The notes under the pieces are model-generated. The model was not told the DNA's origin. It saw only the letters and a program-made list of their open reading frames with translations, and did no database searches. A DNA stretch of 64,000 nucleotides from Candidatus Gastranaerophilales bacterium (GTDB taxonomy: Bacteria > Cyanobacteriota > Vampirovibrionia > Gastranaerophilales > Gastranaerophilaceae), in contig CALUVH010000003.1 in assembly GCA_944324175.1 (NCBI GenBank), forward strand, positions 1 to 64,000, in the 5' to 3' direction. Shown piece after piece: positions 1 through 64,000 of this stretch. Position 1 is the first letter of the stretch. Each line of letters starts with the position of its first letter. The position numbers and the translations under genes are program-made.

Positions 1-90
1 GAAGAAGGGGATGGTGGGAGGTGAAGAGAGAGGCGAGGTGGAAATTTTGGTGAGGGGGGGGGTGGGGGGGGGGGGGGGGGGGGGGGGCTA
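1..90. repeat. G-rich low-complexity stretch with poly-G run at the window edge
   Basis: The first 63 bases are almost only G and A, followed by an uninterrupted run of 24 G at 64-87. In the related cassettes at 17248-17258 and 55208-55218 a G run sits at the same place relative to the downstream hairpin and prepilin gene, but it is 11 G long and has ordinary sequence before it. The first 60 bases here do not match that sequence, so they may be assembly or sequencing noise at a contig end broken by the homopolymer. Confidence 0.6.
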
Positions 91-133
91 TTTAAAGGCT
101 CTATAAGAGGCTTTTCGCCAATAGAAGAAAATA

Positions 134-155
134 ACACAAGTAGAAATACTTGTGT
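134..155 (+). promoter_or_regulatory. Leader stem-loop, GAAA loop (cassette 1)
   Basis: A perfect 9-bp inverted repeat, ACACAAGTA and TACTTGTGT, closes a GAAA tetraloop. It lies 75 bases before the prepilin start. Cassettes 2 and 3 carry the same stem, but the loop-closing pair is swapped from A-T to T-A and the loops are AACG and AGTG. Pairing is therefore kept while bases change, which suggests a functional RNA hairpin. Confidence 0.6.
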
Positions 156-230
156 AAATTGCTATGCAAAAAATTACAGCAATCATATAGGTACACGAAA
201 AGCAGTAATGAAAAAGAAGGAGGTAAAAAT

Positions 231-1340
231 ATGATTGAAAAAATTACAAAACGCAAAAGCGCGTTTACTTTAGCTGAGGGTGGTCAAAGACCACTTCAAA
301 ACTCAGACGAATGTAGAACCGCATTCACTCTGGCAGAAGTGTTAATCACACTGAGTATCATAGGTGTTGTGGCAGCACTGACGATCCCGAGTATGATAGA
401 GAACCATAACAACAAAGCATGGAAAACAGCAAAAGACCTGTGGGACAAGAAACTTGTTGAAGCGACGCGCCAAATGAACATCGACGGCGTAATGACAGGA
501 GTAGCAAACAGTACAGAAGATTACATGAATTATTTTAAGAAGTATGTAAAAGTAATCAAAACCTGCGAAAACGACAAATTAGAAAACTGTTACGCCCCAA
601 AATTTGTCCAAACAGGTGATGAAGAAACAGAAGTAGAAGTAAGCAGCCTAACAACCGCAAGCAAACTCGGACAAAAAGAGTGGGGTACAAATACAATGGG
701 ATTTGTGATAGCAGACGGTACAACGGTGGTTATGGCGTACAACCCGAATTGCAGTAGCGTAGACCCATTCAGCGAAGAAGGTCAAAGCGGTCAGGTAGGC
801 TGCATGAGCATGATGATAGACGTAAACGGAAAGAAAGGTCCAAATAGAGTAGGCGATGATATCCAATTAAAGAATGCAACAATTTCAAATTGTGACATGA
901 AATTCCAAGACAAATGTATAGCAGCAAGCGACATCTATCCAACAACAGCAATAAACACGTGTGAAGAAAGTCCTTACCACGAGTACGATGAACGCTCAGA
1001 TAGCGAAAATACATATTGTGCAACCAACCATTGGGCAGGAGCAAAGAAAGCATGTGCAGATAATGACATGCACCTATCAACCCCACAAGAATTAGCAGAC
1101 GTAGCAACATACATCTACAAACAGGAAGATAATCCATTTGGAGCATCGGATTACCGAGGCAGCATCACTCTAGATTCAGAACGAGCAGCGGAACTCAACT
1201 GGTCCACTTGGTACTATTGGTTGAGTGAGCCCTACGGTAGCTACAACGCATACCTACGCAACTTCTACTCTTCCGGCACTAACTTGCTCAACCACTACGA
1301 GCACGACTCTAGCAACCGCGCTAGGTGTTTTGGTAACTAG
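231..1340 (+). CDS. Prepilin-like protein with C-terminal variable lectin-like domain, copy 1
   Basis: The start is the ATG at 231, preceded by AAGGAGGT at 217-224; an earlier in-frame ATG at 150 lacks a ribosome site. The 369-residue protein opens with a class III type IV prepilin signal and hydrophobic helix (AFTLAEVLITLSIIGVVAAL), preceded by a second partial copy of the same motif (AFTLAEGGQRPLQN). The middle is about 80-90% identical to the copies at 17422 and 55383 and contains several Cys pairs. The last 50 residues (from ELNW to RARCF) are rich in N, Y, S, D, H and G and differ strongly between copies, as in C-type-lectin-fold targets of diversity-generating retroelements. It is probably exported by a type IV pilus/type II secretion-like assembly and displayed at the surface. 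The ligand is unknown. Confidence 0.85.
   Translation: MIEKITKRKSAFTLAEGGQRPLQNSDECRTAFTLAEVLITLSIIGVVAALTIPSMIENHNNKAWKTAKDLWDKKLVEATRQMNIDGVMTGVANSTEDYMNYFKKYVKVIKTCENDKLENCYAPKFVQTGDEETEVEVSSLTTASKLGQKEWGTNTMGFVIADGTTVVMAYNPNCSSVDPFSEEGQSGQVGCMSMMIDVNGKKGPNRVGDDIQLKNATISNCDMKFQDKCIAASDIYPTTAINTCEESPYHEYDERSDSENTYCATNHWAGAKKACADNDMHLSTPQELADVATYIYKQEDNPFGASDYRGSITLDSERAAELNWSTWYYWLSEPYGSYNAYLRNFYSSGTNLLNHYEHDSSNRARCFGN
1191..1328 (+). other. Candidate DGR variable region VR1
   Basis: Compared codon by codon with 18385-18531 and 56352-56495, the fixed codons (CTC, TGG, CCC, GCA, CGC, TCT TCC, GCT AGG) alternate with codons of the form NNC. Those read N, Y, D, H, G, S, C or F, as expected if AAC codons of a template were mutated at A positions. 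It ends in a conserved GC-containing segment (CGCGCTAGGTG) that could serve as the initiation-of-homology site. No template repeat or reverse transcriptase is visible in the window. Confidence 0.6.
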
Positions 1341-1397
1341 TGATGATGCGCTTGTACAATGTGCATAATGCAAATAATTTTTTAAAATCACAACACG

Positions 1398-1427
1398 CAG
1401 GTGCCTAATTGGCACCTGTTTTATTTT
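1398..1427 (+). terminator. Rho-independent terminator of cassette 1
   Basis: The stem CAGGTGCC / GGCACCTG with loop TAATT is followed by TTTTATTTTCT. Nearly identical terminators close cassettes 2 (18598) and 3 (57015). Confidence 0.9.
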
Positions 1428-1458
1428 CTGCATTTTTCATTTCCTTTGTGAAACTATT

Positions 1459-2589
1459 TTACACTGTTGTGTCCAATCGCGGAATTTCGGCGAACAGGCA
1501 ATGCACTCCTCCTTGTAGCTCCTCAAGGCAGGTCGTAAGATAGTGATTGCCTGATACAAAATGAATGTCTTTTGGTGCAATATAGCCTTTGAGGCTGTTT
1601 TTAAAAGCTTTTTCTATACCAAAATTCAGCTTATGTTCTATCACGGGTGATATTCCGATAATTTCATCTAGTGGAGAATGGTTTGTGATGTACACAAGAG
1701 AATTATCTTTTTTTTGGTGAACTATCGCATTCATGAAGTTTGCAAGGTAGTGATAACTGTCGTCATTTTCTTCATTTTCGTATAGTGGTCGCATTATTCG
1801 CCCTGGAACTTTTATTACGTTAAAGCCATAATTCTCCAGCTCTTGTTGTACTACTTTGGGGGAGGTGTACAGCTTATCGTTGGAAATATAATTTTCAAAT
1901 GTGTCTGCTACATCTTTTAAATTTCCTCTGACATCTGCGATTTGTGGGTCATAATTTTTTTTGAGATAGTCAGACATTTTGTTTTGTGCTTTTCTCAGGA
2001 TATTTATTGTCATTTCATCATCAGTTACAAGGATATTGCTATTGTTAAGAGGTCTTATGGCAAGGTCTATGTGAAAATCAGGCTGAGAAAGAGTCAAGAC
2101 TCTTTTTACTCCGTATTGATCTCTGATATTAGCAAGTTTTCTCCGTGAAATATCATTTTCACCAACGAGCATGACGTTTTCATTTTTGTGTTTAACGATG
2201 AAAAAATTTCCGCCCTGAATATGTGGATTATCTGATTTTAAAGGTCGTTTAAATAGTTTAGCTATTTGAGCGTTTGCACCTTCGATGAATTTTAGTCCGA
2301 CAACTTTCCCGTTCGGTAAAAAAGACAGATAATCCTGAGGCCAGCAATACTGCCTTATCGGTTCATATCTGTTTGAATATTCAGGAAGCTGTTGGAAACC
2401 TTTTTTTATTATTTTATCTGGTGTTTGTAAAAAAACGTCAAATCCTGATTTTTTCCCTATTGACTTTATTTCTTCGATGAGCGCTAAAAAGTTTTTATCT
2501 TTAACAGTGTATCTTGTTACAATACCTCTTAAGGGGCGCGCGTCACAGCCCTTGAAGTTCGGGGTTTGTATATTTTTCTCTATTTTCAC
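1459..2589 (-). CDS. Pentein-superfamily guanidino-group hydrolase (agmatine deiminase/PAD-like)
   Basis: The 376-residue protein has the hallmarks of the pentein fold: HIQGGNFF near residue 124, FHIDLAIRPL in the middle (HxD pair) and GGVHCLFAEIP at the C-terminus, where the Cys matches the nucleophile of agmatine deiminases (GGIHC). It is likely to hydrolyse a guanidino compound such as agmatine or arginine; the substrate cannot be set from sequence. speD at 23251 shows that polyamine chemistry is present in the genome. The N-terminus (MKIEKNIQTPNFKG) is an extension of a type shared by several unrelated proteins in this window. Confidence 0.65.
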   Translation of the reverse strand: MKIEKNIQTPNFKGCDARPLRGIVTRYTVKDKNFLALIEEIKSIGKKSGFDVFLQTPDKIIKKGFQQLPEYSNRYEPIRQYCWPQDYLSFLPNGKVVGLKFIEGANAQIAKLFKRPLKSDNPHIQGGNFFIVKHKNENVMLVGENDISRRKLANIRDQYGVKRVLTLSQPDFHIDLAIRPLNNSNILVTDDEMTINILRKAQNKMSDYLKKNYDPQIADVRGNLKDVADTFENYISNDKLYTSPKVVQQELENYGFNVIKVPGRIMRPLYENEENDDSYHYLANFMNAIVHQKKDNSLVYITNHSPLDEIIGISPVIEHKLNFGIEKAFKNSLKGYIAPKDIHFVSGNHYLTTCLEELQGGVHCLFAEIPRLDTTV

Positions 2590-2743
2590 TTCTTATTTTT
2601 TTATGTATCCTCCGTTTTTTATTTTATAACGCTAAAAAAGATTTTAAGAGATTTTATTAAATAATTTGTTACATCGCTTAAATATTGTCTATGTTTGTCT
2701 TATTATTGGACAATGGGATGTACAAATATTAAGGGGAGATAAT

Positions 2744-3694
2744 ATGAAAAACAGAATAGGAATTGATGTTGGCGGTACAAATGTAAAAATTGCGCTGGTT
2801 GATGACAAGGGGAAAATTATTTACTCAAATTCGGTACCAACGCGAGCTGAAATGGGTTATGAGTACACAGTAAACAACATAAAGCAAGCTATTTACGACT
2901 TGATGAAGGAAACAAAGCTTTCTACGAAGGATATTGAAGGTATAGGTTTCGGCTTCCCCGGACAGGTCGATTATAAGGCAGGTATTGTGCGTAATGCGCC
3001 AAATATCCCGGGTTGGGTTGAAGTTCCTATTGCAAAACTTATTGAAGATGAATTCAAAATACCGACTCGTGTTGATAACGATGTTAGATGTGCTGCATTG
3101 GGTGAATTGAATTACGGGGCAGGCAAAGGGTGTGAAAACCTTATTTGTATCACAGTTGGCACAGGTATCGGCTCTGGGCTTATTATTAACGGTAAGTTAG
3201 TTCGCGGTGCATCTAATGCTGCAGGTGAAATCGGACATATTAAGTTACAAATTCATGACGGTCCTATTTGCGGATGCGGTGATACGGGGTGCTTGGAAGC
3301 TTTTGCGTCAGGTCCTTCTATTGTGGCTATGGCAGAAGATTACATTCGCGGCGGTAAATCTACTAAATTCCGCGAGATGGCTAACGGGGGCGATATATCA
3401 CCTTATATCGTTTGTGAGGCTGCTAAGGCTGGTGATCCTGTTGCTAAAAGAATTTTCACAATTATGGGTGAGTACATTGGGGTCGGCTTGGCAAGTGTTG
3501 TTAACTTGTTAAATCCTGAAAAAATTATAATTGGAGGCGGGGTCGCTGATGCAGGTGATTTACTCCTTGAGCCGCTGAAAGAAACGCTTAAAAAACGTGC
3601 TATGAAAATTGCTGGTTCAGCAGTTGAAGTCGTTCCAGCTCAGCTTGGTAATACTGCAGGGGTTATCGGTGCTAGTCTTTTAATCGAAAGTTAG
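2744..3694 (+). CDS. ROK-family sugar kinase (glucokinase-like)
   Basis: The ATG at 2744 follows AGGGGAG, giving 316 residues; the longer upstream frame lacks a ribosome site. The N-terminal ATP phosphate loop is GIDVGGTNVKIA, and the ROK zinc motif CGCGDTGCLE sits near residue 175 with an upstream zinc-ligand His in GEIGHIKL. It probably phosphorylates glucose or a related hexose with ATP in the cytosol, feeding the PPi-type glycolysis suggested by 12512. The start of holA follows three bases after its stop, so the two are probably co-transcribed. Confidence 0.85.
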   Translation: MKNRIGIDVGGTNVKIALVDDKGKIIYSNSVPTRAEMGYEYTVNNIKQAIYDLMKETKLSTKDIEGIGFGFPGQVDYKAGIVRNAPNIPGWVEVPIAKLIEDEFKIPTRVDNDVRCAALGELNYGAGKGCENLICITVGTGIGSGLIINGKLVRGASNAAGEIGHIKLQIHDGPICGCGDTGCLEAFASGPSIVAMAEDYIRGGKSTKFREMANGGDISPYIVCEAAKAGDPVAKRIFTIMGEYIGVGLASVVNLLNPEKIIIGGGVADAGDLLLEPLKETLKKRAMKIAGSAVEVVPAQLGNTAGVIGASLLIES

Positions 3695-3697
3695 AAA

Positions 3698-4651
3698 ATG
3701 ATATATTTTTTCTACGGTGAAGAAGAATTTAATATTAGTAATGAGATTGGGAAGCTCAAAAAAACTCTTGATAAGAATTTTCTAGATATGAGTTTTAAGA
3801 TTTACGATAATCCGAAGTTTCCCGATCTCATTTCGATACTTCGTACTCAGCCTATGATGTTTGGGAAAATGCTCATTGTGATTAACTGTCTTGAATATTT
3901 TTCAAAGACTTTTGATGATAAAGAAATTAAGCAAATATCAGAGGCGTTAGAAAATAATACGGACAATTTAGATATTGTATTTGTCGCTCAACTCCCTCGC
4001 GATGAAGGCAAAAAGCTTGATAGCAGGAAAAAATTATTTAAACTGTTGAAAAAATACAACGCTCAGGAATTTCCGACAATTCCTACATATAAAACGGCTG
4101 AATTAGAAGCTTGGGTGCAAAAACAGGCTAAAACAAAGAAAATTAAGCTTGATACAAATGCTTTGCCTGTGCTTATATCGCAGGTCGGAAATAATTTAAG
4201 ACAGCTCGATACCGAGCTTGAAAAGCTTGCACTGCTGGCTTATCCTAAAGATCTTATCAATAAAGATATGGTGCAGGAAATTTGTATTGCGAACGAGGAT
4301 TTGTTTGCTTTCTCAGACTACTTAATGCAAAATGAGAAGTCAAAGGCACTTTTAGAATATAGAAAACTGCTCGACAAAAAGCACCCGCTTGAAATTCTTG
4401 CTGTGCTTCAGACAATGCTAAGACGGTGGATTATTCTAAAATCAAAGGCCTCAGAATGTACGCCAATGGAACTTTCAAGGCTTACAGGTCAGCATGAATA
4501 TGTGGTTAAACTAACTTTGCAAAAATTGAAAAAAACTAATCTCAAAGATTTAGTGCGTCTAAAACAAAGACTTACGGATACAGAGTATAAGCTGAAATCA
4601 GGACAGTTGTTGGATATTGAGCAGGAGGTTGAAAATGCTTTCTTGTACTAG
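3698..4651 (+). CDS. holA: DNA polymerase III subunit delta
   Basis: The 317-residue protein begins MIYFFYGEEEF, the usual HolA N-terminus with its degenerate AAA+ nucleotide pocket, and continues with the domain II/III helices (DTELEKLALL; MLRRWIILKSK). It acts as the clamp-loader wrench that opens the beta sliding clamp. It overlaps the next gene, which also looks like a clamp-loader subunit, by 17 bases, indicating translational coupling. Confidence 0.85.
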   Translation: MIYFFYGEEEFNISNEIGKLKKTLDKNFLDMSFKIYDNPKFPDLISILRTQPMMFGKMLIVINCLEYFSKTFDDKEIKQISEALENNTDNLDIVFVAQLPRDEGKKLDSRKKLFKLLKKYNAQEFPTIPTYKTAELEAWVQKQAKTKKIKLDTNALPVLISQVGNNLRQLDTELEKLALLAYPKDLINKDMVQEICIANEDLFAFSDYLMQNEKSKALLEYRKLLDKKHPLEILAVLQTMLRRWIILKSKASECTPMELSRLTGQHEYVVKLTLQKLKKTNLKDLVRLKQRLTDTEYKLKSGQLLDIEQEVENAFLY

Positions 4652-5510
4652 TGTTTTGTATGAAAAATATCCGTTTTTGATGCGATACTTTGAAAATGGT
4701 GTTAAAAATCCTGATAAAAATATAGCCCATTGTATTTTGTTTTATGGAAACGATATTCAAGCTCAATATGAATTAGCTCTTGAAATAGCACGTATGCTTA
4801 ACTGTACTGGTACTCATTTGCCTGATTGTAATTGCCTTAACTGCAACTGGATTAGAGAAAATAAGCACCCTGCTGTGATTACTATTTCAAAAGTAGACAA
4901 CAAGCCATCTGATGATACATCCAAGACGGTTATTTCTATTGATCAGGCAAGAATGATTAAAAATGATCTGCTCGTCACAAGTGAGTATCATCGGGTTTTG
5001 ATTTTTTGCGATAGGGATGATGATGGAAATGTTTGCGGGCTTAATCAAAATAATTTCCAAGAGCCCACTGCAAATGCCCTTTTAAAAACCTTCGAGGAAC
5101 CTCCGCAAAATACTACTTTTTTCTTTTTGACTAAAGATAAATCAGATATGATATCCACGATTATTTCTCGCGCTCAATCCTTTTTTGTGCCTTCTAAGCT
5201 TGAAGAAAACAGAGAATTTTCTTATGTTAGAGATTTGATGAATGATTATCTTGATATCGAGCGTAATCAGGTTTTAGATTTCAATGATGATATTTTAAAG
5301 CTTATTCAGGAATATGGCGCTTTGGAAATTTTTACTCAAATGCAAGTTTATTTAGAAGAAATGCTTAAGTCAAATATCTATAATCAACATCTAAAAATAA
5401 AATTGATTGAAGACTTAAAAATTCTTGAAAAAGCAAAAAAACAGCTTCAACTCAATATGAATATCCAGACTATCGTCGAAAATTTGGCGTTTGATTTGAT
5501 TTTAAAATAA
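4635..5510 (+). CDS. holB: DNA polymerase III subunit delta' (clamp loader)
   Basis: The start ATG at 4635 is placed by GCAGGAGG at 4621-4628 inside the end of holA, giving 291 residues. Features are an AAA+ N-terminus (HCILFYGNDIQAQYELALEIA, with an imperfect Walker A as in delta'), a Cys cluster (NCTGTHLPDCNCLNC) in the position of the clamp-loader zinc finger, and sensor-type motifs (NALLKTFEEPP; ISRAQSFF). The C-terminal helical domain is short and diverged. The assignment rests on the EEPP and zinc-finger motifs plus coupling to holA. Confidence 0.85.
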   Translation: MLSCTSVLYEKYPFLMRYFENGVKNPDKNIAHCILFYGNDIQAQYELALEIARMLNCTGTHLPDCNCLNCNWIRENKHPAVITISKVDNKPSDDTSKTVISIDQARMIKNDLLVTSEYHRVLIFCDRDDDGNVCGLNQNNFQEPTANALLKTFEEPPQNTTFFFLTKDKSDMISTIISRAQSFFVPSKLEENREFSYVRDLMNDYLDIERNQVLDFNDDILKLIQEYGALEIFTQMQVYLEEMLKSNIYNQHLKIKLIEDLKILEKAKKQLQLNMNIQTIVENLAFDLILK

Positions 5511-5523
5511 GTCATTTATATTT

Positions 5524-6870
5524 TTAGATATCGACGCCACGCATCATGTCAATAAGGGTTTGAATTGTTGTTTCCATTGAAACGCTGTCTGATGTCCTTT
5601 GTTGTAAAAATCCGTTTACCTGAGGCATCATCTCAATTGCAGTATCAAGTTTCGGGTTGGAGCCCGGTTGATACATTCCTACATCAATCAAGTCCTTGTT
5701 TTCTCTATACATTGCAAGGATTTTTCTCATTTTTGCCGCAGCTTCCTTATGCTCAGGTGATGCTATTGCGGACATAAGCCTTGAAATACTTCCTAATACG
5801 TCGATTGCAGGATAGTGGTTGCTTTCTGCAACTTTTCTTGACAAGAAAATGTGACCATCTACAATACCGCGCACAGTGTCAACTATCGGATCGGATATGT
5901 CATCCCCTTCCATTAACACTGTATAAAGCGCCGTGATTGATCCTTTAGGACTGTTCCCAGCTCGCTCCAGAACTTTTTGAAGCCATGAAAAAATTGAAGG
6001 AGGATATCCCTTCATTGTCGGTGGTTCTCCGATAGACAGTCCAACTTCACGACCTGCCATTGCACAGCGTGTAACTGTGTCTGTCATTAAGAAAACTTTT
6101 TTCCCCTGATCTCTAAAATATTCACACACCGCAGTGGCAGTCAATAGGGCTTTTTGTCTTATCAATGGAGGTTGATCCCCTGTTGAACATACCAAAACAG
6201 ACTTTTTCATACCCTCCACCCCAAGTGAATCCTCTACAAATTCTTTTACCTCTCGACCTCGTTCTCCAATCAATGCCATGACGTTTACGTCTGCATCAGA
6301 ATTCCTTGCTATCATCCCAAGCAGTGTACTTTTACCGACCCCTGAACCTGCAAATAACCCTAGACGCTGTCCGCAACCCATTGTCATACAAGAATCTATC
6401 GCCCTTACTCCGGTTGAAAATTGCTCGGTAATTATCGGACGTTCGAAAGGCCCTGGTGGTGGTCCTTCTATTGAGCGCCAAGAGGCACCTGTAATATCCA
6501 TTGGTCTATCGTCTATAGGCTCACCCATAGGGTTAATCAATCGCCCAAGCAAAAAGTCCCCTACAGGTATAATTATCGGTTTTCGGGTTGACGTTACAAG
6601 GCTCCCTTGTCCGATTCCGTTACCGTCTAAAAGTAGTAAAAGCTGAGCTACATCACCTTTAAAGGCAACGACTTCAGCCGGTTTTTTTTCCCCTGTAAAA
6701 GTTTCAATATAGCAAAGATCACCTATCTTCAACCCGGGTAATTTAACTTCAACGGTTAGACCAAGCAACTTTGACACAGTTCCCTTAAATTCATAAAGTG
6801 AAGTCTGCTCAAGTTTTTCATGAACTTGCTGCTTTAAATTTATAAGTCTGCTGTCATCTAAATTGTTCAT
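5524..6870 (-). CDS. FliI/YscN-type export ATPase, standing alone
   Basis: The 448-residue protein is a full-length type III secretion/flagellar ATPase. It has a beta-barrel N-domain, the motif GRLINPMGEPID, Walker A GLFAGSGVGKST near residue 166, GERGREVKEFVED, Walker B FLMTDTVTR, and the family-specific SISRLM. It is distinguished from F1 beta by SIEGPPPGPFERP. In flagellar and injectisome systems this hexamer energises substrate unfolding at the FlhA gate. No FliH, FliJ or membrane export protein lies nearby, but a soluble FlhA C-domain protein is encoded at 34662. A promoter with TATAAT six bases before the ATG suggests a leaderless transcript. Confidence 0.88.
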   Translation of the reverse strand: MNNLDDSRLINLKQQVHEKLEQTSLYEFKGTVSKLLGLTVEVKLPGLKIGDLCYIETFTGEKKPAEVVAFKGDVAQLLLLLDGNGIGQGSLVTSTRKPIIIPVGDFLLGRLINPMGEPIDDRPMDITGASWRSIEGPPPGPFERPIITEQFSTGVRAIDSCMTMGCGQRLGLFAGSGVGKSTLLGMIARNSDADVNVMALIGERGREVKEFVEDSLGVEGMKKSVLVCSTGDQPPLIRQKALLTATAVCEYFRDQGKKVFLMTDTVTRCAMAGREVGLSIGEPPTMKGYPPSIFSWLQKVLERAGNSPKGSITALYTVLMEGDDISDPIVDTVRGIVDGHIFLSRKVAESNHYPAIDVLGSISRLMSAIASPEHKEAAAKMRKILAMYRENKDLIDVGMYQPGSNPKLDTAIEMMPQVNGFLQQRTSDSVSMETTIQTLIDMMRGVDI

Positions 6871-6876
6871 ACCTAT

Positions 6877-6905
6877 ATTATAATGTTTTTTTGCATTAAT
6901 TTCAA
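6877..6905 (-). promoter_or_regulatory. fliI-like promoter (leaderless type)
   Basis: TTGAAA (6905-6900), 17 bases, TATAAT (6882-6877), then six bases to the ATG at 6870. Transcription would begin at or next to the start codon. Confidence 0.7.
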
Positions 6906-6930
6906 TTTGTTTACATAACTTTTTTATGCC

Positions 6931-6961
6931 AAATAAAAACGGGGAGTAATTACTCTCCCCG
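6931..6961 (-). terminator. Terminator downstream of the rhodanese gene
   Basis: On the minus strand the stem CGGGGAG / CTCCCCG with an 8-base loop is followed by TTTTTATTT. Confidence 0.85.
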
Positions 6962-6981
6962 ATAAACTATGACAACCAGAT

Positions 6982-7365
6982 TTAGTTCACTATTTCAAAT
7001 TTAAAATCTTCTGTCCATGTCTTAAATCCGCCTTCAAGTAACATACAAGGATAACCGTATTCAGCCAAAATCAGGCATGACCTTGCGCCTAGATGACACT
7101 GTGAATTATAGGCATATACGATTGAAATTTTTTCTTTTGATATTTTTTCAAGATTTTCAGAGAGCTCCTCTTTAGGTATTGACAAGGCTCCTTTTATGTG
7201 ACCAATTTCATAATCTTCTTGACGTCGGACATCTATTATTTGTATGTCTTCATTTTCCATTTTATATTGCAGTTCTATGGGGCCGAGTGTATATGCGAGG
7301 TATTGTGAAAAATATTCCTGCGCTGCCTTTGTGTCACGTCGTAATTCTTTAATTCTTAGGCTCAT
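6982..7365 (-). CDS. Rhodanese-like sulfurtransferase domain protein
   Basis: The 127-residue single-domain protein has IIDVRRQEDYEIGHIKGALSIP (CH2A-type motif), the active-site loop CHLGAR with the catalytic Cys, and a C-terminal LEGGFKTW. It probably carries persulfide sulfur in the cytosol. A 35-residue helical N-terminal extension precedes the domain. Its own terminator lies at 6931-6961, and a hairpin ends the neighbouring transcript just before the start codon, so it is probably transcribed alone. No ribosome site is visible. Confidence 0.8.
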   Translation of the reverse strand: MSLRIKELRRDTKAAQEYFSQYLAYTLGPIELQYKMENEDIQIIDVRRQEDYEIGHIKGALSIPKEELSENLEKISKEKISIVYAYNSQCHLGARSCLILAEYGYPCMLLEGGFKTWTEDFKFEIVN

Positions 7366-7403
7366 AAAATAAAAATTATCCTTTCTTGTTAAAGAAAGGA
7401 TAA
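7366..7403 (-). terminator. Perfect 12-bp hairpin with T-rich tail
   Basis: TTATCCTTTCTT and AAGAAAGGATAA (7376-7387 and 7392-7403) form a perfect inverted repeat with a 4-base loop. On the minus strand TTTTTATTTT follows and then directly the rhodanese ATG. It is most simply the terminator of the small gene at 7542; it could also act as an operator for the rhodanese gene. Confidence 0.6.
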
Positions 7404-7541
7404 CTTGTTTTGAAAAAAAGTAACTTACTTAATCGGGGTATTTTTTGGTTTAGTATATTATTGGGGTAAAAAATTAATAGAGGTAAATGTATAATGAAAA
7501 ATATTTAGGAGTTTGAATAATATTTGTTTAAGTTCTATCTT

Positions 7542-7823
7542 TTACGCTGTAAAAGATATATGTTTTTGGGGTTTAGAGCTTTTGTTTGAAGCTCCTCTCA
7601 GTATATCTAAAGTCTTACCGAATTTATATGCTAAAGCTGTCACAGGATTTGATTGCACTGCATCTGCTTTGTATGTTCTTTCAAATTCTTTTTCAAAATT
7701 AACTTTTGCACTGTCGTTTTGTAACGCAAGGATTGCTTGCCCTGCTTTTATATTATTGTTGTTTGCTTCTCCAAATGATATTGGTTTACAAGTATTAAAT
7801 TTTACTGGATTTATTGTTATCAT
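7542..7823 (-). CDS. Small lineage-specific protein with F-x-G-type N-terminus
   Basis: The 93-residue protein is not recognised. It has a strong ribosome site (GAAGGAGGG) and a consensus promoter at 7887-7915. The N-terminus MITINPVKFN...ISFGE matches the short leader signature also found at 21202, 24735, 41695 and others. The rest is polar and probably helical, without membrane segments. Confidence 0.7.
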   Translation of the reverse strand: MITINPVKFNTCKPISFGEANNNNIKAGQAILALQNDSAKVNFEKEFERTYKADAVQSNPVTALAYKFGKTLDILRGASNKSSKPQKHISFTA

Positions 7824-7886
7824 TTTATGTCCCTCCTTCGGGTTTTTGTTATTAAGTGTTTTTTTAACACTTCATTTAACACTTTT

Positions 7887-7915
7887 ACTATAAAATATAA
7901 ATTTTAATTTGTCAA
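7887..7915 (-). promoter_or_regulatory. Consensus sigma70 promoter of the 7542 gene
   Basis: On the minus strand, TTGACA (7915-7910), a 17-base spacer, and TATAGT (7892-7887). The leader contains a repeated AAGTGTTAAA element at about 7852-7884. Confidence 0.85.
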
Positions 7916-8205
7916 GCCCTCTTGTGAACTTTTGTAAAGAACGGGCAGACCTTGTAATATCAAGCTTTTAGCATAAAGTGCTAAAAATACACTTATTGGG
8001 GTGGTTGAATATTTCTTCTCTCATAATAAATATTGCCGGCATGGGTAATAAGCAAAAAAATATATTATCCTGAATAAAAAATCAGATTCCCCTACCGAGC
8101 AATTGTGAAAATGACACTAATTCCGTTAAATATAATTAAATCTTTTTCATACTTCCAGCTATTCTTAATTCCATCGGGAGCATTTGCTCCCTTTTTTTTC
8201 ATAAA
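7916..8205 (+). ncRNA. Possible small RNA gene, unidentified
   Basis: No gene fits this 290-base stretch, yet it ends in a strong plus-strand terminator with no coding sequence before it. It also holds self-complementary arms: TTTTAGCA/TGCTAAAA at about 7966-7986, and CTTATT...AATAAG enclosing AATATTT...AAATATT at about 7994-8052. It was compared by eye with 6S, SRP, tmRNA and RNase P RNA and matches none of their core motifs. No clear plus-strand promoter was found, so the 5' end is a guess. Confidence 0.3.
8174..8200 (+). terminator. Strong terminator without an upstream plus-strand gene
   Basis: The stem GGGAGCA / TGCTCCC is followed by eight T on the plus strand; on the minus strand there is no T tract. 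Confidence 0.85.
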
Positions 8206-8211
8206 AAGGAT

Positions 8212-8254
8212 TAAAAAATAAAAAGGTGGAAGAATTATTTTCCAACCTTTTTCT
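8212..8254 (-). terminator. Terminator of lysC
   Basis: On the minus strand AAAGGTTGGAA pairs with TTCCACCTTT (one bulge) and TTTTTATTTTTT follows. It lies 26 bases after the lysC stop. Confidence 0.8.
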
Positions 8255-8279
8255 GTGTATATTTATTAGTTTGAACAAC

Positions 8280-9545
8280 CTAAACGTTAGGCAAATCACC
8301 TTTAACTACAGCAACTTCATCGCTTTCTAATTCAAAGACTTTATGAAGTGCTTTTACAGCTTTTGGTGCGTTTTCTTTGTCGACAAGACAACTTATTTTA
8401 ATTTCACTTGTTGAAATCATTCGAATGTTTATTCCTTGTTCAGCCAAGGTTTCAAACATTGTAGAAGCAATACCAGGTCTGTCAATCATGCCTGCACCGA
8501 CTATTGATACTTTTGCTATGTTTTCATCTACCGTTATTTCACCACAGTTTAGCTCAGACTTCATTTTTTCAAGAGTTTCCATTGTTTTGTTAAGGTCTGA
8601 TTTGTCGACTGTAAATGCAATGTCATTAGTGTTAGACACTTTTCTTGCGTATGATTGAATAATCATGTCTACTGAAATATTCTCTTTTGCTAATTTCCCA
8701 AAGATAGAAGCGGCAGAACCTGGTCTGTCAGGAACATCACATACAACAATTCTTGCCTGTGATAAGTCAGCTGCTACGCCTGCTACAGGTTTGTAAATTT
8801 CCATTTTATCAACTCCTAATATTAAAGTACCTAAATTGTCAAGTTTAAAACTGCTTCGTACGCGAAGCGGAACATTAAATTGTTTAGCTGTTTCAACGCT
8901 TCTCGGGTGAAGGACATTTGCACCTGCCTGAGCAAGTTCCAGCATTTCCTCATATGAAATTTCATTTAATCTTGAAGCGTTCGGCACGACTCGAGGATCT
9001 GTTGTATACACACCTTCTACATCGGTATAGATGTCACAGCGTTCTGCATTCAAAGCCGCAGCCAATGCAACAGCTGATGTGTCTGATCCACCGCGTCCGA
9101 GAGTTGTGATTTCTCCATCTTCTGTTACACCTTGGAATCCTGCTACGACTATTATTTTACCTTCGTTTAAATTCTTTCTTAATTTTTCTGTTTTAATGTC
9201 AACAATTCTAGCTTTTGAGTGAACATTTTCTGTCATAATGCCAACTTGCATAGCATTGAAACTCACAGCTTCATAGCCTGCCGATTGAATAGCTATAGCT
9301 AAAAGAGCAATAGACACCCCTTCTCCTGTTGAAAGCAGCATGTCCATTTCTCTTCCTGATGGATTAGGGTTTAAGTCGTGTGCCATTTTTACGAGATAAT
9401 CCGTTGTATGTCCCATAGCAGAAACAACAACTACTACATCATTTCCGTTTTCTTTTTCTCTTATTACAGTCTTTGCAACATTCTTAATTTTTTCTGTATC
9501 AGCTACGGACGTTCCGCCGAACTTTTGTACTATTATCTTTCTCAA
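8280..9545 (-). CDS. lysC: Aspartate kinase
   Basis: The 421-residue protein has KFGGTSVAD at the N-terminus, LLSTGEGVS, the catalytic GRGGSDTSAVALAAAL, and two C-terminal ACT domains (around residues 265-335 and 345-410) that normally bind lysine or threonine. It makes aspartyl phosphate for lysine, threonine and methionine synthesis; dapB at 60405 acts later in the same pathway. It follows the TPR gene by four bases, so the two form an operon. Confidence 0.95.
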   Translation of the reverse strand: MRKIIVQKFGGTSVADTEKIKNVAKTVIREKENGNDVVVVVSAMGHTTDYLVKMAHDLNPNPSGREMDMLLSTGEGVSIALLAIAIQSAGYEAVSFNAMQVGIMTENVHSKARIVDIKTEKLRKNLNEGKIIVVAGFQGVTEDGEITTLGRGGSDTSAVALAAALNAERCDIYTDVEGVYTTDPRVVPNASRLNEISYEEMLELAQAGANVLHPRSVETAKQFNVPLRVRSSFKLDNLGTLILGVDKMEIYKPVAGVAADLSQARIVVCDVPDRPGSAASIFGKLAKENISVDMIIQSYARKVSNTNDIAFTVDKSDLNKTMETLEKMKSELNCGEITVDENIAKVSIVGAGMIDRPGIASTMFETLAEQGINIRMISTSEIKISCLVDKENAPKAVKALHKVFELESDEVAVVKGDLPNV

Positions 9546-9549
9546 TTTT

Positions 9550-11034
9550 CTACCGGTCCTGTATATTTTTTAAAAGTTCTGTTAATTCATTTTTTTCTTC
9601 GGGGTATTCAAAATGTCCCAAATTTTCTGCTTTTTCAGCGAAGCCTAAAGCTTCTTTTATATTATATTCACAAACATTATCTTTTACAAGTTTGTAACAA
9701 GAATAAAATAACAAATTTAATATTTCTAAATTATTTTCATCGAGTTTGTGGGCTTTCCTTAACTTTCTTTGAGCGTCGGCAAAGTTATTTTGAGCGAAAA
9801 GGTACTTTGCATATTCTTTGTAAGCTCTAAAGTATTTAGGATTTTTGTCAATTGTAGAATTGTAAAAATCCTTTACCTTGGTATCATTTTTTTGTTTTTG
9901 GAAACATTGTGCAAGGTAGAAGTCAATTAAGGCAAAATCTCTTTTTTCTTCAGATAGTTCGCGCAATTTTGAAATTGCGTCATCTATGTTGTCGGATAAG
10001 TATATTAAAAGTGCTTTTGTTAGTCTTGAAGCGAAATGTTCGGGGAATTGTTCAGTCAAATTTTGAGCTGTATCATAATCACCGGTCATAAAATTACACA
10101 ATGCAAGATTTGCAATTACGTCAGGTTCATCCTGTTTTAATTCCTGTGCTTTAATAAGTTTTTGTTTAGCATCTTCAAAGCAGTCAAAGGTTTCAAGTGC
10201 AAGCGCCCATTCAAGATATAGTGGTAGAGATGATAGCTCTTTTTGTTCAGCTTGTTTGAATGTCTTTATTGTGTTTTCAAAATCCCAGTTAATAGTGTAG
10301 GTATTTGCGATTAGGATGTAACTTGGAAGCATGCTCGGGTTGTATTCAAGTGATTTTTTTGCATAAAAAAGAGCATTCTCGTAATCTTGCTTTATGAATT
10401 TTAAATGTGCGTATTCGTAAGTATTCGATTCATTTGGGCTTACATTTGCTAAAAATGCGAGTCTTGTTTCTGCCTTATCGAGTTCATTTAGCCTCATATC
10501 CATAACTGCTGCTAAAAAGATGGTTGAAAAGTTATAACGATTAATTCTGGCTGCTTCGATAAATTTTTCTCGGGCTTCAGCATATCGATGCTGTTTCATA
10601 AGTGCCATGCCCCATCCTGTATGGGTATCGGTATTACTTGCATTTATTTTGTTTGAATTTTCAAATGACTTTTCTGCTTCAACAAACTTATTTACAGCAA
10701 TTAATGCAAATCCGAGTTTTTGCCAGATGTTTTTGTCATTAGGGTTTAGTTCAGCAGAATCTTGGTAGTACTCAACGGCTTTTTCAGGATTCCCAAGCTT
10801 TTCTTCGACCATGCCTTGATACTTTAGCACTCGAGCATCCTTTTGAGGTAGTTCCATTGCTTTATCCAAAATTAATTTGGCCTCAAGATAATTTCCTGCC
10901 TCAAACATTTTTTTAGCTCTGTTTACAAAAGCAACTGCCGGTAGTGATTGAATTACCGTTTCTTTTTTGTAATTTTCGATTTTATGGTTTAAGTTTTTAA
11001 TCTTTTCTAAAACATTGTCTAACCAATTTGTCAT
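9550..11034 (-). CDS. TPR-repeat protein
   Basis: The protein is 494 residues from the ATG at 11034; a TTG 21 bases upstream is possible. It contains roughly a dozen 34-residue tetratricopeptide repeats, for example AVEYYQDSAELNPNDKNIW and KAETRLAFLANVSPNESN. There is no signal peptide or membrane segment. It is likely a cytosolic scaffold with unknown partners. It is co-transcribed with lysC, which is probably incidental, and diverges from the histidine kinase gene at 11122. Confidence 0.75.
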   Translation of the reverse strand: MTNWLDNVLEKIKNLNHKIENYKKETVIQSLPAVAFVNRAKKMFEAGNYLEAKLILDKAMELPQKDARVLKYQGMVEEKLGNPEKAVEYYQDSAELNPNDKNIWQKLGFALIAVNKFVEAEKSFENSNKINASNTDTHTGWGMALMKQHRYAEAREKFIEAARINRYNFSTIFLAAVMDMRLNELDKAETRLAFLANVSPNESNTYEYAHLKFIKQDYENALFYAKKSLEYNPSMLPSYILIANTYTINWDFENTIKTFKQAEQKELSSLPLYLEWALALETFDCFEDAKQKLIKAQELKQDEPDVIANLALCNFMTGDYDTAQNLTEQFPEHFASRLTKALLIYLSDNIDDAISKLRELSEEKRDFALIDFYLAQCFQKQKNDTKVKDFYNSTIDKNPKYFRAYKEYAKYLFAQNNFADAQRKLRKAHKLDENNLEILNLLFYSCYKLVKDNVCEYNIKEALGFAEKAENLGHFEYPEEKNELTELLKNIQDR

Positions 11035-11121
11035 GTCTATATACAAAATTTCCAATATCTGTTATAATTTCAGTATAACATAAATTGGTAATAAGTATAA
11101 AAAGGTTAAGATAAGTTAAAT

Positions 11122-12390
11122 ATGGCTTGGTATCTATTAAATTTTGCAATACTGGCGGCATTGATTTTATTGTTCATAATTACAAGACAGACAAATAGGC
11201 GTTGGTCAAAGATAAATGATTATTTGGGAATAGTTACAAATACTGTTAATTCAGTAAGATATGGTAATTTATCCACAAAAATTGAGGAGATAAGTCATCC
11301 TACCTATCAAAATGTTACAGATAGTATAAACAGAATGGTAGATACACTTAACGACCGTGAAAAAATGATAATAGAGTATCAAACAGAGTTGATGCGACAA
11401 AACAAGCTTTTGGAAAGTGTAATTAATTCACTTTCAGATGGAATATTAATAGTTAATGAAAAAGGAAACATTTTACGTGCAACCCCGAAAATTTCCACTT
11501 GGTTTGGTGTGAAAGGAAGCGAGCTGGTTGGAAAAAGTATTTATGACTATGTACAAACTCCTGAAAATATCAGTATCGAGAAAATAAGTAATCAGGACGT
11601 GTTTATTAAACATTCCCCAGCAAATAATTTTTCGATGAGCTCAATAAAACTGTCACTAGATGAGAAAAAACGCTATGTCCTTTTGATTACGGATGTAACT
11701 AATGAGCGGGAGTTAGAAAAATTAAAGGAGGATTTTGTCGCTACATTAACTCATGATTTGAAGGTTCCGATAGTTGCAGAAACTAATATGTTGAATTTCT
11801 TTTTAGATGAAAAATTTGGTGCAATAAATGACAAGCAAAAGTTTGCATTGCTGAATATGAAAAATTCTAATAAGGAACTTGTTGATTTGGTGCAAATTTT
11901 ATTGGAAACTTATAAAGTAAAAGAGCAGGGAATACCGCTTTATAAAGAAAATATTTTGCTTAACGGTTTTTTGCGTGATGTAATTGATGAAATGCAACCT
12001 ATCGCTTTGAATGCCGGATTGAAAATTAATTTTGAGCCACAGCGTGATATCAAAGTCTATGCAGATTCATTGCAGCTTGTTAGAGTAGTAAAGAATTTGA
12101 TTTCCAACGCAATATCTCATAGTAATACCTCTGAAAATATTGATATAAAAACAGGAGAGTTGCCTGGGTTTGTAACAATTTCGGTTATTGATTACGGTCA
12201 AGGTATTCCGAAAGAGGAATTAAAACTTATTTTTAATAAATACTACTCAGCAGCCAAAAAGTTCAGAAAAATAGGTACAGGTCTAGGACTTTATCTTTCT
12301 CAGCAAATAGTACAATCTCATGGCGGTGAAATTATTGTGGATAGTGAAGAAAACATCCGTACCGAATTTTGTGTAAAGTTACCGATATAA
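11122..12390 (+). CDS. Membrane sensor histidine kinase with PAS domain
   Basis: The 422-residue protein has one N-terminal membrane helix (LLNFAILAALILLFII), a HAMP-like linker, a PAS domain near 95-190 (DGILIVNEKGNILRATPKIS), an H-box (ATLTHDLKVPI) with the phospho-accepting His, and HATPase motifs (NLISNAISH, DYGQGIP, GTGLGLYLS). There is almost no extracellular part, so it probably senses a cytosolic or membrane signal. No response regulator is adjacent; the orphan regulator at 23946 is a possible partner, but nothing here proves it. Confidence 0.9.
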   Translation: MAWYLLNFAILAALILLFIITRQTNRRWSKINDYLGIVTNTVNSVRYGNLSTKIEEISHPTYQNVTDSINRMVDTLNDREKMIIEYQTELMRQNKLLESVINSLSDGILIVNEKGNILRATPKISTWFGVKGSELVGKSIYDYVQTPENISIEKISNQDVFIKHSPANNFSMSSIKLSLDEKKRYVLLITDVTNERELEKLKEDFVATLTHDLKVPIVAETNMLNFFLDEKFGAINDKQKFALLNMKNSNKELVDLVQILLETYKVKEQGIPLYKENILLNGFLRDVIDEMQPIALNAGLKINFEPQRDIKVYADSLQLVRVVKNLISNAISHSNTSENIDIKTGELPGFVTISVIDYGQGIPKEELKLIFNKYYSAAKKFRKIGTGLGLYLSQQIVQSHGGEIIVDSEENIRTEFCVKLPI

Positions 12391-12511
12391 TGACCTTGTG
12401 CAAACTTTTTTGAGGGGTATTGAAAATTTTCAAAATAAAGTTTGAGGGGGTGTATTTTTTATGTTATTATACTGCATGTAAATTGTGGTAGAAAACATAA
12501 AGGAAAAGAAA

Positions 12512-14194
12512 ATGAAAAAACTTTCACCGTTGCAAATCGAAAGATTGAAGTATCAGCCTAAACTACCTTCAAGTTTAGCAAAAGGTATCAATTGTTTAGA
12601 ATTAGTTGAAGGCGAAGCTACTCAGTCAGTCAGAGATCAGGAGCAAATAAAGGCTTTGTTTAAAAATACATATGGAAAGCCGGTTGTGACATTCAATTCA
12701 ACTTCTTCAAATAAAGTGTCAGAATTAAGAAATGTCGGTGTAATTTTATCAGGTGGTCAAGCTCCTGGTGGACACAATGTAATTGCAGGATTGTATGATG
12801 CTTTGAAACAAGCAAATTCAGCAAATAAATTGTATGGATTTTTAGGTGGTCCATCAGGTATTATTGATGGTAAATATGTTGAATTTACTGATGAATTTAT
12901 TGATGCATACAGAAATACAGGCGGATTTGATATTATCGGATCAGGCAGAACCAAGCTTGAAACAGAAGAGCAATTTCAAAAAGCACTTGCTGTGTGCAAA
13001 AGCTTAAATATTTCTGCTGTTGTCATAATTGGTGGTGATGACTCAAACACAAACGCAGCGCTTTTGGCTGAATGGTTTGTGAAAAATAATGCTGGTATTC
13101 AAGTTATCGGTTGTCCTAAGACAATTGATGGCGATTTGAAAAATGAACAAATTGAAATTTCATTTGGATTTGATACTGCGACAAAAACTTACGCTGAATT
13201 GATCGGAAACATCCAACGTGATGCAAACTCAGCTAAGAAATATTGGCACTTTATCAAGATTATGGGAAGAAGTGCATCTCACGTTGCATTGGAAGCTGCT
13301 TTACAAACTCAACCTAATATCACATTAATTTCTGAAGAAGTTGAAGAAAAGAAAATGTCTTTAGAAAGTATCATCAATTACATGACAGATATCATTGTAA
13401 AAAGGGCTGATATGGGCAAAAACTTTGGTATTGCAATTATCCCTGAAGGCTTGATTGAGTTCATTCCTGAAATGAAATCTATGATAGCAAACTTAAATGA
13501 TATCATGGCTACTTTGGAAAATGATCCTGATTTTGTAAATGCGACAACAATCAGAGAAAAATTTGACATAGTTGAAAACAGATTAGAAGCTGCAAATGCA
13601 AAGGTATATAATTCTTTACCTGCTTTGATTAAGGAACAATTATTGGCAGACCGTGACCCTCATGGTAATGTTCAAGTATCAAAAATTGAGACTGAAAAAT
13701 TATTAATTGAAATGATTTCTACAAGACTTGATGAATTAAAATCACAAGGGGATTACATAGGCAAATTCTCTGCTCAGTCTCATTTCTTTGGTTATGAAGG
13801 TCGTTGTGCGTTCCCTTCTAATTTTGATGCTGATTATTGTTATTCTCTAGGATTTAATGCTTTTGCATTGATTAATTTTGGACTTACAGGTTACTTATCA
13901 TCAGTAAGAAATTTGACAAAACCTGCTAGTGAATGGCTTGCAGGTGGAATTCCGCTTACCATGATGATGAATATGGAAAAACGCCATGGTGAATTTAAGC
14001 CTGTTATTCAAAAGGCGCTTGTAAAATTAGACGGTCCGGTGTTCAAAGCGCTGGAAGAATGCAGAGCAGACTGGGCGCTTAACGACAGATACTTATTCCC
14101 AGGAGCTGTTCAATATTTTGGACCTTGCGAAGTTTGTGATATTACAACTTGTACATTACAACTTGAAAGAGCTAAAGAATTAGCAAGTGTCTAA
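12512..14194 (+). CDS. pfp: Diphosphate-fructose-6-phosphate 1-phosphotransferase (PPi-PFK, long form)
   Basis: The ATG at 12512 follows AAAGGA. The 560-residue length matches the long, plant-beta-like PFP group. GGDDSNTNA and PKTIDGDLK are the residues that mark pyrophosphate rather than ATP use; [11 protein letters not shown] and SEEVEEK complete the sugar-phosphate site. It interconverts fructose 6-phosphate and fructose 1,6-bisphosphate reversibly, saving ATP in a fermenting cell. It has a single-gene context with a strong terminator. Confidence 0.93.
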
Positions 14195-14210
14195 GGTATA
14201 AAACATTTTG

Positions 14211-14275
14211 AAAAAGATAGAATGCGCATAATGTAAAGTGTCAAACCTAACTATTATGTAAGTTCTATCTTTTTT
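14211..14275 (+). terminator. Terminator of pfp
   Basis: AAAAAGATAGAA pairs with TTCTATCTTTTT, with an inner CATAAT/ATTATG stem, and ends in a T run. Confidence 0.75.
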
Positions 14276-14277
14276 CA

Positions 14278-14306
14278 TTGACAAAAATCTAGTCATAAAT
14301 TATAAT
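14278..14306 (+). promoter_or_regulatory. Consensus promoter of the min operon
   Basis: TTGACA (14278-14283), 17 bases, TATAAT (14301-14306). Both hexamers are perfect. The predicted leader before minC is about 220 bases long. Confidence 0.9.
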
Positions 14307-14312
14307 TTCTAT

Positions 14313-14531
14313 TACAGGGGTGGTTTTTTATTTATTGTGAGTAAGTGAATACCATCCTCCTCCTTTCTTGTTTTTCACCAGTGTGTGGGATTGGCGCACA
14401 CTGGTATTCTTTTGAGTGTAGTATTAGAGTGAAAAGATATTTCAGAAATTCACAATTCGAAATAATCGGTTGATGTTTGATGTTATTTAATGTATCTTCA
14501 TGAGTAATTAGTATTTTAGGGAAGGTATCTG
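14313..14531 (+). promoter_or_regulatory. Long minC leader with hairpin and anti-SD-like motif
   Basis: The leader holds a 9-bp stem ACCAGTGTG / CACACTGGT (14377-14405) followed by a weak T tract (ATTCTTTT), and upstream of it CCTCCTCCTTTCTTG (14357-14371), which contains the CCTCCTTTCT sequence typical of the 3' end of 16S rRNA. It could be an attenuator, a sequestering element or a short RNA. Nothing coding is seen. Confidence 0.45.
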
Positions 14532-15650
14532 ATGGAACAGGGATATATAGAAAATGGTTTTATCGTTGATGTAAGCAACGCTAAAAAGACTTCAGAGATT
14601 ATTTATCAGTTGAGTACAATATTAGATTTACCAGATGCTCATTGCAAAAAAGTTTGTTTGAAGTTAGGAGATATAGAGCTTTCAGCCTCTGAGCTATTGA
14701 GCATTAAAGCACTAGTTGAATCAATGAATTCAGAAATAGAGTTTGTGACAACACTTTCTCCGGCGACAGTTGATGCTGCTATGGAGATAGGGCTAAAAGT
14801 TTCAGAGTTAGAAAATAAAGTTCAAGCTCCTGATTTTAACCAAGGCGAGGAAGCTGCTCAGGAAACAAATAAGGAGTTAGAAAAAGCACTTGATAAAATT
14901 TTCGGGGATAGTGGACTTGATGAGCCTACGTTTCAGGCAGAAAAAGAGATGAAAAAGTTGAAAGCAGAAACGTCAGACTCAGTTCCTGTGTTGACAGAAT
15001 TTAAAAACGAATCAGAACTTGTAGATGAAGTTATTGACAATATTCAAGTTGTGCAACAGGAGCAGGAAGAACCTGAGATTGCCGAACCAAAGGCTGAGAT
15101 TGCACCTGAATTTAGTGAACATATTCAAACAGCTCAAGTTGAGCAGGAAGAAGAGGAGCAGTTAGAGGAAGAGTTTGCAGAATTAGAAGACTTTAACAAG
15201 CAATTAGAGCAAATTAATAAAGAAGTTGCAAATGCTTATGATTCTGATAGTGAGGATGACTTTTTACAGATACAAAAGAGTTTGCGCGAGACAGAAAAGT
15301 TGCCTACATTATATATTCAAAGGACTTTACGATCAGGACAGAGTATAACAGCTGAGGGTAATATTGTTGTCATAGGTGATGTCAATCCGGGATCTGAAAT
15401 AAAAGCGAAAGGAGACATAACCGTATGGGGAATTTTAGGCGGAATTGCGCATGCTGGATCTGATGGAAATAAATATGCAAGAATTCGCGCTTTGAAAATG
15501 CATGCGATACAACTTCGTATAGCTGATGTTTTTGCTCGTAGACCTGATAGTATAAATATACCTTACATTCAAAAGTCATCGACTTTTGAACCTGAAGAGG
15601 CACGAGTAAAACATAAACAAATAATTATAAGTAAAATGTATGAAAACTAA
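14532..15650 (+). CDS. minC: Septum site-determining protein MinC with long acidic linker
   Basis: The C-terminal 100 residues are a clear MinC beta-helix domain (TLRSGQSITAEGNIVVIGD...GDITVWGILGGIAHAG), which binds MinD and polymerises. The N-terminal 110 residues fit the FtsZ-inhibiting domain loosely. Between them lies an unusually long, Glu/Gln-rich linker (about residues 115-250), making the protein 372 residues against about 230 usually. It is first in minCDE, nine bases before minD. Confidence 0.9.
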   Translation: MEQGYIENGFIVDVSNAKKTSEIIYQLSTILDLPDAHCKKVCLKLGDIELSASELLSIKALVESMNSEIEFVTTLSPATVDAAMEIGLKVSELENKVQAPDFNQGEEAAQETNKELEKALDKIFGDSGLDEPTFQAEKEMKKLKAETSDSVPVLTEFKNESELVDEVIDNIQVVQQEQEEPEIAEPKAEIAPEFSEHIQTAQVEQEEEEQLEEEFAELEDFNKQLEQINKEVANAYDSDSEDDFLQIQKSLRETEKLPTLYIQRTLRSGQSITAEGNIVVIGDVNPGSEIKAKGDITVWGILGGIAHAGSDGNKYARIRALKMHAIQLRIADVFARRPDSINIPYIQKSSTFEPEEARVKHKQIIISKMYEN

Positions 15651-15659
15651 GGAGAAATA

Positions 15660-16475
15660 ATGGACGGTCGTGTAATAGTAATTACATCAGGTAAAGGCGG
15701 TGTAGGTAAAACTACCACCAACGCTAACATTGGTACTGCCCTTGCAAAAGAAGGTAAAAAGGTTGTTATGATAGATACAGACCTTGGATTGAGAAACCTT
15801 GATTTGCTATTGGGACTTGAAAACAGAATTGTATATACAATAGTTGATGTTGTAGAAGAGCGTTGTAAGCTTAAGCAGGCACTGGTAAAAGATAAGAAAA
15901 ATCCTAACCTTTGTCTTTTGGCAGCAGCGCAGACTCGCGATAAAACCGCTGTCACAGAAGAGCAGTTGAAAGATATTTGTGAACAGTTGAAAAAAGATTT
16001 TGATTTTATTTTAGTTGATTGTCCAGCAGGAATTGAGCAAGGCTTTCAAAACGCAGTTGCAGGTGCAAGCGAAGCGATTGTTGTAACAACACCTGAAATG
16101 TCAGCAGTGCGTGATGCCGATAGAATTATTGGACTTCTTGAAGCTAAAGAAGAAATTAAATCATACAAACTGCTGTTGAATAGAGTGCGCCCTAATTTAA
16201 TAAAATCAAATGATATGATGAGCGTAGATGACGTTGTTGAAATACTCTCAGCTGAATTAATCGGTATAATTCCTGAAGATACAGGAATTATCACATCAAC
16301 AAATAAAGGTGAGCCTATCGTAAACGATGAAAAGTCTCTCGCAGGTAAGGCTTATAAAAATGTAGCAAGAAGAATTATAGGCGATGATGTGCCTTTCCTT
16401 AACTTGGAAGAAGATACAAGCTTTGTTGGAAAAATGAAAAAGTTTTTTTCAGGTCTAATGGGTAAGGAGAAATAA
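15660..16475 (+). CDS. minD: Septum site-determining ATPase MinD
   Basis: The 271-residue protein has the deviant Walker A GKGGVGKTTTNANIG, DTDLGLRNLDLLLGLENR, and DCPAGIEQGFQNA. It ends in a basic amphipathic membrane-targeting helix (VGKMKKFFSGLMGKEK). It binds membrane as an ATP dimer, recruits MinC and is released by MinE. One base separates it from minE. Confidence 0.97.
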   Translation: MDGRVIVITSGKGGVGKTTTNANIGTALAKEGKKVVMIDTDLGLRNLDLLLGLENRIVYTIVDVVEERCKLKQALVKDKKNPNLCLLAAAQTRDKTAVTEEQLKDICEQLKKDFDFILVDCPAGIEQGFQNAVAGASEAIVVTTPEMSAVRDADRIIGLLEAKEEIKSYKLLLNRVRPNLIKSNDMMSVDDVVEILSAELIGIIPEDTGIITSTNKGEPIVNDEKSLAGKAYKNVARRIIGDDVPFLNLEEDTSFVGKMKKFFSGLMGKEK

Positions 16476-16476
16476 G

Positions 16477-17013
16477 ATGAAAGAAATTTTTACAGGTCTA
16501 TACAATAAAGTAATTGGCTTTTTCAAGCAAACTGAGCCTGAGGCTAACGCAAAAGATATCGCTTGTAACAGATTGCGTGTTGTTTTGATGCAAGATAGAA
16601 CAAATTTAACACCTGAACTGATGGAGCGTATGCGTAAAGAGCTTGTAGAACTGCTTTCAAAATACGTAGAAATGGACAAGGAAGCACTTGAGCTTAACCT
16701 TGAGCAAGACGGTGATCAAATGGCTTTGATGCTATCAATTCCTGTATTGCGTGCTAAAGATGAGGCTGAAATTGAGCAGGCTATAGCTCAAGAAAAAGCA
16801 GAATCAGATGCCGAAACACAAGAAAATGTAGAAGAAAGCGACTCAGTGCAGGACGACGATAAGAACAATAATGCCCATAAATGTGAAGACTATGACGTGG
16901 AATGCGCAGAATGTAATGAGTGCGAAATATCTGACGATGTTGAATGCGAAATAAAGAAAAAGAAAAAAGCAAATAAAAATACCGAAAAAACAGAAAAAGA
17001 AGACCAAGAATAA
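16477..17013 (+). CDS. minE: Cell division topological specificity factor MinE with Cys-rich acidic tail
   Basis: Residues 25-90 match MinE (NRLRVVLMQDRTNLTPELM...SKYVEMDKEALELNL). The protein is 178 residues, about twice the usual length. The extra C-terminal 85 residues are acidic, contain six Cys in a short span (CEDYDVECAECNEC ... VEC), and end in a Lys/Glu stretch. Metal binding by the Cys cluster is possible but unproven. It is last in minCDE; the terminator at 17057 also begins cassette 2. Confidence 0.9.
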   Translation: MKEIFTGLYNKVIGFFKQTEPEANAKDIACNRLRVVLMQDRTNLTPELMERMRKELVELLSKYVEMDKEALELNLEQDGDQMALMLSIPVLRAKDEAEIEQAIAQEKAESDAETQENVEESDSVQDDDKNNNAHKCEDYDVECAECNECEISDDVECEIKKKKKANKNTEKTEKEDQE

Positions 17014-17056
17014 AATAGGTGGTAATTAAACTAAAATTAACATTGTAACGAAATGC

Positions 17057-17089
17057 AAAGCCTTGCTATGTTGAAAAACGAGGCTTTTT
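17057..17089 (+). terminator. Terminator after minE / cassette 2 left boundary
   Basis: AAAGCCT pairs with AGGCTTT followed by TT. The same element lies at the left end of cassettes 3 and 4, each time just after an unrelated gene. Confidence 0.75.
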
Positions 17090-17100
17090 CTCCTGTGGAT

Positions 17101-17151
17101 GAATGAAATTTTCATTCCCCCCTTGCGGAGCTTCAAAAAATACGATATAAT
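17101..17151 (+). promoter_or_regulatory. Cassette 2 promoter with upstream palindrome
   Basis: TTGCGG (17123-17128), 17 bases, TATAAT (17146-17151). A palindrome GAATGAAA-T-TTTCATTC (17101-17117) abuts the -35 box and could be an operator; it is kept in cassette 3 (ATGAAA-T-TTTCAT) and lost in cassette 4, where the promoter itself is kept. Confidence 0.8.
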
Positions 17152-17157
17152 CAGAAT

Positions 17158-17317
17158 ATGAGTACGAATTTAAACAGAATAGTTGAAATAGAAAAAGACG
17201 CAGGCATGGAGTTAATGTCTGAAAAGGCTTGTGGCACAGGTTTCCACGGGGGGGGGGGCAACTTCTAAAGGCTCAGCAAAAGCGTTTCACGCGGATGATA
17301 AAAAAGACACAAGTTAA
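17158..17317 (+). CDS. Small leaderless ORF with 11-G tract (possible phase-variable peptide)
   Basis: The ATG lies exactly six bases after TATAAT. With the 11 G at 17248-17258 as written, the frame stops at 17266-17268 (36 residues, ending TGFHGGGGNF). With one G fewer it reads on as GGGATSKGSAKAF...KDTS to TAA at 17315-17317 (52 residues). Cassette 3 shows the same two options. In the longer frame the stop is kept (TAA against TAG), and cassette 1 reads a similar KGSIRGF...NTS after its G run. The longer frame therefore looks like the ancestral one, switched by the G tract. The function is unknown; it may regulate the downstream gene. Confidence 0.45.
17248..17258 (+). repeat. Homopolymeric tract of 11 G
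   Basis: It lies inside the small ORF of cassette 2, at the same place as the 11-G run at 55208 and the 24-G run at 64. Such tracts change length by slippage. Confidence 0.85.
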
Positions 17318-17328
17318 CGAACTTGTGT
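17307..17328 (+). promoter_or_regulatory. Leader stem-loop of cassette 2
   Basis: ACACAAGTT / AACTTGTGT, 9 bp, loop AACG. It overlaps the stop of the longer small ORF. It covaries with the copy at 134. Confidence 0.6.
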
Positions 17329-17421
17329 TGATGTGTATAAAGAGCAATAAATCGACTTAAAAGGTAGAATTATTTAATAAAAGGAATTAATAGTCAGAAT
17401 AATAAAAATAAAGGAGTCCAA

Positions 17422-18540
17422 ATGACAAAGAACGAACAAAAGAATTATTCAGCGCGAACTGCGTTTACTTTAGCCGAGGGTGGTCGAAGACCACTTTTGA
17501 ACCTGTGTCAACATAAAAGTGCTTTTACTTTAGCTGAAGTGCTAATCACGCTGAGTATCATCGGTGTGGTAGCAGCCCTGACGATACCAAGCATGATAGA
17601 GAACCATAACAACAAAGCTTGGAAAACTGCAAAAGACTTGTGGGATAAGAAACTTGTGGAAGCAACCCGTCAAATGAACATCGACGGCGTAATGACAGGA
17701 GTAGCAAGCAGTACAGAAGATTACATGAATTATTTTAAGAAGTATGTAAAAGTAATCAAAACCTGTGAAAACGATAAACTAGAAAACTGCTACGCCACAA
17801 AATTTGTGCAAACAGGCGATAAAGAAACAGAAGTAGAAGTAAGCACACTGACAAATGCAAGTGCATTAGGACAAAAAGACTGGAATACAAATACAATGGG
17901 CTTTGTAATAGCAGATGGTACAACAGTAGTCATGGCATACAATCCGAATTGTAGCAGCGTGGACCCATTCAGCTCAGAAGGTCAAAGCGGTCAGGTAGGC
18001 TGCATGAGTATGATGATAGATGTAAATGGTAAGAAAGGTCCAAATAGAGTAGGGGATGATATAGAGCTAAAGAATGCAACAATCTCAACCTGTGATATGA
18101 AGTTTGGCGAGCAGTGTATAGCCGCTAGTGACATCTATCCAACGACAGCAATAAACACCTGCGATGGAAGTGCAGATAGAGAATGGGATGACCGCAACAT
18201 GTCAACTTCATACTGTTCAAATAACCATTGGGCAGGAGCGAAGAAAGCTTGTGCAACAAATGGAATGAGATTACCAACGATGCAGGAATTAGCAGATGTA
18301 GCGACATATATTTACAAACAAGATACTCCGATTGGAGCATATGAAAACCGCCGCAACATAACTCCAGATGCAGACAGAGCAACTCAACTCAACTGGACCA
18401 CTAACGGCTGGCACTATTGGTCGAGTCAGCCCTACGCTAGCGACTGCGCATACAAGCGCAGCTTCAACTCTTCCGAAAGTTACTACTACAGCTACTTCTA
18501 CGTGAGCAGCCCTAACTACCGTGCTAGGTGCTTCAAATAA
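17422..18540 (+). CDS. Prepilin-like protein with C-terminal variable lectin-like domain, copy 2
   Basis: The ATG at 17422 follows AAAGGAGT; 372 residues. The layout is as in copy 1: the incomplete motif AFTLAEGGRRPLLN, then a full prepilin signal and hydrophobic helix (AFTLAEVLITLSIIGVVAAL), a conserved Cys-containing middle, and a 50-residue variable end (QLNW ... RARCFK). Between the two AFTLAE copies the DNA has a GTGGTC-GAA-GACCAC hairpin followed by TTTT, inside the coding region. It is probably processed by a prepilin peptidase and assembled into a pseudopilus or shown at the surface. Confidence 0.87.
   Translation: MTKNEQKNYSARTAFTLAEGGRRPLLNLCQHKSAFTLAEVLITLSIIGVVAALTIPSMIENHNNKAWKTAKDLWDKKLVEATRQMNIDGVMTGVASSTEDYMNYFKKYVKVIKTCENDKLENCYATKFVQTGDKETEVEVSTLTNASALGQKDWNTNTMGFVIADGTTVVMAYNPNCSSVDPFSSEGQSGQVGCMSMMIDVNGKKGPNRVGDDIELKNATISTCDMKFGEQCIAASDIYPTTAINTCDGSADREWDDRNMSTSYCSNNHWAGAKKACATNGMRLPTMQELADVATYIYKQDTPIGAYENRRNITPDADRATQLNWTTNGWHYWSSQPYASDCAYKRSFNSSESYYYSYFYVSSPNYRARCFK
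18385..18531 (+). other. Candidate DGR variable region VR2
   Basis: It has the same pattern of fixed and NNC codons as at 1191 and 56352. Relative to VR3 it has one extra codon between TCTTCC and CGTGCTAGG and differs at most of the putative template-A positions. Confidence 0.6.
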
Positions 18541-18597
18541 ACGCAACGATGCGCTTATGCAGTGTGCATAATGCAAATGATGTTTTGAAACAACACG

Positions 18598-18625
18598 CAG
18601 GTGCCTGATTGGCACCTGTTTTGTA
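18598..18625 (+). terminator. Terminator of cassette 2
   Basis: The stem CAGGTGCC / GGCACCTG, loop TGATT, is followed by TTTTGTATT. Confidence 0.9.
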
Positions 18626-18636
18626 TTATTTTGAAT

Positions 18637-18855
18637 TAGAGCCTTCGGCTCAGCTGTTACTGTAGGTCGGATTTACTAATCCGACAATAAAAAAAACGAT
18701 AATAAATGAATAAAATCGGATAACGATAGCAATTAGAGCCTAACGGCTCAGCTGTTACTGTAGGTCGGATTTACTAATCCGACGATAAAAAAACGATAAT
18801 AAACTGGATAAGTCTGATAATGTTTTTTTAGAGCCTTCCGGCTCAGCTATTTATG
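18637..18855. repeat. Tandem palindromic repeat, unit about 97 bp, two and a half copies
   Basis: Each unit begins with a small hairpin AGCC-x-GGCT (variants GAGCCTTCGGCTC, AGCCTAACGGCT, AGCCTTCCGGCT) at 18639, 18736 and 18831. In the two full units this is followed by CAGCTGTTACTGTAG, then the hairpin GTCGGATT-TACT-AATCCGAC, then an AT-rich tail (ACGATAATAAA). It is noncoding and sits between cassette 2 and the next gene. Confidence 0.8.
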
Positions 18856-18925
18856 TAAGTTGGTGCTTTCTTCCCCTATAAAAAATTTTGTGTGAAATGC
18901 ATAAAACTGTATTACAATCTTTATT

Positions 18926-19582
18926 TTATATTTTGAGAATTTGATACAGGTCTAGATTTTCGTTTTTTTGTGAAGGAATAGTTGTGAGCAGGGTGTTTAA
19001 TTTTCCCAATGTATTAATCACTTGTGCGCGACTTATTCGCATAAGTTCTATAAAGTTCCCTCCGCCGAGTGGTTTGAACCCTAGTTTTAAATATTTTGAG
19101 ATTACGTCATAAGGCCCGTTTTTTATTGCATCGAGTTCTATTTTTGAGGTATCACTTTGTGCTGCGAAATCTTCAAAGGTTGTTTTAAAAAGTGCTGTGC
19201 CTGCTAGTGGAGTTTTCTCGTCTTTTTTTATTGGCCAGGTTGCTACTCTAAGTATTTCGTATTTTTTGCCTTCGGGTGTGAATGTCATAATTCCGCAGGG
19301 CTTTTGTTTTTGTGCGAGTAAGTATGATTTGTTTTTTGAGTTTTGCGCAAGTCTTATCGCTTCTTTTATCATTGTGTACCAAACTTCTATTTTATCTTGA
19401 GTGATACCTTTGGTTAGCTTTTCAAGGTCGATGTTTTCATACATTGAATTTAAAAAAGATTTATCGCTTGGGGTGATTTCAAAGACTTTGAAATTAATCT
19501 TTTTATCAAAGTTAGTTGTGTTTTTGATGTTAAATTTATGGATTGCGGTAAAATTTTGTCCGCTGTTGTTTTGGATTAGCAT
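18926..19582 (-). CDS. GNAT-like acetyltransferase-fold protein, lineage-specific
   Basis: The 218-residue protein has a GGAG ribosome site. The middle and end (CGIMTFTPEGKKYEILRVAT, then IELDAIKNGP...YLKLGFKPLG) follow the strand-helix order of GNAT enzymes, but the acetyl-CoA loop is not clearly preserved, so activity is uncertain. The N-terminus MLIQNNSGQNFTA resembles the leader signature of other proteins in this window. Confidence 0.55.
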   Translation of the reverse strand: MLIQNNSGQNFTAIHKFNIKNTTNFDKKINFKVFEITPSDKSFLNSMYENIDLEKLTKGITQDKIEVWYTMIKEAIRLAQNSKNKSYLLAQKQKPCGIMTFTPEGKKYEILRVATWPIKKDEKTPLAGTALFKTTFEDFAAQSDTSKIELDAIKNGPYDVISKYLKLGFKPLGGGNFIELMRISRAQVINTLGKLNTLLTTIPSQKNENLDLYQILKI

Positions 19583-19636
19583 ACTTACTCCGTTTTTTTA
19601 TTTTAATGCTTGAGAAAATAAAATTTTGCCAAATTT

Positions 19637-19666
19637 TTGACTTTTGGAAAAAAATTATTATATAAA
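19637..19666 (+). promoter_or_regulatory. Promoter of the zinc-ribbon gene
   Basis: TTGACT (19637-19642), 18 bases, TATAAA (19661-19666), only four bases before the ATG at 19671 and 13 before that at 19680. Confidence 0.6.
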
Positions 19667-19670
19667 AAGT

Positions 19671-20051
19671 ATGAAGATAATGGATTATTTAAAAAAGAAT
19701 AGAGTATGTCAGCATGAGAGAGTATCAGCGGAGGTCGATTTCGCATACTGCCCTGATTGCGGTGAATTGATTGAGAATCAATGGTTCATTATGCGCTGCG
19801 CCTGCTGTGGTGTGAAAGTTCGCGCTATGATAAAAAATGGCGAAATTGTTGCTCAAGATAAGTTTTGCCATAATTGCGGGTCTTCAATTTACACGGTAGA
19901 TAAAATTGATAAAATAAATTTTATTGATGTAAATTATGCGGTGTTAGTCAAAAAAGTAGTCACCCATGAAAGACCTGACATAACTCAAAGTTGGGTTGAT
20001 GTTACGCAAAAAGCCAATGACATACGCTTACTGCTGCAACAATACCAATAA
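19671..20051 (+). CDS. Small zinc-ribbon protein
   Basis: About 126 residues with three CxxC pairs (YCPDCGE, RCACCGV, FCHNCGSS), likely binding one or two zinc ions. The start is uncertain: the nearby promoter would leave almost no leader, so the ATG at 19680 is an alternative. The 3' end overlaps the convergent spmB-like gene by 50 bases. The function is unknown; nucleic-acid binding is a usual role for such ribbons. Confidence 0.65.
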   Translation: MKIMDYLKKNRVCQHERVSAEVDFAYCPDCGELIENQWFIMRCACCGVKVRAMIKNGEIVAQDKFCHNCGSSIYTVDKIDKINFIDVNYAVLVKKVVTHERPDITQSWVDVTQKANDIRLLLQQYQ

Positions 20052-20541
20052 TATCTGCAAGTATTCCTACTACAAGTGCATATCGAAGTTTTGTAATTCC
20101 GACTGCGCCAAAATATACGGCGAGGACGTAGAAGGTTGTTTCGCTGCTACCAAGCATAATAGCAGCAAGTTTTGTTGCATAAGCATCAGGTCCGAGTGTG
20201 TGTGCAATATCAGAAAAAATTCCGAGAGCTGCTGAGCCTGACAGTGAGCGGACTATCATTATCGGGATTGTGTCTATTGGTATATGAAAATAATTCAATA
20301 CGGGTGCAAGTACTGCTCCTGCCATTTCTATTGCACCAGAGGCTTTTAGCATTGAAATAGCGACAATAATCGCAACAAGGTATGGAATGATATTTACTGA
20401 TACTTTAAAGCCGTCTTTTGCCCCTTGAGTAAAGGCTTCATATACCGGTACTTTTTTTATCAGACCGACTGTAAGTATCAGAATAATTATTACAGGAAGT
20501 GTCCAAAGTGAAATGGTATTCATTACTGTCTGAAAACTCAT
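20002..20541 (-). CDS. spmB: SpmB-like nucleoside-recognition (Gate) membrane protein
   Basis: The 179-residue protein has about five hydrophobic segments, including WTLPVIIILILTVGLI and YLVAIIVAISML, plus RSLSGSAALGIFSD and MLGSSETTFYVLAVYFGAVG, typical of SpmB. It overlaps the start of its partner by four bases (ATGA). In sporulating bacteria SpmA and SpmB affect spore core dehydration; here no other sporulation gene is visible, so the role is open, perhaps transport. Confidence 0.85.
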   Translation of the reverse strand: MSFQTVMNTISLWTLPVIIILILTVGLIKKVPVYEAFTQGAKDGFKVSVNIIPYLVAIIVAISMLKASGAIEMAGAVLAPVLNYFHIPIDTIPIMIVRSLSGSAALGIFSDIAHTLGPDAYATKLAAIMLGSSETTFYVLAVYFGAVGITKLRYALVVGILADIIGIVAAVSVCHWLFA

Positions 20542-21155
20542 AGTGCACCTCCGTTTTCTTCTGTATTATTTTGCGTTTGAGGTGACCAAAAATGTTGGAA
20601 TATTTTTGCTATTATGATGGCACTGATGAATGCGATTGTTGTCACAATTAGTGTTGGTGCTATTATTTCTGTCGGATTTTTGTAACCTATCCCTATTAGT
20701 ATTGCAATTACGGTTGTGGGGACTATTTGAAATCCTGCTGTAGACATTGCAAGAAACATACACATTGAATTTGAAGCAGTAGTTTTATCGGTATTTGCTT
20801 TTTGCATTTCTTCCATCGCCTTAATACCGATTGGTGTCGCTGCGTTTGCAAGCCCTAACGCGTTGGCTGAAAAGCTCATTGCAACATCTCCTATAGCAGG
20901 TGAATCTTGTGGTAATTCATTGAATAATCGTTTACTTATTGGTTTAAGGATTTTTGCTAAAAAAGTCACAAGACCGCTTTTTTCTGCAATTTTCATGATC
21001 CCAAGCCAAAACGCCATAATACCAATTAAGGAAAACGCAACTTTTACTGATAGCTCAGCACCTGATAATATCGAATTTACAACATCAGAAAGCTTACCGT
21101 TCACAGCTCCTATAATTATTGATATGACAATTAAAAAGTAAAATATGTAATTCAT
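20538..21155 (-). CDS. spmA: SpmA-like nucleoside-recognition (Gate) membrane protein
   Basis: The 205-residue membrane protein has the SpmA signature region (FSANALGLANAATPIGIKAMEEMQ) and a SMCMFLAMSTAGFQIVPTT segment. It is the upstream partner of spmB and translationally coupled to it. A TTGACT -35 box on the minus strand and a weak -10 lie close to the ATG. Confidence 0.85.
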   Translation of the reverse strand: MNYIFYFLIVISIIIGAVNGKLSDVVNSILSGAELSVKVAFSLIGIMAFWLGIMKIAEKSGLVTFLAKILKPISKRLFNELPQDSPAIGDVAMSFSANALGLANAATPIGIKAMEEMQKANTDKTTASNSMCMFLAMSTAGFQIVPTTVIAILIGIGYKNPTEIIAPTLIVTTIAFISAIIIAKIFQHFWSPQTQNNTEENGGAL

Positions 21156-21201
21156 ATCCGAATTATTACATTAATAGGAAAAATAGTCAATTTGTAACAA
21201 C

Positions 21202-21828
21202 TTACCTATGGTGCCTGTGGTGGTGATGCGGTGGACATAATGGTGGATATGGATACGGTATATGGTAATATGGTGATGCAAATATTTGTAGCAAGTTAAA
21301 GAAGTTTGCTATATTCTTTGACTGCATATATGAATTCATAATATTTTTATATTCGTTGTAGTTTATAGTGTTTGGGTTTGAGCCTTTTTGATTATATTGT
21401 CGGGATAAGTTTTTTACTAAATTAGCTGTATTTTGTTTTTGAGCCCTTGTCATCGGATACATATTTGTAGAATTCCAATTATACTCTTCCAAGGCTACCA
21501 CTTCATTTACTGAAATTTGTCCGTTCTGGTTAATCTGGCTGTCAATTTCGTTGAATACGTCCGGCATGGTCTTTTCATAATCTTCATTATTTATATCGCC
21601 ATATACAAAGCAGTTCGGGATATTCATTGTCGGGGTCGGTACTACGTACTGCACTCTCGGATATATTGGCATGTAATACTGTGCTTGAGCTTCTTGGCTT
21701 GGTACAGCTGTTGCCAGCGCTATCATTGTTGCTCCAGCAGCTGTCTTTATTCCGTTTGCCTTTTTGGAATTAGAGTTTTCACCACTGAATTGTACCTTAG
21801 GAATTGTGTTTATTGCAGAAACTTTCAT
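21202..21828 (-). CDS. Lineage-specific exported protein with His-rich tail
   Basis: The 208-residue protein starts after AAGGGG. The N-terminus MKVSAINTIPKVQFSG carries the shared leader signature and is followed by a hydrophobic stretch (AAGATMIALATAVPSQEAQA) ending in AQA, like a signal-peptide cleavage site. An EF-hand-like segment (DSQINQNGQISVNEVV) lies near residue 95, and the C-terminus ends PPHHHHRHHR, suggesting metal binding. The function is unknown. Confidence 0.65.
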   Translation of the reverse strand: MKVSAINTIPKVQFSGENSNSKKANGIKTAAGATMIALATAVPSQEAQAQYYMPIYPRVQYVVPTPTMNIPNCFVYGDINNEDYEKTMPDVFNEIDSQINQNGQISVNEVVALEEYNWNSTNMYPMTRAQKQNTANLVKNLSRQYNQKGSNPNTINYNEYKNIMNSYMQSKNIANFFNLLQIFASPYYHIPYPYPPLCPPHHHHRHHR

Positions 21829-21934
21829 ATGATTTTACCCCTTTATTTTCAACTACACATAATATAATAAGCGAGAATGAAAAATTTTGTCTGTAAGTAA
21901 AAAAGTTTACATTTATTGATGCTATTGGATTTGA

Positions 21935-22414
21935 TTATTCTGAATACTTACTTATCTCTTGGTAATAATGTTCCAGAGCAACGTAGCCTTTATAAATTTC
22001 ATTAGAAATCGTCGCGTAGTGGGTTGCTATAATGAATTTTAACTCTTTTGTTCTGATTTCTAATATTGTATCAGCATCTTGTTTTAGCTTTTCATCTTTT
22101 GATTCTGACCACTTTTGAAGCAGCGCAAGTTCCTCATACATTTGTTTAATGGTTGTAAATTCCAATGTATTGAAATCATATTTACTCAGCAGCGCACGTT
22201 CTGTGTTAGTTATTCTGCTCATTACTGCTTGAAACTTAAATACACGTTTTATAATCACGTAATTATCAGCAAGTTTGCGATGTGAATATGGTATGTTGTT
22301 TTTCGCAAGTAAAGCTGCATATGAACGAGATGTGAACACATCATCTTCGCGCGAAAACGAACTTCTTGAAGTTAAATCAAAATTGGACTTTTTATCTATT
22401 ATGTCTTCCAGCAT
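21935..22414 (-). CDS. Hypothetical helical protein
   Basis: The 159-residue protein starts after CGGGAGGC. It is mostly helical and charged, with no signal, membrane segment or recognised motif. A Ser/Arg-rich region (LTSRSSFSRE) lies near the N-terminus. Confidence 0.6.
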   Translation of the reverse strand: MLEDIIDKKSNFDLTSRSSFSREDDVFTSRSYAALLAKNNIPYSHRKLADNYVIIKRVFKFQAVMSRITNTERALLSKYDFNTLEFTTIKQMYEELALLQKWSESKDEKLKQDADTILEIRTKELKFIIATHYATISNEIYKGYVALEHYYQEISKYSE

Positions 22415-22503
22415 TTTGCCTCCCGATTACTCGTTCATAATAAAACAATAAAAATTTATTGTCATGATGTTATGTCAAATTTTTAACAAAAATTAAAAAC
22501 ATT

Positions 22504-23238
22504 TTATGTCTGACAACATCTTTTTTTTAAAATTTGCAATCTTTCATAATCCCCAATCTCAGGTGAAAAAGCTTGTTTGTATTCAAGCCAAGCTATTTCA
22601 AAATTTATGGCTTTTTCAATTGCTATTTTGTCAAGTTTTTGTTTTTTAAATACAATTTTTCTGGTTTCAACAGCTGTTAAATAAGGTATTTTTTCAATGA
22701 AATCTAAAGATGAATTAGAAATTCCCCCACCAAGAGTAAAAATCTTACCATAGCTTTGCATTTTTAAAGAAACTTCTTTGACGTATTTCAAAATTTCGGG
22801 TGAATTAACATCTGGACAGGCTATAGAATTAGCAAAGTCAGAACGTCCAAAAACGATGCCTGATAAGTGTGTAAACATATTTTGTTTGCATATTTTATCA
22901 AGAGCATTAAACCCGTTTATTGTTTCTATATTTATCAGTAATCTGGCTTGGGGTAATATTTTTATGGACCTGGTTAAAAATTTTTGGACCGCATAATCAG
23001 ATTCAATCATAGGCGCTACAACTGTTTTTACCCCCATAGTACATGCATCTTTCATATCTCTTACAGCTTCGCATCCACCTATTTTTAATACAAAATCAAT
23101 TCCGGCTGTGTCGGCGATATCTTTCAATACTTGTACTTCTTCTTTAGTCGCTCCTTCGGACTCAAATTCAGCTTTGACACCTACTGCGCCAAAGCTGAAT
23201 TTTAATTCTTGTAAATTTTCTATTAATATATTTTTCAC
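22504..23238 (-). CDS. HpcH/HpaI aldolase/citrate-lyase family protein
   Basis: The 244-residue TIM-barrel protein (GTG start) has GVKAEFESEGA, LKIGGCEAVRDM, MGVKTVVAPMIES, LLINIETINGF, and GIVFGRSDFANSI. The metal-binding Glu and Asp of the family are seen in IETI and RSDF. Such enzymes cleave or form C-C bonds of 2-keto acids; the substrate is unknown. It lies 12 bases downstream of speD and probably shares its transcript. Confidence 0.75.
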   Translation of the reverse strand: MKNILIENLQELKFSFGAVGVKAEFESEGATKEEVQVLKDIADTAGIDFVLKIGGCEAVRDMKDACTMGVKTVVAPMIESDYAVQKFLTRSIKILPQARLLINIETINGFNALDKICKQNMFTHLSGIVFGRSDFANSIACPDVNSPEILKYVKEVSLKMQSYGKIFTLGGGISNSSLDFIEKIPYLTAVETRKIVFKKQKLDKIAIEKAINFEIAWLEYKQAFSPEIGDYERLQILKKRCCQT

Positions 23239-23250
23239 GTTAACTTCTTA

Positions 23251-23706
23251 TTAACTAACTAACTGTTGCATTATTTCAAATGGTTTTTCGGCAACTCTTA
23301 GAGTTTCAGTGTCTATGATTCCTCTTTTTAATTCTGTAAAAGTCGCTTTTTGAGAGTTAAACTTCTTTTTCAAAAATTCATATGATACTTTTGGATCACA
23401 TTTGTCACCGCAAGTAAATAAATCAACTGCTGCATAACCCAATTCCGGCCAAGTGTGGATAGCCAAATGGCTTTCAGAAATAATTACTACTCCTGACACT
23501 CCGTAAGGATTAAACATATGGAAACATTTTTGGACAATCGTCGCACCACATTCAAGGGCGGCATCCACCATATACTTTTCTACCTTGTCTATACTGTTTA
23601 ATGTGTTTGGATCACATTCAAAAAATTCCGCTAATACGTGTTGTCCTAAGTGGATCTCTTTTTTGCCGTTCTCTTGAATAGCTGTAAATGGTGATGTTAT
23701 TGCCAA
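23251..23706 (-). CDS. speD: S-adenosylmethionine decarboxylase proenzyme
   Basis: The start is a TTG, eight bases after GGAGG; an ATG five bases before it is out of frame. The 151-residue protein has the class 1B motif IISESHLAIHTWPELGYAAVDLF, where self-cleavage before the Ser of ESH makes the pyruvoyl group, and FTCGDKCDP. It supplies decarboxylated AdoMet for spermidine-type polyamines. Confidence 0.93.
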   Translation of the reverse strand: MAITSPFTAIQENGKKEIHLGQHVLAEFFECDPNTLNSIDKVEKYMVDAALECGATIVQKCFHMFNPYGVSGVVIISESHLAIHTWPELGYAAVDLFTCGDKCDPKVSYEFLKKKFNSQKATFTELKRGIIDTETLRVAEKPFEIMQQLVS

Positions 23707-23945
23707 TTCATGTGCCTCCTATCTAAATGTATATTTATTTTACTACTACTAAAAATTGCTTTCGCTATAACATATTACAATAAAAATTAAAAAATTTGTA
23801 AAATTTACACTTAAAAATTTATTTTTTACAAAACTTTTCATTTTAATATTCCCAAAAATAAAGAATAATGTATCATTCAATCGACTTATTTTTATTAAGA
23901 ATTATTAATATTGTAGTATTAAAATTTTTGTTGTAATCTTATTTT

Positions 23946-24641
23946 ATGAACAAGATATTAGTAATAGATGATGATTTTGCAATAAATGAGCTTATAAAGG
24001 TTAATCTTGAGTTGTGCGGATATCGAGTTATACAAGCGAATGATGGAACTACCGGTTTTGCGCTATGCAAGCAAGAGATACCTTCACTTGTAATTCTTGA
24101 TGTTATGATGCCAGAGGTGGATGGTTTCACGGTGGCTCAACGTATTAGGAAAAACGATGATACAAAAGATATTCCAATACTGATGTTGACAGCACTTTCT
24201 CAGGTGAGTGATAAGGTTATGGGATTTAATATCGGTGTTGATGATTATCTGGTGAAACCGTTTGAGATGGAAGAATTACAGGTTAGAGTGAGGGCATTGT
24301 TAAAACGTTCCAGACAAATCCCAGAATCTGCTTCAACTCGTGAGTTGCTGACTTTAGGCGAGGTCACTATTATGCCTGAAACCTATTGTGTAAAAATAAA
24401 AGACAAGCAGGCAAAACTTACTCCCATTGAGTTTGATATATTTAACCTGTTGTTCCAAAATCACGGAAATATGGTTTCCTCAGCGCAGTTGCTTAAGGAT
24501 ATTTGGGGATACTCCCCTGATGATGATATTGAAACAATTCGAGTACACATAAGACATTTGCGAAGTAAGCTCGACAAAATAGCTGATGGTAAAAAGTACA
24601 TTGAAACCATCTACGGTGGTGGATATAAGCTTAACATTTAA
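23946..24641 (+). CDS. OmpR/PhoB-family response regulator
   Basis: The 231-residue protein has a receiver domain (VIDDDFAIN, phospho-acceptor Asp in VILDVMMPEVDGF, LTAL, VKPF) and a winged-helix DNA-binding domain (LTPIEFDIFNLLFQN...IRVHIRHLRSKLD...GGGYKL). No sensor kinase is adjacent. TTGTAG-17-TAATCT ends six bases before the ATG, so the mRNA may be leaderless. Confidence 0.93.
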   Translation: MNKILVIDDDFAINELIKVNLELCGYRVIQANDGTTGFALCKQEIPSLVILDVMMPEVDGFTVAQRIRKNDDTKDIPILMLTALSQVSDKVMGFNIGVDDYLVKPFEMEELQVRVRALLKRSRQIPESASTRELLTLGEVTIMPETYCVKIKDKQAKLTPIEFDIFNLLFQNHGNMVSSAQLLKDIWGYSPDDDIETIRVHIRHLRSKLDKIADGKKYIETIYGGGYKLNI

Positions 24642-24734
24642 CTTTAATTTATGACGAGCAACACACAAAAGATGATGGCATGGTTGTATATCGCATCATT
24701 TCTTTTTATTTGTCAAATAGTTAGAACATACTCG

Positions 24735-24977
24735 CTAAAACATTACACCTTTTTCGAAGAAGTTTTTTAAACCTTCTGCAAAAGTTTTTTTCACAGGCGT
24801 TTTTTCTTGTCCTTGGGCAACTTTTTCAGCTGATTTAAGGTTTGCATAATCTCTGTCAGATTGTCCTAAAATATTTGCCATGGCTTTTTCATATGCTTTT
24901 TTTGCTTTTTGCTGTTGTAATAATTTTCTATTTTTTATAGAATATCTTGCTTGAAATGATATTGCGTCGACTTGCAT
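24735..24977 (-). CDS. Small lineage-specific protein with F-x-A N-terminus
   Basis: The 80-residue Lys/Ala/Gln-rich, probably helical protein starts after GAAAGGG. The N-terminus MQVDAISFQA shows the shared leader signature in its shortest form. It is of unknown function. Confidence 0.6.
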   Translation of the reverse strand: MQVDAISFQARYSIKNRKLLQQQKAKKAYEKAMANILGQSDRDYANLKSAEKVAQGQEKTPVKKTFAEGLKNFFEKGVMF

Positions 24978-25061
24978 TTTAGTTTCCCTTTCATGTTATG
25001 GAGGTTTTAAAACTGTGAAAAAAAATTTTTGACAGAAAAATTTTAATTAATTAACATTTTT

Positions 25062-25952
25062 TTACTTTTCTTGTTCATATCCAAAATTTTTCAGTGAGCT
25101 TTGCTTTTTTCTCCAGTCCTTATCAACTTTGACTTCCAGCGATAAGAATACTTTTTTTTCAACGATTTTTTCAAGTTCTAGTCTTGCTTCTGTTCCGATT
25201 TTTTTAAGTAGGTTTCCACCTTTACCTATTAATATCCCTTTTTGACTTTTTTGCTCACAATAGATAGTTGCATAAATTCTGTCAATTTCTTCTGTTTCTT
25301 GGTAGTTATCAACGGTAACCGCAACAGAGTGAGGAATTTCATCGGAGGTGTAGAGTAATATTTTTTCGCGGATAATTTCTTCCGTAACGTCGCGCATTGT
25401 CTCTTCAGTCACGACATCTTCAGGGTATAGCAAATCACCATCAGGTAAGTACTTATATATGTTTTTTATAAGTGTGTCAATATTTCTGCCTGTCTTGGCC
25501 GAGATTTTTACAATCGGATAATTTTTCTCAAATAGCAGTTTGTATGAAATTAAATTTTGCTCGACTTTGTCAAGATTTTTAAGTTTATCAACTTTATTCA
25601 TAACAATTATGATTGGGGTATTTGTTTGTAAAATATTTCCTGCAATCCACTTATCGCCTTTGCCTGCTGGTTCTGAACCGTCTACTAAGAATAATATCAA
25701 ATCGGCATCAGGAACTGCTATTTTTGCTTCATCAAGCAAAAATTCTCCCAATTTGTTTAAAGGTTTATGTACGCCCGGAGTATCGATAAACACAATTTGT
25801 CCGGCATCAGCTGTGTAAATACCCTTAATTCGTTTCCTTGTAGTCTGAGCTTTATCTGTTGTTATTACTATTTTTTGACCCAAAATCTTATTAAGCAAAG
25901 TCGATTTGCCTACATTTGGTCTTCCTATTATTGCTGTAAATCCACTTTTCAT
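25062..25952 (-). CDS. era: GTPase Era
   Basis: The 296-residue protein has G1 GRPNVGKSTLLN, G2 region TTRKRIKGIYT, G3 DTPGVHKPL, G4 NKVD, and a C-terminal KH domain (KGILIGKGGNLLKKIGTEARLELE). It binds the 3' end of 16S rRNA during 30S maturation. TACAAT preceded by TG (an extended -10) lies six bases before the ATG, so it is probably leaderless. Confidence 0.96.
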   Translation of the reverse strand: MKSGFTAIIGRPNVGKSTLLNKILGQKIVITTDKAQTTRKRIKGIYTADAGQIVFIDTPGVHKPLNKLGEFLLDEAKIAVPDADLILFLVDGSEPAGKGDKWIAGNILQTNTPIIIVMNKVDKLKNLDKVEQNLISYKLLFEKNYPIVKISAKTGRNIDTLIKNIYKYLPDGDLLYPEDVVTEETMRDVTEEIIREKILLYTSDEIPHSVAVTVDNYQETEEIDRIYATIYCEQKSQKGILIGKGGNLLKKIGTEARLELEKIVEKKVFLSLEVKVDKDWRKKQSSLKNFGYEQEK

Positions 25953-26066
25953 AAAATTATTGTATCACAAAAAGTATCAATTTATTAAGAAAGTAGCAAT
26001 TTTTTTTTTATCAATGTATTATATAATGTATATGTAGGGAAAATAATTTTTATAAATTGGAATAAA

Positions 26067-28043
26067 ATGAAAAGAAATAACTGTGTAATAGGTACAATAT
26101 TACTGTTAGGTTTAGCGTTTGCCCCGATGAACGGAGCTTTCGCAACGGATAATAATTTGGTTCAATTGGACCTAAAAAAAGGTAATGGAAATGCTGTAGA
26201 TATAACATTTTTTACCTCAGAAAACTATGGTAGTAATGTTATAGTTCGTAAAAAATCTGATAATAAATATGTAATCTTGATGCCAAAAGTTTTGACAGCA
26301 GGTTATAGAAGTGCTGATTTAGAAAGTGTAAAAGATTTTGTTTCAAACATTGATGTAAAAAGTGTCAATGATGGTGCAGCAGGTTATACAAAAGTAACTT
26401 TGATTACAACAAAGCCACTCAATATCACAACTCGAGTTTCTAAGGCTGCACCGCTCACAGAGGCTCAAAAGCAATATAAAACTCTAATTGCAGAGGCTTA
26501 TACTGTGAAAAACAACGTAAATAAATCAGCTCAGACAAAGACGGCACGTCTTACTGAGGTTACAACCAATAAGGCTCCTGCAAGTAGTGCTTCAATAAAC
26601 AAAAATCAACAAGTGCAAGCTTCAAAAACTCAGGCTCAATCTAAGCCTGCACTTCAAAAACTCACTCCAGTGGATATAGATAAGTTAGGTGAGAAAAAAG
26701 AAAATAAAAGCAACAATAAGATAGAAGAAAAAATTCAAAAGGTTACTCAAGATATTGATATTAACAAGCATGTACCAGAAGTTCCTGCAGCCCCGACCGT
26801 ACAGCCAGAACAATTGTCTGTAGCTGAGTCTGATATTGACAAGCAGTCTATTCAAGATATTCAGGAGTTTAAAAAACAAAAAGAAAATAAAAATAATCTT
26901 TCCCACTCATCAATGATTGCTTCGTTAAAAAATAAAATAAAAGTATTAAAAGGAAAGGTTAATTCGAAAATGAGTTCAGGCATGCCAATGGCGTTTATGT
27001 TAATAATTATTCCAATTATCGCTCTTATTGCATTTATAAAATTAATTCATGCTTCATTGAAAAATTCTCAGGCATTGAAAAGATCATTTTTGGAACGTAT
27101 ATCTAAAAAGCCACGTCAAAAGGATTATGAACATATCATCAACAATGAAAATCTTAATTGGCAAGAAAAATATCAGTTATACTTAAATCAATCAGGTAAA
27201 GAAAATAGCACTATGAAATCGAAATATAAATTTATTACCCAAACGCAGACAGTTTCTGATAATATTGAAGAACAACGTCGTAAGTTAGAGCAGCTTGTTA
27301 CCCCTGAAAAACAAGAGCCGGTTAGTAATGCTCCTGTAAAATCTGAGGATGTTGTCGTCCATAAAGAAGATCAGGCGATTACTGAAAGCATTAAACAGGA
27401 ATCTAAAATTAAAGCGTTTGAGCCTAATTTGTCTCAAGCTCGTAGGAATGTTAAGTTAAAGAAAAGCAGATTTACAAGATTTGCTACGAAAGAGGATTAT
27501 GCTACAACCCCTATTGAATCTAATCTTCAGCCTACTGTTGAATTGAAAAAAACTCCTCTTACTCATCCTACAAGACAAATCCAAGACGCGAATTTGAAAG
27601 TTGGAGATGTTGTAAAAAAAGATGATTATATAATGTCTAGTTTGGATGAGTTTTTTGCAACACCTGAAACTTCCGTAGCTTCAACTTTGGCTCAAATAAA
27701 ACCGTCTATGCAACTGCATAAAACGGTTGCAAAAGAGGAAATAAAAAATCCTATTGAAGTGAAAAAAGTTGCAAATGAAAATGTTAATTCCTTCAATGGA
27801 CTTATTGTAAAAACGGGTTGTAATATAAATGAAGACAGAGGTTTTTATATCGTCAATTTAGATGGGACATCGGCTTTAATCGGCAGGATTAAGGATGAGG
27901 TGTTTGTATTGAAAAAATTTGACGACAACTCTGATAAGAAACTCCAAGTAAGGCATGACAAAGATGAAATTTATATGGTAAAAACCGAAGGATTCAAATC
28001 CTTAATTGATGCTAGTAACATGGGAGTTCTTATAGAATTGTAG
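26067..28043 (+). CDS. Exported/membrane protein with large cytosolic tail, lineage-specific
   Basis: The 658-residue protein has a signal peptide (IGTILLLGLAFAPMNGAFA), then a beta-rich segment (VQLDLKKGNGNAVDITFFTS; VIVRKKSDNKYVILMPKV) that resembles an AMIN-type domain in outline, a low-complexity Gln/Lys-rich linker, one membrane helix near residue 310 (AFMLIIIPIIALIAFIKLI), and a 320-residue charged region. An AMIN domain would imply binding to the cell wall or secretin; this is inference. It is followed by a sugar-binding lipoprotein gene 47 bases on. Confidence 0.6.
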   Translation: MKRNNCVIGTILLLGLAFAPMNGAFATDNNLVQLDLKKGNGNAVDITFFTSENYGSNVIVRKKSDNKYVILMPKVLTAGYRSADLESVKDFVSNIDVKSVNDGAAGYTKVTLITTKPLNITTRVSKAAPLTEAQKQYKTLIAEAYTVKNNVNKSAQTKTARLTEVTTNKAPASSASINKNQQVQASKTQAQSKPALQKLTPVDIDKLGEKKENKSNNKIEEKIQKVTQDIDINKHVPEVPAAPTVQPEQLSVAESDIDKQSIQDIQEFKKQKENKNNLSHSSMIASLKNKIKVLKGKVNSKMSSGMPMAFMLIIIPIIALIAFIKLIHASLKNSQALKRSFLERISKKPRQKDYEHIINNENLNWQEKYQLYLNQSGKENSTMKSKYKFITQTQTVSDNIEEQRRKLEQLVTPEKQEPVSNAPVKSEDVVVHKEDQAITESIKQESKIKAFEPNLSQARRNVKLKKSRFTRFATKEDYATTPIESNLQPTVELKKTPLTHPTRQIQDANLKVGDVVKKDDYIMSSLDEFFATPETSVASTLAQIKPSMQLHKTVAKEEIKNPIEVKKVANENVNSFNGLIVKTGCNINEDRGFYIVNLDGTSALIGRIKDEVFVLKKFDDNSDKKLQVRHDKDEIYMVKTEGFKSLIDASNMGVLIEL

Positions 28044-28090
28044 TAGTCGTGTTGGTTTATTCTTTAATGTGTAAGGGAGAATATTAACAA

Positions 28091-29227
28091 ATGAATAAAA
28101 AATTTTGGACTCTATTGATGTTATTGTTATCCCTTACTTTTTTTTGTGGTTGTAATTCTCAACAAGAAAAAACTACAATACAATTTGCAAGTTGGGGGTC
28201 TAAATCCGAAGTTGATATAATAAAACCGATTTTACACGAGTTTGAAACGAAAAATCCTGATATTAAGGTGGAATTTATGCATATTCCGCAAAATTACTTC
28301 CAAAAAATCCACCTGCTTTTTGCATCTAATAAAGCTCCCGATGTGATTTTTATAAACAATTTGTATTTGCCTGTGTATGCCAATGCGCAGGTGCTTGAGC
28401 CGTTGAAAGTAAAAAATGAAAATTATTATCCTCAAGCTATTAAAGCACTTAGTTGGCAAAATGAATTATATGCCATACCACGAGATGTATCTAGTCTTGT
28501 TGTGTACTACAATAAGGATATTTTTGATAAAAATGAGGTTAATTATCCCGATGAAAATTGGACTTTTTCTGACTTTTTGAAAACTGCCCAAAAACTGACT
28601 AAAAATGGTGTGTATGGTGTAAGTTTTGAAGAAGATCCGCTATTTATACTGCCTTATTTAATGAGTGAGGGCGGAGGCTTCATATCAGATGATTTGAAAA
28701 GCGAAATTTATGATTCTGAACAGAGTCAAAAAGGGTTAAATTTTTATTCAGATTTGCGAAAAAAATATCATGTTGCGCCACTTAAATCCGAAAGCGCAAG
28801 TGCAACAATGGCACAAATGTTTTTACAAGGTAAAATAGCGATGCATCTTTCAGGACGTTGGCTTACTCCAAAATATACAGAAGAAGCAAAATTTGACTGG
28901 GATACTGTGCCTTTTCCAAAAGGCGAAAAAGGTAGTATAGTTGCGTTGGATGCTTCAGGCTGGGCTGTAGCAAGAGCATCTCAACATAAAAAGGAAGCTC
29001 TTATGCTTGTGGATTACCTTTCTTCAAGACAAAGCAGCATAAAGTTTATCAAAAGCGGTTTGATAGTTCCTGCAAGAATAGACGTAAAACAAGAGTTTTT
29101 GGAAAGTGCAAAAGGTTCTGATACTTTTTTGAAAATAATTCCGAGTTCAAAACCAACACCTGTATGCGTAAACTATAGAGAAATTTTAGACAAACTTAGT
29201 GAAAAATTAGAGTATAAATTGAATTAG
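28091..29227 (+). CDS. Extracellular sugar-binding lipoprotein (ABC transporter, family 1)
   Basis: The 378-residue protein has a lipoprotein signal ending FFCGC (Cys modified), then IQFASWGSKSEVDIIKPI and VYYNKDIFDKNEVNYPDENWTF, the usual family 1 solute-binding features, and GRWLTPKY near the C-terminus. No permease or ATPase gene is adjacent, so it must pair with components encoded elsewhere. Its stop overlaps the end of the convergent regulator gene. Confidence 0.88.
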   Translation: MNKKFWTLLMLLLSLTFFCGCNSQQEKTTIQFASWGSKSEVDIIKPILHEFETKNPDIKVEFMHIPQNYFQKIHLLFASNKAPDVIFINNLYLPVYANAQVLEPLKVKNENYYPQAIKALSWQNELYAIPRDVSSLVVYYNKDIFDKNEVNYPDENWTFSDFLKTAQKLTKNGVYGVSFEEDPLFILPYLMSEGGGFISDDLKSEIYDSEQSQKGLNFYSDLRKKYHVAPLKSESASATMAQMFLQGKIAMHLSGRWLTPKYTEEAKFDWDTVPFPKGEKGSIVALDASGWAVARASQHKKEALMLVDYLSSRQSSIKFIKSGLIVPARIDVKQEFLESAKGSDTFLKIIPSSKPTPVCVNYREILDKLSEKLEYKLN

Positions 29228-29457
29228 TTTTTACCATTTTCTAAATTTATTAATTGTTCAAATTTTAATCCCAACACTTTCAGAATTGATACGATAACAG
29301 TAAGTGAAGTGTTTGTCTCCCCTCGTTCGATCATTCCGACTACTTGACCGTATGATAGCCCGACTTTTTCAGCTAGTTGCTCTTGGGACAGACCAACTCT
29401 GTTCCTTTCTGCTTTTAGATTACGTCCGAATTCTTTTAAAATTTCTCTTTTTTCCAT
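29224..29457 (-). CDS. XRE-family HTH regulator
   Basis: The 77-residue single-domain protein has the helix-turn-helix LSQEQLAEKVGLSYGQVVGMIERG. It is divergent from the prepilin-like gene at 29565 with a 107-base gap and is a likely regulator of it or itself. TAGAAT lies seven bases before the ATG and no ribosome site is visible. Confidence 0.85.
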   Translation of the reverse strand: MEKREILKEFGRNLKAERNRVGLSQEQLAEKVGLSYGQVVGMIERGETNTSLTVIVSILKVLGLKFEQLINLENGKN

Positions 29458-29564
29458 ATTAAAAATTCTATGTACTTGACAAAACTACATCTACAATATA
29501 TTATTTGTATAAAACAATAAATATATTGTATTAAACAAAATATTGATTTTATTTGGAGGTATTT

Positions 29565-30527
29565 ATGAATAAGAAAATGAAATTTTTGGAAGCGTTTACA
29601 CTTTCTGAGATACTGATTGCTTTGACAGTAATCGGTATAGTCGCAGCTTTGCTTATTCCTGCCCTTGTAAAAAATCAAAATGAAAAAGCTTGGAATACAG
29701 CTAAAAGTACCTTCGAAAAAAAACTTGAAGTGGCATTAAAACAAATGAATACCGAAGAAAAATTGTCGGGTTACTCTTCTACTTTAGATTTTGTTGATGA
29801 ATTAAAAAGATATATAAAAATCACAAAAATATGTGATTATAATGAAATAACAAATTGTTTTTCAAAAGAAGTATATTGGGGTGAAAGCGGAGAGCCTGTT
29901 GATATGTCTAAAATCACAAATGCAGCAGACTTTGGTCAAAGTGATTGGAAAACTAAAACAACAGCGGTACAATTTGCAAATGGTGTAAGTGCGCTAATAG
30001 CTTATAATCCCAATGTCGTTCAAGACCCATATAACAATCAATATGCAGCAACACAAAATGCTATGGCTATTTTATATGATGTAAGCGGATATAAAAATCC
30101 TAATAAAAATGGAAAAGATATAGGAAGTGTGAATGTTAATTCACTTAAACACGAATGCTTTGTCGAATATAACGGATTATGTCTGGGTAAACCATTTTAT
30201 CCACAACCGGTAACTTACGCTGAATGTCAAGCGATGTTTGAAAGTGGTAAATACGGAATAGAAGATGGCTGTGGAGCCGAGAATGATTACTGGGCTGGTG
30301 CAGTAAAAACCTGTGGCAGTACTAAAAACATGCCATCATTTGATGAATATCATTCAGTGAGGTCAAAGGTTGCATCATCTCTGGCAGAAGTACTTGATCC
30401 TAGACCATCATACGAGGCTACAATATGGTTTGGCAGTGGCTATAGGTGTGGATTTTTTTGGTCTCAAACAGGCTCATACGGTTGTAGTAGGGGTAGCTCT
30501 TCTAAAGTAGCTGTGTGCAAAGAATAA
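29565..30527 (+). CDS. Prepilin-like protein, diverged, without a hypervariable end
   Basis: The ATG at 29565 follows GGAGGT; an in-frame TTG 12 bases earlier includes the ribosome site. The 320-residue protein has the prepilin signal AFTLSEILIALTVIGIVAAL, a single AFTL motif, the same middle plan as the cassettes (KAWNTAKSTFEKKLEVALKQMN; NAADFGQSDWKT), and a short lectin-like end (FFWSQTGSYGCSRG...VAVCKE). It lacks the cassette promoter, G tract and terminator. Confidence 0.85.
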   Translation: MNKKMKFLEAFTLSEILIALTVIGIVAALLIPALVKNQNEKAWNTAKSTFEKKLEVALKQMNTEEKLSGYSSTLDFVDELKRYIKITKICDYNEITNCFSKEVYWGESGEPVDMSKITNAADFGQSDWKTKTTAVQFANGVSALIAYNPNVVQDPYNNQYAATQNAMAILYDVSGYKNPNKNGKDIGSVNVNSLKHECFVEYNGLCLGKPFYPQPVTYAECQAMFESGKYGIEDGCGAENDYWAGAVKTCGSTKNMPSFDEYHSVRSKVASSLAEVLDPRPSYEATIWFGSGYRCGFFWSQTGSYGCSRGSSSKVAVCKE

Positions 30528-30549
30528 AATTTTGTGATATTCTGAGGTT

Positions 30550-31368
30550 ATGAAAGAATATGATTTTTATATAGTACCTACTCCGATAGGAAATTTAGGT
30601 GATATCACTGCACGCGCGGTAGAAGTTTTGAAGTCGGTAGACCTAATCGCGTGCGAGGATATGCGCGTTACTCAAAAGCTCCTTAACCATTTTGATATCA
30701 AGACAAAATGCATTTCATATCATAAGTTCAATGAAAAAGAACGTATTGATAAATTTCTTGAATTGTTAAACGAAGGTAAGAAAATTGCTCTTGTATCTGA
30801 TGCCGGTACCCCTTTGTTTTGTGATCCCGGGGCTGTTATTGTAAAAGAGTTAAGAAAAAATAACTTTTCGATTACTGCACTTGCAGGAGCAAACGCGGTT
30901 GTAACTTTTCTTTCGCAAATTTCTAGGGAAGCTGAAGATTTTACTTTTGTCGGTTTTTTACCTAAAAGTCAGGCTCAAATTGAAAATATTTTGAGAAAAA
31001 ATAAAACAACGGATTTAGTTTTTTACGACTCACCAAATAGGATTTTAAATACATTAGAAATTATTTCTGATGTAAGGCATAATCCGCAAGTTGCACTCGG
31101 CAGGGAGTTGACAAAAATATTTGAAGAAATTGTGATTGATTCTTGTGATAATGTTATAAATCATTTTAAAACAAATCCGATGAAGGGCGAAATTGTCGCT
31201 ATGGTATTCAGAGATGACACAACATCTGATGAAATTGATTTGGATGAAAAAATTAACATTCTTAAAAGTAAAAATTTCAAAGCAAAAGAAATATCGACGA
31301 TACTTTCTTCATTGTACAATCTCAATAAAAATGAGGTCTATAAAAAAATTATTGATGAGTTTTGTTAA
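30550..31368 (+). CDS. rsmI: 16S rRNA (cytidine1402-2'-O)-methyltransferase
   Basis: The 272-residue protein has YIVPTPIGNLGDIT, CEDMRVTQKLL, LVSDAGTPLFCDPG and FVGFLPKS, the standard RsmI/tetrapyrrole-methylase-fold motifs. It methylates C1402 of the ribosomal decoding centre with AdoMet. It follows the prepilin-like gene by 22 bases. Confidence 0.95.
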   Translation: MKEYDFYIVPTPIGNLGDITARAVEVLKSVDLIACEDMRVTQKLLNHFDIKTKCISYHKFNEKERIDKFLELLNEGKKIALVSDAGTPLFCDPGAVIVKELRKNNFSITALAGANAVVTFLSQISREAEDFTFVGFLPKSQAQIENILRKNKTTDLVFYDSPNRILNTLEIISDVRHNPQVALGRELTKIFEEIVIDSCDNVINHFKTNPMKGEIVAMVFRDDTTSDEIDLDEKINILKSKNFKAKEISTILSSLYNLNKNEVYKKIIDEFC

Positions 31369-31457
31369 ATTTAATTTACGTGTTTTTACTTTTAAAAATT
31401 TAATGGTATAATGTTTTTAAGAATAGAGATAATTGAAGTTGTAAGGACAAGATTTTC

Positions 31458-33371
31458 TTGAGTTTATTATCAAACAAAATATATAAAAGAATAGTAATTA
31501 CTTTGGCACTGGCAATAATGGCGTTCCCTTCAAACACTTATGCTGCAAGTGATTTCTGGGGAGAAAGCGGGTCTTCTACAACTTCTGAAGATACTGGAAA
31601 TTATGAGGTTAAGGCTCCTAAAATTATAAAAAGTGTTGAAATTCACGGACTTAATGTGATAAGTCCTGAACTGGTCATGTCTAAAATTAATTTGCATGAA
31701 GGTGATGAATACAATAAAGAAACCTTACAAAATGATTTAAAAAGTATTTATGATCTTGGATTTTTTACAGAGAAAATGAAGGCTATCCCTGTTACAAATT
31801 CCGATGGCACTATAACTTTAAAGATAATACTCGAAGAAAATGCCCCTGTAACTGATTTTACGATAGAAGGTAATACGGTTGTTTCAACAGAGGAAATTTT
31901 ACAATTTTTGTTACCTCTCAAGGGGAAACCACAAAATATTACAGATATAAATAGCGCGATAGTTAAAATACAAAACCTCTATACTGAAAAAGGTTATATT
32001 CTGGCTCGTGTCGATTCAGTTACCGATGACCCTGATGGTACGGTTAACATAGGTATCAAAGAAGGTACAATCGACAAAATAATGATAGCAGGTAACGAAA
32101 AAACAAAAGACTATATTATTGAACGTAACATCCTTACAGAACCAGGTACGGTATATAATGAAAATCAGATAAAAGAAGACCTTGTGAGATTATATGCATC
32201 ACAAGCCTTCAAAGATGTAACCAGAGAAATTGAGCCAAGCACTGAAGATCCTGATATGTATGATATTACTATCAAGGTCGAGGAACAAAGAACAGCTAAT
32301 TTGTCAGTTGGAGCAGGTGTAGATACTGTGACAGGTCTTTTTGGGTCTGTAGGTATAGCTGATAATAACTTTAAAGGACGTAATGAAAGACTTGCCCTGA
32401 ATGTGTTAGCTGGTACAGGTGTAATATTAAATGATGCTTCAATACAAAGACGTATGAATTTGCAAGTGGAATTGAGCTACTACAAGCCATACTTTTTTAA
32501 TGCAGATACATCATTATTGAGTAAGATTTATTATAGAGATTTTGGTAGTTATCAGGTGCCGCTCGCTATTGAACGTAGACTTGGGGCTGAGATGACGGTT
32601 GCTCATAGAATGAAGTTAAATAAACACCTGACTTCCACATTCTCTTTGGGAGCTGAAAATGTCCATGTATCTGAGGGGGATTTCGGAAAAATTTCCAGTT
32701 TGTACAATCGCTACAATGTCCCGATTTCAGAGCGTGCTAAACAGTTAGAAGGCGGTCTGTTCCTGTCATTAAGTCCAGCTATGATTTTTGATACTCGTGA
32801 TAATCAAACTGTTACACGTAAAGGTACAATGGCAAGCTTGCGATTTGATGAAGAAATAGGCTTAGACGGATTTGATAAAACTCACGGAAAATTGACCGGT
32901 ATGATTAAGCAATACATTCCTGTCGGTAAAAAATCATCATTATCATTCACAGCTAAAGGTGGAGGTAAAATTCACGGTGATGAGATGCCTGATGTAATGG
33001 CTTATCGACTTGGTGGTCCATATACAATTAGAGGTTTCAAAATGAGTGGCGTCGGTACTGGTGATGCTTTCATAATGGGATCTGCGGAATTCGCTACACC
33101 AATTCCGTTTTTGGATAGGACAAAAATTAAATTCCTTAATAACTTAAGATTTACTATGTTTATTGATGCAGGTAAAATATTCAATCCTACAATCAGTGAT
33201 ACATTGTATGACAGACCAGGATATGCGGTTGCAGCCGGTGTAGGTTTGAAATTGTATATTCCGGGTATGGGACCATTATCCATCGATTATGGTATTCCGC
33301 TTACCAATTCGGGTGAAAATGGAAGTCCAAACGGATACTTTACTTTTGGTGTAGGCGACTTAATGTACTAA
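31458..33371 (+). CDS. bamA: Outer-membrane assembly protein BamA/Omp85, three POTRA repeats
   Basis: The start is a TTG (31458) after AAGGA; the next ATG would remove the signal peptide (ITLALAIMAFPSNTYAAS). The 637-residue protein has POTRA 1 (KSVEIHGLNVISPELV), POTRA 2 (DFTIEGNTVVSTEEIL), POTRA 3 (KIMIAGNEKTKDYIIE), then a 16-strand barrel with the VRGF-like IRGF motif of Omp85. Three POTRAs instead of five is the cyanobacterial pattern. It implies a diderm envelope. A skp-like gene follows 20 bases later. Confidence 0.92.
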   Translation: MSLLSNKIYKRIVITLALAIMAFPSNTYAASDFWGESGSSTTSEDTGNYEVKAPKIIKSVEIHGLNVISPELVMSKINLHEGDEYNKETLQNDLKSIYDLGFFTEKMKAIPVTNSDGTITLKIILEENAPVTDFTIEGNTVVSTEEILQFLLPLKGKPQNITDINSAIVKIQNLYTEKGYILARVDSVTDDPDGTVNIGIKEGTIDKIMIAGNEKTKDYIIERNILTEPGTVYNENQIKEDLVRLYASQAFKDVTREIEPSTEDPDMYDITIKVEEQRTANLSVGAGVDTVTGLFGSVGIADNNFKGRNERLALNVLAGTGVILNDASIQRRMNLQVELSYYKPYFFNADTSLLSKIYYRDFGSYQVPLAIERRLGAEMTVAHRMKLNKHLTSTFSLGAENVHVSEGDFGKISSLYNRYNVPISERAKQLEGGLFLSLSPAMIFDTRDNQTVTRKGTMASLRFDEEIGLDGFDKTHGKLTGMIKQYIPVGKKSSLSFTAKGGGKIHGDEMPDVMAYRLGGPYTIRGFKMSGVGTGDAFIMGSAEFATPIPFLDRTKIKFLNNLRFTMFIDAGKIFNPTISDTLYDRPGYAVAAGVGLKLYIPGMGPLSIDYGIPLTNSGENGSPNGYFTFGVGDLMY

Positions 33372-33391
33372 AAATTATTATAGGAGGTTTT

Positions 33392-33838
33392 ATGAAAAAC
33401 TTAAAATTAGCAGCGTTAACAATGGGTGTTATTTTGCTTGGTAGTCAAGCTTTAGCAGGTGGTGTCGGATACATCAACTATCAAAAAGTTCAAAACGGTT
33501 ATCCTTTAGCTCAATCAGCTATTAAGGAAATTGACAGCAAAAGCTTAGAAATTCAACAGTTTATGGTTGATAAAGAAAAACAATACAAAGCTTTAAGCAC
33601 ACCGGTTCAAAAACAAAATTTTGAAGAGACTACTTCACGCGAATTAAAGGCAAAAGAAGATGCTTTAATTAAATTACGTGCTCAAAAAGAAGAATTAATC
33701 TTTAACAAAATTCAAGCAGCAGCAAAGCAAGTACTGGTTGAGCAAAAACTGGATGCGATTGTAGATTATCGTGTAATATTTGTCGGTGGTGTTGATATTA
33801 GCGATTTAGTTATCCAAAAATTAAAGGCTACACCGTAA
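33392..33838 (+). CDS. OmpH/Skp-like periplasmic chaperone
   Basis: The 148-residue protein has a signal peptide ending SQALAGG, then GVGYINYQKVQNGYP and a long charged coiled-coil (about residues 45-110), ending LDAIVDYRVIFVGGVDISDLVI, as in OmpH/Skp proteins. Co-transcription with bamA supports a role in carrying outer-membrane proteins across the periplasm. Confidence 0.85.
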   Translation: MKNLKLAALTMGVILLGSQALAGGVGYINYQKVQNGYPLAQSAIKEIDSKSLEIQQFMVDKEKQYKALSTPVQKQNFEETTSRELKAKEDALIKLRAQKEELIFNKIQAAAKQVLVEQKLDAIVDYRVIFVGGVDISDLVIQKLKATP

Positions 33839-33888
33839 ATAATGTCTTTCAACCGGTGTAGTTTTAGCATATTGATGGGGTAACTTAA

Positions 33889-34659
33889 ATGAAATATTCG
33901 CAAGCAGGAGAACAGTACCATATCGGACTGAGAGCTGGTGATGTCGGTGATTATGTTATTTTACCGGGGGATCCAAAGCGTTGTGCAAAAATTGCAGCAT
34001 ATTTTGATGATGCCAAACTAATTGCCGATAACAGAGAATATACAACTTATACAGGATATCTCAATGGTAAAAAAGTTAGTGTAACTTCAACAGGTATTGG
34101 TGGACCTTCTGCTGCGATAGCATTAGAGGAATTGGTAAAAGTTGGCGCTAGAAAATTTATTCGTGTAGGTACTTGTGGCGGTGTGGATATCAATGTGAAA
34201 GGTGGAGATGTCGTGATTGCTACAGGTGCAATTAGAATGGAAGGTACCAGTAAAGAGTATGCGCCAATAGAGTTTCCCGCAGTTGCCGATATAGATATGG
34301 TTAATGCTTTGACTCAAGCAGCTAAAAATTTGGATTATAATTATCACCGAGGAGTGGTTCAATGTAAAGATTCCTTTTACGGACAACATGAGCCTGATAA
34401 AATGCCTGTAAGTTACGAACTAAACAATAAATGGGAAGCTTGGAAACGTATGGGATGTTTGGCATCTGAAATGGAATCGGCTGCATTGTTTATTGTATCA
34501 AGTTTTTTGAGAGTAAAAACAGGTTCAGTATTTTTAACCGTAGCAAATCAGGAAAGAGAAAAAAAAGGACTTGAAAATCCTGTGGAACATGACACTGATA
34601 AAGCCATAAAGACCGCGATTGAAGCGATTAAAATTCTAATCGCAAATGACAAGGAGTAG
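33889..34659 (+). CDS. udp: Uridine phosphorylase-type nucleoside phosphorylase
   Basis: The 256-residue protein has [46 protein letters not shown] and [19 protein letters not shown], the PNP/UDP family 1 signature. It splits uridine with phosphate for pyrimidine salvage. The next gene starts two bases after its stop. Confidence 0.88.
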
Positions 34660-34661
34660 AT

Positions 34662-36137
34662 ATGTTTAATAAAAAAATGCAATATGTAATAAAAACATGC
34701 TCAAGTGAGAATGTTCAAGAATTACAAAATTTATTAAATGAGATGTCAATGAACGGTTGGGAGCTTTACAGTATGCATGAAGTAGAAGCTGAGGAGGGCT
34801 TTCAGTATAATTGCATATTCATGAAGGAAGCTCCTGATTATGAGTGCAATTCAAATTCTGACGTGATTAATATTTCGACTTTTAAAAGTCAAATGGAAAA
34901 AATGCTTTCACCAAAACTTACACCTTATGAGATCTGTTTGGAAATTCAGGGAAAAATCAAAGAACAAAAATCTAAAATAGCCCAAATAAAAAAAGAATTG
35001 GAAGGTGAAGCTCCAGCTTCTCAGGGGAGAAAAAAACTTAATGAAAAAATTTCAGCAGGGCTAAAAGAGTTAGATGACCTAAAGGAAAAACTAGCACGTG
35101 CGACATCGCCTGATGAGATGTATGCAAAGCTAAAAACTGAAAAACTTGGTATATATTTAAGTGAGGAGCTTATAGGATATATTGATCCGGAGCAAGATAT
35201 AGGCGAGGAAGAGTTAGTTGCCGAAACAGTTAAGTCTCGGTTAAAACTAACTGAAAAATTAGGGTTTGTAATTCCTAAAATCGTATTTCAAGATGATGAG
35301 GGACTTAACCCTTATGAATTTGCTATAAGGGTTAGAGGACTGGATGTATATAAAGGACTTGTATACCCAAATTATGTAATGTATTTTGAAGAAGATATTC
35401 ACCTCGATAAAAAAATAAAAAACATTATAAAAGATGTGGATGATATAACGGGGAAAAATGTCGTATGGGTTGAAAAAGTACATGCAAAAGATTTTTGGGA
35501 AAAAGGACTTTCAGGAAGTCAGTTTATTGCAAGAGCTTTGGAGTTTGTTTGTGTAAAATATGTAGATGATTTACTCGATTATAACGAACTGGATAAATAT
35601 ATTGAAATTGTTAGTAAAAGAAATGCTTTTCTTGTCGAAAACTTAATACCTGATTTTATTTCATTATCAGATTTAAGGTTTATATTGACAAGTCTTATTG
35701 CTGAAAGAGTTTCAATAAAAGATATTTGCTATATTTTTGAAAAAATGAATGATTATGCTGAAGATAATGTCAAAACAGACATATTAAAAAAAATTCGACT
35801 GGCATTATCAAGACAAATATGTCATCAGTTTGCTGATGAAAGTGGTGTAATTAGTGCATTGGAAATATCAGAAAAAACTTTACAAGCACTTACGGTTGAA
35901 GAATTTGATGAAGGTGATGAAGTTGTAAGGATTGACGCGGATTTTGTTGAACAATTGGCAGAAAAAATACAAAAAAAAGTTTTTGAATTTAATTTAGACA
36001 TGATAAAATTGATTGTTCCAATAGAGTATCGTCAGGTGCTGTTTACAATTTTGAATAATTATTTGAATAATGTAGTAGTTCTTGCTAGAGAAGAAGTAAG
36101 CTGCAATTGTCAGTTAGACATTGTTGCAGAAATATAG
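34662..36137 (+). CDS. Soluble protein with FlhA-like C-terminal domain and DUF4177-like N-terminus
   Basis: The 491-residue protein starts after AAGGAG. Residues 1-56 resemble DUF4177 (LNEMSMNGWELYSMHEVE). A coiled-coil follows (about 95-150). Residues about 165-460 follow the cytosolic domain of the export gate FlhA/SctV: LGFVIPKIVFQDDEGLNPYE, the RGLDVYKG strand, GSQFIARALEFVCVKY, VENLIPDFISLSDLRFILTSL, ERVSIKDICYIFE, and RLALSRQICHQFADESGVI. The eight membrane helices of true FlhA are absent, so it cannot form an export channel by itself. With the lone FliI-type ATPase at 5524 it may be a relic or a repurposed soluble pair. Confidence 0.8.
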   Translation: MFNKKMQYVIKTCSSENVQELQNLLNEMSMNGWELYSMHEVEAEEGFQYNCIFMKEAPDYECNSNSDVINISTFKSQMEKMLSPKLTPYEICLEIQGKIKEQKSKIAQIKKELEGEAPASQGRKKLNEKISAGLKELDDLKEKLARATSPDEMYAKLKTEKLGIYLSEELIGYIDPEQDIGEEELVAETVKSRLKLTEKLGFVIPKIVFQDDEGLNPYEFAIRVRGLDVYKGLVYPNYVMYFEEDIHLDKKIKNIIKDVDDITGKNVVWVEKVHAKDFWEKGLSGSQFIARALEFVCVKYVDDLLDYNELDKYIEIVSKRNAFLVENLIPDFISLSDLRFILTSLIAERVSIKDICYIFEKMNDYAEDNVKTDILKKIRLALSRQICHQFADESGVISALEISEKTLQALTVEEFDEGDEVVRIDADFVEQLAEKIQKKVFEFNLDMIKLIVPIEYRQVLFTILNNYLNNVVVLAREEVSCNCQLDIVAEI

Positions 36138-36170
36138 CAAAAAAAAATTTGTTAGGGTTTTATGTGTGGT

Positions 36171-38126
36171 ATGAGAATTTTAGGAATTAACAATTTTAAT
36201 AGTCAACTTACGTTTAAAGAACGTCCCAAAGGTGAGAAAATTAAAGAATTTCAAGATACCTGTAATGAAGCTTTTGATTATTTAGGAATAGAAAACCGTG
36301 CCATAATTTTGCATGGGTCATGTTTCCCCTCAAATGGTCCTGATATAGGAGTTGGTACTCCCTACTCAAAGGCTGCTGAAGATTTGACAAAAGAGCTTAT
36401 GATGTATGGATTTAATGCTATACAGCTTGGACCATCAGGTGAAATTTCAAGTTTTGATATCTCTCCATATGCTTCAAAAGTTTTTGCGAAAAATCCACTT
36501 TTTATAGACCCCAAAGAACTTACCAGCCCAGAGTATGCGGAAATTTTATCAAAAGAAACTTATGATAATATCACTGATTTGAGTAAGGTCAAGGGTAAAA
36601 ATTATAACTATTCAAATTTTCTTGAGGCTTTTGAAAATATGGATATTGCATTGGAAGAAGCTTACACCACTTTTAAAAATAAACTTAAAGTTGGTGAGCC
36701 TAATGCATTAAAGTTAAATAAAGAATTTTCACAATTTAAGGAAAAATCTAAAGATTGGCTTGTAAATGACGGTATTTTTAAAGTTTTGTCCAAAATGAAT
36801 GGAACTGATGATTTTACTAAATGGGAAAATCAACTTGATGCTGATCTTATTTTACGAATGGAAAAAGGTGATAAGGAAGCGGTAAAAAGGTATAATCAGA
36901 TTGTAAATCGTTCAAAGGATAAGATTGAAAAAAACAGTTTTACGCAATTTTTAATAGATAAACAAATTAAAGAAAATAAAGAATTTAGGGATAAAAACCA
37001 TTTTACCTACATAAATGATTTACTCGTTGGTTGTTCAAAAGCTGATGTTTGGGCAAATAGAGAGGCATTTTTAGATGGATATGCTATAGGATGTCTGTAT
37101 GGCGGTAAAGAGAATTCGCCTCAGGCTTGGGATTTACCAGTGCTTAATCCGAAAAGATTATTTAAAAATGATGGCAGTCTTGATGTTGCAGGGGAATTCC
37201 TTAAGAAGAAACTTATGTCTGCTCTTGAATACTGTGAAACAGTCAGAATTGACCATGCTATGGGACTTGTTGATCCTTGGATATATGAAAAGAATAGCGT
37301 ATATGAATCAAATGGTGTTATTCGCAGCATAAAAGGCGATTATATTTCAAATATGTATCATGTTGATTCAGAAGGTAATTATAGAAAAATTCTGGAGAAG
37401 ATTATTCTACCAACATTGAAAGAAAAAGGTGTGGATACAAGTAATGTGGTATGGGAAGATTTGGGTTCTCAGTCAGGTGTATTTCAAGAAATTTATAAAC
37501 ACAAGTATAATCTGCCAGGTATAAGTCAGCTAGAATGGTGTAAGGCAGAAAATGCTCGATATGAAAATACATCTTTGATAACTTCTCATGATTCACCTCC
37601 TACTATGCATTTGGATTTGAATAGTTTTGATAAGGACTACCTCAGTGGTTTTTTGATACCTGATCCTGCTAAAGCTAAAGAAAATAAAGAGTTTAAACAA
37701 ACTATTTCCAATAATCCAATAGAATTGGTAATGGCTAAGTTTGTTGAGTTATTCAGGAGTAGTAAAAATATTCAACTCTCATTTGCGGATTTCTTTGCAA
37801 TTGAAAAACGATATAATGTTCCCGGAGAAAAGAATGATACAAACTGGAAATTACGAATGAATAATAATTATATTGATACATATTATAAAAATTTATCTAG
37901 TGAAAAACCTACTGCGCCTAATATTCCTGAATTGTTAAGTCGTGCAGTGCAGGCAAAGATTGATATGGCTGTTGCTAAGAAAAATGACAAATCGCCTCAA
38001 GAAGCAGATGCATTAAGAGAAAGATTGAATAGAGAAGCTAACCCCCTAATCAAACATCTACAGGATTTAGCAGCTTTTCTAAAACGACCTGAGCCTGTTG
38101 ATGATAATCTCGATATAGCTGCCTAG
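36171..38126 (+). CDS. GH77-like 4-alpha-glucanotransferase
   Basis: The start at 36171 (MRILGINN) is preferred over 36162 because it gives the leader signature seen in other proteins; neither has a good ribosome site. The 651-residue protein follows GH77: ILHGSCFPSNGPDIGVGTPY near the N-terminus, DISPYASKVFAKNPLFIDP, the nucleophile region CETVRIDHAMGLVDPW, acid/base VVWEDLG, and ITSHDSPPT. A roughly 100-residue helical insertion lies near 155-260. It probably rearranges maltodextrins in glycogen metabolism. Confidence 0.8.
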   Translation: MRILGINNFNSQLTFKERPKGEKIKEFQDTCNEAFDYLGIENRAIILHGSCFPSNGPDIGVGTPYSKAAEDLTKELMMYGFNAIQLGPSGEISSFDISPYASKVFAKNPLFIDPKELTSPEYAEILSKETYDNITDLSKVKGKNYNYSNFLEAFENMDIALEEAYTTFKNKLKVGEPNALKLNKEFSQFKEKSKDWLVNDGIFKVLSKMNGTDDFTKWENQLDADLILRMEKGDKEAVKRYNQIVNRSKDKIEKNSFTQFLIDKQIKENKEFRDKNHFTYINDLLVGCSKADVWANREAFLDGYAIGCLYGGKENSPQAWDLPVLNPKRLFKNDGSLDVAGEFLKKKLMSALEYCETVRIDHAMGLVDPWIYEKNSVYESNGVIRSIKGDYISNMYHVDSEGNYRKILEKIILPTLKEKGVDTSNVVWEDLGSQSGVFQEIYKHKYNLPGISQLEWCKAENARYENTSLITSHDSPPTMHLDLNSFDKDYLSGFLIPDPAKAKENKEFKQTISNNPIELVMAKFVELFRSSKNIQLSFADFFAIEKRYNVPGEKNDTNWKLRMNNNYIDTYYKNLSSEKPTAPNIPELLSRAVQAKIDMAVAKKNDKSPQEADALRERLNREANPLIKHLQDLAAFLKRPEPVDDNLDIAA

Positions 38127-38190
38127 AAAAAGCTTTCAAAAAGTGAAGTCTTAAATTCTTTAGATTTCTCTTTTTTTATAGATTTATCAG

Positions 38191-39102
38191 TTATCTGTGA
38201 GTTCCAACTTCTATCCCAGGTACGCATAAAAATGCTGGAATGGTCCTTGATATTACACTCGATAAAGCTGACTTATCAGCCATTAAAGAAATAGCCATAC
38301 TCAAGTCATCAACATGAGGTGCAAAGTCTGTGCTATGAATCTTTCTTTCAACTTTTTTATGAAAAACTTTTTCATTTATAAAGTTTGAAACCCTATTCCC
38401 TGCTAAAATACCTGTAGTTAATGCAGCGATTGTAATTCCACTAGGAGGAATAACTTTTAGAAATTTATTTGTGTATTTAACAGTACCGGTTAAAAGGTTG
38501 TTTACCATATTCAATTTTTCAGGACTTAGCTTAGTGGTAAGCTTATTTACAAAACGGTTATTGGTTGAATATTTAATTTGCGGTACAATATTCAAAATTT
38601 TATCACGGTACTTATCGTATATCCGTGATGCTCCTCCAACACAAGCTACAGGTACAATAACATTCCCGAGCATTTGATTCACCGATTCACGCAGTTTTGA
38701 TTTGAAATGCTTCTTATCATCAAATAAAGCTCCACCAACAAGCCCCCCAGCAACAGATCCTGCTGCCATCGTGAGTATTTCAGGTTCTTCAAATTCCAGT
38801 ACTTTTTGCTCAGGATGCTTTTTATTATATATTCTAAATATAGCCCAATCTTTTACTTTAGAATTTGCAATATCTTTTGGGTTAAGTGAAAACCCCTGTC
38901 TTTTTGAAATTATAGCTAAAGCTGTGGCAACACCCAAAAACGTTGTTAAAAATATCCCTTTTGTAGACAGATGTCTTTCTTGTTGTTCGTCTTTTTTGTT
39001 TTGAGAGTGTTCAAAACTTGTAATTCTGTTGTTTACCGTTTTGAATTCTGCAAATCCTTTACGATTGTCGATTTTATAATTTGAAATAGCATTGACTGAC
39101 AT
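38191..39102 (-). CDS. Lineage-specific membrane protein A
   Basis: The 303-residue protein begins MSVNAISNYKIDNRKGFAE (leader signature), followed by a charged segment and hydrophobic segments near residues 50-65, 110-130, 145-160 and 220-240 (IFLTTFLGVATALAII; TMAAGSVAGGLVGGALF; PPSGITIAALTTGILAGN). The NRVSNFINEKVFHKK motif resembles FNKMNDFIGKKILH in the divergent neighbour at 39308, suggesting a related pair. The function is unknown. Confidence 0.6.
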   Translation of the reverse strand: MSVNAISNYKIDNRKGFAEFKTVNNRITSFEHSQNKKDEQQERHLSTKGIFLTTFLGVATALAIISKRQGFSLNPKDIANSKVKDWAIFRIYNKKHPEQKVLEFEEPEILTMAAGSVAGGLVGGALFDDKKHFKSKLRESVNQMLGNVIVPVACVGGASRIYDKYRDKILNIVPQIKYSTNNRFVNKLTTKLSPEKLNMVNNLLTGTVKYTNKFLKVIPPSGITIAALTTGILAGNRVSNFINEKVFHKKVERKIHSTDFAPHVDDLSMAISLMADKSALSSVISRTIPAFLCVPGIEVGTHR

Positions 39103-39307
39103 GAGCTAACCTTTCAAGCACATTATATCAAAAACAAAACATATAATATTTTTCCTTTAAAACTATATAATTTTACATTTCTTAATTAGTGTTTGTATTA
39201 CACTAATGTTGTAACAAATTATTAATATTTTTTTTTTAGTAAGCAAAAAAAAATATTCAGCGATATTAAAGATAGTGTCTGAATAGAAATAAAAAAGATG
39301 TTGATAT

Positions 39308-40999
39308 ATGGAAATAAGACCCCAGACAATTTCTAATTTTACATATCCGCAAAGATTTGTGCGAGGCTTACAAAACGGTGGTACAGCTCCATTATTACTG
39401 TTAGAGTGTTTTGTAACTGGTGGTAGGACTATACAGGCTTATAAGCGTGGAGGTTTTGATGAAGCCCGCGAAAGGTTTACAGAAGAAAGCATAGGTGCAT
39501 TTTTCTGGTTTTGTGGGGTAAAAGCCTTCAATAAAATGAATGATTTTATAGGTAAAAAGATTCTTCATTTATTGACACCTAATTTTGATGGAAAAGAAGA
39601 CAACTTAAGAAAGCCAGTCACCAATTATTTGAATGATGAAAAACTAATTAAAGCTGCTGCGCGTGGCGAATTATCAGAACAAGAAATCTTATCAACATTT
39701 GATGAACAAATGCTTAAACGCTTAAATAAAATTAAAAAACGTATTGGTGATGTATCTGACCTTTCTGCTGAGCAAACGCTAAATACTATCCCAAAACGTG
39801 CTGGAAAATTCTTAAAAGAATTAACACCTAAACAAGTTGCGATATTCAAATCTTTAAAGATAGGATCAAGTATTGTATTGGCTAATGCACTTGTAGGTTT
39901 AGTAGTGCCTCGTATTAACCAAAATATAACAAAAAAATTACATGAAAAAATACAAAACAGAAATATTTTAAAAGCTGAAAAATCTTTTATGCCTGTAAAT
40001 ATGGATGGCTTTTTAAATAAAAAAGATTCAAAAAATGGCGAGGAGGTCTCCTTCACCGGTATAAATCCAGCTACATTGTTAAGTGTCGCAAATCATTTTG
40101 AAAATGATACAGTATATCAATTGCTATCAACAGACGTGGGTATTGCCGGAGGCAGGACGATAAGCGCAAGAAATAATCATGAACGTACTGAGGTATTGTT
40201 CAGAGATTTATCGTCCATATATTTTTATATGTTCAATATGCCAAATATCAACAGATGGTTAAATTTGTTGGAAGATGGCAGAAAGACAAGACTGGATCCT
40301 GTAGGTGCTAAAGAAGTAACCGATTTAATGAAGGGTGTTTTAGCCGAAAACAATGGTAAAATGTCTGTTGAAGATTTTAGATTGAAAGTTCTCGGTAACA
40401 ATAACAACGTATATAAAATAACCCCAGAATTAAATGCTAAATTTAAAGACGGTGTCATAAATCTTGAAACTTTCTTGGAACATATCAGCAAAGATAAAAC
40501 ATTTACTAAACAAGAAGTTGATACATACTCTGATTTAGCTAAACGTATGGCAAAATTGCAGCCTGCTATCGAAAGAAAGACCGAAGTCCTCACAAAAACT
40601 CAAGTCAAAGATGTTTTTAGAGAAGGTTATTTGAATATGCCTGAATTTTTAGATAGTATATATGGTGTTGCAACAAGTAACAAACATAAAAATCCTTATA
40701 AATACATTTCTCAATCGAGCTTAGATAGCCTAAAAGATGATATGTATCACTATGTGAATGATATTATTAAAAACGCGCAGAAAGCCGGAAAAGAAATTAC
40801 TCCTGAGCTGTTAGAAAAAGCAAGAAAAATAAACTTCGCTAAAAATGCAATAAATTGGGGAATTGGTTTTGCGGTATCTGCTACTTTCTTATCGACATTA
40901 ATTCCGAAAATTCAATATTGGATTACGAAGGTAACCACAGGACAAAACGCTTTTCCTGGCACTGCAGATTATTCAAATGAGAAAAAATCAAAAAAATAA
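39308..40999 (+). CDS. Lineage-specific membrane-associated protein B
   Basis: The 563-residue protein has the N-terminus MEIRPQTISNFTYPQRFVRG with the leader signature. Hydrophobic segments appear near residues 25-40, 60-75, 180-200 (SIVLANALVGLVVPRIN) and 520-540. The rest is charged and helical. It is divergent from 38191, with which it shares short motifs. No known domain is recognised. Confidence 0.6.
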   Translation: MEIRPQTISNFTYPQRFVRGLQNGGTAPLLLLECFVTGGRTIQAYKRGGFDEARERFTEESIGAFFWFCGVKAFNKMNDFIGKKILHLLTPNFDGKEDNLRKPVTNYLNDEKLIKAAARGELSEQEILSTFDEQMLKRLNKIKKRIGDVSDLSAEQTLNTIPKRAGKFLKELTPKQVAIFKSLKIGSSIVLANALVGLVVPRINQNITKKLHEKIQNRNILKAEKSFMPVNMDGFLNKKDSKNGEEVSFTGINPATLLSVANHFENDTVYQLLSTDVGIAGGRTISARNNHERTEVLFRDLSSIYFYMFNMPNINRWLNLLEDGRKTRLDPVGAKEVTDLMKGVLAENNGKMSVEDFRLKVLGNNNNVYKITPELNAKFKDGVINLETFLEHISKDKTFTKQEVDTYSDLAKRMAKLQPAIERKTEVLTKTQVKDVFREGYLNMPEFLDSIYGVATSNKHKNPYKYISQSSLDSLKDDMYHYVNDIIKNAQKAGKEITPELLEKARKINFAKNAINWGIGFAVSATFLSTLIPKIQYWITKVTTGQNAFPGTADYSNEKKSKK

Positions 41000-41045
41000 C
41001 TATTGATTATATGTTTCCTTGTGAGATAATGTAATTGAGGTGGAC

Positions 41046-41669
41046 GTGTCTAATATTTTAGTTTATACATTGGAAAATAAAATTTATATAAACCTTACGA
41101 ACAGATGTACAAATGATTGTATATTTTGCCTCAGAAATGACAAAAGTGATGTTTGCGGACAAGGTTTGTGGCTGGATAATGAGAATTCTACAGCGCAAGA
41201 TGTAATAGCGCAGTTTGAGCAAATCTATGCCAATACTCCTTCCCATGAGGTTATATTTTGCGGTTATGGTGAGCCAATGTTGAAGTTGGATAATTTGATA
41301 CAAACGGCAAAATATGTTAAAGAAAAGTACCCCAATATTAAAATCCGTGTAAATACCAATGGGCATGCAAATTTTGTATATAAACGAAATGTGGTACCTG
41401 AATTAAAAGGACTTGTTGATGAGTTTTCAGTCAGTCTAAACGGTGCCACAAGTGAAGAATATAATGAATTATCTCAGCCTAAAATCAAAGATGCATACGA
41501 TGAAGTAAAAAAATTTATTAAGTGTTGCTCTGATGAGGACATTTCAGTTGTAGCAAGTGTTGTAGAAGGCTATAAAGGAAGACATATTGATTTAGAAAAG
41601 TGTGAAAAAATAGCCTTTGATTTAGGTGCAAAATTTCGAGTAAGAGAGTGGATTGAAAACGGCTATTAA
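41046..41669 (+). CDS. Radical SAM protein (TatD-associated type)
   Basis: The GTG at 41046 is preferred because GAGGTGG lies just before it; the GTG at 41040 overlaps that site. The 207-residue protein has NRCTNDCIFCLR (CxxxCxxC for the 4Fe-4S cluster), VIFCGYGEPML (GGE-like motif) and IRVNTNGHAN. Length and motifs fit the small radical SAM family usually linked to TatD nuclease, but no tatD gene is adjacent. Confidence 0.85.
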   Translation: MSNILVYTLENKIYINLTNRCTNDCIFCLRNDKSDVCGQGLWLDNENSTAQDVIAQFEQIYANTPSHEVIFCGYGEPMLKLDNLIQTAKYVKEKYPNIKIRVNTNGHANFVYKRNVVPELKGLVDEFSVSLNGATSEEYNELSQPKIKDAYDEVKKFIKCCSDEDISVVASVVEGYKGRHIDLEKCEKIAFDLGAKFRVREWIENGY

Positions 41670-41694
41670 CTTACCAAGGCCAAGGTGAAAAATA

Positions 41695-42120
41695 ATGTTA
41701 GTACAAAATATATCAAACACTAATAATAGTAATAATTTTCAAGGAAGAGTGGTTTTTCTTAATGAATTGAGTGCTTCTCATAAAAAAGTTGTTCAAAAAT
41801 CTATGGATAAATTAAATCAGTTAATAGCGGATAAGTCTTATGATTTATTTATAAAAGAAAATCCTAAAGACTTCAACATAAGTATTATTGCGCAAAAAGG
41901 TAAGGATTTGAATAAGTCAGGAAAACCACAAGGACATGTTTTGCTTGGTGGTCAAATAGATGAGAACATTCCTGAAATATATGAAGTTGGGGCAGAACAT
42001 GCTTGTAGTGAATATGAAAAAAAGTTAGCGGCTATGCCTGAGTCGTTTGGACAAAAGTGTAAAAAGTTTTTTGATAAATTAGGTCAAAAATTTTTAGAAA
42101 TAATGCAGGATGAAGATTAA
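41695..42120 (+). CDS. Small lineage-specific protein with F-x-G N-terminus
   Basis: The 141-residue protein begins MLVQNISNTNNSNNFQG, the clearest form of the shared leader. A mixed alpha/beta body follows, ending in an Lys-rich helix (FGQKCKKFFDKLGQKFLE). No domain is recognised. It lies between the radical SAM and acyl-CoA synthetase genes on the same strand. Confidence 0.65.
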   Translation: MLVQNISNTNNSNNFQGRVVFLNELSASHKKVVQKSMDKLNQLIADKSYDLFIKENPKDFNISIIAQKGKDLNKSGKPQGHVLLGGQIDENIPEIYEVGAEHACSEYEKKLAAMPESFGQKCKKFFDKLGQKFLEIMQDED

Positions 42121-42147
42121 AAACGTACAAAAGAAAGGACGAAAAAA

Positions 42148-44304
42148 ATGAAATCTTTAGACAAAATCATGAAACCTAAATCCATTGCGGTTATAGGTGC
42201 ATCAACAAAAGAACATACTATCGGTTCCGATATTATGAAAAGATTACAAGAGTACAAATTTAACGGAAAAATTTATCCCGTAAACCCAAAAGGTGGCATA
42301 ATAGAAGGATTACAAGCTTATACTACCATCAATGAAGTACCGGGAGAAGTCGATTTAGCTATTGTTGTAGTTAATGCAAAATTTGTATTATCAACAATTG
42401 ACCAATGCCATGAAAAAGGAATTAAGGGTATCTGCATAATTACAGCAGGCTTCAAGGAAACAGGAAAAGAAGGCGCAGAACTGGAAAAACAATTGGTTGA
42501 AAAATTGAAAGAATACGGAATGAGATGTGTAGGACCTAACTGTTTAGGTGTTGTAAACACTCATCCTGATATCAGAATGGATGGATGTTTTGCAGAGTCA
42601 CTTCCAGAACGTGGTAATATAGGTTTTGTATCTCAATCAGGTGCATTAGGTGGAGGTATTTTAAATATATTAAAAGACTTGAACCTCGGATTTGCACAAT
42701 TCATTTCAATTGGTAACCAAGCAGATGTAAATGCTGAAACGGCCTTGGAATATTGGGAAGATGATGAAGATGTTGAACAAATTCTTTTGTATATGGAATC
42801 TATTCAAAATCCATCAAATTTTAGAAAACTTGCTACAAGAATTTCTAAGAAAAAACCAATTTTGGCTTTGAAGGCAGGACGTTCAGCAGCTGGGGCTTCC
42901 GCTGCATCTTCACATACTGGTTCACTAGCAGGTGCTGATAAGGCTGCAGCCGCATTGTTGCATCAATCAGGGGTAATCAGAGAATTTTCATTGAAAAATT
43001 TATTTGCAACTGCAAAAGTATTTTCAAATTGTCCGATACCAAAGGGCGATAGAGTTGCAATTATTACAAACTCAGGTGGTCCTGGAATCATGGCAACCGA
43101 TGCTGTATGTGAATATGGTATGCAAATGGCTAAAATTTCAGATGAAACAAAAGAAAAATTGAGAAGTTTCTTACCATCAGCAGCTTCAGTTAAAAACCCT
43201 ATTGATATGATTGCTTCTGCTCCAATCGAACATTATAAGCAAACACTTGAAACAGTAATTGCTGATGAAAATGTTGATATGATTATTACAATTTATCTTC
43301 CATTCTTAGGTTTGAAAGATATTGATGTAGCAAAAGCATTAATGGAAATTAAAGCTGAACATCCTGAAAAACCTGTGATTGGTGTGTTTATGACAAAAAG
43401 TGAATTCTTCTCAAAACTTTCAGAAATGGATGTAAATATGCCATTTTTCATGTACGCAGAAGAAGCAGCAGACGGTCTTAACAGATTAAATCAACAGAGA
43501 TTATGGATGGAAAGACCTGAAGGGAAAATCCCTTGCTATGATGTAGACAGAGCAAAAGTTGAAGCAATTATTAAAAATTCTATAAAAGAAGGTCGTGCGC
43601 AACTTACAACTCTTGAATCAATAGATGTATTGCAGGCTTATGGAATAAGGGCTTGTAAATATGGTCTTGCAACAAATGAAGCTGAAGTTGTTGAACTTGG
43701 AAATTCAATCGGCTATCCTGTAGTTATGAAAATGACATCTAAGACAACATCGCATAAAACTGATGTTGGCGGTGTCGTTGTAAACATCAAGTCAGAAGAA
43801 CAACTAAGAAAAGAGTACAAAGGTTTGCTTGAAAGACTTGAAGCAAAAGGTCTACTTGAAGGACTTGAAGGCGTTATCATCCAAGAAATGGTAAAAGGTT
43901 CAAGAGAAATGGTATGCGGTATCGCAACTGATCCTCAATACGGACCAATGATGATGTTCGGTCTTGGCGGTGTATTCGTAGAAGTTATGAAAGACGTAAC
44001 ATTCAGAATTGCTCCTTTAACGGATGTAGATGCTATGGATATGATTAAATCAGTCAAAGCTTACAAATTACTGGAAGGTGCAAGAGGTACAAAACCTGCT
44101 CAAATCGATCAAATTCAAGAAACTCTATTGAGATTATCTCAGTTGGTTAATGATTTTAAATTCATCGATGAATTAGATATTAACCCATTGTTAATTTCAG
44201 AAACAACTGGAGAAGGTATCGCAGTAGACGGTCGTATTAAAGTAAGACTTGAAGAAGCTAAAGAAGCTTTAGGTTGCACTTGTGCTAGCTGCTCTTGCTG
44301 CTAA
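42148..44304 (+). CDS. ADP-forming acyl-CoA (acetate-CoA) ligase, fused alpha and beta parts
   Basis: The 718-residue protein has a CoA-binding domain (KSIAVIGASTKEHTIGSDIM), succinyl-CoA-ligase-like domains (GNIGFVSQSGALGGGI; SHTGSLAGADKAAAALL, with the phospho-His), and an ATP-grasp domain (YPVVMKMTSKTTSHKTDVGG; MMMFGLGGVFVEVMKDVTFR). It makes ATP from acetyl-CoA (or another acyl-CoA), ADP and phosphate, a fermentative energy step. The last residues CTCASCSCC are five Cys in nine positions, an unusual tail. Confidence 0.92.
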   Translation: MKSLDKIMKPKSIAVIGASTKEHTIGSDIMKRLQEYKFNGKIYPVNPKGGIIEGLQAYTTINEVPGEVDLAIVVVNAKFVLSTIDQCHEKGIKGICIITAGFKETGKEGAELEKQLVEKLKEYGMRCVGPNCLGVVNTHPDIRMDGCFAESLPERGNIGFVSQSGALGGGILNILKDLNLGFAQFISIGNQADVNAETALEYWEDDEDVEQILLYMESIQNPSNFRKLATRISKKKPILALKAGRSAAGASAASSHTGSLAGADKAAAALLHQSGVIREFSLKNLFATAKVFSNCPIPKGDRVAIITNSGGPGIMATDAVCEYGMQMAKISDETKEKLRSFLPSAASVKNPIDMIASAPIEHYKQTLETVIADENVDMIITIYLPFLGLKDIDVAKALMEIKAEHPEKPVIGVFMTKSEFFSKLSEMDVNMPFFMYAEEAADGLNRLNQQRLWMERPEGKIPCYDVDRAKVEAIIKNSIKEGRAQLTTLESIDVLQAYGIRACKYGLATNEAEVVELGNSIGYPVVMKMTSKTTSHKTDVGGVVVNIKSEEQLRKEYKGLLERLEAKGLLEGLEGVIIQEMVKGSREMVCGIATDPQYGPMMMFGLGGVFVEVMKDVTFRIAPLTDVDAMDMIKSVKAYKLLEGARGTKPAQIDQIQETLLRLSQLVNDFKFIDELDINPLLISETTGEGIAVDGRIKVRLEEAKEALGCTCASCSCC

Positions 44305-44324
44305 TAATTGATAAAATTATTATT

Positions 44325-44366
44325 AACTAAAAAGGTTCCCGCGTTATGCTGGAATCTTTTTAGTTT
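44325..44366 (+). terminator. Terminator of the acyl-CoA ligase gene
   Basis: AACTAAAAAGGTTCC pairs with GGAATCTTTTTAGTT, ending in T-rich sequence. Confidence 0.7.
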
Positions 44367-44391
44367 GGATAATGTTTTTGCATAAATTTAA

Positions 44392-44418
44392 CCCTTTAAA
44401 ACAAATAGTTTTAAAGGG
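44392..44418 (-). terminator. Perfect 11-bp hairpin between convergent genes
   Basis: CCCTTTAAAAC / GTTTTAAAGGG with a five-base loop lies 30 bases after the rpsP stop. The T tract is weak on both strands. Confidence 0.55.
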
Positions 44419-44448
44419 CCAGATTTAGTTTTATGCTTGCATAATTGA

Positions 44449-44826
44449 TTAAGCTTCAGCAGGAGCCTCTTCTGCTTGTGCAGCAGCTTTAGCTTCTTCT
44501 TCAGCCTTAGCTTTAGCCTCAGCTTCAGCAGCAGCCTTAGCTTGAGCTTTTTTAGACAATTTAACGGTTTCTTTCTTTTGATAGTTCAAAGATCCGTCAT
44601 CGTTACAATTTTTGATTAAATAAGCAACAGTTTCAGTAGGTTGTGCACCCTTTTTAATCCAATCAAGTGCGGATTGTTTATCTAAAACCATAACTTTTGT
44701 TTTAGGGTTATAGTGACCTAATTCTTGGATAGGTTTACCTTCACGTTTTGTTGTAGAATTGATAACGATAATTCTGTATGTAGGAGCTTTTTTAGCGCCT
44801 AATCTTTTTAATCTGATTTTTAACAT
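44449..44826 (-). CDS. rpsP: 30S ribosomal protein S16 with Ala/Glu/Lys-rich tail
   Basis: The first 80 residues are typical S16 (IRLKRLGAKKAPTYRIIVIN; ELGHYNPKTKV; ALDWIKKGAQPTETV). The protein has 125 residues instead of about 80-90, with a low-complexity helical extension (KAQAKAAAEAEAKAKAEEEA...). Such tails occur in some lineages and probably lie on the 30S surface. Confidence 0.96.
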   Translation of the reverse strand: MLKIRLKRLGAKKAPTYRIIVINSTTKREGKPIQELGHYNPKTKVMVLDKQSALDWIKKGAQPTETVAYLIKNCNDDGSLNYQKKETVKLSKKAQAKAAAEAEAKAKAEEEAKAAAQAEEAPAEA

Positions 44827-44894
44827 ATGTTAATTTCCTTCTTTTTATAGTCATTTTAGTTACGAAATCGGAAAGACAACCGCCGCTTGTTGTA

Positions 44895-44938
44895 AATCCT
44901 TGAACGAGGTTAAAGAGGAATTACCTGTTCCAAGGACT
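44895..44938 (-). promoter_or_regulatory. Long stem-loop in the rpsP leader
   Basis: On the minus strand AGTCCTTGGAACAGG pairs, with small bulges, with CCTCGTTCAAGGATT around the loop. TATAAT lies 18 bases upstream (44962-44957). It is a candidate autoregulatory leader; no protein-binding site can be proven. Confidence 0.4.
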
Positions 44939-44999
44939 ATAAAAACATAAAAAAGTATTATAATCAAGTGATGTAAACAAAAATTAAATTTACTATTGT

Positions 45000-45704
45000 T
45001 TAGATGTTTGCGCCACCATCATTTTTCATTTTATCAAGCACTTTTTTGCTTCCATCTTTATGTTGTGCAAGTTGTATTACAAAGTCGCTAGCTTCATTGT
45101 CGCGTGCTATAGCTTCTTTTAGTGCAAGCATTTGATCAAGTGTCAGATTTTGTAATCTTTTGTCATTTGCATTTTTCAAAGATATTTTTAGTAGTCTTTG
45201 TGCTTCATAGTCAAAGCCTGGAAGTTTATATTTCATTGCATACCATTTGTAAAAATGGTGCAAGAAATAATAAGGATCAATGTTACCTTCTCGCATGACA
45301 AACATTGGAGTTGATTTTAGTTTTATTCCTTGTCCTACAAACAAGTTTAAAAGAAGTGCGGGGCGTCCTTTTAGCTCTGTAATTAACCCTTCTTCCTCGC
45401 CGATAAGCGCTAAAAATTTATCAGCATTGGCAGGGCGAAAAACAGGTGTGCCTTTACTTTTTATAAAGTTGATTAATTCTAACGGGTTGCCACCGGTTTT
45501 TTTTACGATTGCTTCAATATTTTCTTTTACAAGTTGTGAATTTTTTTGAGTTTCAGATGTTAGAGTAAGCGTTGCGTTAGAGGACATTACTGTCTTGGAG
45601 GTCGAATTAGTCGAGCTCCTTTTTAGGTGTTTATCAAGTCTTATTTTTAGTGATTTTTCTTTTGCTGAAAGCAAAAAATATAAAAGTCTTTGTATTAAGT
45701 TCAT
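45000..45704 (-). CDS. Hypothetical protein
   Basis: The start at 45704 (MNLIQRLL) is chosen because TATAAT lies exactly six bases upstream, suggesting a leaderless message; the longer frame would overlap the atpD promoter. The 234-residue protein has a hydrophobic N-terminus (LIQRLLYFLLS), then a Ser/Thr-rich linker and a helical globular part (GGNPLELINFIKSKGTPVFR; PYYFLHHFYKWYAMKY). It is of unknown function. Confidence 0.6.
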   Translation of the reverse strand: MNLIQRLLYFLLSAKEKSLKIRLDKHLKRSSTNSTSKTVMSSNATLTLTSETQKNSQLVKENIEAIVKKTGGNPLELINFIKSKGTPVFRPANADKFLALIGEEEGLITELKGRPALLLNLFVGQGIKLKSTPMFVMREGNIDPYYFLHHFYKWYAMKYKLPGFDYEAQRLLKISLKNANDKRLQNLTLDQMLALKEAIARDNEASDFVIQLAQHKDGSKKVLDKMKNDGGANI

Positions 45705-45776
45705 GGTGATATTATATTTTATTTTGAATATAATGTTTTCATCTAAATGGAGTATGATTTCGAAGATTGATACTAA

Positions 45777-47242
<1,466 letters not shown>

Positions 47243-47265
47243 ATTCTTTGAAAAAGGTATAAAAG

Positions 47266-47658
47266 ATGCATTTAAAGATAATTACTCATGAAAAAGTTGT
47301 ATTTGATGAAGATGTTGACGCAATCTATACCAAAGGTACAGATGGTGAGTTTGGTGTATTGAAAAATCACGTTCCGTTAATGGCGTCTTTGGATATTGGA
47401 GTTACGAAGGTTATTCAGGGCGATAGGGAAAAATATTTCACGACAATGGGTGGGGTATTTCAATTCAAGGATGATGAAGCAATAATCTTAACAAATACAG
47501 CAGAATCAGGTGATGAAATAGATGTTACTCGTGCAAAAGCGGCTTTGGAGCGAGCTCAGGCAAGGCTTGCTGAAACAAATGCGGCTATAGATGCAAAACG
47601 TGCTGAGGCTGCTATTGCTCGTGCGATGGCAAGGTTAAAGGCAACATTGAACAATTGA
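47266..47658 (+). CDS. atpC: F1F0 ATP synthase subunit epsilon
   Basis: The 130-residue protein has the beta-sandwich VDAIYTKGTDGEFGVLKNHVPLMASLD and the C-terminal helical hairpin (ALERAQARLAE...AAIARAMARLKA) that inhibits ATP hydrolysis. It is co-transcribed with atpD. Confidence 0.95.
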   Translation: MHLKIITHEKVVFDEDVDAIYTKGTDGEFGVLKNHVPLMASLDIGVTKVIQGDREKYFTTMGGVFQFKDDEAIILTNTAESGDEIDVTRAKAALERAQARLAETNAAIDAKRAEAAIARAMARLKATLNN

Positions 47659-47667
47659 TTTTAGATT

Positions 47668-48249
47668 ATGGAAAAGACTTTTTATAGCATATTTAAAACT
47701 TTTTTCAAAGTCGGCACTCTGCTTTTGGGTGGAGGATATGTTATATTGCCACTTTTGCAGTCCGAGCTTGTTGATAAGAAGGATTGGATTGATAATGAGG
47801 AATTATGCGAGTTTTACGCGCTAGGACAAAGTGTTCCCGGGGTAATAGCAGTTAATATGTCCGCCTTTGTCGGGTATAAACTTCTTGGAATTCGAGGTGC
47901 TATAGCAGCGATGGGAGGCATTGTAATGCCATCTTTTATTGCTATTGTGATTATTGCGCGAATGCTTGATGAAATTGTCGGGTTAAAATTTATACAGTAC
48001 ATTTTCTGGGGAGTCGGAATAGGTGTTTTGATGTTGATTTTTCTGGCTGTAAAAGAGATGTGGATGAAAAGCATTGTAGATAGATATTCAAGTTGGGTGT
48101 TTTTCTTTGCATTTATTTTATCTGCTTGTTGTAAGGTATCCCCTGGAATTTTAATTGTGGCGGCTATATTCCTTGGAATATTCAGGGAGAGTAAAAGGCG
48201 TGTCGATGCTGTGAAAATTGAAGATAATAATGAGGAAGAATGCTTATGA
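47668..48249 (+). CDS. Chromate transporter half, N-type
   Basis: The 193-residue CHR-family protein has KVGTLLLGGGYVILPLLQSELVD, LGQSVPGVIAVNMSAFVGYKLLG, and about six hydrophobic segments. It is one half of a split chromate transporter pair; the second half overlaps by 10 bases. The family moves chromate or sulfate, but the natural substrate in gut bacteria is not settled. Confidence 0.88.
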   Translation: MEKTFYSIFKTFFKVGTLLLGGGYVILPLLQSELVDKKDWIDNEELCEFYALGQSVPGVIAVNMSAFVGYKLLGIRGAIAAMGGIVMPSFIAIVIIARMLDEIVGLKFIQYIFWGVGIGVLMLIFLAVKEMWMKSIVDRYSSWVFFFAFILSACCKVSPGILIVAAIFLGIFRESKRRVDAVKIEDNNEEECL

Positions 48250-48776
48250 TACTATCTCAGTTATTTTTTGAATTCTTTCATATCGGATTGTTATCTTTTG
48301 GCGGAGGTTATGCAACATTACCTTTTTTGTACCATATTGCAGAATTTAAGCATTGGTATACTGCAAAACAATTAACTGATATGATAGCTGTATCATCAAT
48401 TACTCCAGGGCCTGTAGGAATTAATGTTGCGACTTTTGCAGGATTTAAAACGGCAGGGATTTTGGGTTCATTGGTTGCAACTACTTCGATTGTTCTTCCA
48501 TCGTTCATTCTTGTATTAATTATTTCAAGGTTGCTAGAGCAGTTTAAGCAAAATAAATACGTGCGTTCAATTATTTATACATTAAAACCGACAGGTTGTG
48601 CGCTATTGGCAGCAGTTGGTGTTGATATGTTTGTGAATAACACAAATGTACTCGGGATGTTTTTGTTGCTCGTGTTGTTTGTGTTAAGTCTTATTGAAAA
48701 ACGCGATCCGCTTTTTTATCTTGGAATTTCCGCGGTGGTTGGAATTTTAGCTGGGCTTTTAGGATTTTTGGGCTAA
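48240..48776 (+). CDS. Chromate transporter half, C-type
   Basis: The 178-residue CHR-family protein has LLSFGGGYATLPFLYH, SSITPGPVGINVATFAGFK and ATTSIVLPSFILVLII. GAGGA precedes the ATG at 48240; the ATG at 48246 is possible. It works with the preceding half as a heterodimer. Confidence 0.88.
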   Translation: MLMILSQLFFEFFHIGLLSFGGGYATLPFLYHIAEFKHWYTAKQLTDMIAVSSITPGPVGINVATFAGFKTAGILGSLVATTSIVLPSFILVLIISRLLEQFKQNKYVRSIIYTLKPTGCALLAAVGVDMFVNNTNVLGMFLLLVLFVLSLIEKRDPLFYLGISAVVGILAGLLGFLG

Positions 48777-48785
48777 GAAAAAATG

Positions 48786-50327
48786 TTAACTATGAAACTC
48801 AGGTAAATTCATCATGCGGTATTGCAGAGCTTGCATAAGGTGGGTTTGGGATATTTCTTTTGAGTCAGACAGGTCTGCTATAGTGCGTGCGAGTTTTAGT
48901 ACCCTGTCATAACGACGGCCTGAAAGTTGATATTTCACCGATGCAATTTTTATAAGTTCTTGACATTTTTCATCAAGAGGGCAATATTTTTTAATAAGTT
49001 TTGGAGTTAATTCAGAGTTTGTTAAAATGCCTTCATTTTTGTATCTTTCGAGTTGGATTTTTCTCGCTTTTATGACTCTTGCTCGAATTTGCGAAGAGGA
49101 TTCTTCTTGCGAGTTAGAATTTAGAAGTTCATCAGAGGTTAGCCGAGGTACATCTATTTGTAAATCAATTCTATCAAGTAAAGGACCAGATAATTTTGAT
49201 AGATAGCGGTTAATCTGAAAATCAGTGCAAGTACATTGTTTTTCTTTATCTCCAAGATATCCGCAAGGACAAGGGTTCATTGCACCAAGCAATAAAAATT
49301 TTGCTGGGTATTTTACAGACATTTTGGAACGTGTAATTACAATTTCACCGTCTTCAAGCGGCTGACGCAGGACTTCAAGAACATCTCGCGGAAACTCGAC
49401 TATTTCATCTAAAAACAGCACGCCACGGTGTGCAAGTGTAATTTCACCCGGTTTAGGATTAGTACCGCCTCCTACGATGCCGTTTGCTGAAGCTTTGTGG
49501 TGTACGGGACGAAATGGACGTTTTGTCATTAGCGGTTCATCTGAAGGTAAAAGACCGCTTACGCTATATATTTTTGTCAGCTCTAGGGCTTCTTGTAGGG
49601 TTAGAGGAGGAAGGATTGAGGGGAAACACTTTGCCATAAGCGTTTTACCTGAGCCTGGAGTCCCGACCATTAAAATGTTATGTCCGCCTGCTGCAGCTAT
49701 TTCTAGAGCTTTTTTCGCTTTCTGCTGTCCTTTAACATCTTTGAAATCATATATATATTCTTCTTGACTGTTTTGTACAAGGTAGTCATTTATGTTAACA
49801 TAAATCGGTTTTAGCGGTGCTGATGAAAAGTGTTCTGCCACTTCTTTAAGGTTATTTGCTCCATATACGGTAATCCCTTCTACAAGTGCTGCTTCTTTTG
49901 CGTTTTTCATAGGGACGACTACATTTTTAATTCCGAGTTCTTTCAGTCCAAGCACAAGTGCAAGTACTCCGCTAACTTCTCTTATTGTGCCATCAAGCGA
50001 TAGCTCACCTATAAATGCATAATCCTTGATATTTTGGGAGTCGATAACTTCTTCTTCCGCAAGAATTCCGACAGCGATTGGCAAGTCAAAGTTTGTACCT
50101 TCTTTTCTTAAATCTGCAGGTGCAAGATTAATTATGACCTTTTTATTTGGAAATGTAAATTCAGAATTTTTAATTGCGGAGCGAACTCGATCACGTGCCT
50201 CATTCACGGCAGCGTCAGGAAGTCCTACAACCGAAATTGCAGGTAAGGAATTATTTGTATCAATTTCTACTTCCACCTTGTAGGCATTCAGACCTATTAC
50301 GGTTGCTGATGTTACTTTATTTACCAT
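48786..50327 (-). CDS. YifB/ComM-family Mg-chelatase-like AAA+ protein
   Basis: The 513-residue protein starts at the ATG 50327, with TATAAT seven bases upstream. It has an N-terminal domain (TSATVIGLNAYKVEVEID; GLPDAAVNEARDRVRSAI), Walker A VGTPGSGKTLMAKCFPSILPP, LFLDEIVEFPRDVLEVLRQPLEDG, and a C-terminal zinc-like segment (NPCPCGYLGDKEKQCTC). ComM homologues help branch migration during natural transformation. The longer upstream frame crosses the divergent GT9 promoter. Confidence 0.93.
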   Translation of the reverse strand: MVNKVTSATVIGLNAYKVEVEIDTNNSLPAISVVGLPDAAVNEARDRVRSAIKNSEFTFPNKKVIINLAPADLRKEGTNFDLPIAVGILAEEEVIDSQNIKDYAFIGELSLDGTIREVSGVLALVLGLKELGIKNVVVPMKNAKEAALVEGITVYGANNLKEVAEHFSSAPLKPIYVNINDYLVQNSQEEYIYDFKDVKGQQKAKKALEIAAAGGHNILMVGTPGSGKTLMAKCFPSILPPLTLQEALELTKIYSVSGLLPSDEPLMTKRPFRPVHHKASANGIVGGGTNPKPGEITLAHRGVLFLDEIVEFPRDVLEVLRQPLEDGEIVITRSKMSVKYPAKFLLLGAMNPCPCGYLGDKEKQCTCTDFQINRYLSKLSGPLLDRIDLQIDVPRLTSDELLNSNSQEESSSQIRARVIKARKIQLERYKNEGILTNSELTPKLIKKYCPLDEKCQELIKIASVKYQLSGRRYDRVLKLARTIADLSDSKEISQTHLMQALQYRMMNLPEFHS

Positions 50328-50334
50328 AGGATTT

Positions 50335-50362
50335 ATTATACTACAAATTTTTGAGTTATAAT
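50335..50362. promoter_or_regulatory. Divergent -10 boxes of yifB and the GT9 gene
   Basis: TATAAT on the minus strand (50340-50335) lies seven bases from the yifB ATG, and TATAAT on the plus strand (50357-50362) six bases from the GT9 ATG at 50369. Both -35 regions are weak and overlap the opposing -10. Confidence 0.55.
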
Positions 50363-50368
50363 ATTGAT

Positions 50369-51370
50369 ATGGAAAAAGTAAAAAAAATATTAGCGATAAA
50401 TTTTGGCGGTATTGGTGATGAAATATTTTTCTTGCCAACTTTAATATCTTTAAAAAAACAGTTCCCTAATTCACTGATAACTCTTGCACTTGAACCGCGG
50501 AGTAGAAGTGTTAAGGATTTAACTGATTTAATTGATGAGATGATGCTTATTGATGTAAAAGGGAAAAACAAATATTTTGAGCTGCTAAAGCTTGTTATAA
50601 AGGCTCGTTTGGGTGGTTTTGATATGGTGTTTTCCTCAGGTGGAAACAAACTTATTTCAGTTTTGCTTTTTCTAACTGGTATAAAAAAGCGCTATGGTTA
50701 TGATACTGGTAAGTTAAGTCGAATTCTTTTGACAGAGGCTGTACCTTTGAATAAAAATCAGTACGCCTGTGCAATGTACCACGATTTAGTAACGCCTGTT
50801 ACTGATTACAAAACTCTTTTACCTGAAATAAATGTTAGTGTAAAAGACAAAGTGCCAAATACGGTTTTGGTGCATCCCGGGGTAAGTCGTCTAAGTGTTC
50901 AAAAAGGGATGATAAAAACTGTGTCCGCCGATGTTTGGGCGAGGACAATAGAGCTTTTGGCTCAAAGTGGAAAACGAGTTATTTTGGTCGGCGGTCCTGA
51001 TGATGAAGAATGTATAAATAAAATCAGGAAAACTGTTGCAGCTGATAAGTTTGAGGATTATTACGGTAAGACTCGTAGTTTAAAGGATTTAGGGGAGCTT
51101 ATTGCAAAGTCTGAAATTTTTATATGTTCAGATTCGGCACCATTACATGTTGCAGTAGCACTTAAGGTAAGGACTTTTGTTATATTTGGACCTACTGATG
51201 ATAAAAAGCTTATACCACAAGCGGATTTTGTAAAGGCAATCAAAGCAAAAGACAGTTGTAGCATTAAGCCTTGTCTTTGGGAGCATAGACAGACGACTTG
51301 TAAATCTTTGGATTGTTTGAAAATCAGTGCGCAAGACATCGTAAATGAAGTGTTGAAAGTCACTGTATAG
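50369..51370 (+). CDS. Glycosyltransferase family 9 (heptosyltransferase-like)
   Basis: The 333-residue protein has INFGGIGDEIFFLPTLISL, VLVHPGVSRLS and FICSDSAPLHVAVALKVRTFVIFGPTD, the GT9 pattern. It probably adds a heptose or other sugar to the lipopolysaccharide core. The start is leaderless. It converges with the SDR gene eight bases away. Confidence 0.85.
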   Translation: MEKVKKILAINFGGIGDEIFFLPTLISLKKQFPNSLITLALEPRSRSVKDLTDLIDEMMLIDVKGKNKYFELLKLVIKARLGGFDMVFSSGGNKLISVLLFLTGIKKRYGYDTGKLSRILLTEAVPLNKNQYACAMYHDLVTPVTDYKTLLPEINVSVKDKVPNTVLVHPGVSRLSVQKGMIKTVSADVWARTIELLAQSGKRVILVGGPDDEECINKIRKTVAADKFEDYYGKTRSLKDLGELIAKSEIFICSDSAPLHVAVALKVRTFVIFGPTDDKKLIPQADFVKAIKAKDSCSIKPCLWEHRQTTCKSLDCLKISAQDIVNEVLKVTV

Positions 51371-51377
51371 ATTTGTT

Positions 51378-52079
51378 TTAAATCCCTACACTTAGTCCGG
51401 CACAAAGATTAATTCCTTGTCCTGTAATTCCTTTTGCATCATCGGAGATGAGGTATTTACAAAGTTTTGCAATTTCGATAGGCTGTACGAAACGTTTTTG
51501 CGGGATGTTTTCAAGAATTTCTTCTTGAGAAAATTCACTTTCATCTATTGAAGATTTTCCAAGTTCAGTCTCGACCCAGCCGGGGTTTATAGTGTTGACA
51601 GTGATTTTATATTCGGCAAGCTCAAGAGCCAGAGCTTTACTAAGTCCGAGCAGACCTGCTTTACTCGCGCTATATAAACTTGCATAAGCTTCTCCCATTA
51701 CCCCTGAAATTGAGCCGATATTTATAATCCTACCCCATTTCTTACTTTTCATATACGGTACTGCTTTGCTAATTAAATATGTAGGGGCGAGTAAGTTTGT
51801 CTGATATATTCTTTGTAATTCTTCAACCGTAATATTTTCGATATTATGATATAAATATTCTCCTGCGTTATTAATAAGCACGTCAATATGATTTTTTTCA
51901 ATAAATTCGACAAGCCTGCTCACATCTTTTGATAAATCGCATACACAAAATCCATTAGCTTTACAAGCTATAAGTGCATTTTCATCTCTCCCTGTGACGT
52001 ATATTTCTCCTATTGATCGTAATTCATTTGCAATAGCATTTCCAATCCCCTTTGAAGCACCTGTAATTAGTATATTCAT
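51378..52079 (-). CDS. Short-chain dehydrogenase/reductase (3-oxoacyl-ACP reductase-like)
   Basis: The 233-residue classical SDR has TGASKGIGNAIA, NNAG, the catalytic Ser in IGSISG, YSASKAG (Tyr and Lys), and a C-terminal GQGINLCAGLSVGI. It resembles FabG in length and ending. The substrate is not determinable; location away from other fab genes makes a different substrate possible. It lies three bases after the next gene upstream. Confidence 0.85.
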   Translation of the reverse strand: MNILITGASKGIGNAIANELRSIGEIYVTGRDENALIACKANGFCVCDLSKDVSRLVEFIEKNHIDVLINNAGEYLYHNIENITVEELQRIYQTNLLAPTYLISKAVPYMKSKKWGRIINIGSISGVMGEAYASLYSASKAGLLGLSKALALELAEYKITVNTINPGWVETELGKSSIDESEFSQEEILENIPQKRFVQPIEIAKLCKYLISDDAKGITGQGINLCAGLSVGI

Positions 52080-52082
52080 ATA

Positions 52083-52838
52083 TTATCCTTTTTTGATTAT
52101 TTCACTAACTATATGGTAAGCCATAAAAATTCCGGCGCAACTCGCTACAAAAGGGGTAGATGCAGGTGTGATTTTTGTAAATTCAATCATTCCACCGTCA
52201 CTTGTGGTAATTTTTTCTTCTGAGCTGATTTTTTCAAGACAATGTGGCTTTTCGTCACTTGCTACTACCGTAATCCCTGATTCAATACCTCTTTTTTTCA
52301 GCTGGTAAATTATATTTGAGACAAATGGAGCATTTTTTGACTTAATATTTTTAATATCGCAAATGTATAATTGGGTGGGGTCGATTCTGTTTCCTGCTCC
52401 CATTGAGCTGATTACAGGAATTTTAGAGTTTACACAGCCTTCAAGCAGATGTATCTTCGATCTCATTGTATCTATTGCATCAGCTACGTAGTCTAAATTT
52501 TGTGGTAGATTGAAATTTTCGTTATAAAAATCATTTACGATATTAAGCTTAATTTGAGGGTTAATGTCTTTTAGGCGAGTTTCAAAAAGCTCGGTTTTAT
52601 TTTTGTCTACAGTAGAATGTAGAGCTATTATTTGACGATTTATATTTGATATGGAGACCTTATCAAAATCTACAATCGTGAGTTCACCAACACCGGCTCT
52701 TGCAAGTGCTTCCACGCAAAAACCGCCGACTCCGCCAAGTCCGTACACCGCTATATGTTTACTCTTAAGTAAATCCTGACTTTCCTTTCCCCAAAAAAGC
52801 TCATTACGGGAATATATTTCATCTGTCAGACTAACCAC
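52083..52838 (-). CDS. tcdA: tRNA threonylcarbamoyladenosine dehydratase (TcdA/ThiF family)
   Basis: The 251-residue protein (GTG start after AGGTG) has the adenylation motif VYGLGGVGGFCVEALARAGVG, DFDKVSISNINRQ, DAIDTMRSK and SSMGAGNRIDPTQ. It forms cyclic t6A in tRNAs that read ANN codons. It lies 14 bases downstream of secG in a four-gene minus-strand run. Confidence 0.87.
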   Translation of the reverse strand: MVSLTDEIYSRNELFWGKESQDLLKSKHIAVYGLGGVGGFCVEALARAGVGELTIVDFDKVSISNINRQIIALHSTVDKNKTELFETRLKDINPQIKLNIVNDFYNENFNLPQNLDYVADAIDTMRSKIHLLEGCVNSKIPVISSMGAGNRIDPTQLYICDIKNIKSKNAPFVSNIIYQLKKRGIESGITVVASDEKPHCLEKISSEEKITTSDGGMIEFTKITPASTPFVASCAGIFMAYHIVSEIIKKG

Positions 52839-52852
52839 ATTTCACCTGATAG

Positions 52853-53077
52853 TTACTTGATAATTCCGTATCCTAACAAAAAGGTGCAAATAATAAATAT
52901 TGCAGCGATTATAGCTGTGAGCTTATTCAATCCTTTTTCTGCACTTTTTTGTGAAGCAAATACATGAGATGCGCCACCCATCCCCGCAATCCCGTCACCT
53001 TTAGGGGAATGCAATAAGATTAATACAATAAGTAAAATTGCTGATATTATTTGAATAGTCCAAGTAAATGTAACCAT
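52853..53077 (-). CDS. secG: Preprotein translocase subunit SecG
   Basis: The 74-residue protein has two membrane helices (IQIISAILLIVLILLH and LTAIIAAIFIICTFLLGYG) around the conserved SPKGDGIAGMGG loop. It starts after AAGGAG. It assists SecYE. Confidence 0.95.
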   Translation of the reverse strand: MVTFTWTIQIISAILLIVLILLHSPKGDGIAGMGGASHVFASQKSAEKGLNKLTAIIAAIFIICTFLLGYGIIK

Positions 53078-53080
53078 AAT

Positions 53081-53767
53081 CTATTTGTTCTCCTTTTTAT
53101 TCGAAATGAAATGTGCCCGCTTTGAGTTAAGCTTAATGCTCTCAAAAGTGTATAATCTAGCCGGACGTTTGGAAGTAGATTTTGTAAATTCATTCAACTC
53201 AATAAGTCCTTCTGTTGCAAGAGCTTTTTTTCTGAAATTTCTTTTATCAAGTTTCTTGCCCATAATAAGTTCATAAGACTTTTGCATTTCTGTCAGGGTA
53301 AATTTTTCATTCAAAAGCTGATAAGCAACCGGACAAATCTCTAATCTTTCACGTGTTCTTTTTAGTGAATACTCGATAATCTCCTTGTGGTCAAAAGCTA
53401 AAGGTGGCAGGTCAGATACCTTATGCCAACCGATTTCTGGAGATGTGTTGATTTGAATATCTTCAGCTCTCACCAATGCAAAGTATGCGCAGGTGATGAC
53501 TCTTGAATTCGGGTGACGTAGAGGATCACCGAATGTGTATAACTGTTCCAGATAAATGTTGTCAACAGCTGTGCGCTCTTTCAAAACTCTTAACGCAGCT
53601 TGATCAAGGTTTTCTGACAATCTTACGTATCCGCCAGGGATAGCCCATTTATCTTTAAAAGGTTCATTTGTACGTTTAATTAAAAGCACATGCAAGGCGT
53701 TATTTTTCAGCGTTAAAATAACTACGTCGACTGTGATTTCGTGTGTTTTTGTTTCATTAAATATCAT
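53081..53767 (-). CDS. NUDIX-domain protein with NrtR-like winged helix
   Basis: The 228-residue protein has an N-terminal Nudix domain (WAIPGGYVRLSENLDQAALR) whose Nudix box reads RVLKER in place of REVKEE, so hydrolysis is doubtful. The C-terminal segment (FTLTEMQKSYELIMGKKLDKRNFRKK...RPARLY) fits the DNA-binding domain of NrtR regulators, which sense ADP-ribose and control NAD genes. A regulator is more likely than an enzyme; the target is unknown. Confidence 0.8.
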   Translation of the reverse strand: MIFNETKTHEITVDVVILTLKNNALHVLLIKRTNEPFKDKWAIPGGYVRLSENLDQAALRVLKERTAVDNIYLEQLYTFGDPLRHPNSRVITCAYFALVRAEDIQINTSPEIGWHKVSDLPPLAFDHKEIIEYSLKRTRERLEICPVAYQLLNEKFTLTEMQKSYELIMGKKLDKRNFRKKALATEGLIELNEFTKSTSKRPARLYTFESIKLNSKRAHFISNKKENK

Positions 53768-53928
53768 AATCTTCTACCCATAGTTAATCATATAATAAAC
53801 AAAATAAAATTTCTTACCCAAGGATTAATATTAGTTAACATAAATTTACATGAAACTAAGCAAAAAAGCAATTCTAAAGTTTACCAGTACTTTATATAGT
53901 TACGGGGAAATTATGGGGAAATAATGAG

Positions 53929-54936
53929 ATGTTGGGTTTTAATTTTTTAAATGCATATTCATTCACTAATCCATTTGCAGGAAATTATTTGAACAATTAT
54001 TATCCAGTTATGCCTCAATGGGATGTTTATAGACCCTCCTATCAAATGCCTGTATTTCAACCATTCCCTAATTATCAGGTATCGGATTTAAGGAGTTTTA
54101 GTCAACTTCCTCAGTGGAACTATACTCCTCAACCAATTTATATGACTCCTTATTCTTACAATAATTATAATAATCAGTCATATTTGAATAATTTTTTAAA
54201 TACAAATATTCCAGAAATTGAATATCCTCAGCCGAGTGTTTCAATAGAGGAGATAGTAAAAGGGTTGCGCGAAAAATTAAACAACCAAAATCCGAATAAA
54301 AAAAATGCAACTTCCCAAACAACACAAAATTCAATTGCTACCGCGCGACTATTAAATACTCAAAATTTAGTACAAAGCAATACCAAAAAAACTGAAAATG
54401 TTTCATTTACAGTATCAAAAGGGACAAAGACAACAAAAGCTCTCGATATGACTTTTGTAAACAGAGTAAAAGAAATTGCAAGTAAAGTAAAATGTGATTA
54501 CCGTGACTTGTTGGGTGTAATGAATAGCGAATCCGGTCTTGATCCTACGGCGAGAAACAAAGATAGTGGAGCTATCGGACTAATTCAGTTTACAGATATT
54601 GCAATTAAAGATCTGAATAATGTCTATGGATTAAATTTAACAAAAGAAAAAATTGCGAAAATGTCCGCTATGGAGCAGTTAGACCTTGTTGAAAAATATT
54701 TACTTCGTAGTAAAAGTTTTAAATTTAAGTCATCAAAACAACTCGATAGTGCTGATTTATACGCAATAGTATATCGTCCTGCTTTTGCTGGAAAAGAAGT
54801 TATAGCCAATCGTAATGATGGTAATACTTACAGCCAAAATAAAGGTTTGGATCTCAATAAAGATGGCGTAATTTCTCGTCAGGATCTTGCTCAAGTTGTC
54901 CAAAACAAGAGAATTAACGTAAACCTTGTTGCATAG
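53929..54936 (+). CDS. Lytic transglycosylase-like (SLT) protein with EF-hand-like end
   Basis: The 335-residue protein has a Tyr/Pro/Asn-rich N-terminal 90 residues, without a clear signal peptide (MLGFNFLNAYSFTNPFAG). The SLT domain near residues 170-280 has the catalytic Glu in LLGVMNSESGLDPTARN and SGAIGLIQFT. The C-terminal LDLNKDGVISRQDLAQ is an EF-hand/dockerin-like calcium loop. It would cleave peptidoglycan glycan strands if exported; the export route is unclear. Confidence 0.8.
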   Translation: MLGFNFLNAYSFTNPFAGNYLNNYYPVMPQWDVYRPSYQMPVFQPFPNYQVSDLRSFSQLPQWNYTPQPIYMTPYSYNNYNNQSYLNNFLNTNIPEIEYPQPSVSIEEIVKGLREKLNNQNPNKKNATSQTTQNSIATARLLNTQNLVQSNTKKTENVSFTVSKGTKTTKALDMTFVNRVKEIASKVKCDYRDLLGVMNSESGLDPTARNKDSGAIGLIQFTDIAIKDLNNVYGLNLTKEKIAKMSAMEQLDLVEKYLLRSKSFKFKSSKQLDSADLYAIVYRPAFAGKEVIANRNDGNTYSQNKGLDLNKDGVISRQDLAQVVQNKRINVNLVA

Positions 54937-54958
54937 TTCCTATGTTAATATATTTTTG

Positions 54959-55003
54959 ATGTTATCAGCTACATTGTTATTACAACAATGTGGCTGATAA
55001 CAT
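54959..55003. repeat. Long inverted repeat, 20-bp stem
   Basis: ATGTTATCAGCTACATTGTT and AACAATGTGGCTGATAACAT pair over 20 positions with one wobble, loop ATTAC. There is no T tract on either strand. It lies between the transglycosylase gene and cassette 3. Confidence 0.8.
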
Positions 55004-55016
55004 TGTAGCGAAAATT

Positions 55017-55049
55017 AAAGCCTTGCAGTGTTGAGAATTGAGGCTTTTT
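55017..55049 (+). terminator. Cassette 3 left-boundary terminator
   Basis: AAAGCCT / AGGCTTT followed by TT, as at 17057 and 63698. Confidence 0.75.
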
Positions 55050-55062
55050 CTCATGTGAACGG

Positions 55063-55111
55063 ATGAAATTTTCATTTCCCCCTTGCGGAGCTTCAAAAAA
55101 TACGATATAAT
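55063..55111 (+). promoter_or_regulatory. Cassette 3 promoter with upstream palindrome
   Basis: ATGAAA-T-TTTCAT (55063-55075), then TTGCGG (55083-55088), 17 bases, TATAAT (55106-55111). Confidence 0.8.
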
Positions 55112-55117
55112 TAGAAT

Positions 55118-55277
55118 ATGAGGAACAATTTTATTTATAGAGTAGCAAAAGAAGAATATGCAGGCATGGAGTTAATGCCTGAAAAGCCTTGTGACACAGG
55201 TTTTCACGGGGGGGGGGGCAACTTCTAAAGGCTCAGCAAAAGCGTTTTACGCAGATGAAGAAAAAGACACAAGTTAG
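55118..55277 (+). CDS. Small leaderless ORF with 11-G tract, cassette 3
   Basis: The ATG lies six bases after TATAAT. As written it gives 36 residues ending TGFHGGGGNF at 55226-55228. With one G fewer it reads to TAG at 55275-55277 (GGGATSKGSAKAF...EKDTS, 52 residues). The first 16 codons differ greatly from cassette 2 but keep the same length, and the AGMELM core is identical. Expression and function are unproven. Confidence 0.45.
55208..55218 (+). repeat. Homopolymeric tract of 11 G, cassette 3
   Basis: Same length and position as at 17248. Confidence 0.85.
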
Positions 55278-55288
55278 TGAACTTGTGT
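55267..55288 (+). promoter_or_regulatory. Leader stem-loop of cassette 3
   Basis: ACACAAGTT / AACTTGTGT with loop AGTG. Confidence 0.6.
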
Positions 55289-55382
55289 TGAAGTGTATAA
55301 AGAGCAATAAATCAACTTAAAAGGTAGAATTATTTAATAAAAGGAATTAATAGCTAGAATAATAAAAATAAAGGAGTCCAAA

Positions 55383-56504
55383 ATGACAAAAACAGAAAAA
55401 AAGAACTACTTAACAAAAACCGCATTCACATTAGCAGAAGGTGGGCGAAGACCACTTTTGAACCTGTGTCAACATAAAAGTGCTTTTACTTTAGCAGAAG
55501 TATTAATCACGCTAAGCGTAATCGGAATAGTAGCAGCACTGACAATCCCAAGCATGATAGAAAACCACAATAATAAGGCTTGGTCAACCGCAAAAGACTT
55601 GTGGGATAAGAAACTTGTGGAAGCAACCCGTCAAATGAATATTGACGGCGTGATGACAGGAGTGGCAAGTACTACAGAAGATTACATGAATTATTTTAAG
55701 AAGTATGTAAAAGTAATCAAAACGTGTGAAAACGATAAACTAGAAAACTGCTATGCAACAAAATTTGTGCAAACAGGTGATAAAGAAACCGAAGTAGAAG
55801 TAAACAGCCTAACAACCGCAAGCAAACTCGGTCAAAAGAATTGGAATACAAATACAATGGGATTTGTGATAGCAGATGGTACAACGGTAGTAATGGCATA
55901 CAATCCGAATTGCAGTAGCGTAGACCCATTCAGTAAAGAAGGTCAAAACGGTCAAGTAGGCTGCATGAGTATGTTGATAGATGTAAACGGAAAGAAAGGT
56001 CCGAATAGAGTAGGAGATGATATAGAATTAAAGAATGCAACAATCTCAACGTGCGATATGAAATTCCAAGACAAATGCATAGCCGCAAGCGACATCTATC
56101 CAACAACAGCAATAAACACTTGCACAGGAAGTGGAAACGAAGAATGGGATGATGATCGAGGAAGCACAAACAGTTTTTGTGCAACAAACCATTGGGCAGG
56201 AGCAAAGAAAGCATGTGCAGATAATGGAATGCATTTAGCAACGATGCAGGAATTAGCAGATGTAGCAACATACATATACAAACAGGAAGACAACCCGATA
56301 GGAAGATTGGAAAACCGAGACCACATACCCCTAGATTCAGATCGAGCGACTGAACTCAATTGGTCCACTAACGGCTGGGGCTATTTGTCGAGTGAGCCCT
56401 ACGGTAGCAACAACGCATACAGGCGCTACTTCAGCTCTTCCGGCAGTAGCTGGTACGACGGCAACGTGGACTACCCTGGCCACCGCGCTAGGTGTTTCAA
56501 ATAG
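55383..56504 (+). CDS. Prepilin-like protein with C-terminal variable lectin-like domain, copy 3
   Basis: 373 residues; ATG after AAAGGAGT. It has doubled AFTLAE motifs (AFTLAEGGRRPLLN, then AFTLAEVLITLSVIGIVAAL), the conserved middle with Cys pairs (TCENDKLENCY; QVGCMSMLIDV), CATNHWAGAKKACADNGMHL, and the variable end ELNW...RARCFK. The middle is very close to copies 1 and 2, so the paralogues are recent duplicates or exchange sequence by recombination. Confidence 0.87.
   Translation: MTKTEKKNYLTKTAFTLAEGGRRPLLNLCQHKSAFTLAEVLITLSVIGIVAALTIPSMIENHNNKAWSTAKDLWDKKLVEATRQMNIDGVMTGVASTTEDYMNYFKKYVKVIKTCENDKLENCYATKFVQTGDKETEVEVNSLTTASKLGQKNWNTNTMGFVIADGTTVVMAYNPNCSSVDPFSKEGQNGQVGCMSMLIDVNGKKGPNRVGDDIELKNATISTCDMKFQDKCIAASDIYPTTAINTCTGSGNEEWDDDRGSTNSFCATNHWAGAKKACADNGMHLATMQELADVATYIYKQEDNPIGRLENRDHIPLDSDRATELNWSTNGWGYLSSEPYGSNNAYRRYFSSSGSSWYDGNVDYPGHRARCFK
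56352..56495 (+). other. Candidate DGR variable region VR3
   Basis: It aligns codon for codon with VR1 over the last 14 variable positions, for example AAC/GAC, CAC/GGC, TAC/AAC, GAC/TAC, AAC/CAC, with third bases kept. It ends CGCGCTAGGTGT, identical to VR1. Confidence 0.6.
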
Positions 56505-56529
56505 ATGCAACGATGCGCTGTCTTGAATT

Positions 56530-56770
56530 TTACTGTCTGAGGGCGAGCGATTTGCTAAAACTACGTTAGTCGCAAATCTCGCCCTCAGACTCTCGAGTTC
56601 GCTCGCTACGCTCGACTCCACTCTTACGTAAAATCCGCCTCGCGATATTCTTACTCGTTCGCAATTAACGGGTCTACGGGCTTGCTCCGCCGCCTCCTCG
56701 CCGCCGTGTGCAGCCCTTCGCCCTCAGCTCACTCGCGCTTAGTCCTCAGCGTTAGCGCTGAGGACCCCAA
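56530..56770. mobile_element. GC-rich hairpin-rich insert in cassette 3
   Basis: The segment is clearly more GC-rich than its surroundings and interrupts the gene-to-terminator spacer that is short in cassettes 1 and 2. It contains a 19-bp stem (GTCTGAGGGCGAG..ATTTGC, 56535-56555, with 56572-56590) and a perfect 10-bp stem GTCCTCAGCG-TTAG-CGCTGAGGAC (56742-56765), plus CGAGTTCGCTCGCTACGCTCG repeats. No gene is seen. It could be a small nonautonomous element or transferred DNA; this is inference. Confidence 0.4.
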
Positions 56771-57014
56771 CTGTCAAAAGAGTGAAGTAATAATCAATAT
56801 TAACTTTTAAAATTCACAAACTTTACATTTCTTAAAATTCCTCCAAAGTCTCACCATACAGTATTTCTAGCCACATGAGCATGGTCAAAAGACAAAAACG
56901 GTTAAAAATCACCTAAAATACCGATATCATCCCAAATAACGCAATCTGACATGAGTAATCTCTGAAATGCTAAAAAATGTAAATCAAATTACGCGGGATG
57001 ACAACAATCACAAC
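56771..57014. other. Noncoding stretch, nothing recognised
   Basis: AT-rich sequence between the GC-rich insert and the cassette terminator; no open frame, repeat or promoter stands out. The sequence after the terminator (57050-57194) begins with eight C and is also empty. Confidence 0.5.
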
Positions 57015-57049
57015 AAAACAGGTGCCTAATTCGCACCTGTTTTGTTTTT
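57015..57049 (+). terminator. Terminator of cassette 3
   Basis: AAAACAGGTGC pairs with GCACCTGTTTT, then GTTTTT. A run of eight C (57050-57057) follows. Confidence 0.85.
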
Positions 57050-57194
57050 CCCCCCCCTCTCTCCATTTCCAAATTCCCCCTTTTTTGTAGCCAGTTAAAA
57101 GTCGTCATTTACAAAAATCGTTGTTGATTTCCAATCCCTTCAAAAGGCGATATTACGTATTTTCGTCACAAGGTCTGAAAGACAATGAAAAATT

Positions 57195-58532
57195 TTATTT
57201 TCCTATGCAAAAATGATCAAATATGTTGTTTAGAATTTCATCAGTGATAACTTCACCTGTTATTTCATCCAAGAACAACAGTGCTGATTTAAGATCTATT
57301 GAGATTAGATCTTGCAGCTCGAAGGTTTTAGCCGCATTTAGTGCTTGAAGCATACTTTCTTTACATTTTTCAAGGCATTGTTGTTGACGCTTATTTGTGA
57401 CAAATTCCATTTCATCAGGAGAAAAATTATATACTATCTCTTTTATCTTAGACTTCAATTCATCAATTCCTTTACCTGTCTTTGTTGAAATGATTATGTC
57501 AGTATTAATTTCTGTTTGCTCTTTTAGATCTGATTTATTTGCTATAATAAAGTGCTTTTTATCTTTAATTAGATTGAGAATAGTTTTGTCTTCATCGTTC
57601 ATACCAGTTGAGATATCGTATAAGAATAATATAAGATCCGCTTCTTCTGCTGATTGCTTAGAGTATTCTATTCCTATTTCTTCCACTTTCCCGACTTGTT
57701 CGTTGTCTCTAATCCCAGCGGTATCAATCAGGGTAATCGCAACATCCCAGTCAAGATTTTCTTTAATTACATCACGTGTTGTACCTGCAATATCTGTAAC
57801 TATTGCGCGCTCAACATTTAAAAGCGTGTTGAACAATGATGATTTCCCAACGTTTGGCTTACCCAATATAGCAATTTTTACTCCTTGTCTAAGTATGTCT
57901 GAGGACTTTGCACCATCAAGGATTTTGTTAATTTTATACAAAACTTTTTCAAATTCGGATATGATATATGAATATTCAGGTTCTTGGACATCTTCCGGAA
58001 AATCAATTCCTGCTATAATTTTAGATAGTACATTAAAAATATCCTGACGTATTTCTTTGATTTTTTCACTAAGTACGCCAGATAGATTTTTTGCAGACTG
58101 CTTGGCAAAGTTTTTAGTTTTAGCGTGGATGAGGTCTGCGACAGCTTCAGCTTGGGAAAGATCCATTTTTTTATTCAAAAATGCACGTTTTGTAAATTCT
58201 CCGCGTTCAGCAGTTCTCGCGCCACACTTAAGTACGAGATCTAAAATGTTTCTTACCACATTTATTCCGCCATGGCAGTGAATTTCTATTACATCTTCAC
58301 CTGTGTAGCTGTTTGGTGATTTAAATGGAAGTACGATAACCTCATCAATTTTTTTATCTTCATCTACGAGCCAACCATGAGCTATTTTGCCGGCAGTGAG
58401 ATTTTTTTTTGTGAAAATTTTTTCGATAATTTCAAAACTTTTATCGCCTGAAATTCTTATCACTCCAACACCACCGGTACCTATAGGAGTTGCTATTGCT
58501 GTAATTGTATCAAATTCTTGCAAAATGTTCAT
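57195..58532 (-). CDS. mnmE: tRNA uridine-5-carboxymethylaminomethyl GTPase MnmE
   Basis: The 445-residue protein has a folate-binding N-domain (TITAIATPIGTGGVGVIRISG), an inserted G domain (LGKPNVGKSSLFNTLL, GTTRD, DTAGIRD, NKSD), and the C-terminal FCIGK with the essential Cys. With MnmG it modifies wobble uridine in several tRNAs. It is divergent from the TPR gene at 58589. Confidence 0.97.
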   Translation of the reverse strand: MNILQEFDTITAIATPIGTGGVGVIRISGDKSFEIIEKIFTKKNLTAGKIAHGWLVDEDKKIDEVIVLPFKSPNSYTGEDVIEIHCHGGINVVRNILDLVLKCGARTAERGEFTKRAFLNKKMDLSQAEAVADLIHAKTKNFAKQSAKNLSGVLSEKIKEIRQDIFNVLSKIIAGIDFPEDVQEPEYSYIISEFEKVLYKINKILDGAKSSDILRQGVKIAILGKPNVGKSSLFNTLLNVERAIVTDIAGTTRDVIKENLDWDVAITLIDTAGIRDNEQVGKVEEIGIEYSKQSAEEADLILFLYDISTGMNDEDKTILNLIKDKKHFIIANKSDLKEQTEINTDIIISTKTGKGIDELKSKIKEIVYNFSPDEMEFVTNKRQQQCLEKCKESMLQALNAAKTFELQDLISIDLKSALLFLDEITGEVITDEILNNIFDHFCIGK

Positions 58533-58553
58533 AGCAACACTTTAGCATAAAAT

Positions 58554-58582
58554 TTGATTATTTGTCCAGTTCTTGTTATAAT
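58554..58582 (+). promoter_or_regulatory. Promoter of the TPR gene (leaderless type)
   Basis: TTGATT (58554-58559), 17 bases, TATAAT (58577-58582), then six bases to the ATG at 58589. Confidence 0.75.
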
Positions 58583-58588
58583 AAGATT

Positions 58589-60352
58589 ATGGAAATGACT
58601 TTAGAAAACATACAAAATTTAATAGCCGATAAAAAATTTGAGCAGGCAAAGAAAGAATTAACACAAATTATTGCGGATAATGAGAAAGATATTGATGCAC
58701 TAAAGTTGCTTGGGTTGTGTTACATAAATTTGGATGATTACGAAAATGCACGAGGCGTTTTTGAAACTATAGTAAAATACTCAGCAGATGATGCCTCCAG
58801 CTGGTTTTATCTTGCAAATTGCTATGACAATCTTGATGATTTTTTACACGCAATTCCTGCGTATGAAAGAGTAATTGAGCTTCGTGAAAATTATCTGGAA
58901 GCATATAAGTGTTTATGTATAATTTATGTCAAAAGCAAGGAGCCGGAAAAAGCTATTGAGCTTGGGAAAAAGGCAATTGAGTTTTCTTTGGATGATTATA
59001 CAATTTTCTATATCATAGGAACAGCTTACATGTCCATGAAGAAGTTTGAACAAAGCGTATATTATCTTGAAAAAGCTTTGGAACTTAATCCTGATCACGC
59101 TCAGTTGTATAATAATCTGGGTACGTCTTATGTCACAATCGGGAATTTAGAAAAGGCTTATGAGAATTATTTAAAGGCAGCTGAATTGGATGATTCAAGC
59201 TCGATAACCTATTATAATATTGCATCAATTTTGCAGATACAAAATAAGCATAAAGAAGCTTGTGAATATTTTCAAAAAGCTTATGATTTAGAACCTCAAG
59301 ATACTTATCTTGTGGCAATGGCTCTATCAGAGGTCAAGGCGCAAGATTTTGAAAATGCAATAAAACATTATAAAATACTCGTAACGCACCACCCTGAAAA
59401 GCCTAATTATCAATATAATCTTGCAACCTGTTATGAGATGGTGGGCAAATATGACATGGCTATTGGGATACTGGTACATCTTGTAATGCTCAACCCGAAA
59501 TCAGTTACGATGTCCCAAAAACTTGCAAATATTTATGTAAAAATCGGGCAGCCCATAAAGGCGAAAGAAATTTATGAAAAAATAATAGTTATGGGAAATG
59601 TTTCGCATGAACTATATTATGAGTTTGCGCATGTCTGCGTAATGACGAATGATATGGATAAGGCAGAAAGAATTCTAAAAAAAGTTATAGAATTGAATCC
59701 TGATTTTGCTCCTGCACATAAAGATTTAGGGGTTATATATTTGTCAAAACGACTTTTTGACTACGCAAAAGATGAGTTTGAACAGGCAATTAAACTTGAT
59801 CCTGATGAATTCATTATTTTGTTTGAATACGCAAACTATCTCCATGCGACAACTGATTTTAAGCAGGCTGATGAATACTACCAAAAGGCGCTTGAAAAAG
59901 AGCCGCATAATGTTAATGCACTTGCTTTTTCAGCGTTAAATAAAATTTTGCTAAAAGATTTTGATAATGCTTGGAAGCAGATAGAGCAGGCACTTGAACA
60001 TGCTCCAAGGGAAAGTTTTGTGACCTATATCGCAGGTAAAATCAAATATTTAACTCACGATTATGAAGAGGCAAAACGTTATTTGATAGCTTCTTATGAA
60101 GTAGAAAAAACTCATGATGTGGAAAATATACTTGCACTTTGCTATTATGAGTTAGGTAATTACACTCAAGCAAATAATATTTTTGAGAAAATGTTGAAGG
60201 AAAACCCGCTTAACTTAAATTTGTTGTTGAGTAGTGCAAAATGCTTGGAAAAATTAAATGAAAATGATAAGGCACTTGAAAAGCTATACAAAATAGTTGA
60301 TGCTTTTCCTGAATGTGAAGAGGCTCAAGAAATGATAAGACGTCTTTCATAG
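58589..60352 (+). CDS. TPR-repeat protein
   Basis: The start ATG at 58589 is set by the leaderless promoter; 587 residues. It consists almost wholly of about sixteen tetratricopeptide repeats such as SVYYLEKALELNPDHAQLYN and ADEYYQKALEKEPHNVNAL. There is no signal peptide and no enzyme domain. It is a protein-interaction scaffold with unknown partners. It converges with dapB; a shared hairpin ends both. Confidence 0.78.
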   Translation: MEMTLENIQNLIADKKFEQAKKELTQIIADNEKDIDALKLLGLCYINLDDYENARGVFETIVKYSADDASSWFYLANCYDNLDDFLHAIPAYERVIELRENYLEAYKCLCIIYVKSKEPEKAIELGKKAIEFSLDDYTIFYIIGTAYMSMKKFEQSVYYLEKALELNPDHAQLYNNLGTSYVTIGNLEKAYENYLKAAELDDSSSITYYNIASILQIQNKHKEACEYFQKAYDLEPQDTYLVAMALSEVKAQDFENAIKHYKILVTHHPEKPNYQYNLATCYEMVGKYDMAIGILVHLVMLNPKSVTMSQKLANIYVKIGQPIKAKEIYEKIIVMGNVSHELYYEFAHVCVMTNDMDKAERILKKVIELNPDFAPAHKDLGVIYLSKRLFDYAKDEFEQAIKLDPDEFIILFEYANYLHATTDFKQADEYYQKALEKEPHNVNALAFSALNKILLKDFDNAWKQIEQALEHAPRESFVTYIAGKIKYLTHDYEEAKRYLIASYEVEKTHDVENILALCYYELGNYTQANNIFEKMLKENPLNLNLLLSSAKCLEKLNENDKALEKLYKIVDAFPECEEAQEMIRRLS

Positions 60353-60376
60353 ATAAAACTATACAAGACGCCTTAT
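60335..60376. terminator. Bidirectional hairpin between TPR gene and dapB
   Basis: ATAAGACGTCTT pairs with AAGACGCCTTAT over 12 positions (one wobble). It overlaps the end of the TPR gene. T-rich sequence follows only weakly. Confidence 0.5.
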
Positions 60377-60404
60377 TAAAAGTTTTAGTTTTGACGATTT
60401 TTAC

Positions 60405-61154
60405 TTACATTATTTTTTCAAGTCCGTAAGTAAAATCATTTTTGCTGATTACATGTTTTATCGCGAGCAAAACACCTTGCATGTAACATTTTCTGTCCAT
60501 TGAATCGTGGCGGATTGTCATAATTTGACCGTTTGAACCGAATATAACCTCTTGAGATGCGATAAAACCAGGCATTCTTACGGAGTGAATGTGTATATCA
60601 GAGTAAGACTTTCCACCTCTTGCACCTGTGATAGTTTCAGTCTCAAGGCAATTTCCGCTTGCGAACGACTGTTTTTCCTCAGACATCATAAGTGCAGTTT
60701 TTACAGCTGTACCAGATGGCGCATCTTTTTTCTGGTTGTGATGTAACTCAATTATTTCAGCATTATCAAAATATTTTGCAGCTTGCTTTGCAAACATCAT
60801 CATTAATACTGCACCTGTGGAAAAGTTTGGCGCAATAAGGCAACCAACTTGATTTTTTTTGCTCAACTCTTTTAAATTTTCTATCTCATTGTCTTTTAGC
60901 CCTGTAGTACCAATTACAATTTTAATACCGTTATTTAGGCAGTATTTAGCATTTTCATATATGGATTTGGGCTGCGTAAAGTCTACAAGTATATCGATAT
61001 CACAAACTCGATTTGCTTCTTCGATTGTATGATACATACCTTCGCCTGCAATATCTATTTGGGCAACAAGCTCCATTTCAGAATTGTCCAAAACTGCTTG
61101 AACAACTTCTTTACCCATTTTACCTAAAGCTCCGCATACAGCTACTTTTATCAT
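60405..61154 (-). CDS. dapB: 4-hydroxy-tetrahydrodipicolinate reductase
   Basis: The 249-residue protein has the nucleotide-binding AVCGALGKMGKEV, DFTQP, IGTTG, ELHHNQKKDAPSGTA (catalytic His and Lys) and the C-terminal FGSNGQIMTIRHDSMDR. It makes tetrahydrodipicolinate for lysine and peptidoglycan. The ribosome site GGGGG precedes the ATG. Confidence 0.97.
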   Translation of the reverse strand: MIKVAVCGALGKMGKEVVQAVLDNSEMELVAQIDIAGEGMYHTIEEANRVCDIDILVDFTQPKSIYENAKYCLNNGIKIVIGTTGLKDNEIENLKELSKKNQVGCLIAPNFSTGAVLMMMFAKQAAKYFDNAEIIELHHNQKKDAPSGTAVKTALMMSEEKQSFASGNCLETETITGARGGKSYSDIHIHSVRMPGFIASQEVIFGSNGQIMTIRHDSMDRKCYMQGVLLAIKHVISKNDFTYGLEKIM

Positions 61155-61240
61155 AAGTTTTACCCCCTTTTTTCACTAACTTTATCATAAACAAAAAATT
61201 TATGATATTATAATATCGTTAGAATTAAAAGGAGAGAAAA

Positions 61241-61477
61241 ATGGCGGATGCAAAAATTTTAGCGACTATTGAAAGAAGTGCAACTGAGCAATTGCAGATT
61301 TCTGTGAGTGAATACAAAGGAAAAAGTTACTTGAACATGCGAATATTTTACACGACTGATGATGGTGCAACTTGGATTCCTACCAAAAAAGGTGTTACTT
61401 TTACTCCTGAGCAGTTAGATTTATTATCAGAAGCTATAGAAGATGCAAAAAAAGAATTTATGGCAGAGGCAGAATAA
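61241..61477 (+). CDS. PC4/YdbC-like single-stranded nucleic-acid-binding protein
   Basis: The 78-residue protein has ISVSEYKGKSYLNMRIFYTTDD...WIPTKKGVTFTPEQ, the transcriptional coactivator p15/PC4 fold in its bacterial form. It probably binds single-stranded DNA or RNA as a dimer. It is directly joined to priA: the GTG start of priA follows the TAA stop without a gap. Confidence 0.85.
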   Translation: MADAKILATIERSATEQLQISVSEYKGKSYLNMRIFYTTDDGATWIPTKKGVTFTPEQLDLLSEAIEDAKKEFMAEAE

Positions 61478-63679
61478 GTGTCAAAATACGCGTTAGCCCT
61501 TGTAAATATCAAAGGTCTTGGAGTAAAGACATTCAGCTATCTCATTCCTGATGAGATGAAAGATAAAATCCAAATCGGTCAAGCTATTTTAGTTCCCTTT
61601 GGCAGACAAGGGCTTATCAACGCTTTTTGTGTCGGGTTTTCCGATTATTTGCCAGAAGAGATTAGAGCAAAGAAAATTAACAAAATTCTTGATGAAAACC
61701 CGCTTTTTTCAATAGAATACCTAAAACTACTTGAGTGGGTCGCTAATTATTACTGTACAGATTTAGTTACTGTGCTTAATGCGGCTGTTCCTATGAAACT
61801 TATAGAAAAGGCTTCAAAGGTTGAGCAGGCAGCTGAATTTGTAACTTTTGAAGGCGCAAGTAAAAGACAAATTGAGGTGCTTGAAATTTTAAAAGAAATG
61901 GGAAAATCTCCCCTAATTGTCTTTGAAAAGATGGCAAAAACGACTCGTGCAACGATAAAAAAACTTGAGATTTTAGGCTGTATAAAAATCACCAACGAAG
62001 ATGTATATAGAAACCCTTTGGATATCCTAAGAATTTCAGAACGTGAAGCCTTATTTGAGCTTTCAGGTGATCAGCAAAAGGTCTATGAGGGGATAAAAAA
62101 GAAAATTACGACAGGTTCAACCATCTTACTGCATGGTGTCACAGCCTCGGGCAAAACTGAAGTGTATTTCAAACTGATTGACGATACCATAAAATCTGGA
62201 AAAAATGTTTTATTCCTAGCCCCTGAAATTGCGCTAGCTTCCCAACTTACAAAACGATTGGCAAAAAAATTCGGTACCGAAGATGTCGCGATATGGCATA
62301 GCAGTATTTCAGAAGGTGAAAGATATGACGTATGGCAAAAGCTTTATAAAGATGAGATAAAGATTCTTGCAGGAGCTCGCTCGGCGGTTTTTGCACCGCT
62401 AAAAAATATCGGACTCATCATAATAGATGAAGAGCATGAAAGTGCCTACAAACAAACTAACCCTGCACCGAGGTATGATGCGCGTGTAGTTGCAAGAAAA
62501 CTCGCTGAGTTTCATCATTGCTCACTTTTACTTGGGTCTGCAACTCCTGATATTTCGTCTTACTATAAGGCGGTGAATTCTAATAATTTATTTGAGCTAA
62601 AAAAGCGATTTAATGATGCGAAAGTGCCGCCAGTCAAAGTTATAAATATGCAAGAGCACGGACGTGCTGCTTATCGCAGTATAATTTCTAAACCACTTCA
62701 GACTGCGATTACTCAAACCGTTGAAGCACATCAACAAGTAATTTTATTGATTAACCGACGCGGATTTTCGACCTACACGCAATGTCAAGCCTGTGGTCAT
62801 GTAATAGAATGTCCAAATTGTGCTATTCCTATGATTTGGCACGCTAAAGATAAACTTTTGAAATGCCATTATTGCAACCATGTAGAACCTTTTCCTGATA
62901 CCTGTCCTGAGTGCTACTCTGACGCCTTGAAAAACAGTGGTACAGGTACCCAAAAAATAGAAATGCTGATAAAAGAACTTTACCCTGATTATAATGTGGA
63001 AAGAGTAGACAGCGATGTTATGGTCAGAAAGGGTGAACATATACGACTGCTTGAGCGGTTTCAGCGCGGAGAAATAGATATCCTTGTCGGCACACAAATG
63101 ATAGCAAAAGGGCTTGACAACCCGAATGTTACGCTTGTCGGAGTAATCTCAGCAGATGCAAGCTTTAATTTACCTGATTTCAGAGCCTCCGAACGCGGTT
63201 TTCAACTGCTTACACAGGTGGCAGGACGAGCTGGGCGCGGTGAGTTCTCTGGAAGCGTTTTTTTTCAAACGTATAATCCCGATTACTACGCTCTCGAAAG
63301 TGCAAAATCACAAAATTATGAGGAATTTTATAACACCGAAATAGTTGCCCGTGAAGAGTTTGACTACCCCCCATTTAGTCAAATTATCAGATTAATTTTG
63401 AGTTCAGAGAACAATTTTCGAGCAGAAAAATCAGCCCAAGAAATTGCTCTCAGATTATGCACAATGATAGAAAAATATGGGATAACAGAAAGGCTTGAAG
63501 TGCTTGGTCCTACACCTTGCGTGATTGAAAGGATTAATGGAATGTATCGATTCCAAATACTAATAAAAAACAAACTCGAAGAAAAAGGACATAACTTTAT
63601 ATCAAGTTTCCTAAATAAAATTACAATGCCACGCGACATAAAAATGTCTATTGATGTCGATCCTATCGATATTCTATGA
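61478..63679 (+). CDS. priA: Primosomal replication restart helicase PriA
   Basis: The 733-residue protein (GTG start) has Walker A HGVTASGKTEVYF, DEEHESAYKQ, a zinc-binding segment (CQACGHVIECPNC...CHYCNH...CPEC), and helicase motifs GTQMIAKGLDNPNVTLVGV and QVAGRAGRGE. It reloads the replicative helicase at stalled forks. It is coupled to the PC4-like gene. Cassette 4 begins just after its stop. Confidence 0.97.
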   Translation: MSKYALALVNIKGLGVKTFSYLIPDEMKDKIQIGQAILVPFGRQGLINAFCVGFSDYLPEEIRAKKINKILDENPLFSIEYLKLLEWVANYYCTDLVTVLNAAVPMKLIEKASKVEQAAEFVTFEGASKRQIEVLEILKEMGKSPLIVFEKMAKTTRATIKKLEILGCIKITNEDVYRNPLDILRISEREALFELSGDQQKVYEGIKKKITTGSTILLHGVTASGKTEVYFKLIDDTIKSGKNVLFLAPEIALASQLTKRLAKKFGTEDVAIWHSSISEGERYDVWQKLYKDEIKILAGARSAVFAPLKNIGLIIIDEEHESAYKQTNPAPRYDARVVARKLAEFHHCSLLLGSATPDISSYYKAVNSNNLFELKKRFNDAKVPPVKVINMQEHGRAAYRSIISKPLQTAITQTVEAHQQVILLINRRGFSTYTQCQACGHVIECPNCAIPMIWHAKDKLLKCHYCNHVEPFPDTCPECYSDALKNSGTGTQKIEMLIKELYPDYNVERVDSDVMVRKGEHIRLLERFQRGEIDILVGTQMIAKGLDNPNVTLVGVISADASFNLPDFRASERGFQLLTQVAGRAGRGEFSGSVFFQTYNPDYYALESAKSQNYEEFYNTEIVAREEFDYPPFSQIIRLILSSENNFRAEKSAQEIALRLCTMIEKYGITERLEVLGPTPCVIERINGMYRFQILIKNKLEEKGHNFISSFLNKITMPRDIKMSIDVDPIDIL

Positions 63680-63697
63680 TATAACGCAACTAAAGAC

Positions 63698-63731
63698 AAA
63701 GCCTTGCTTTGTTGAGAATTGAGGCTTTGTC
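63698..63731 (+). terminator. Terminator after priA / cassette 4 left boundary
   Basis: AAAGCCT / AGGCTTT, as at 17057 and 55017; the T tract is interrupted (TTTGT). Confidence 0.65.
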
Positions 63732-63763
63732 TCGTGTAAATGAATGAAATTCTGCTTCTTCCC

Positions 63764-63792
63764 TTGCGAATCATATAAAAATGAGTTATAAT
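63764..63792 (+). promoter_or_regulatory. Cassette 4 promoter
   Basis: TTGCGA (63764-63769), 17 bases, TATAAT (63787-63792). The spacer sequence differs from copies 2 and 3 while both boxes are kept, which argues for function. Confidence 0.8.
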
Positions 63793-63798
63793 CAGAAT

Positions 63799-63831
63799 AT
63801 GAGTATTGAGTTAAAAAATAGTAGATTTTGA
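63799..63831 (+). pseudogene. Truncated small leaderless ORF of cassette 4
   Basis: The ATG is six bases after TATAAT. The frame gives only MSIELKNSRF before TGA. Its opening MS resembles cassette 2; the Gly-rich part is missing. It is probably a remnant. Confidence 0.35.
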
Positions 63832-63939
63832 AGAATAAACGACCTTGGAAGGAATGACGGAATAACTTTTCTGGTACATCTTAGAGGAAGTGAATAAATT
63901 CTTGTAACAAGTAGATTAATAAAAATAAAGGAATCCAAA

Positions 63940-64000
63940 ATGACAAAAGCAGAAAAAAAGAACTACTTAACAAAAACCGCATTCACATTAGCAGAAGGTG
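63940..64000 (+). CDS. Prepilin-like protein, copy 4 (5' end only)
   Basis: The ATG follows AAAGGAAT. The first 20 residues include AFTLAEG at the end of the window and match copy 3 almost exactly. The gene continues beyond the window. Confidence 0.75.
   Translation, partial: MTKAEKKNYLTKTAFTLAEG

Follow-up and report, generated by a model that had tools for sequence, protein, structure and literature searches.

Gut Melainabacteria are mostly uncultured and have been described as flagellated or as having lost their flagella. Two of them, MEL.A1 and Ca. Gastranaerophilus phascolarctocola, have incomplete flagellar gene sets; the shared genes listed for them are flgG, flgC, fliF, fliH, flhA, fliI, fliP, fliQ, fliR, and flhB, and two genes are named flhA (PMC3787301, PMC4040986). 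The closest systems described in other bacteria are (i) that of the non-flagellated Lysobacter enzymogenes OH11, which is reported to keep export genes of the FlhA/FlhB/FliI type for a role outside flagellar motility (PMC9927559), (ii) the non-flagellar type III secretion system (NF-T3SS) of Myxococcales ('Myxo'), which has no secretin and was once annotated as a relic (PMC3459982), and (iii) the flagellar-type FliI, FlhA, and FliF of the non-motile Chlamydia pneumoniae, where FliI binds the cytosolic domain of FlhA (PMC2830194). By the definition of Abby and Rocha, the flagellum-specific genes fliE, flgB, and flgC are absent from NF-T3SS (PMC3459982). A search of open-licence papers returned no work on type III secretion or soluble FlhA in the Gastranaerophilales group, and no description of two parallel export systems or of a soluble FlhA cytosolic domain (FlhA-C) in these bacteria. 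We know of no description of a soluble FlhA-C subunit as a part of any T3SS.

The window analyzed here, a stretch of 64,000 nucleotides, lies on contig C3 of a metagenome-assembled genome (MAG) of the order Gastranaerophilales (G000; 1.68 Mb, 38 contigs, 97.3% complete) and contains a gene for a FlhA-C protein, hereafter solo (Table 1). The open reading frame is intact, starts with ATG, and encodes 491 aa; it is not a chance frame, since it is conserved almost throughout the order. A sequence-only reading of the locus had described a FlhA/SctV cytosolic domain without the membrane channel, and this description was upheld. The Pfam FHIPEP profile matches residues 136-482 with its positions 321-655 of 657 (E 3.8e-47), thus covering the cytosolic domain in full and leaving out the membrane part entirely, and the NCBIfam FlhA profile matches residues 134-491 with 152 bits, below the equivalog cut-off of 772. 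No membrane segment was detected in solo, in which no 19-residue window reaches a Kyte-Doolittle value of 1.6, compared with eight such stretches in full FlhA. In a phmmer search against PDB, FlhA cytosolic domains ranked on top (B. subtilis 3mix, 2.1e-21), and all significant matches were FlhA/SctV proteins aligned in the cytosolic domain. The predicted structure matches FlhA-C as well: the AlphaFold2 model, a single chain built from 24 orthologues (mean pLDDT 81), aligns with the nonameric FlhA-C 7amy over 339 residues (Z 29.8, rmsd 3.0) and with 3myd (Z 29.4), and has the full four-subdomain FlhA-C fold.

The same reading had proposed a fused DUF4177-like domain. The N-terminal domain is present, spanning residues 6-56 in the full-length model, and its model built alone shows a beta-alpha-beta-beta arrangement (pLDDT 89); the match to DUF4177 (PF13783) is weak, with E 0.021 and 15.5 bits, below the Pfam gathering score of 25 bits. 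This profile is matched at E<=0.1 by 15 of 24 solo orthologues, with a best value of 3.2e-4. Searches of PDB with the domain gave no significant relative by fold and chance-level matches only by profile. The C-terminal domain of KCTD5, although the best structural neighbor (Z 6.3), was within noise and was rejected as kin. The promoter and terminator scan at the solo locus gave no excess over shuffles.

Table 1. Features of the solo locus and of other genes in the window
Feature	Position	Residues	Strand	Basis
solo FlhA-C gene (491 aa)	34662..36137		+	profile matches, AlphaFold2 model
solo, N-terminal beta-alpha-beta-beta domain, DUF4177-like	34662..34847	~1-62	+	weak Pfam match, model
solo, disordered linker		61-80		model
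solo, helical hairpin		88-147		model
solo, FlhA cytosolic domain		~144-491		profiles, AlphaFold2 model
FliI-type export ATPase (448 aa), FliI of system B	5524..6870		-	profiles, orthologue position
BamA-like outer-membrane protein gene, conserved neighbor of solo	31458..33371		+	sequence resemblance
Skp/OmpH-like periplasmic chaperone gene, conserved neighbor of solo	33392..33838		+	sequence resemblance
nucleoside phosphorylase (Udp-like) gene	33889..34659		+	sequence resemblance
4-alpha-glucanotransferase (MalQ-like) gene, conserved neighbor 24 bp downstream of solo	36162..38126		+	sequence resemblance
minC-minD-minE	14532..17013		+	
phosphofructokinase gene, upstream of minC	12485-14194			

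Solo descends from the FlhA of one of the two export systems distinguished below, system B. In a maximum-likelihood tree of FlhA-C with 61 rows, the solo proteins form a single clade (SH-aLRT 100) inside a clade with support of 100 that holds the system-B FlhA, apart from system-A FlhA, other members of the phylum, and E. coli FlhA; branches are far longer in the solo clade than in system-B FlhA. A solo relative was found in 117 of 117 order genomes searched, and none was found outside the order among 386 genomes sampled across the phylum. All order genomes but G000 show a further FlhA match, which among the matches listed is mostly a full FlhA of ~700 aa. Solo was not found in G119, G120, and G028 (the last only 83% complete), though the system-B FlhA is present there. 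Thus, solo seems not to be strictly needed by system B, and the dependence looks one-way.

Within the genus, NG86 estimates for solo are dN ~0.04-0.13, dS 0.6 to saturated, and dN/dS ~0.03-0.08, and those for system-B flhA are dN ~0.004-0.017, dS ~0.5-1.1, and dN/dS ~0.01-0.02; these values are rough, and most solo pairs are saturated for YN00. Purifying selection acts on both genes and is extreme for the gate protein. These data bear on one of the two explanations offered by the sequence-only reading, a reduced flagellar relic, according to which the gut lineage lost its flagella, with the solo FlhA-C and FliI as remnants that are disappearing. Such decay would agree with a genus without flagellin or MotB matches, with the missing full flhA of G000, and with the partial flagellar gene sets of gut Melainabacteria (PMC3787301, PMC4040986). 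However, the solo frame is intact, both solo and its parent flhA show low dN/dS among congeners and persist across the order, where solo is near-universal, and rod, gate, ATPase, and C-ring genes are kept too. On the dN/dS values and the distribution we rejected the relic explanation; it is largely refuted and, in our judgment, very unlikely to be correct.

The two systems are distinguished by FliP, which is short in system B (open frame of ~213-241 aa) and long in system A (~253-289 aa). Most or all genomes compared in this work are MAGs, so that absences are soft. Among 39 genomes tested, short FliP occurs in all, every flagellin-less one included, whereas long FliP is confined to flagellin-positive genomes, of which 20 out of 21 have it, and was not found in the other 18 (Fisher p 3e-10, kinship among genomes ignored). 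The sole flagellin-positive genome without long FliP is a 92% complete MAG. The genomes with the MotB plug and those with flagellin are the same 21. From these distributions, system B persists when flagellin and the stator are lost, and because it is kept in lineages without both, it probably serves protein export rather than acting as a motor. The second explanation of the sequence-only reading, a repurposed cytosolic machine, is not supported in the sense of a machine that has no gate in the membrane: FliP is present in all 39 genomes, and the solo-bearing order genomes, the incomplete G000 excepted, show a second FlhA match.

In G007, system B forms one cluster on a single contig, which reads FlgG-FlgG-FlgB-FlgC-lytic transglycosylase-FliE-FliF-(two FliG-like)-FliH-FlhA-FliI. 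The lytic transglycosylase gene between flgC and fliE (L044:485-1102, minus strand; SLT, E 1.6e-34) has a relative that adjoins fliE in G111 (L045:19107-19763, minus strand); such an enzyme in the cluster is as expected for a machine crossing the cell wall. A conserved exported-looking protein of 187-199 aa without a Pfam match (L066:299-862, minus strand; L067:11666-12250, plus strand; L045:10016-10615, plus strand) has its gene divergent from FliMN-FliOPQR in two congeners; in G111 the gene lies close to system-B flhA. The protein is a candidate accessory part. The rod-domain search in flagellin-less genomes showed no rod-domain ORF of ~450 aa among the matches listed. Outside the order, eight genomes of family f8 of the same class have one FlhA match each and no flagellin match, and the four of these FlhAs that were placed in the tree are B-type; the genome G368 (f9) has both FlhA types and flagellin. 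Of the 386 genomes in the phylum-wide sample, 185 gave no match at all. The NF-T3SS (injectisome) label was considered for system B and ruled out by the published rule, as fliE, flgB, and flgC are present, FliE being found in congeners and FlgB and FlgC in G000. System B is better called a filament-less flagellar-type exporter.

The absence of channel genes noted by the sequence-only reading holds within the window and not for the genome. A genome-wide search located FliP at C19:2678-3253, adjoined on the same contig by FliMN, FliO, FliQ, and FliR, as well as FlhB at C6:15941-16966 and, on contig C29, FlgB, FlgC, and two FlgG-like rod genes. Neither flagellin (PF00669) nor the MotB stator (PF13677) gave a match in G000 or its five congeners. 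Only a block of ~6 kb, fliE-fliF-(fliG)-fliH-flhA, is absent from G000. A complete separate flhA, which the sequence-only reading had named, together with a full flagellar or injectisome gene set, as evidence that would count against it, is present in all five congeners and at genus level does count against that reading; none was found in G000 by profile search. The FliE-FliF-(FliG-like)-FliH-FlhA operon is intact in the congener G079, and in G079 and G117 it lies upstream of minC, where G000 has a phosphofructokinase gene. For the gene that follows fliF, the name FliG-like rests solely on its position and on weak matches to MgtE_N (0.002) and FliG_C (0.093). A 163 aa relative of this protein is encoded alone beside a MinD/ParA-like gene on contig C1 of G000 (L095:11537-12028, minus strand).

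A true loss of this block, with solo replacing FlhA-C in a gate made of FliPQR and FlhB only, would account for the failed profile search and for the behavior of a 19 kb probe from G079, which finds no trace of fliF, fliH, or flhA in G000, yet does match the min and tig-clp-polA flanks there, on two contigs (C3 and C6). Against such a loss, G000 is an incomplete MAG in many contigs, G102 has the operon at the end of a contig, in G052 it stands alone, beside a pilin-like gene, on a contig of 7.1 kb, and G000 carries multiple copies of the pilin-like gene that adjoins the operon in G079. A contig-end position and a multi-copy pilin-like neighbor are the kind of setting that yields binning gaps. 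Since all five congeners have flhA, the absence is probably an assembly or binning gap, and we consider true loss highly improbable. Multi-copy type IV pilin-like genes with an 'FTLAE' N-terminus are spread throughout G000, for example at 17422-18540 and 29553-30527 of the window, and one pilin-like gene has >20 matches in this genome.

The complete FliI-type ATPase that the sequence-only reading placed at 5524 was confirmed: the 448 aa frame is intact, scores 555 bits with the FliI/YscN subfamily profile (cut-off 379.5), and matches T3SS_ATPase_C with E 1.6e-27. Its orthologue adjoins the parent system-B FlhA in G007, G124, and G126, and we therefore assigned the window FliI to system B. Linkages of solo itself to export genes were found in a subset of genomes. 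In G007, solo is immediately followed by fliJ, a fliK-like gene, flgD, and flgE; its distance to system-B flhA is 15-16 kb in G007, G013, G093, and G111; and system-B fliR is within ~8 kb of it in G014, G091, and G107. These linkages are partial and could be coincidence, yet they agree with the tree.

In most genera of the family, the gene order is rsmI-bamA-skp-udp-solo-malQ. Both bamA and skp are just upstream of solo in 75 of 93 loci, and skp, bamA, udp, and malQ all occupy these positions in 62 of 93; in the window the udp stop precedes the solo ATG by 2 bp on the same strand. The FlhA-C fold might accordingly have been co-opted to work, from the cytosol, with the outer-membrane protein pathway of Bam and Skp, which would explain this conserved arrangement and the close spacing to udp. 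However, Skp and BamA act outside the cytosol, the udp and malQ neighbors are metabolic, and in the deep families (f2-f7) solo sits elsewhere, once in a flagellar cluster and with no conserved neighborhood common to the deep lineages, while the protein is still kept. We regard this recruitment as rather improbable. Still, the bamA-skp-udp-solo-malQ clustering in most of the family counts against the export role proposed below, as does the finding of solo without a full flhA in G000, and solo may have a role in envelope assembly.

In Salmonella, the GYXLI motif drives the domain motions of FlhA-C, and a dimple binds chaperone-substrate complexes (PMC10965912). Both regions are altered in solo, as revealed by comparison of 28 solos with 33 full FlhAs (E. 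coli numbering). Of the 47 positions conserved in at least 90% of full FlhAs, 50% or more of the solos retain 26, whereas the other 21 are retained by fewer. Core residues such as R391, G399, P403, W465, D553, R579, and E676 are invariant. In the GYXLI motif (368-372), Gly368, present in all 33 full FlhAs compared, is replaced by Ser in 25 of 28 solos, and position 370 is Glu in all 28; further conserved residues lost are His491, Pro646, Cys650, and Tyr674. The chaperone dimple retains Asp456 in 26 of 28 solos, but F459 is changed to T or S and T490 to R or E, and the neighboring H491 to A or N. These losses suggest that solo has the docking platform and not the known switch; with the GYXLI glycine and most of the dimple lost, it should not cycle like a normal FlhA-C.

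Other channel-less FlhA-C proteins were found in the phylum. A 413 aa protein from another class (G130, L241:4315-5556, minus strand) combines HTH_17 (E 1.4e-11) with FlhA-C (E 6.9e-49), and its gene is divergent from fliP-fliQ-fliR-flhB; it is likely a transcription regulator with FlhA-C as the sensor. This protein falls outside the solo clade, on a long branch whose exact place in the tree is unsure, so FlhA-C was probably freed from the channel more than once. Shortened FlhA-C-like proteins of 212-335 aa without the middle and C-terminal subdomains occur in three flagellin-less Gastranaerophilales that also have solo (L238:3972-4979, L239:4424-5062, and L240:4183-4863, all plus strand); the L238 protein has two membrane-like segments, and all are on long branches with an exact tree place that is unsure. 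Two adjacent diverged FlhA-like genes in G144 (L242:2651-3754 and 3841-5577, minus strand) encode proteins of 367 aa and 578 aa, the former with an N-terminal hydrophobic segment followed by FlhA-C.

Solo might be a negative regulator, a decoy drawing export chaperones, FliJ, or substrates off the gate, which thereby sets the timing or amount of system-B secretion; the HTH-FlhA-C protein of the other class would be an independent regulator on the same idea. Such a role would draw on the docking of chaperone-substrate complexes by FlhA-C (PMC10965912), on the core fold and Asp456 retained in solo together with loss of the switch motif, and on the position of the HTH_17 fusion next to the gate genes. 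The remaining dimple changes (F459, T490, H491) make chaperone binding of the known kind doubtful, and the HTH fusion groups elsewhere than with the solo proteins. We consider a decoy function unlikely.

The best reading of these data is that solo is no remnant in decay and that it is maintained as a component, or as a regulator, of a secretion machine. More specifically, we propose, with confidence about evenly balanced for and against, that it is a soluble docking, sorting, or regulatory subunit of the filament-less flagellar-type exporter. Solo would have a single origin, no later than the base of Gastranaerophilales: the system-B FlhA cytosolic domain was presumably duplicated without the membrane channel and joined to the small N-terminal domain. 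System B, comprising FliE, the MS-ring, FliMN, FliHI, the gate, and rod genes, is kept in lineages without flagellin and the MotB stator, and the cytosolic FlhA-C would serve it as an extra docking or sorting element. It may contact the ATPase side (FliI/FliH/FliJ) or substrates, or it may insert into or cap the FlhA ring, and the N-terminal domain could be an adaptor that FlhA lacks. A locked adaptor or a substrate-retaining regulator seems more likely than a spare gate subunit. The data establish the fold of solo, its lack of membrane segments, its descent from system-B FlhA, its distribution, the purifying selection on it, and its lost motifs; that it physically associates with system B, and in which sense it acts there, is inferred.

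Taken together, the observations permit a broader and more tentative reading, which we find plausible but hold with less than even confidence. An ancestral second rod-bearing apparatus without filament, stator, and possibly hook may be a dedicated secretion machine throughout this class of non-photosynthetic Cyanobacteria, to which Gastranaerophilales added a soluble FlhA-C subunit; FlhA-C may then be a detachable substrate-sensing module in the phylum, as the HTH-FlhA-C fusion beside fliPQR-flhB suggests. If so, the 'partial flagellum' of these bacteria is a separate, strongly conserved export machine, and a secretion route into the gut is hidden by current annotation; the HTH fusion would tie the status of the export gate directly to transcription. 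A natural soluble FlhA-C also offers a clean way to probe the FlhA docking ring apart from the channel, a role that, to our knowledge, is usually approached only with cut-down constructs.

Comparison with the known systems shows the following. Solo shares the four-subdomain fold and the invariant core residues with FlhA-C of the flagellar export gate, and differs from flagellar FlhA in the absence of the membrane channel, in the additional N-terminal domain and helical hairpin, and in the changed GYXLI glycine and dimple. MEL.A1 and Ca. G. phascolarctocola belong to the same order, and their gene sets were read as a reduced flagellum, whereas here they correspond to two export systems and a soluble FlhA-C; one of the two genes listed as flhA is presumably solo. 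Lysobacter enzymogenes OH11 likewise keeps export genes without flagella; as far as the excerpted source goes, its genes are not a parallel second system, and no soluble FlhA-C is mentioned there (PMC9927559). FlhA of Chlamydia pneumoniae keeps the membrane domain that solo lacks. System B and the Myxo T3SS both have the gate, ATPase, and inner ring without filament and stator, and the hook too is absent from the Myxo T3SS and possibly from system B; the Myxo systems lack FliE and FlgB/FlgC, whereas system B has all three (PMC3459982).
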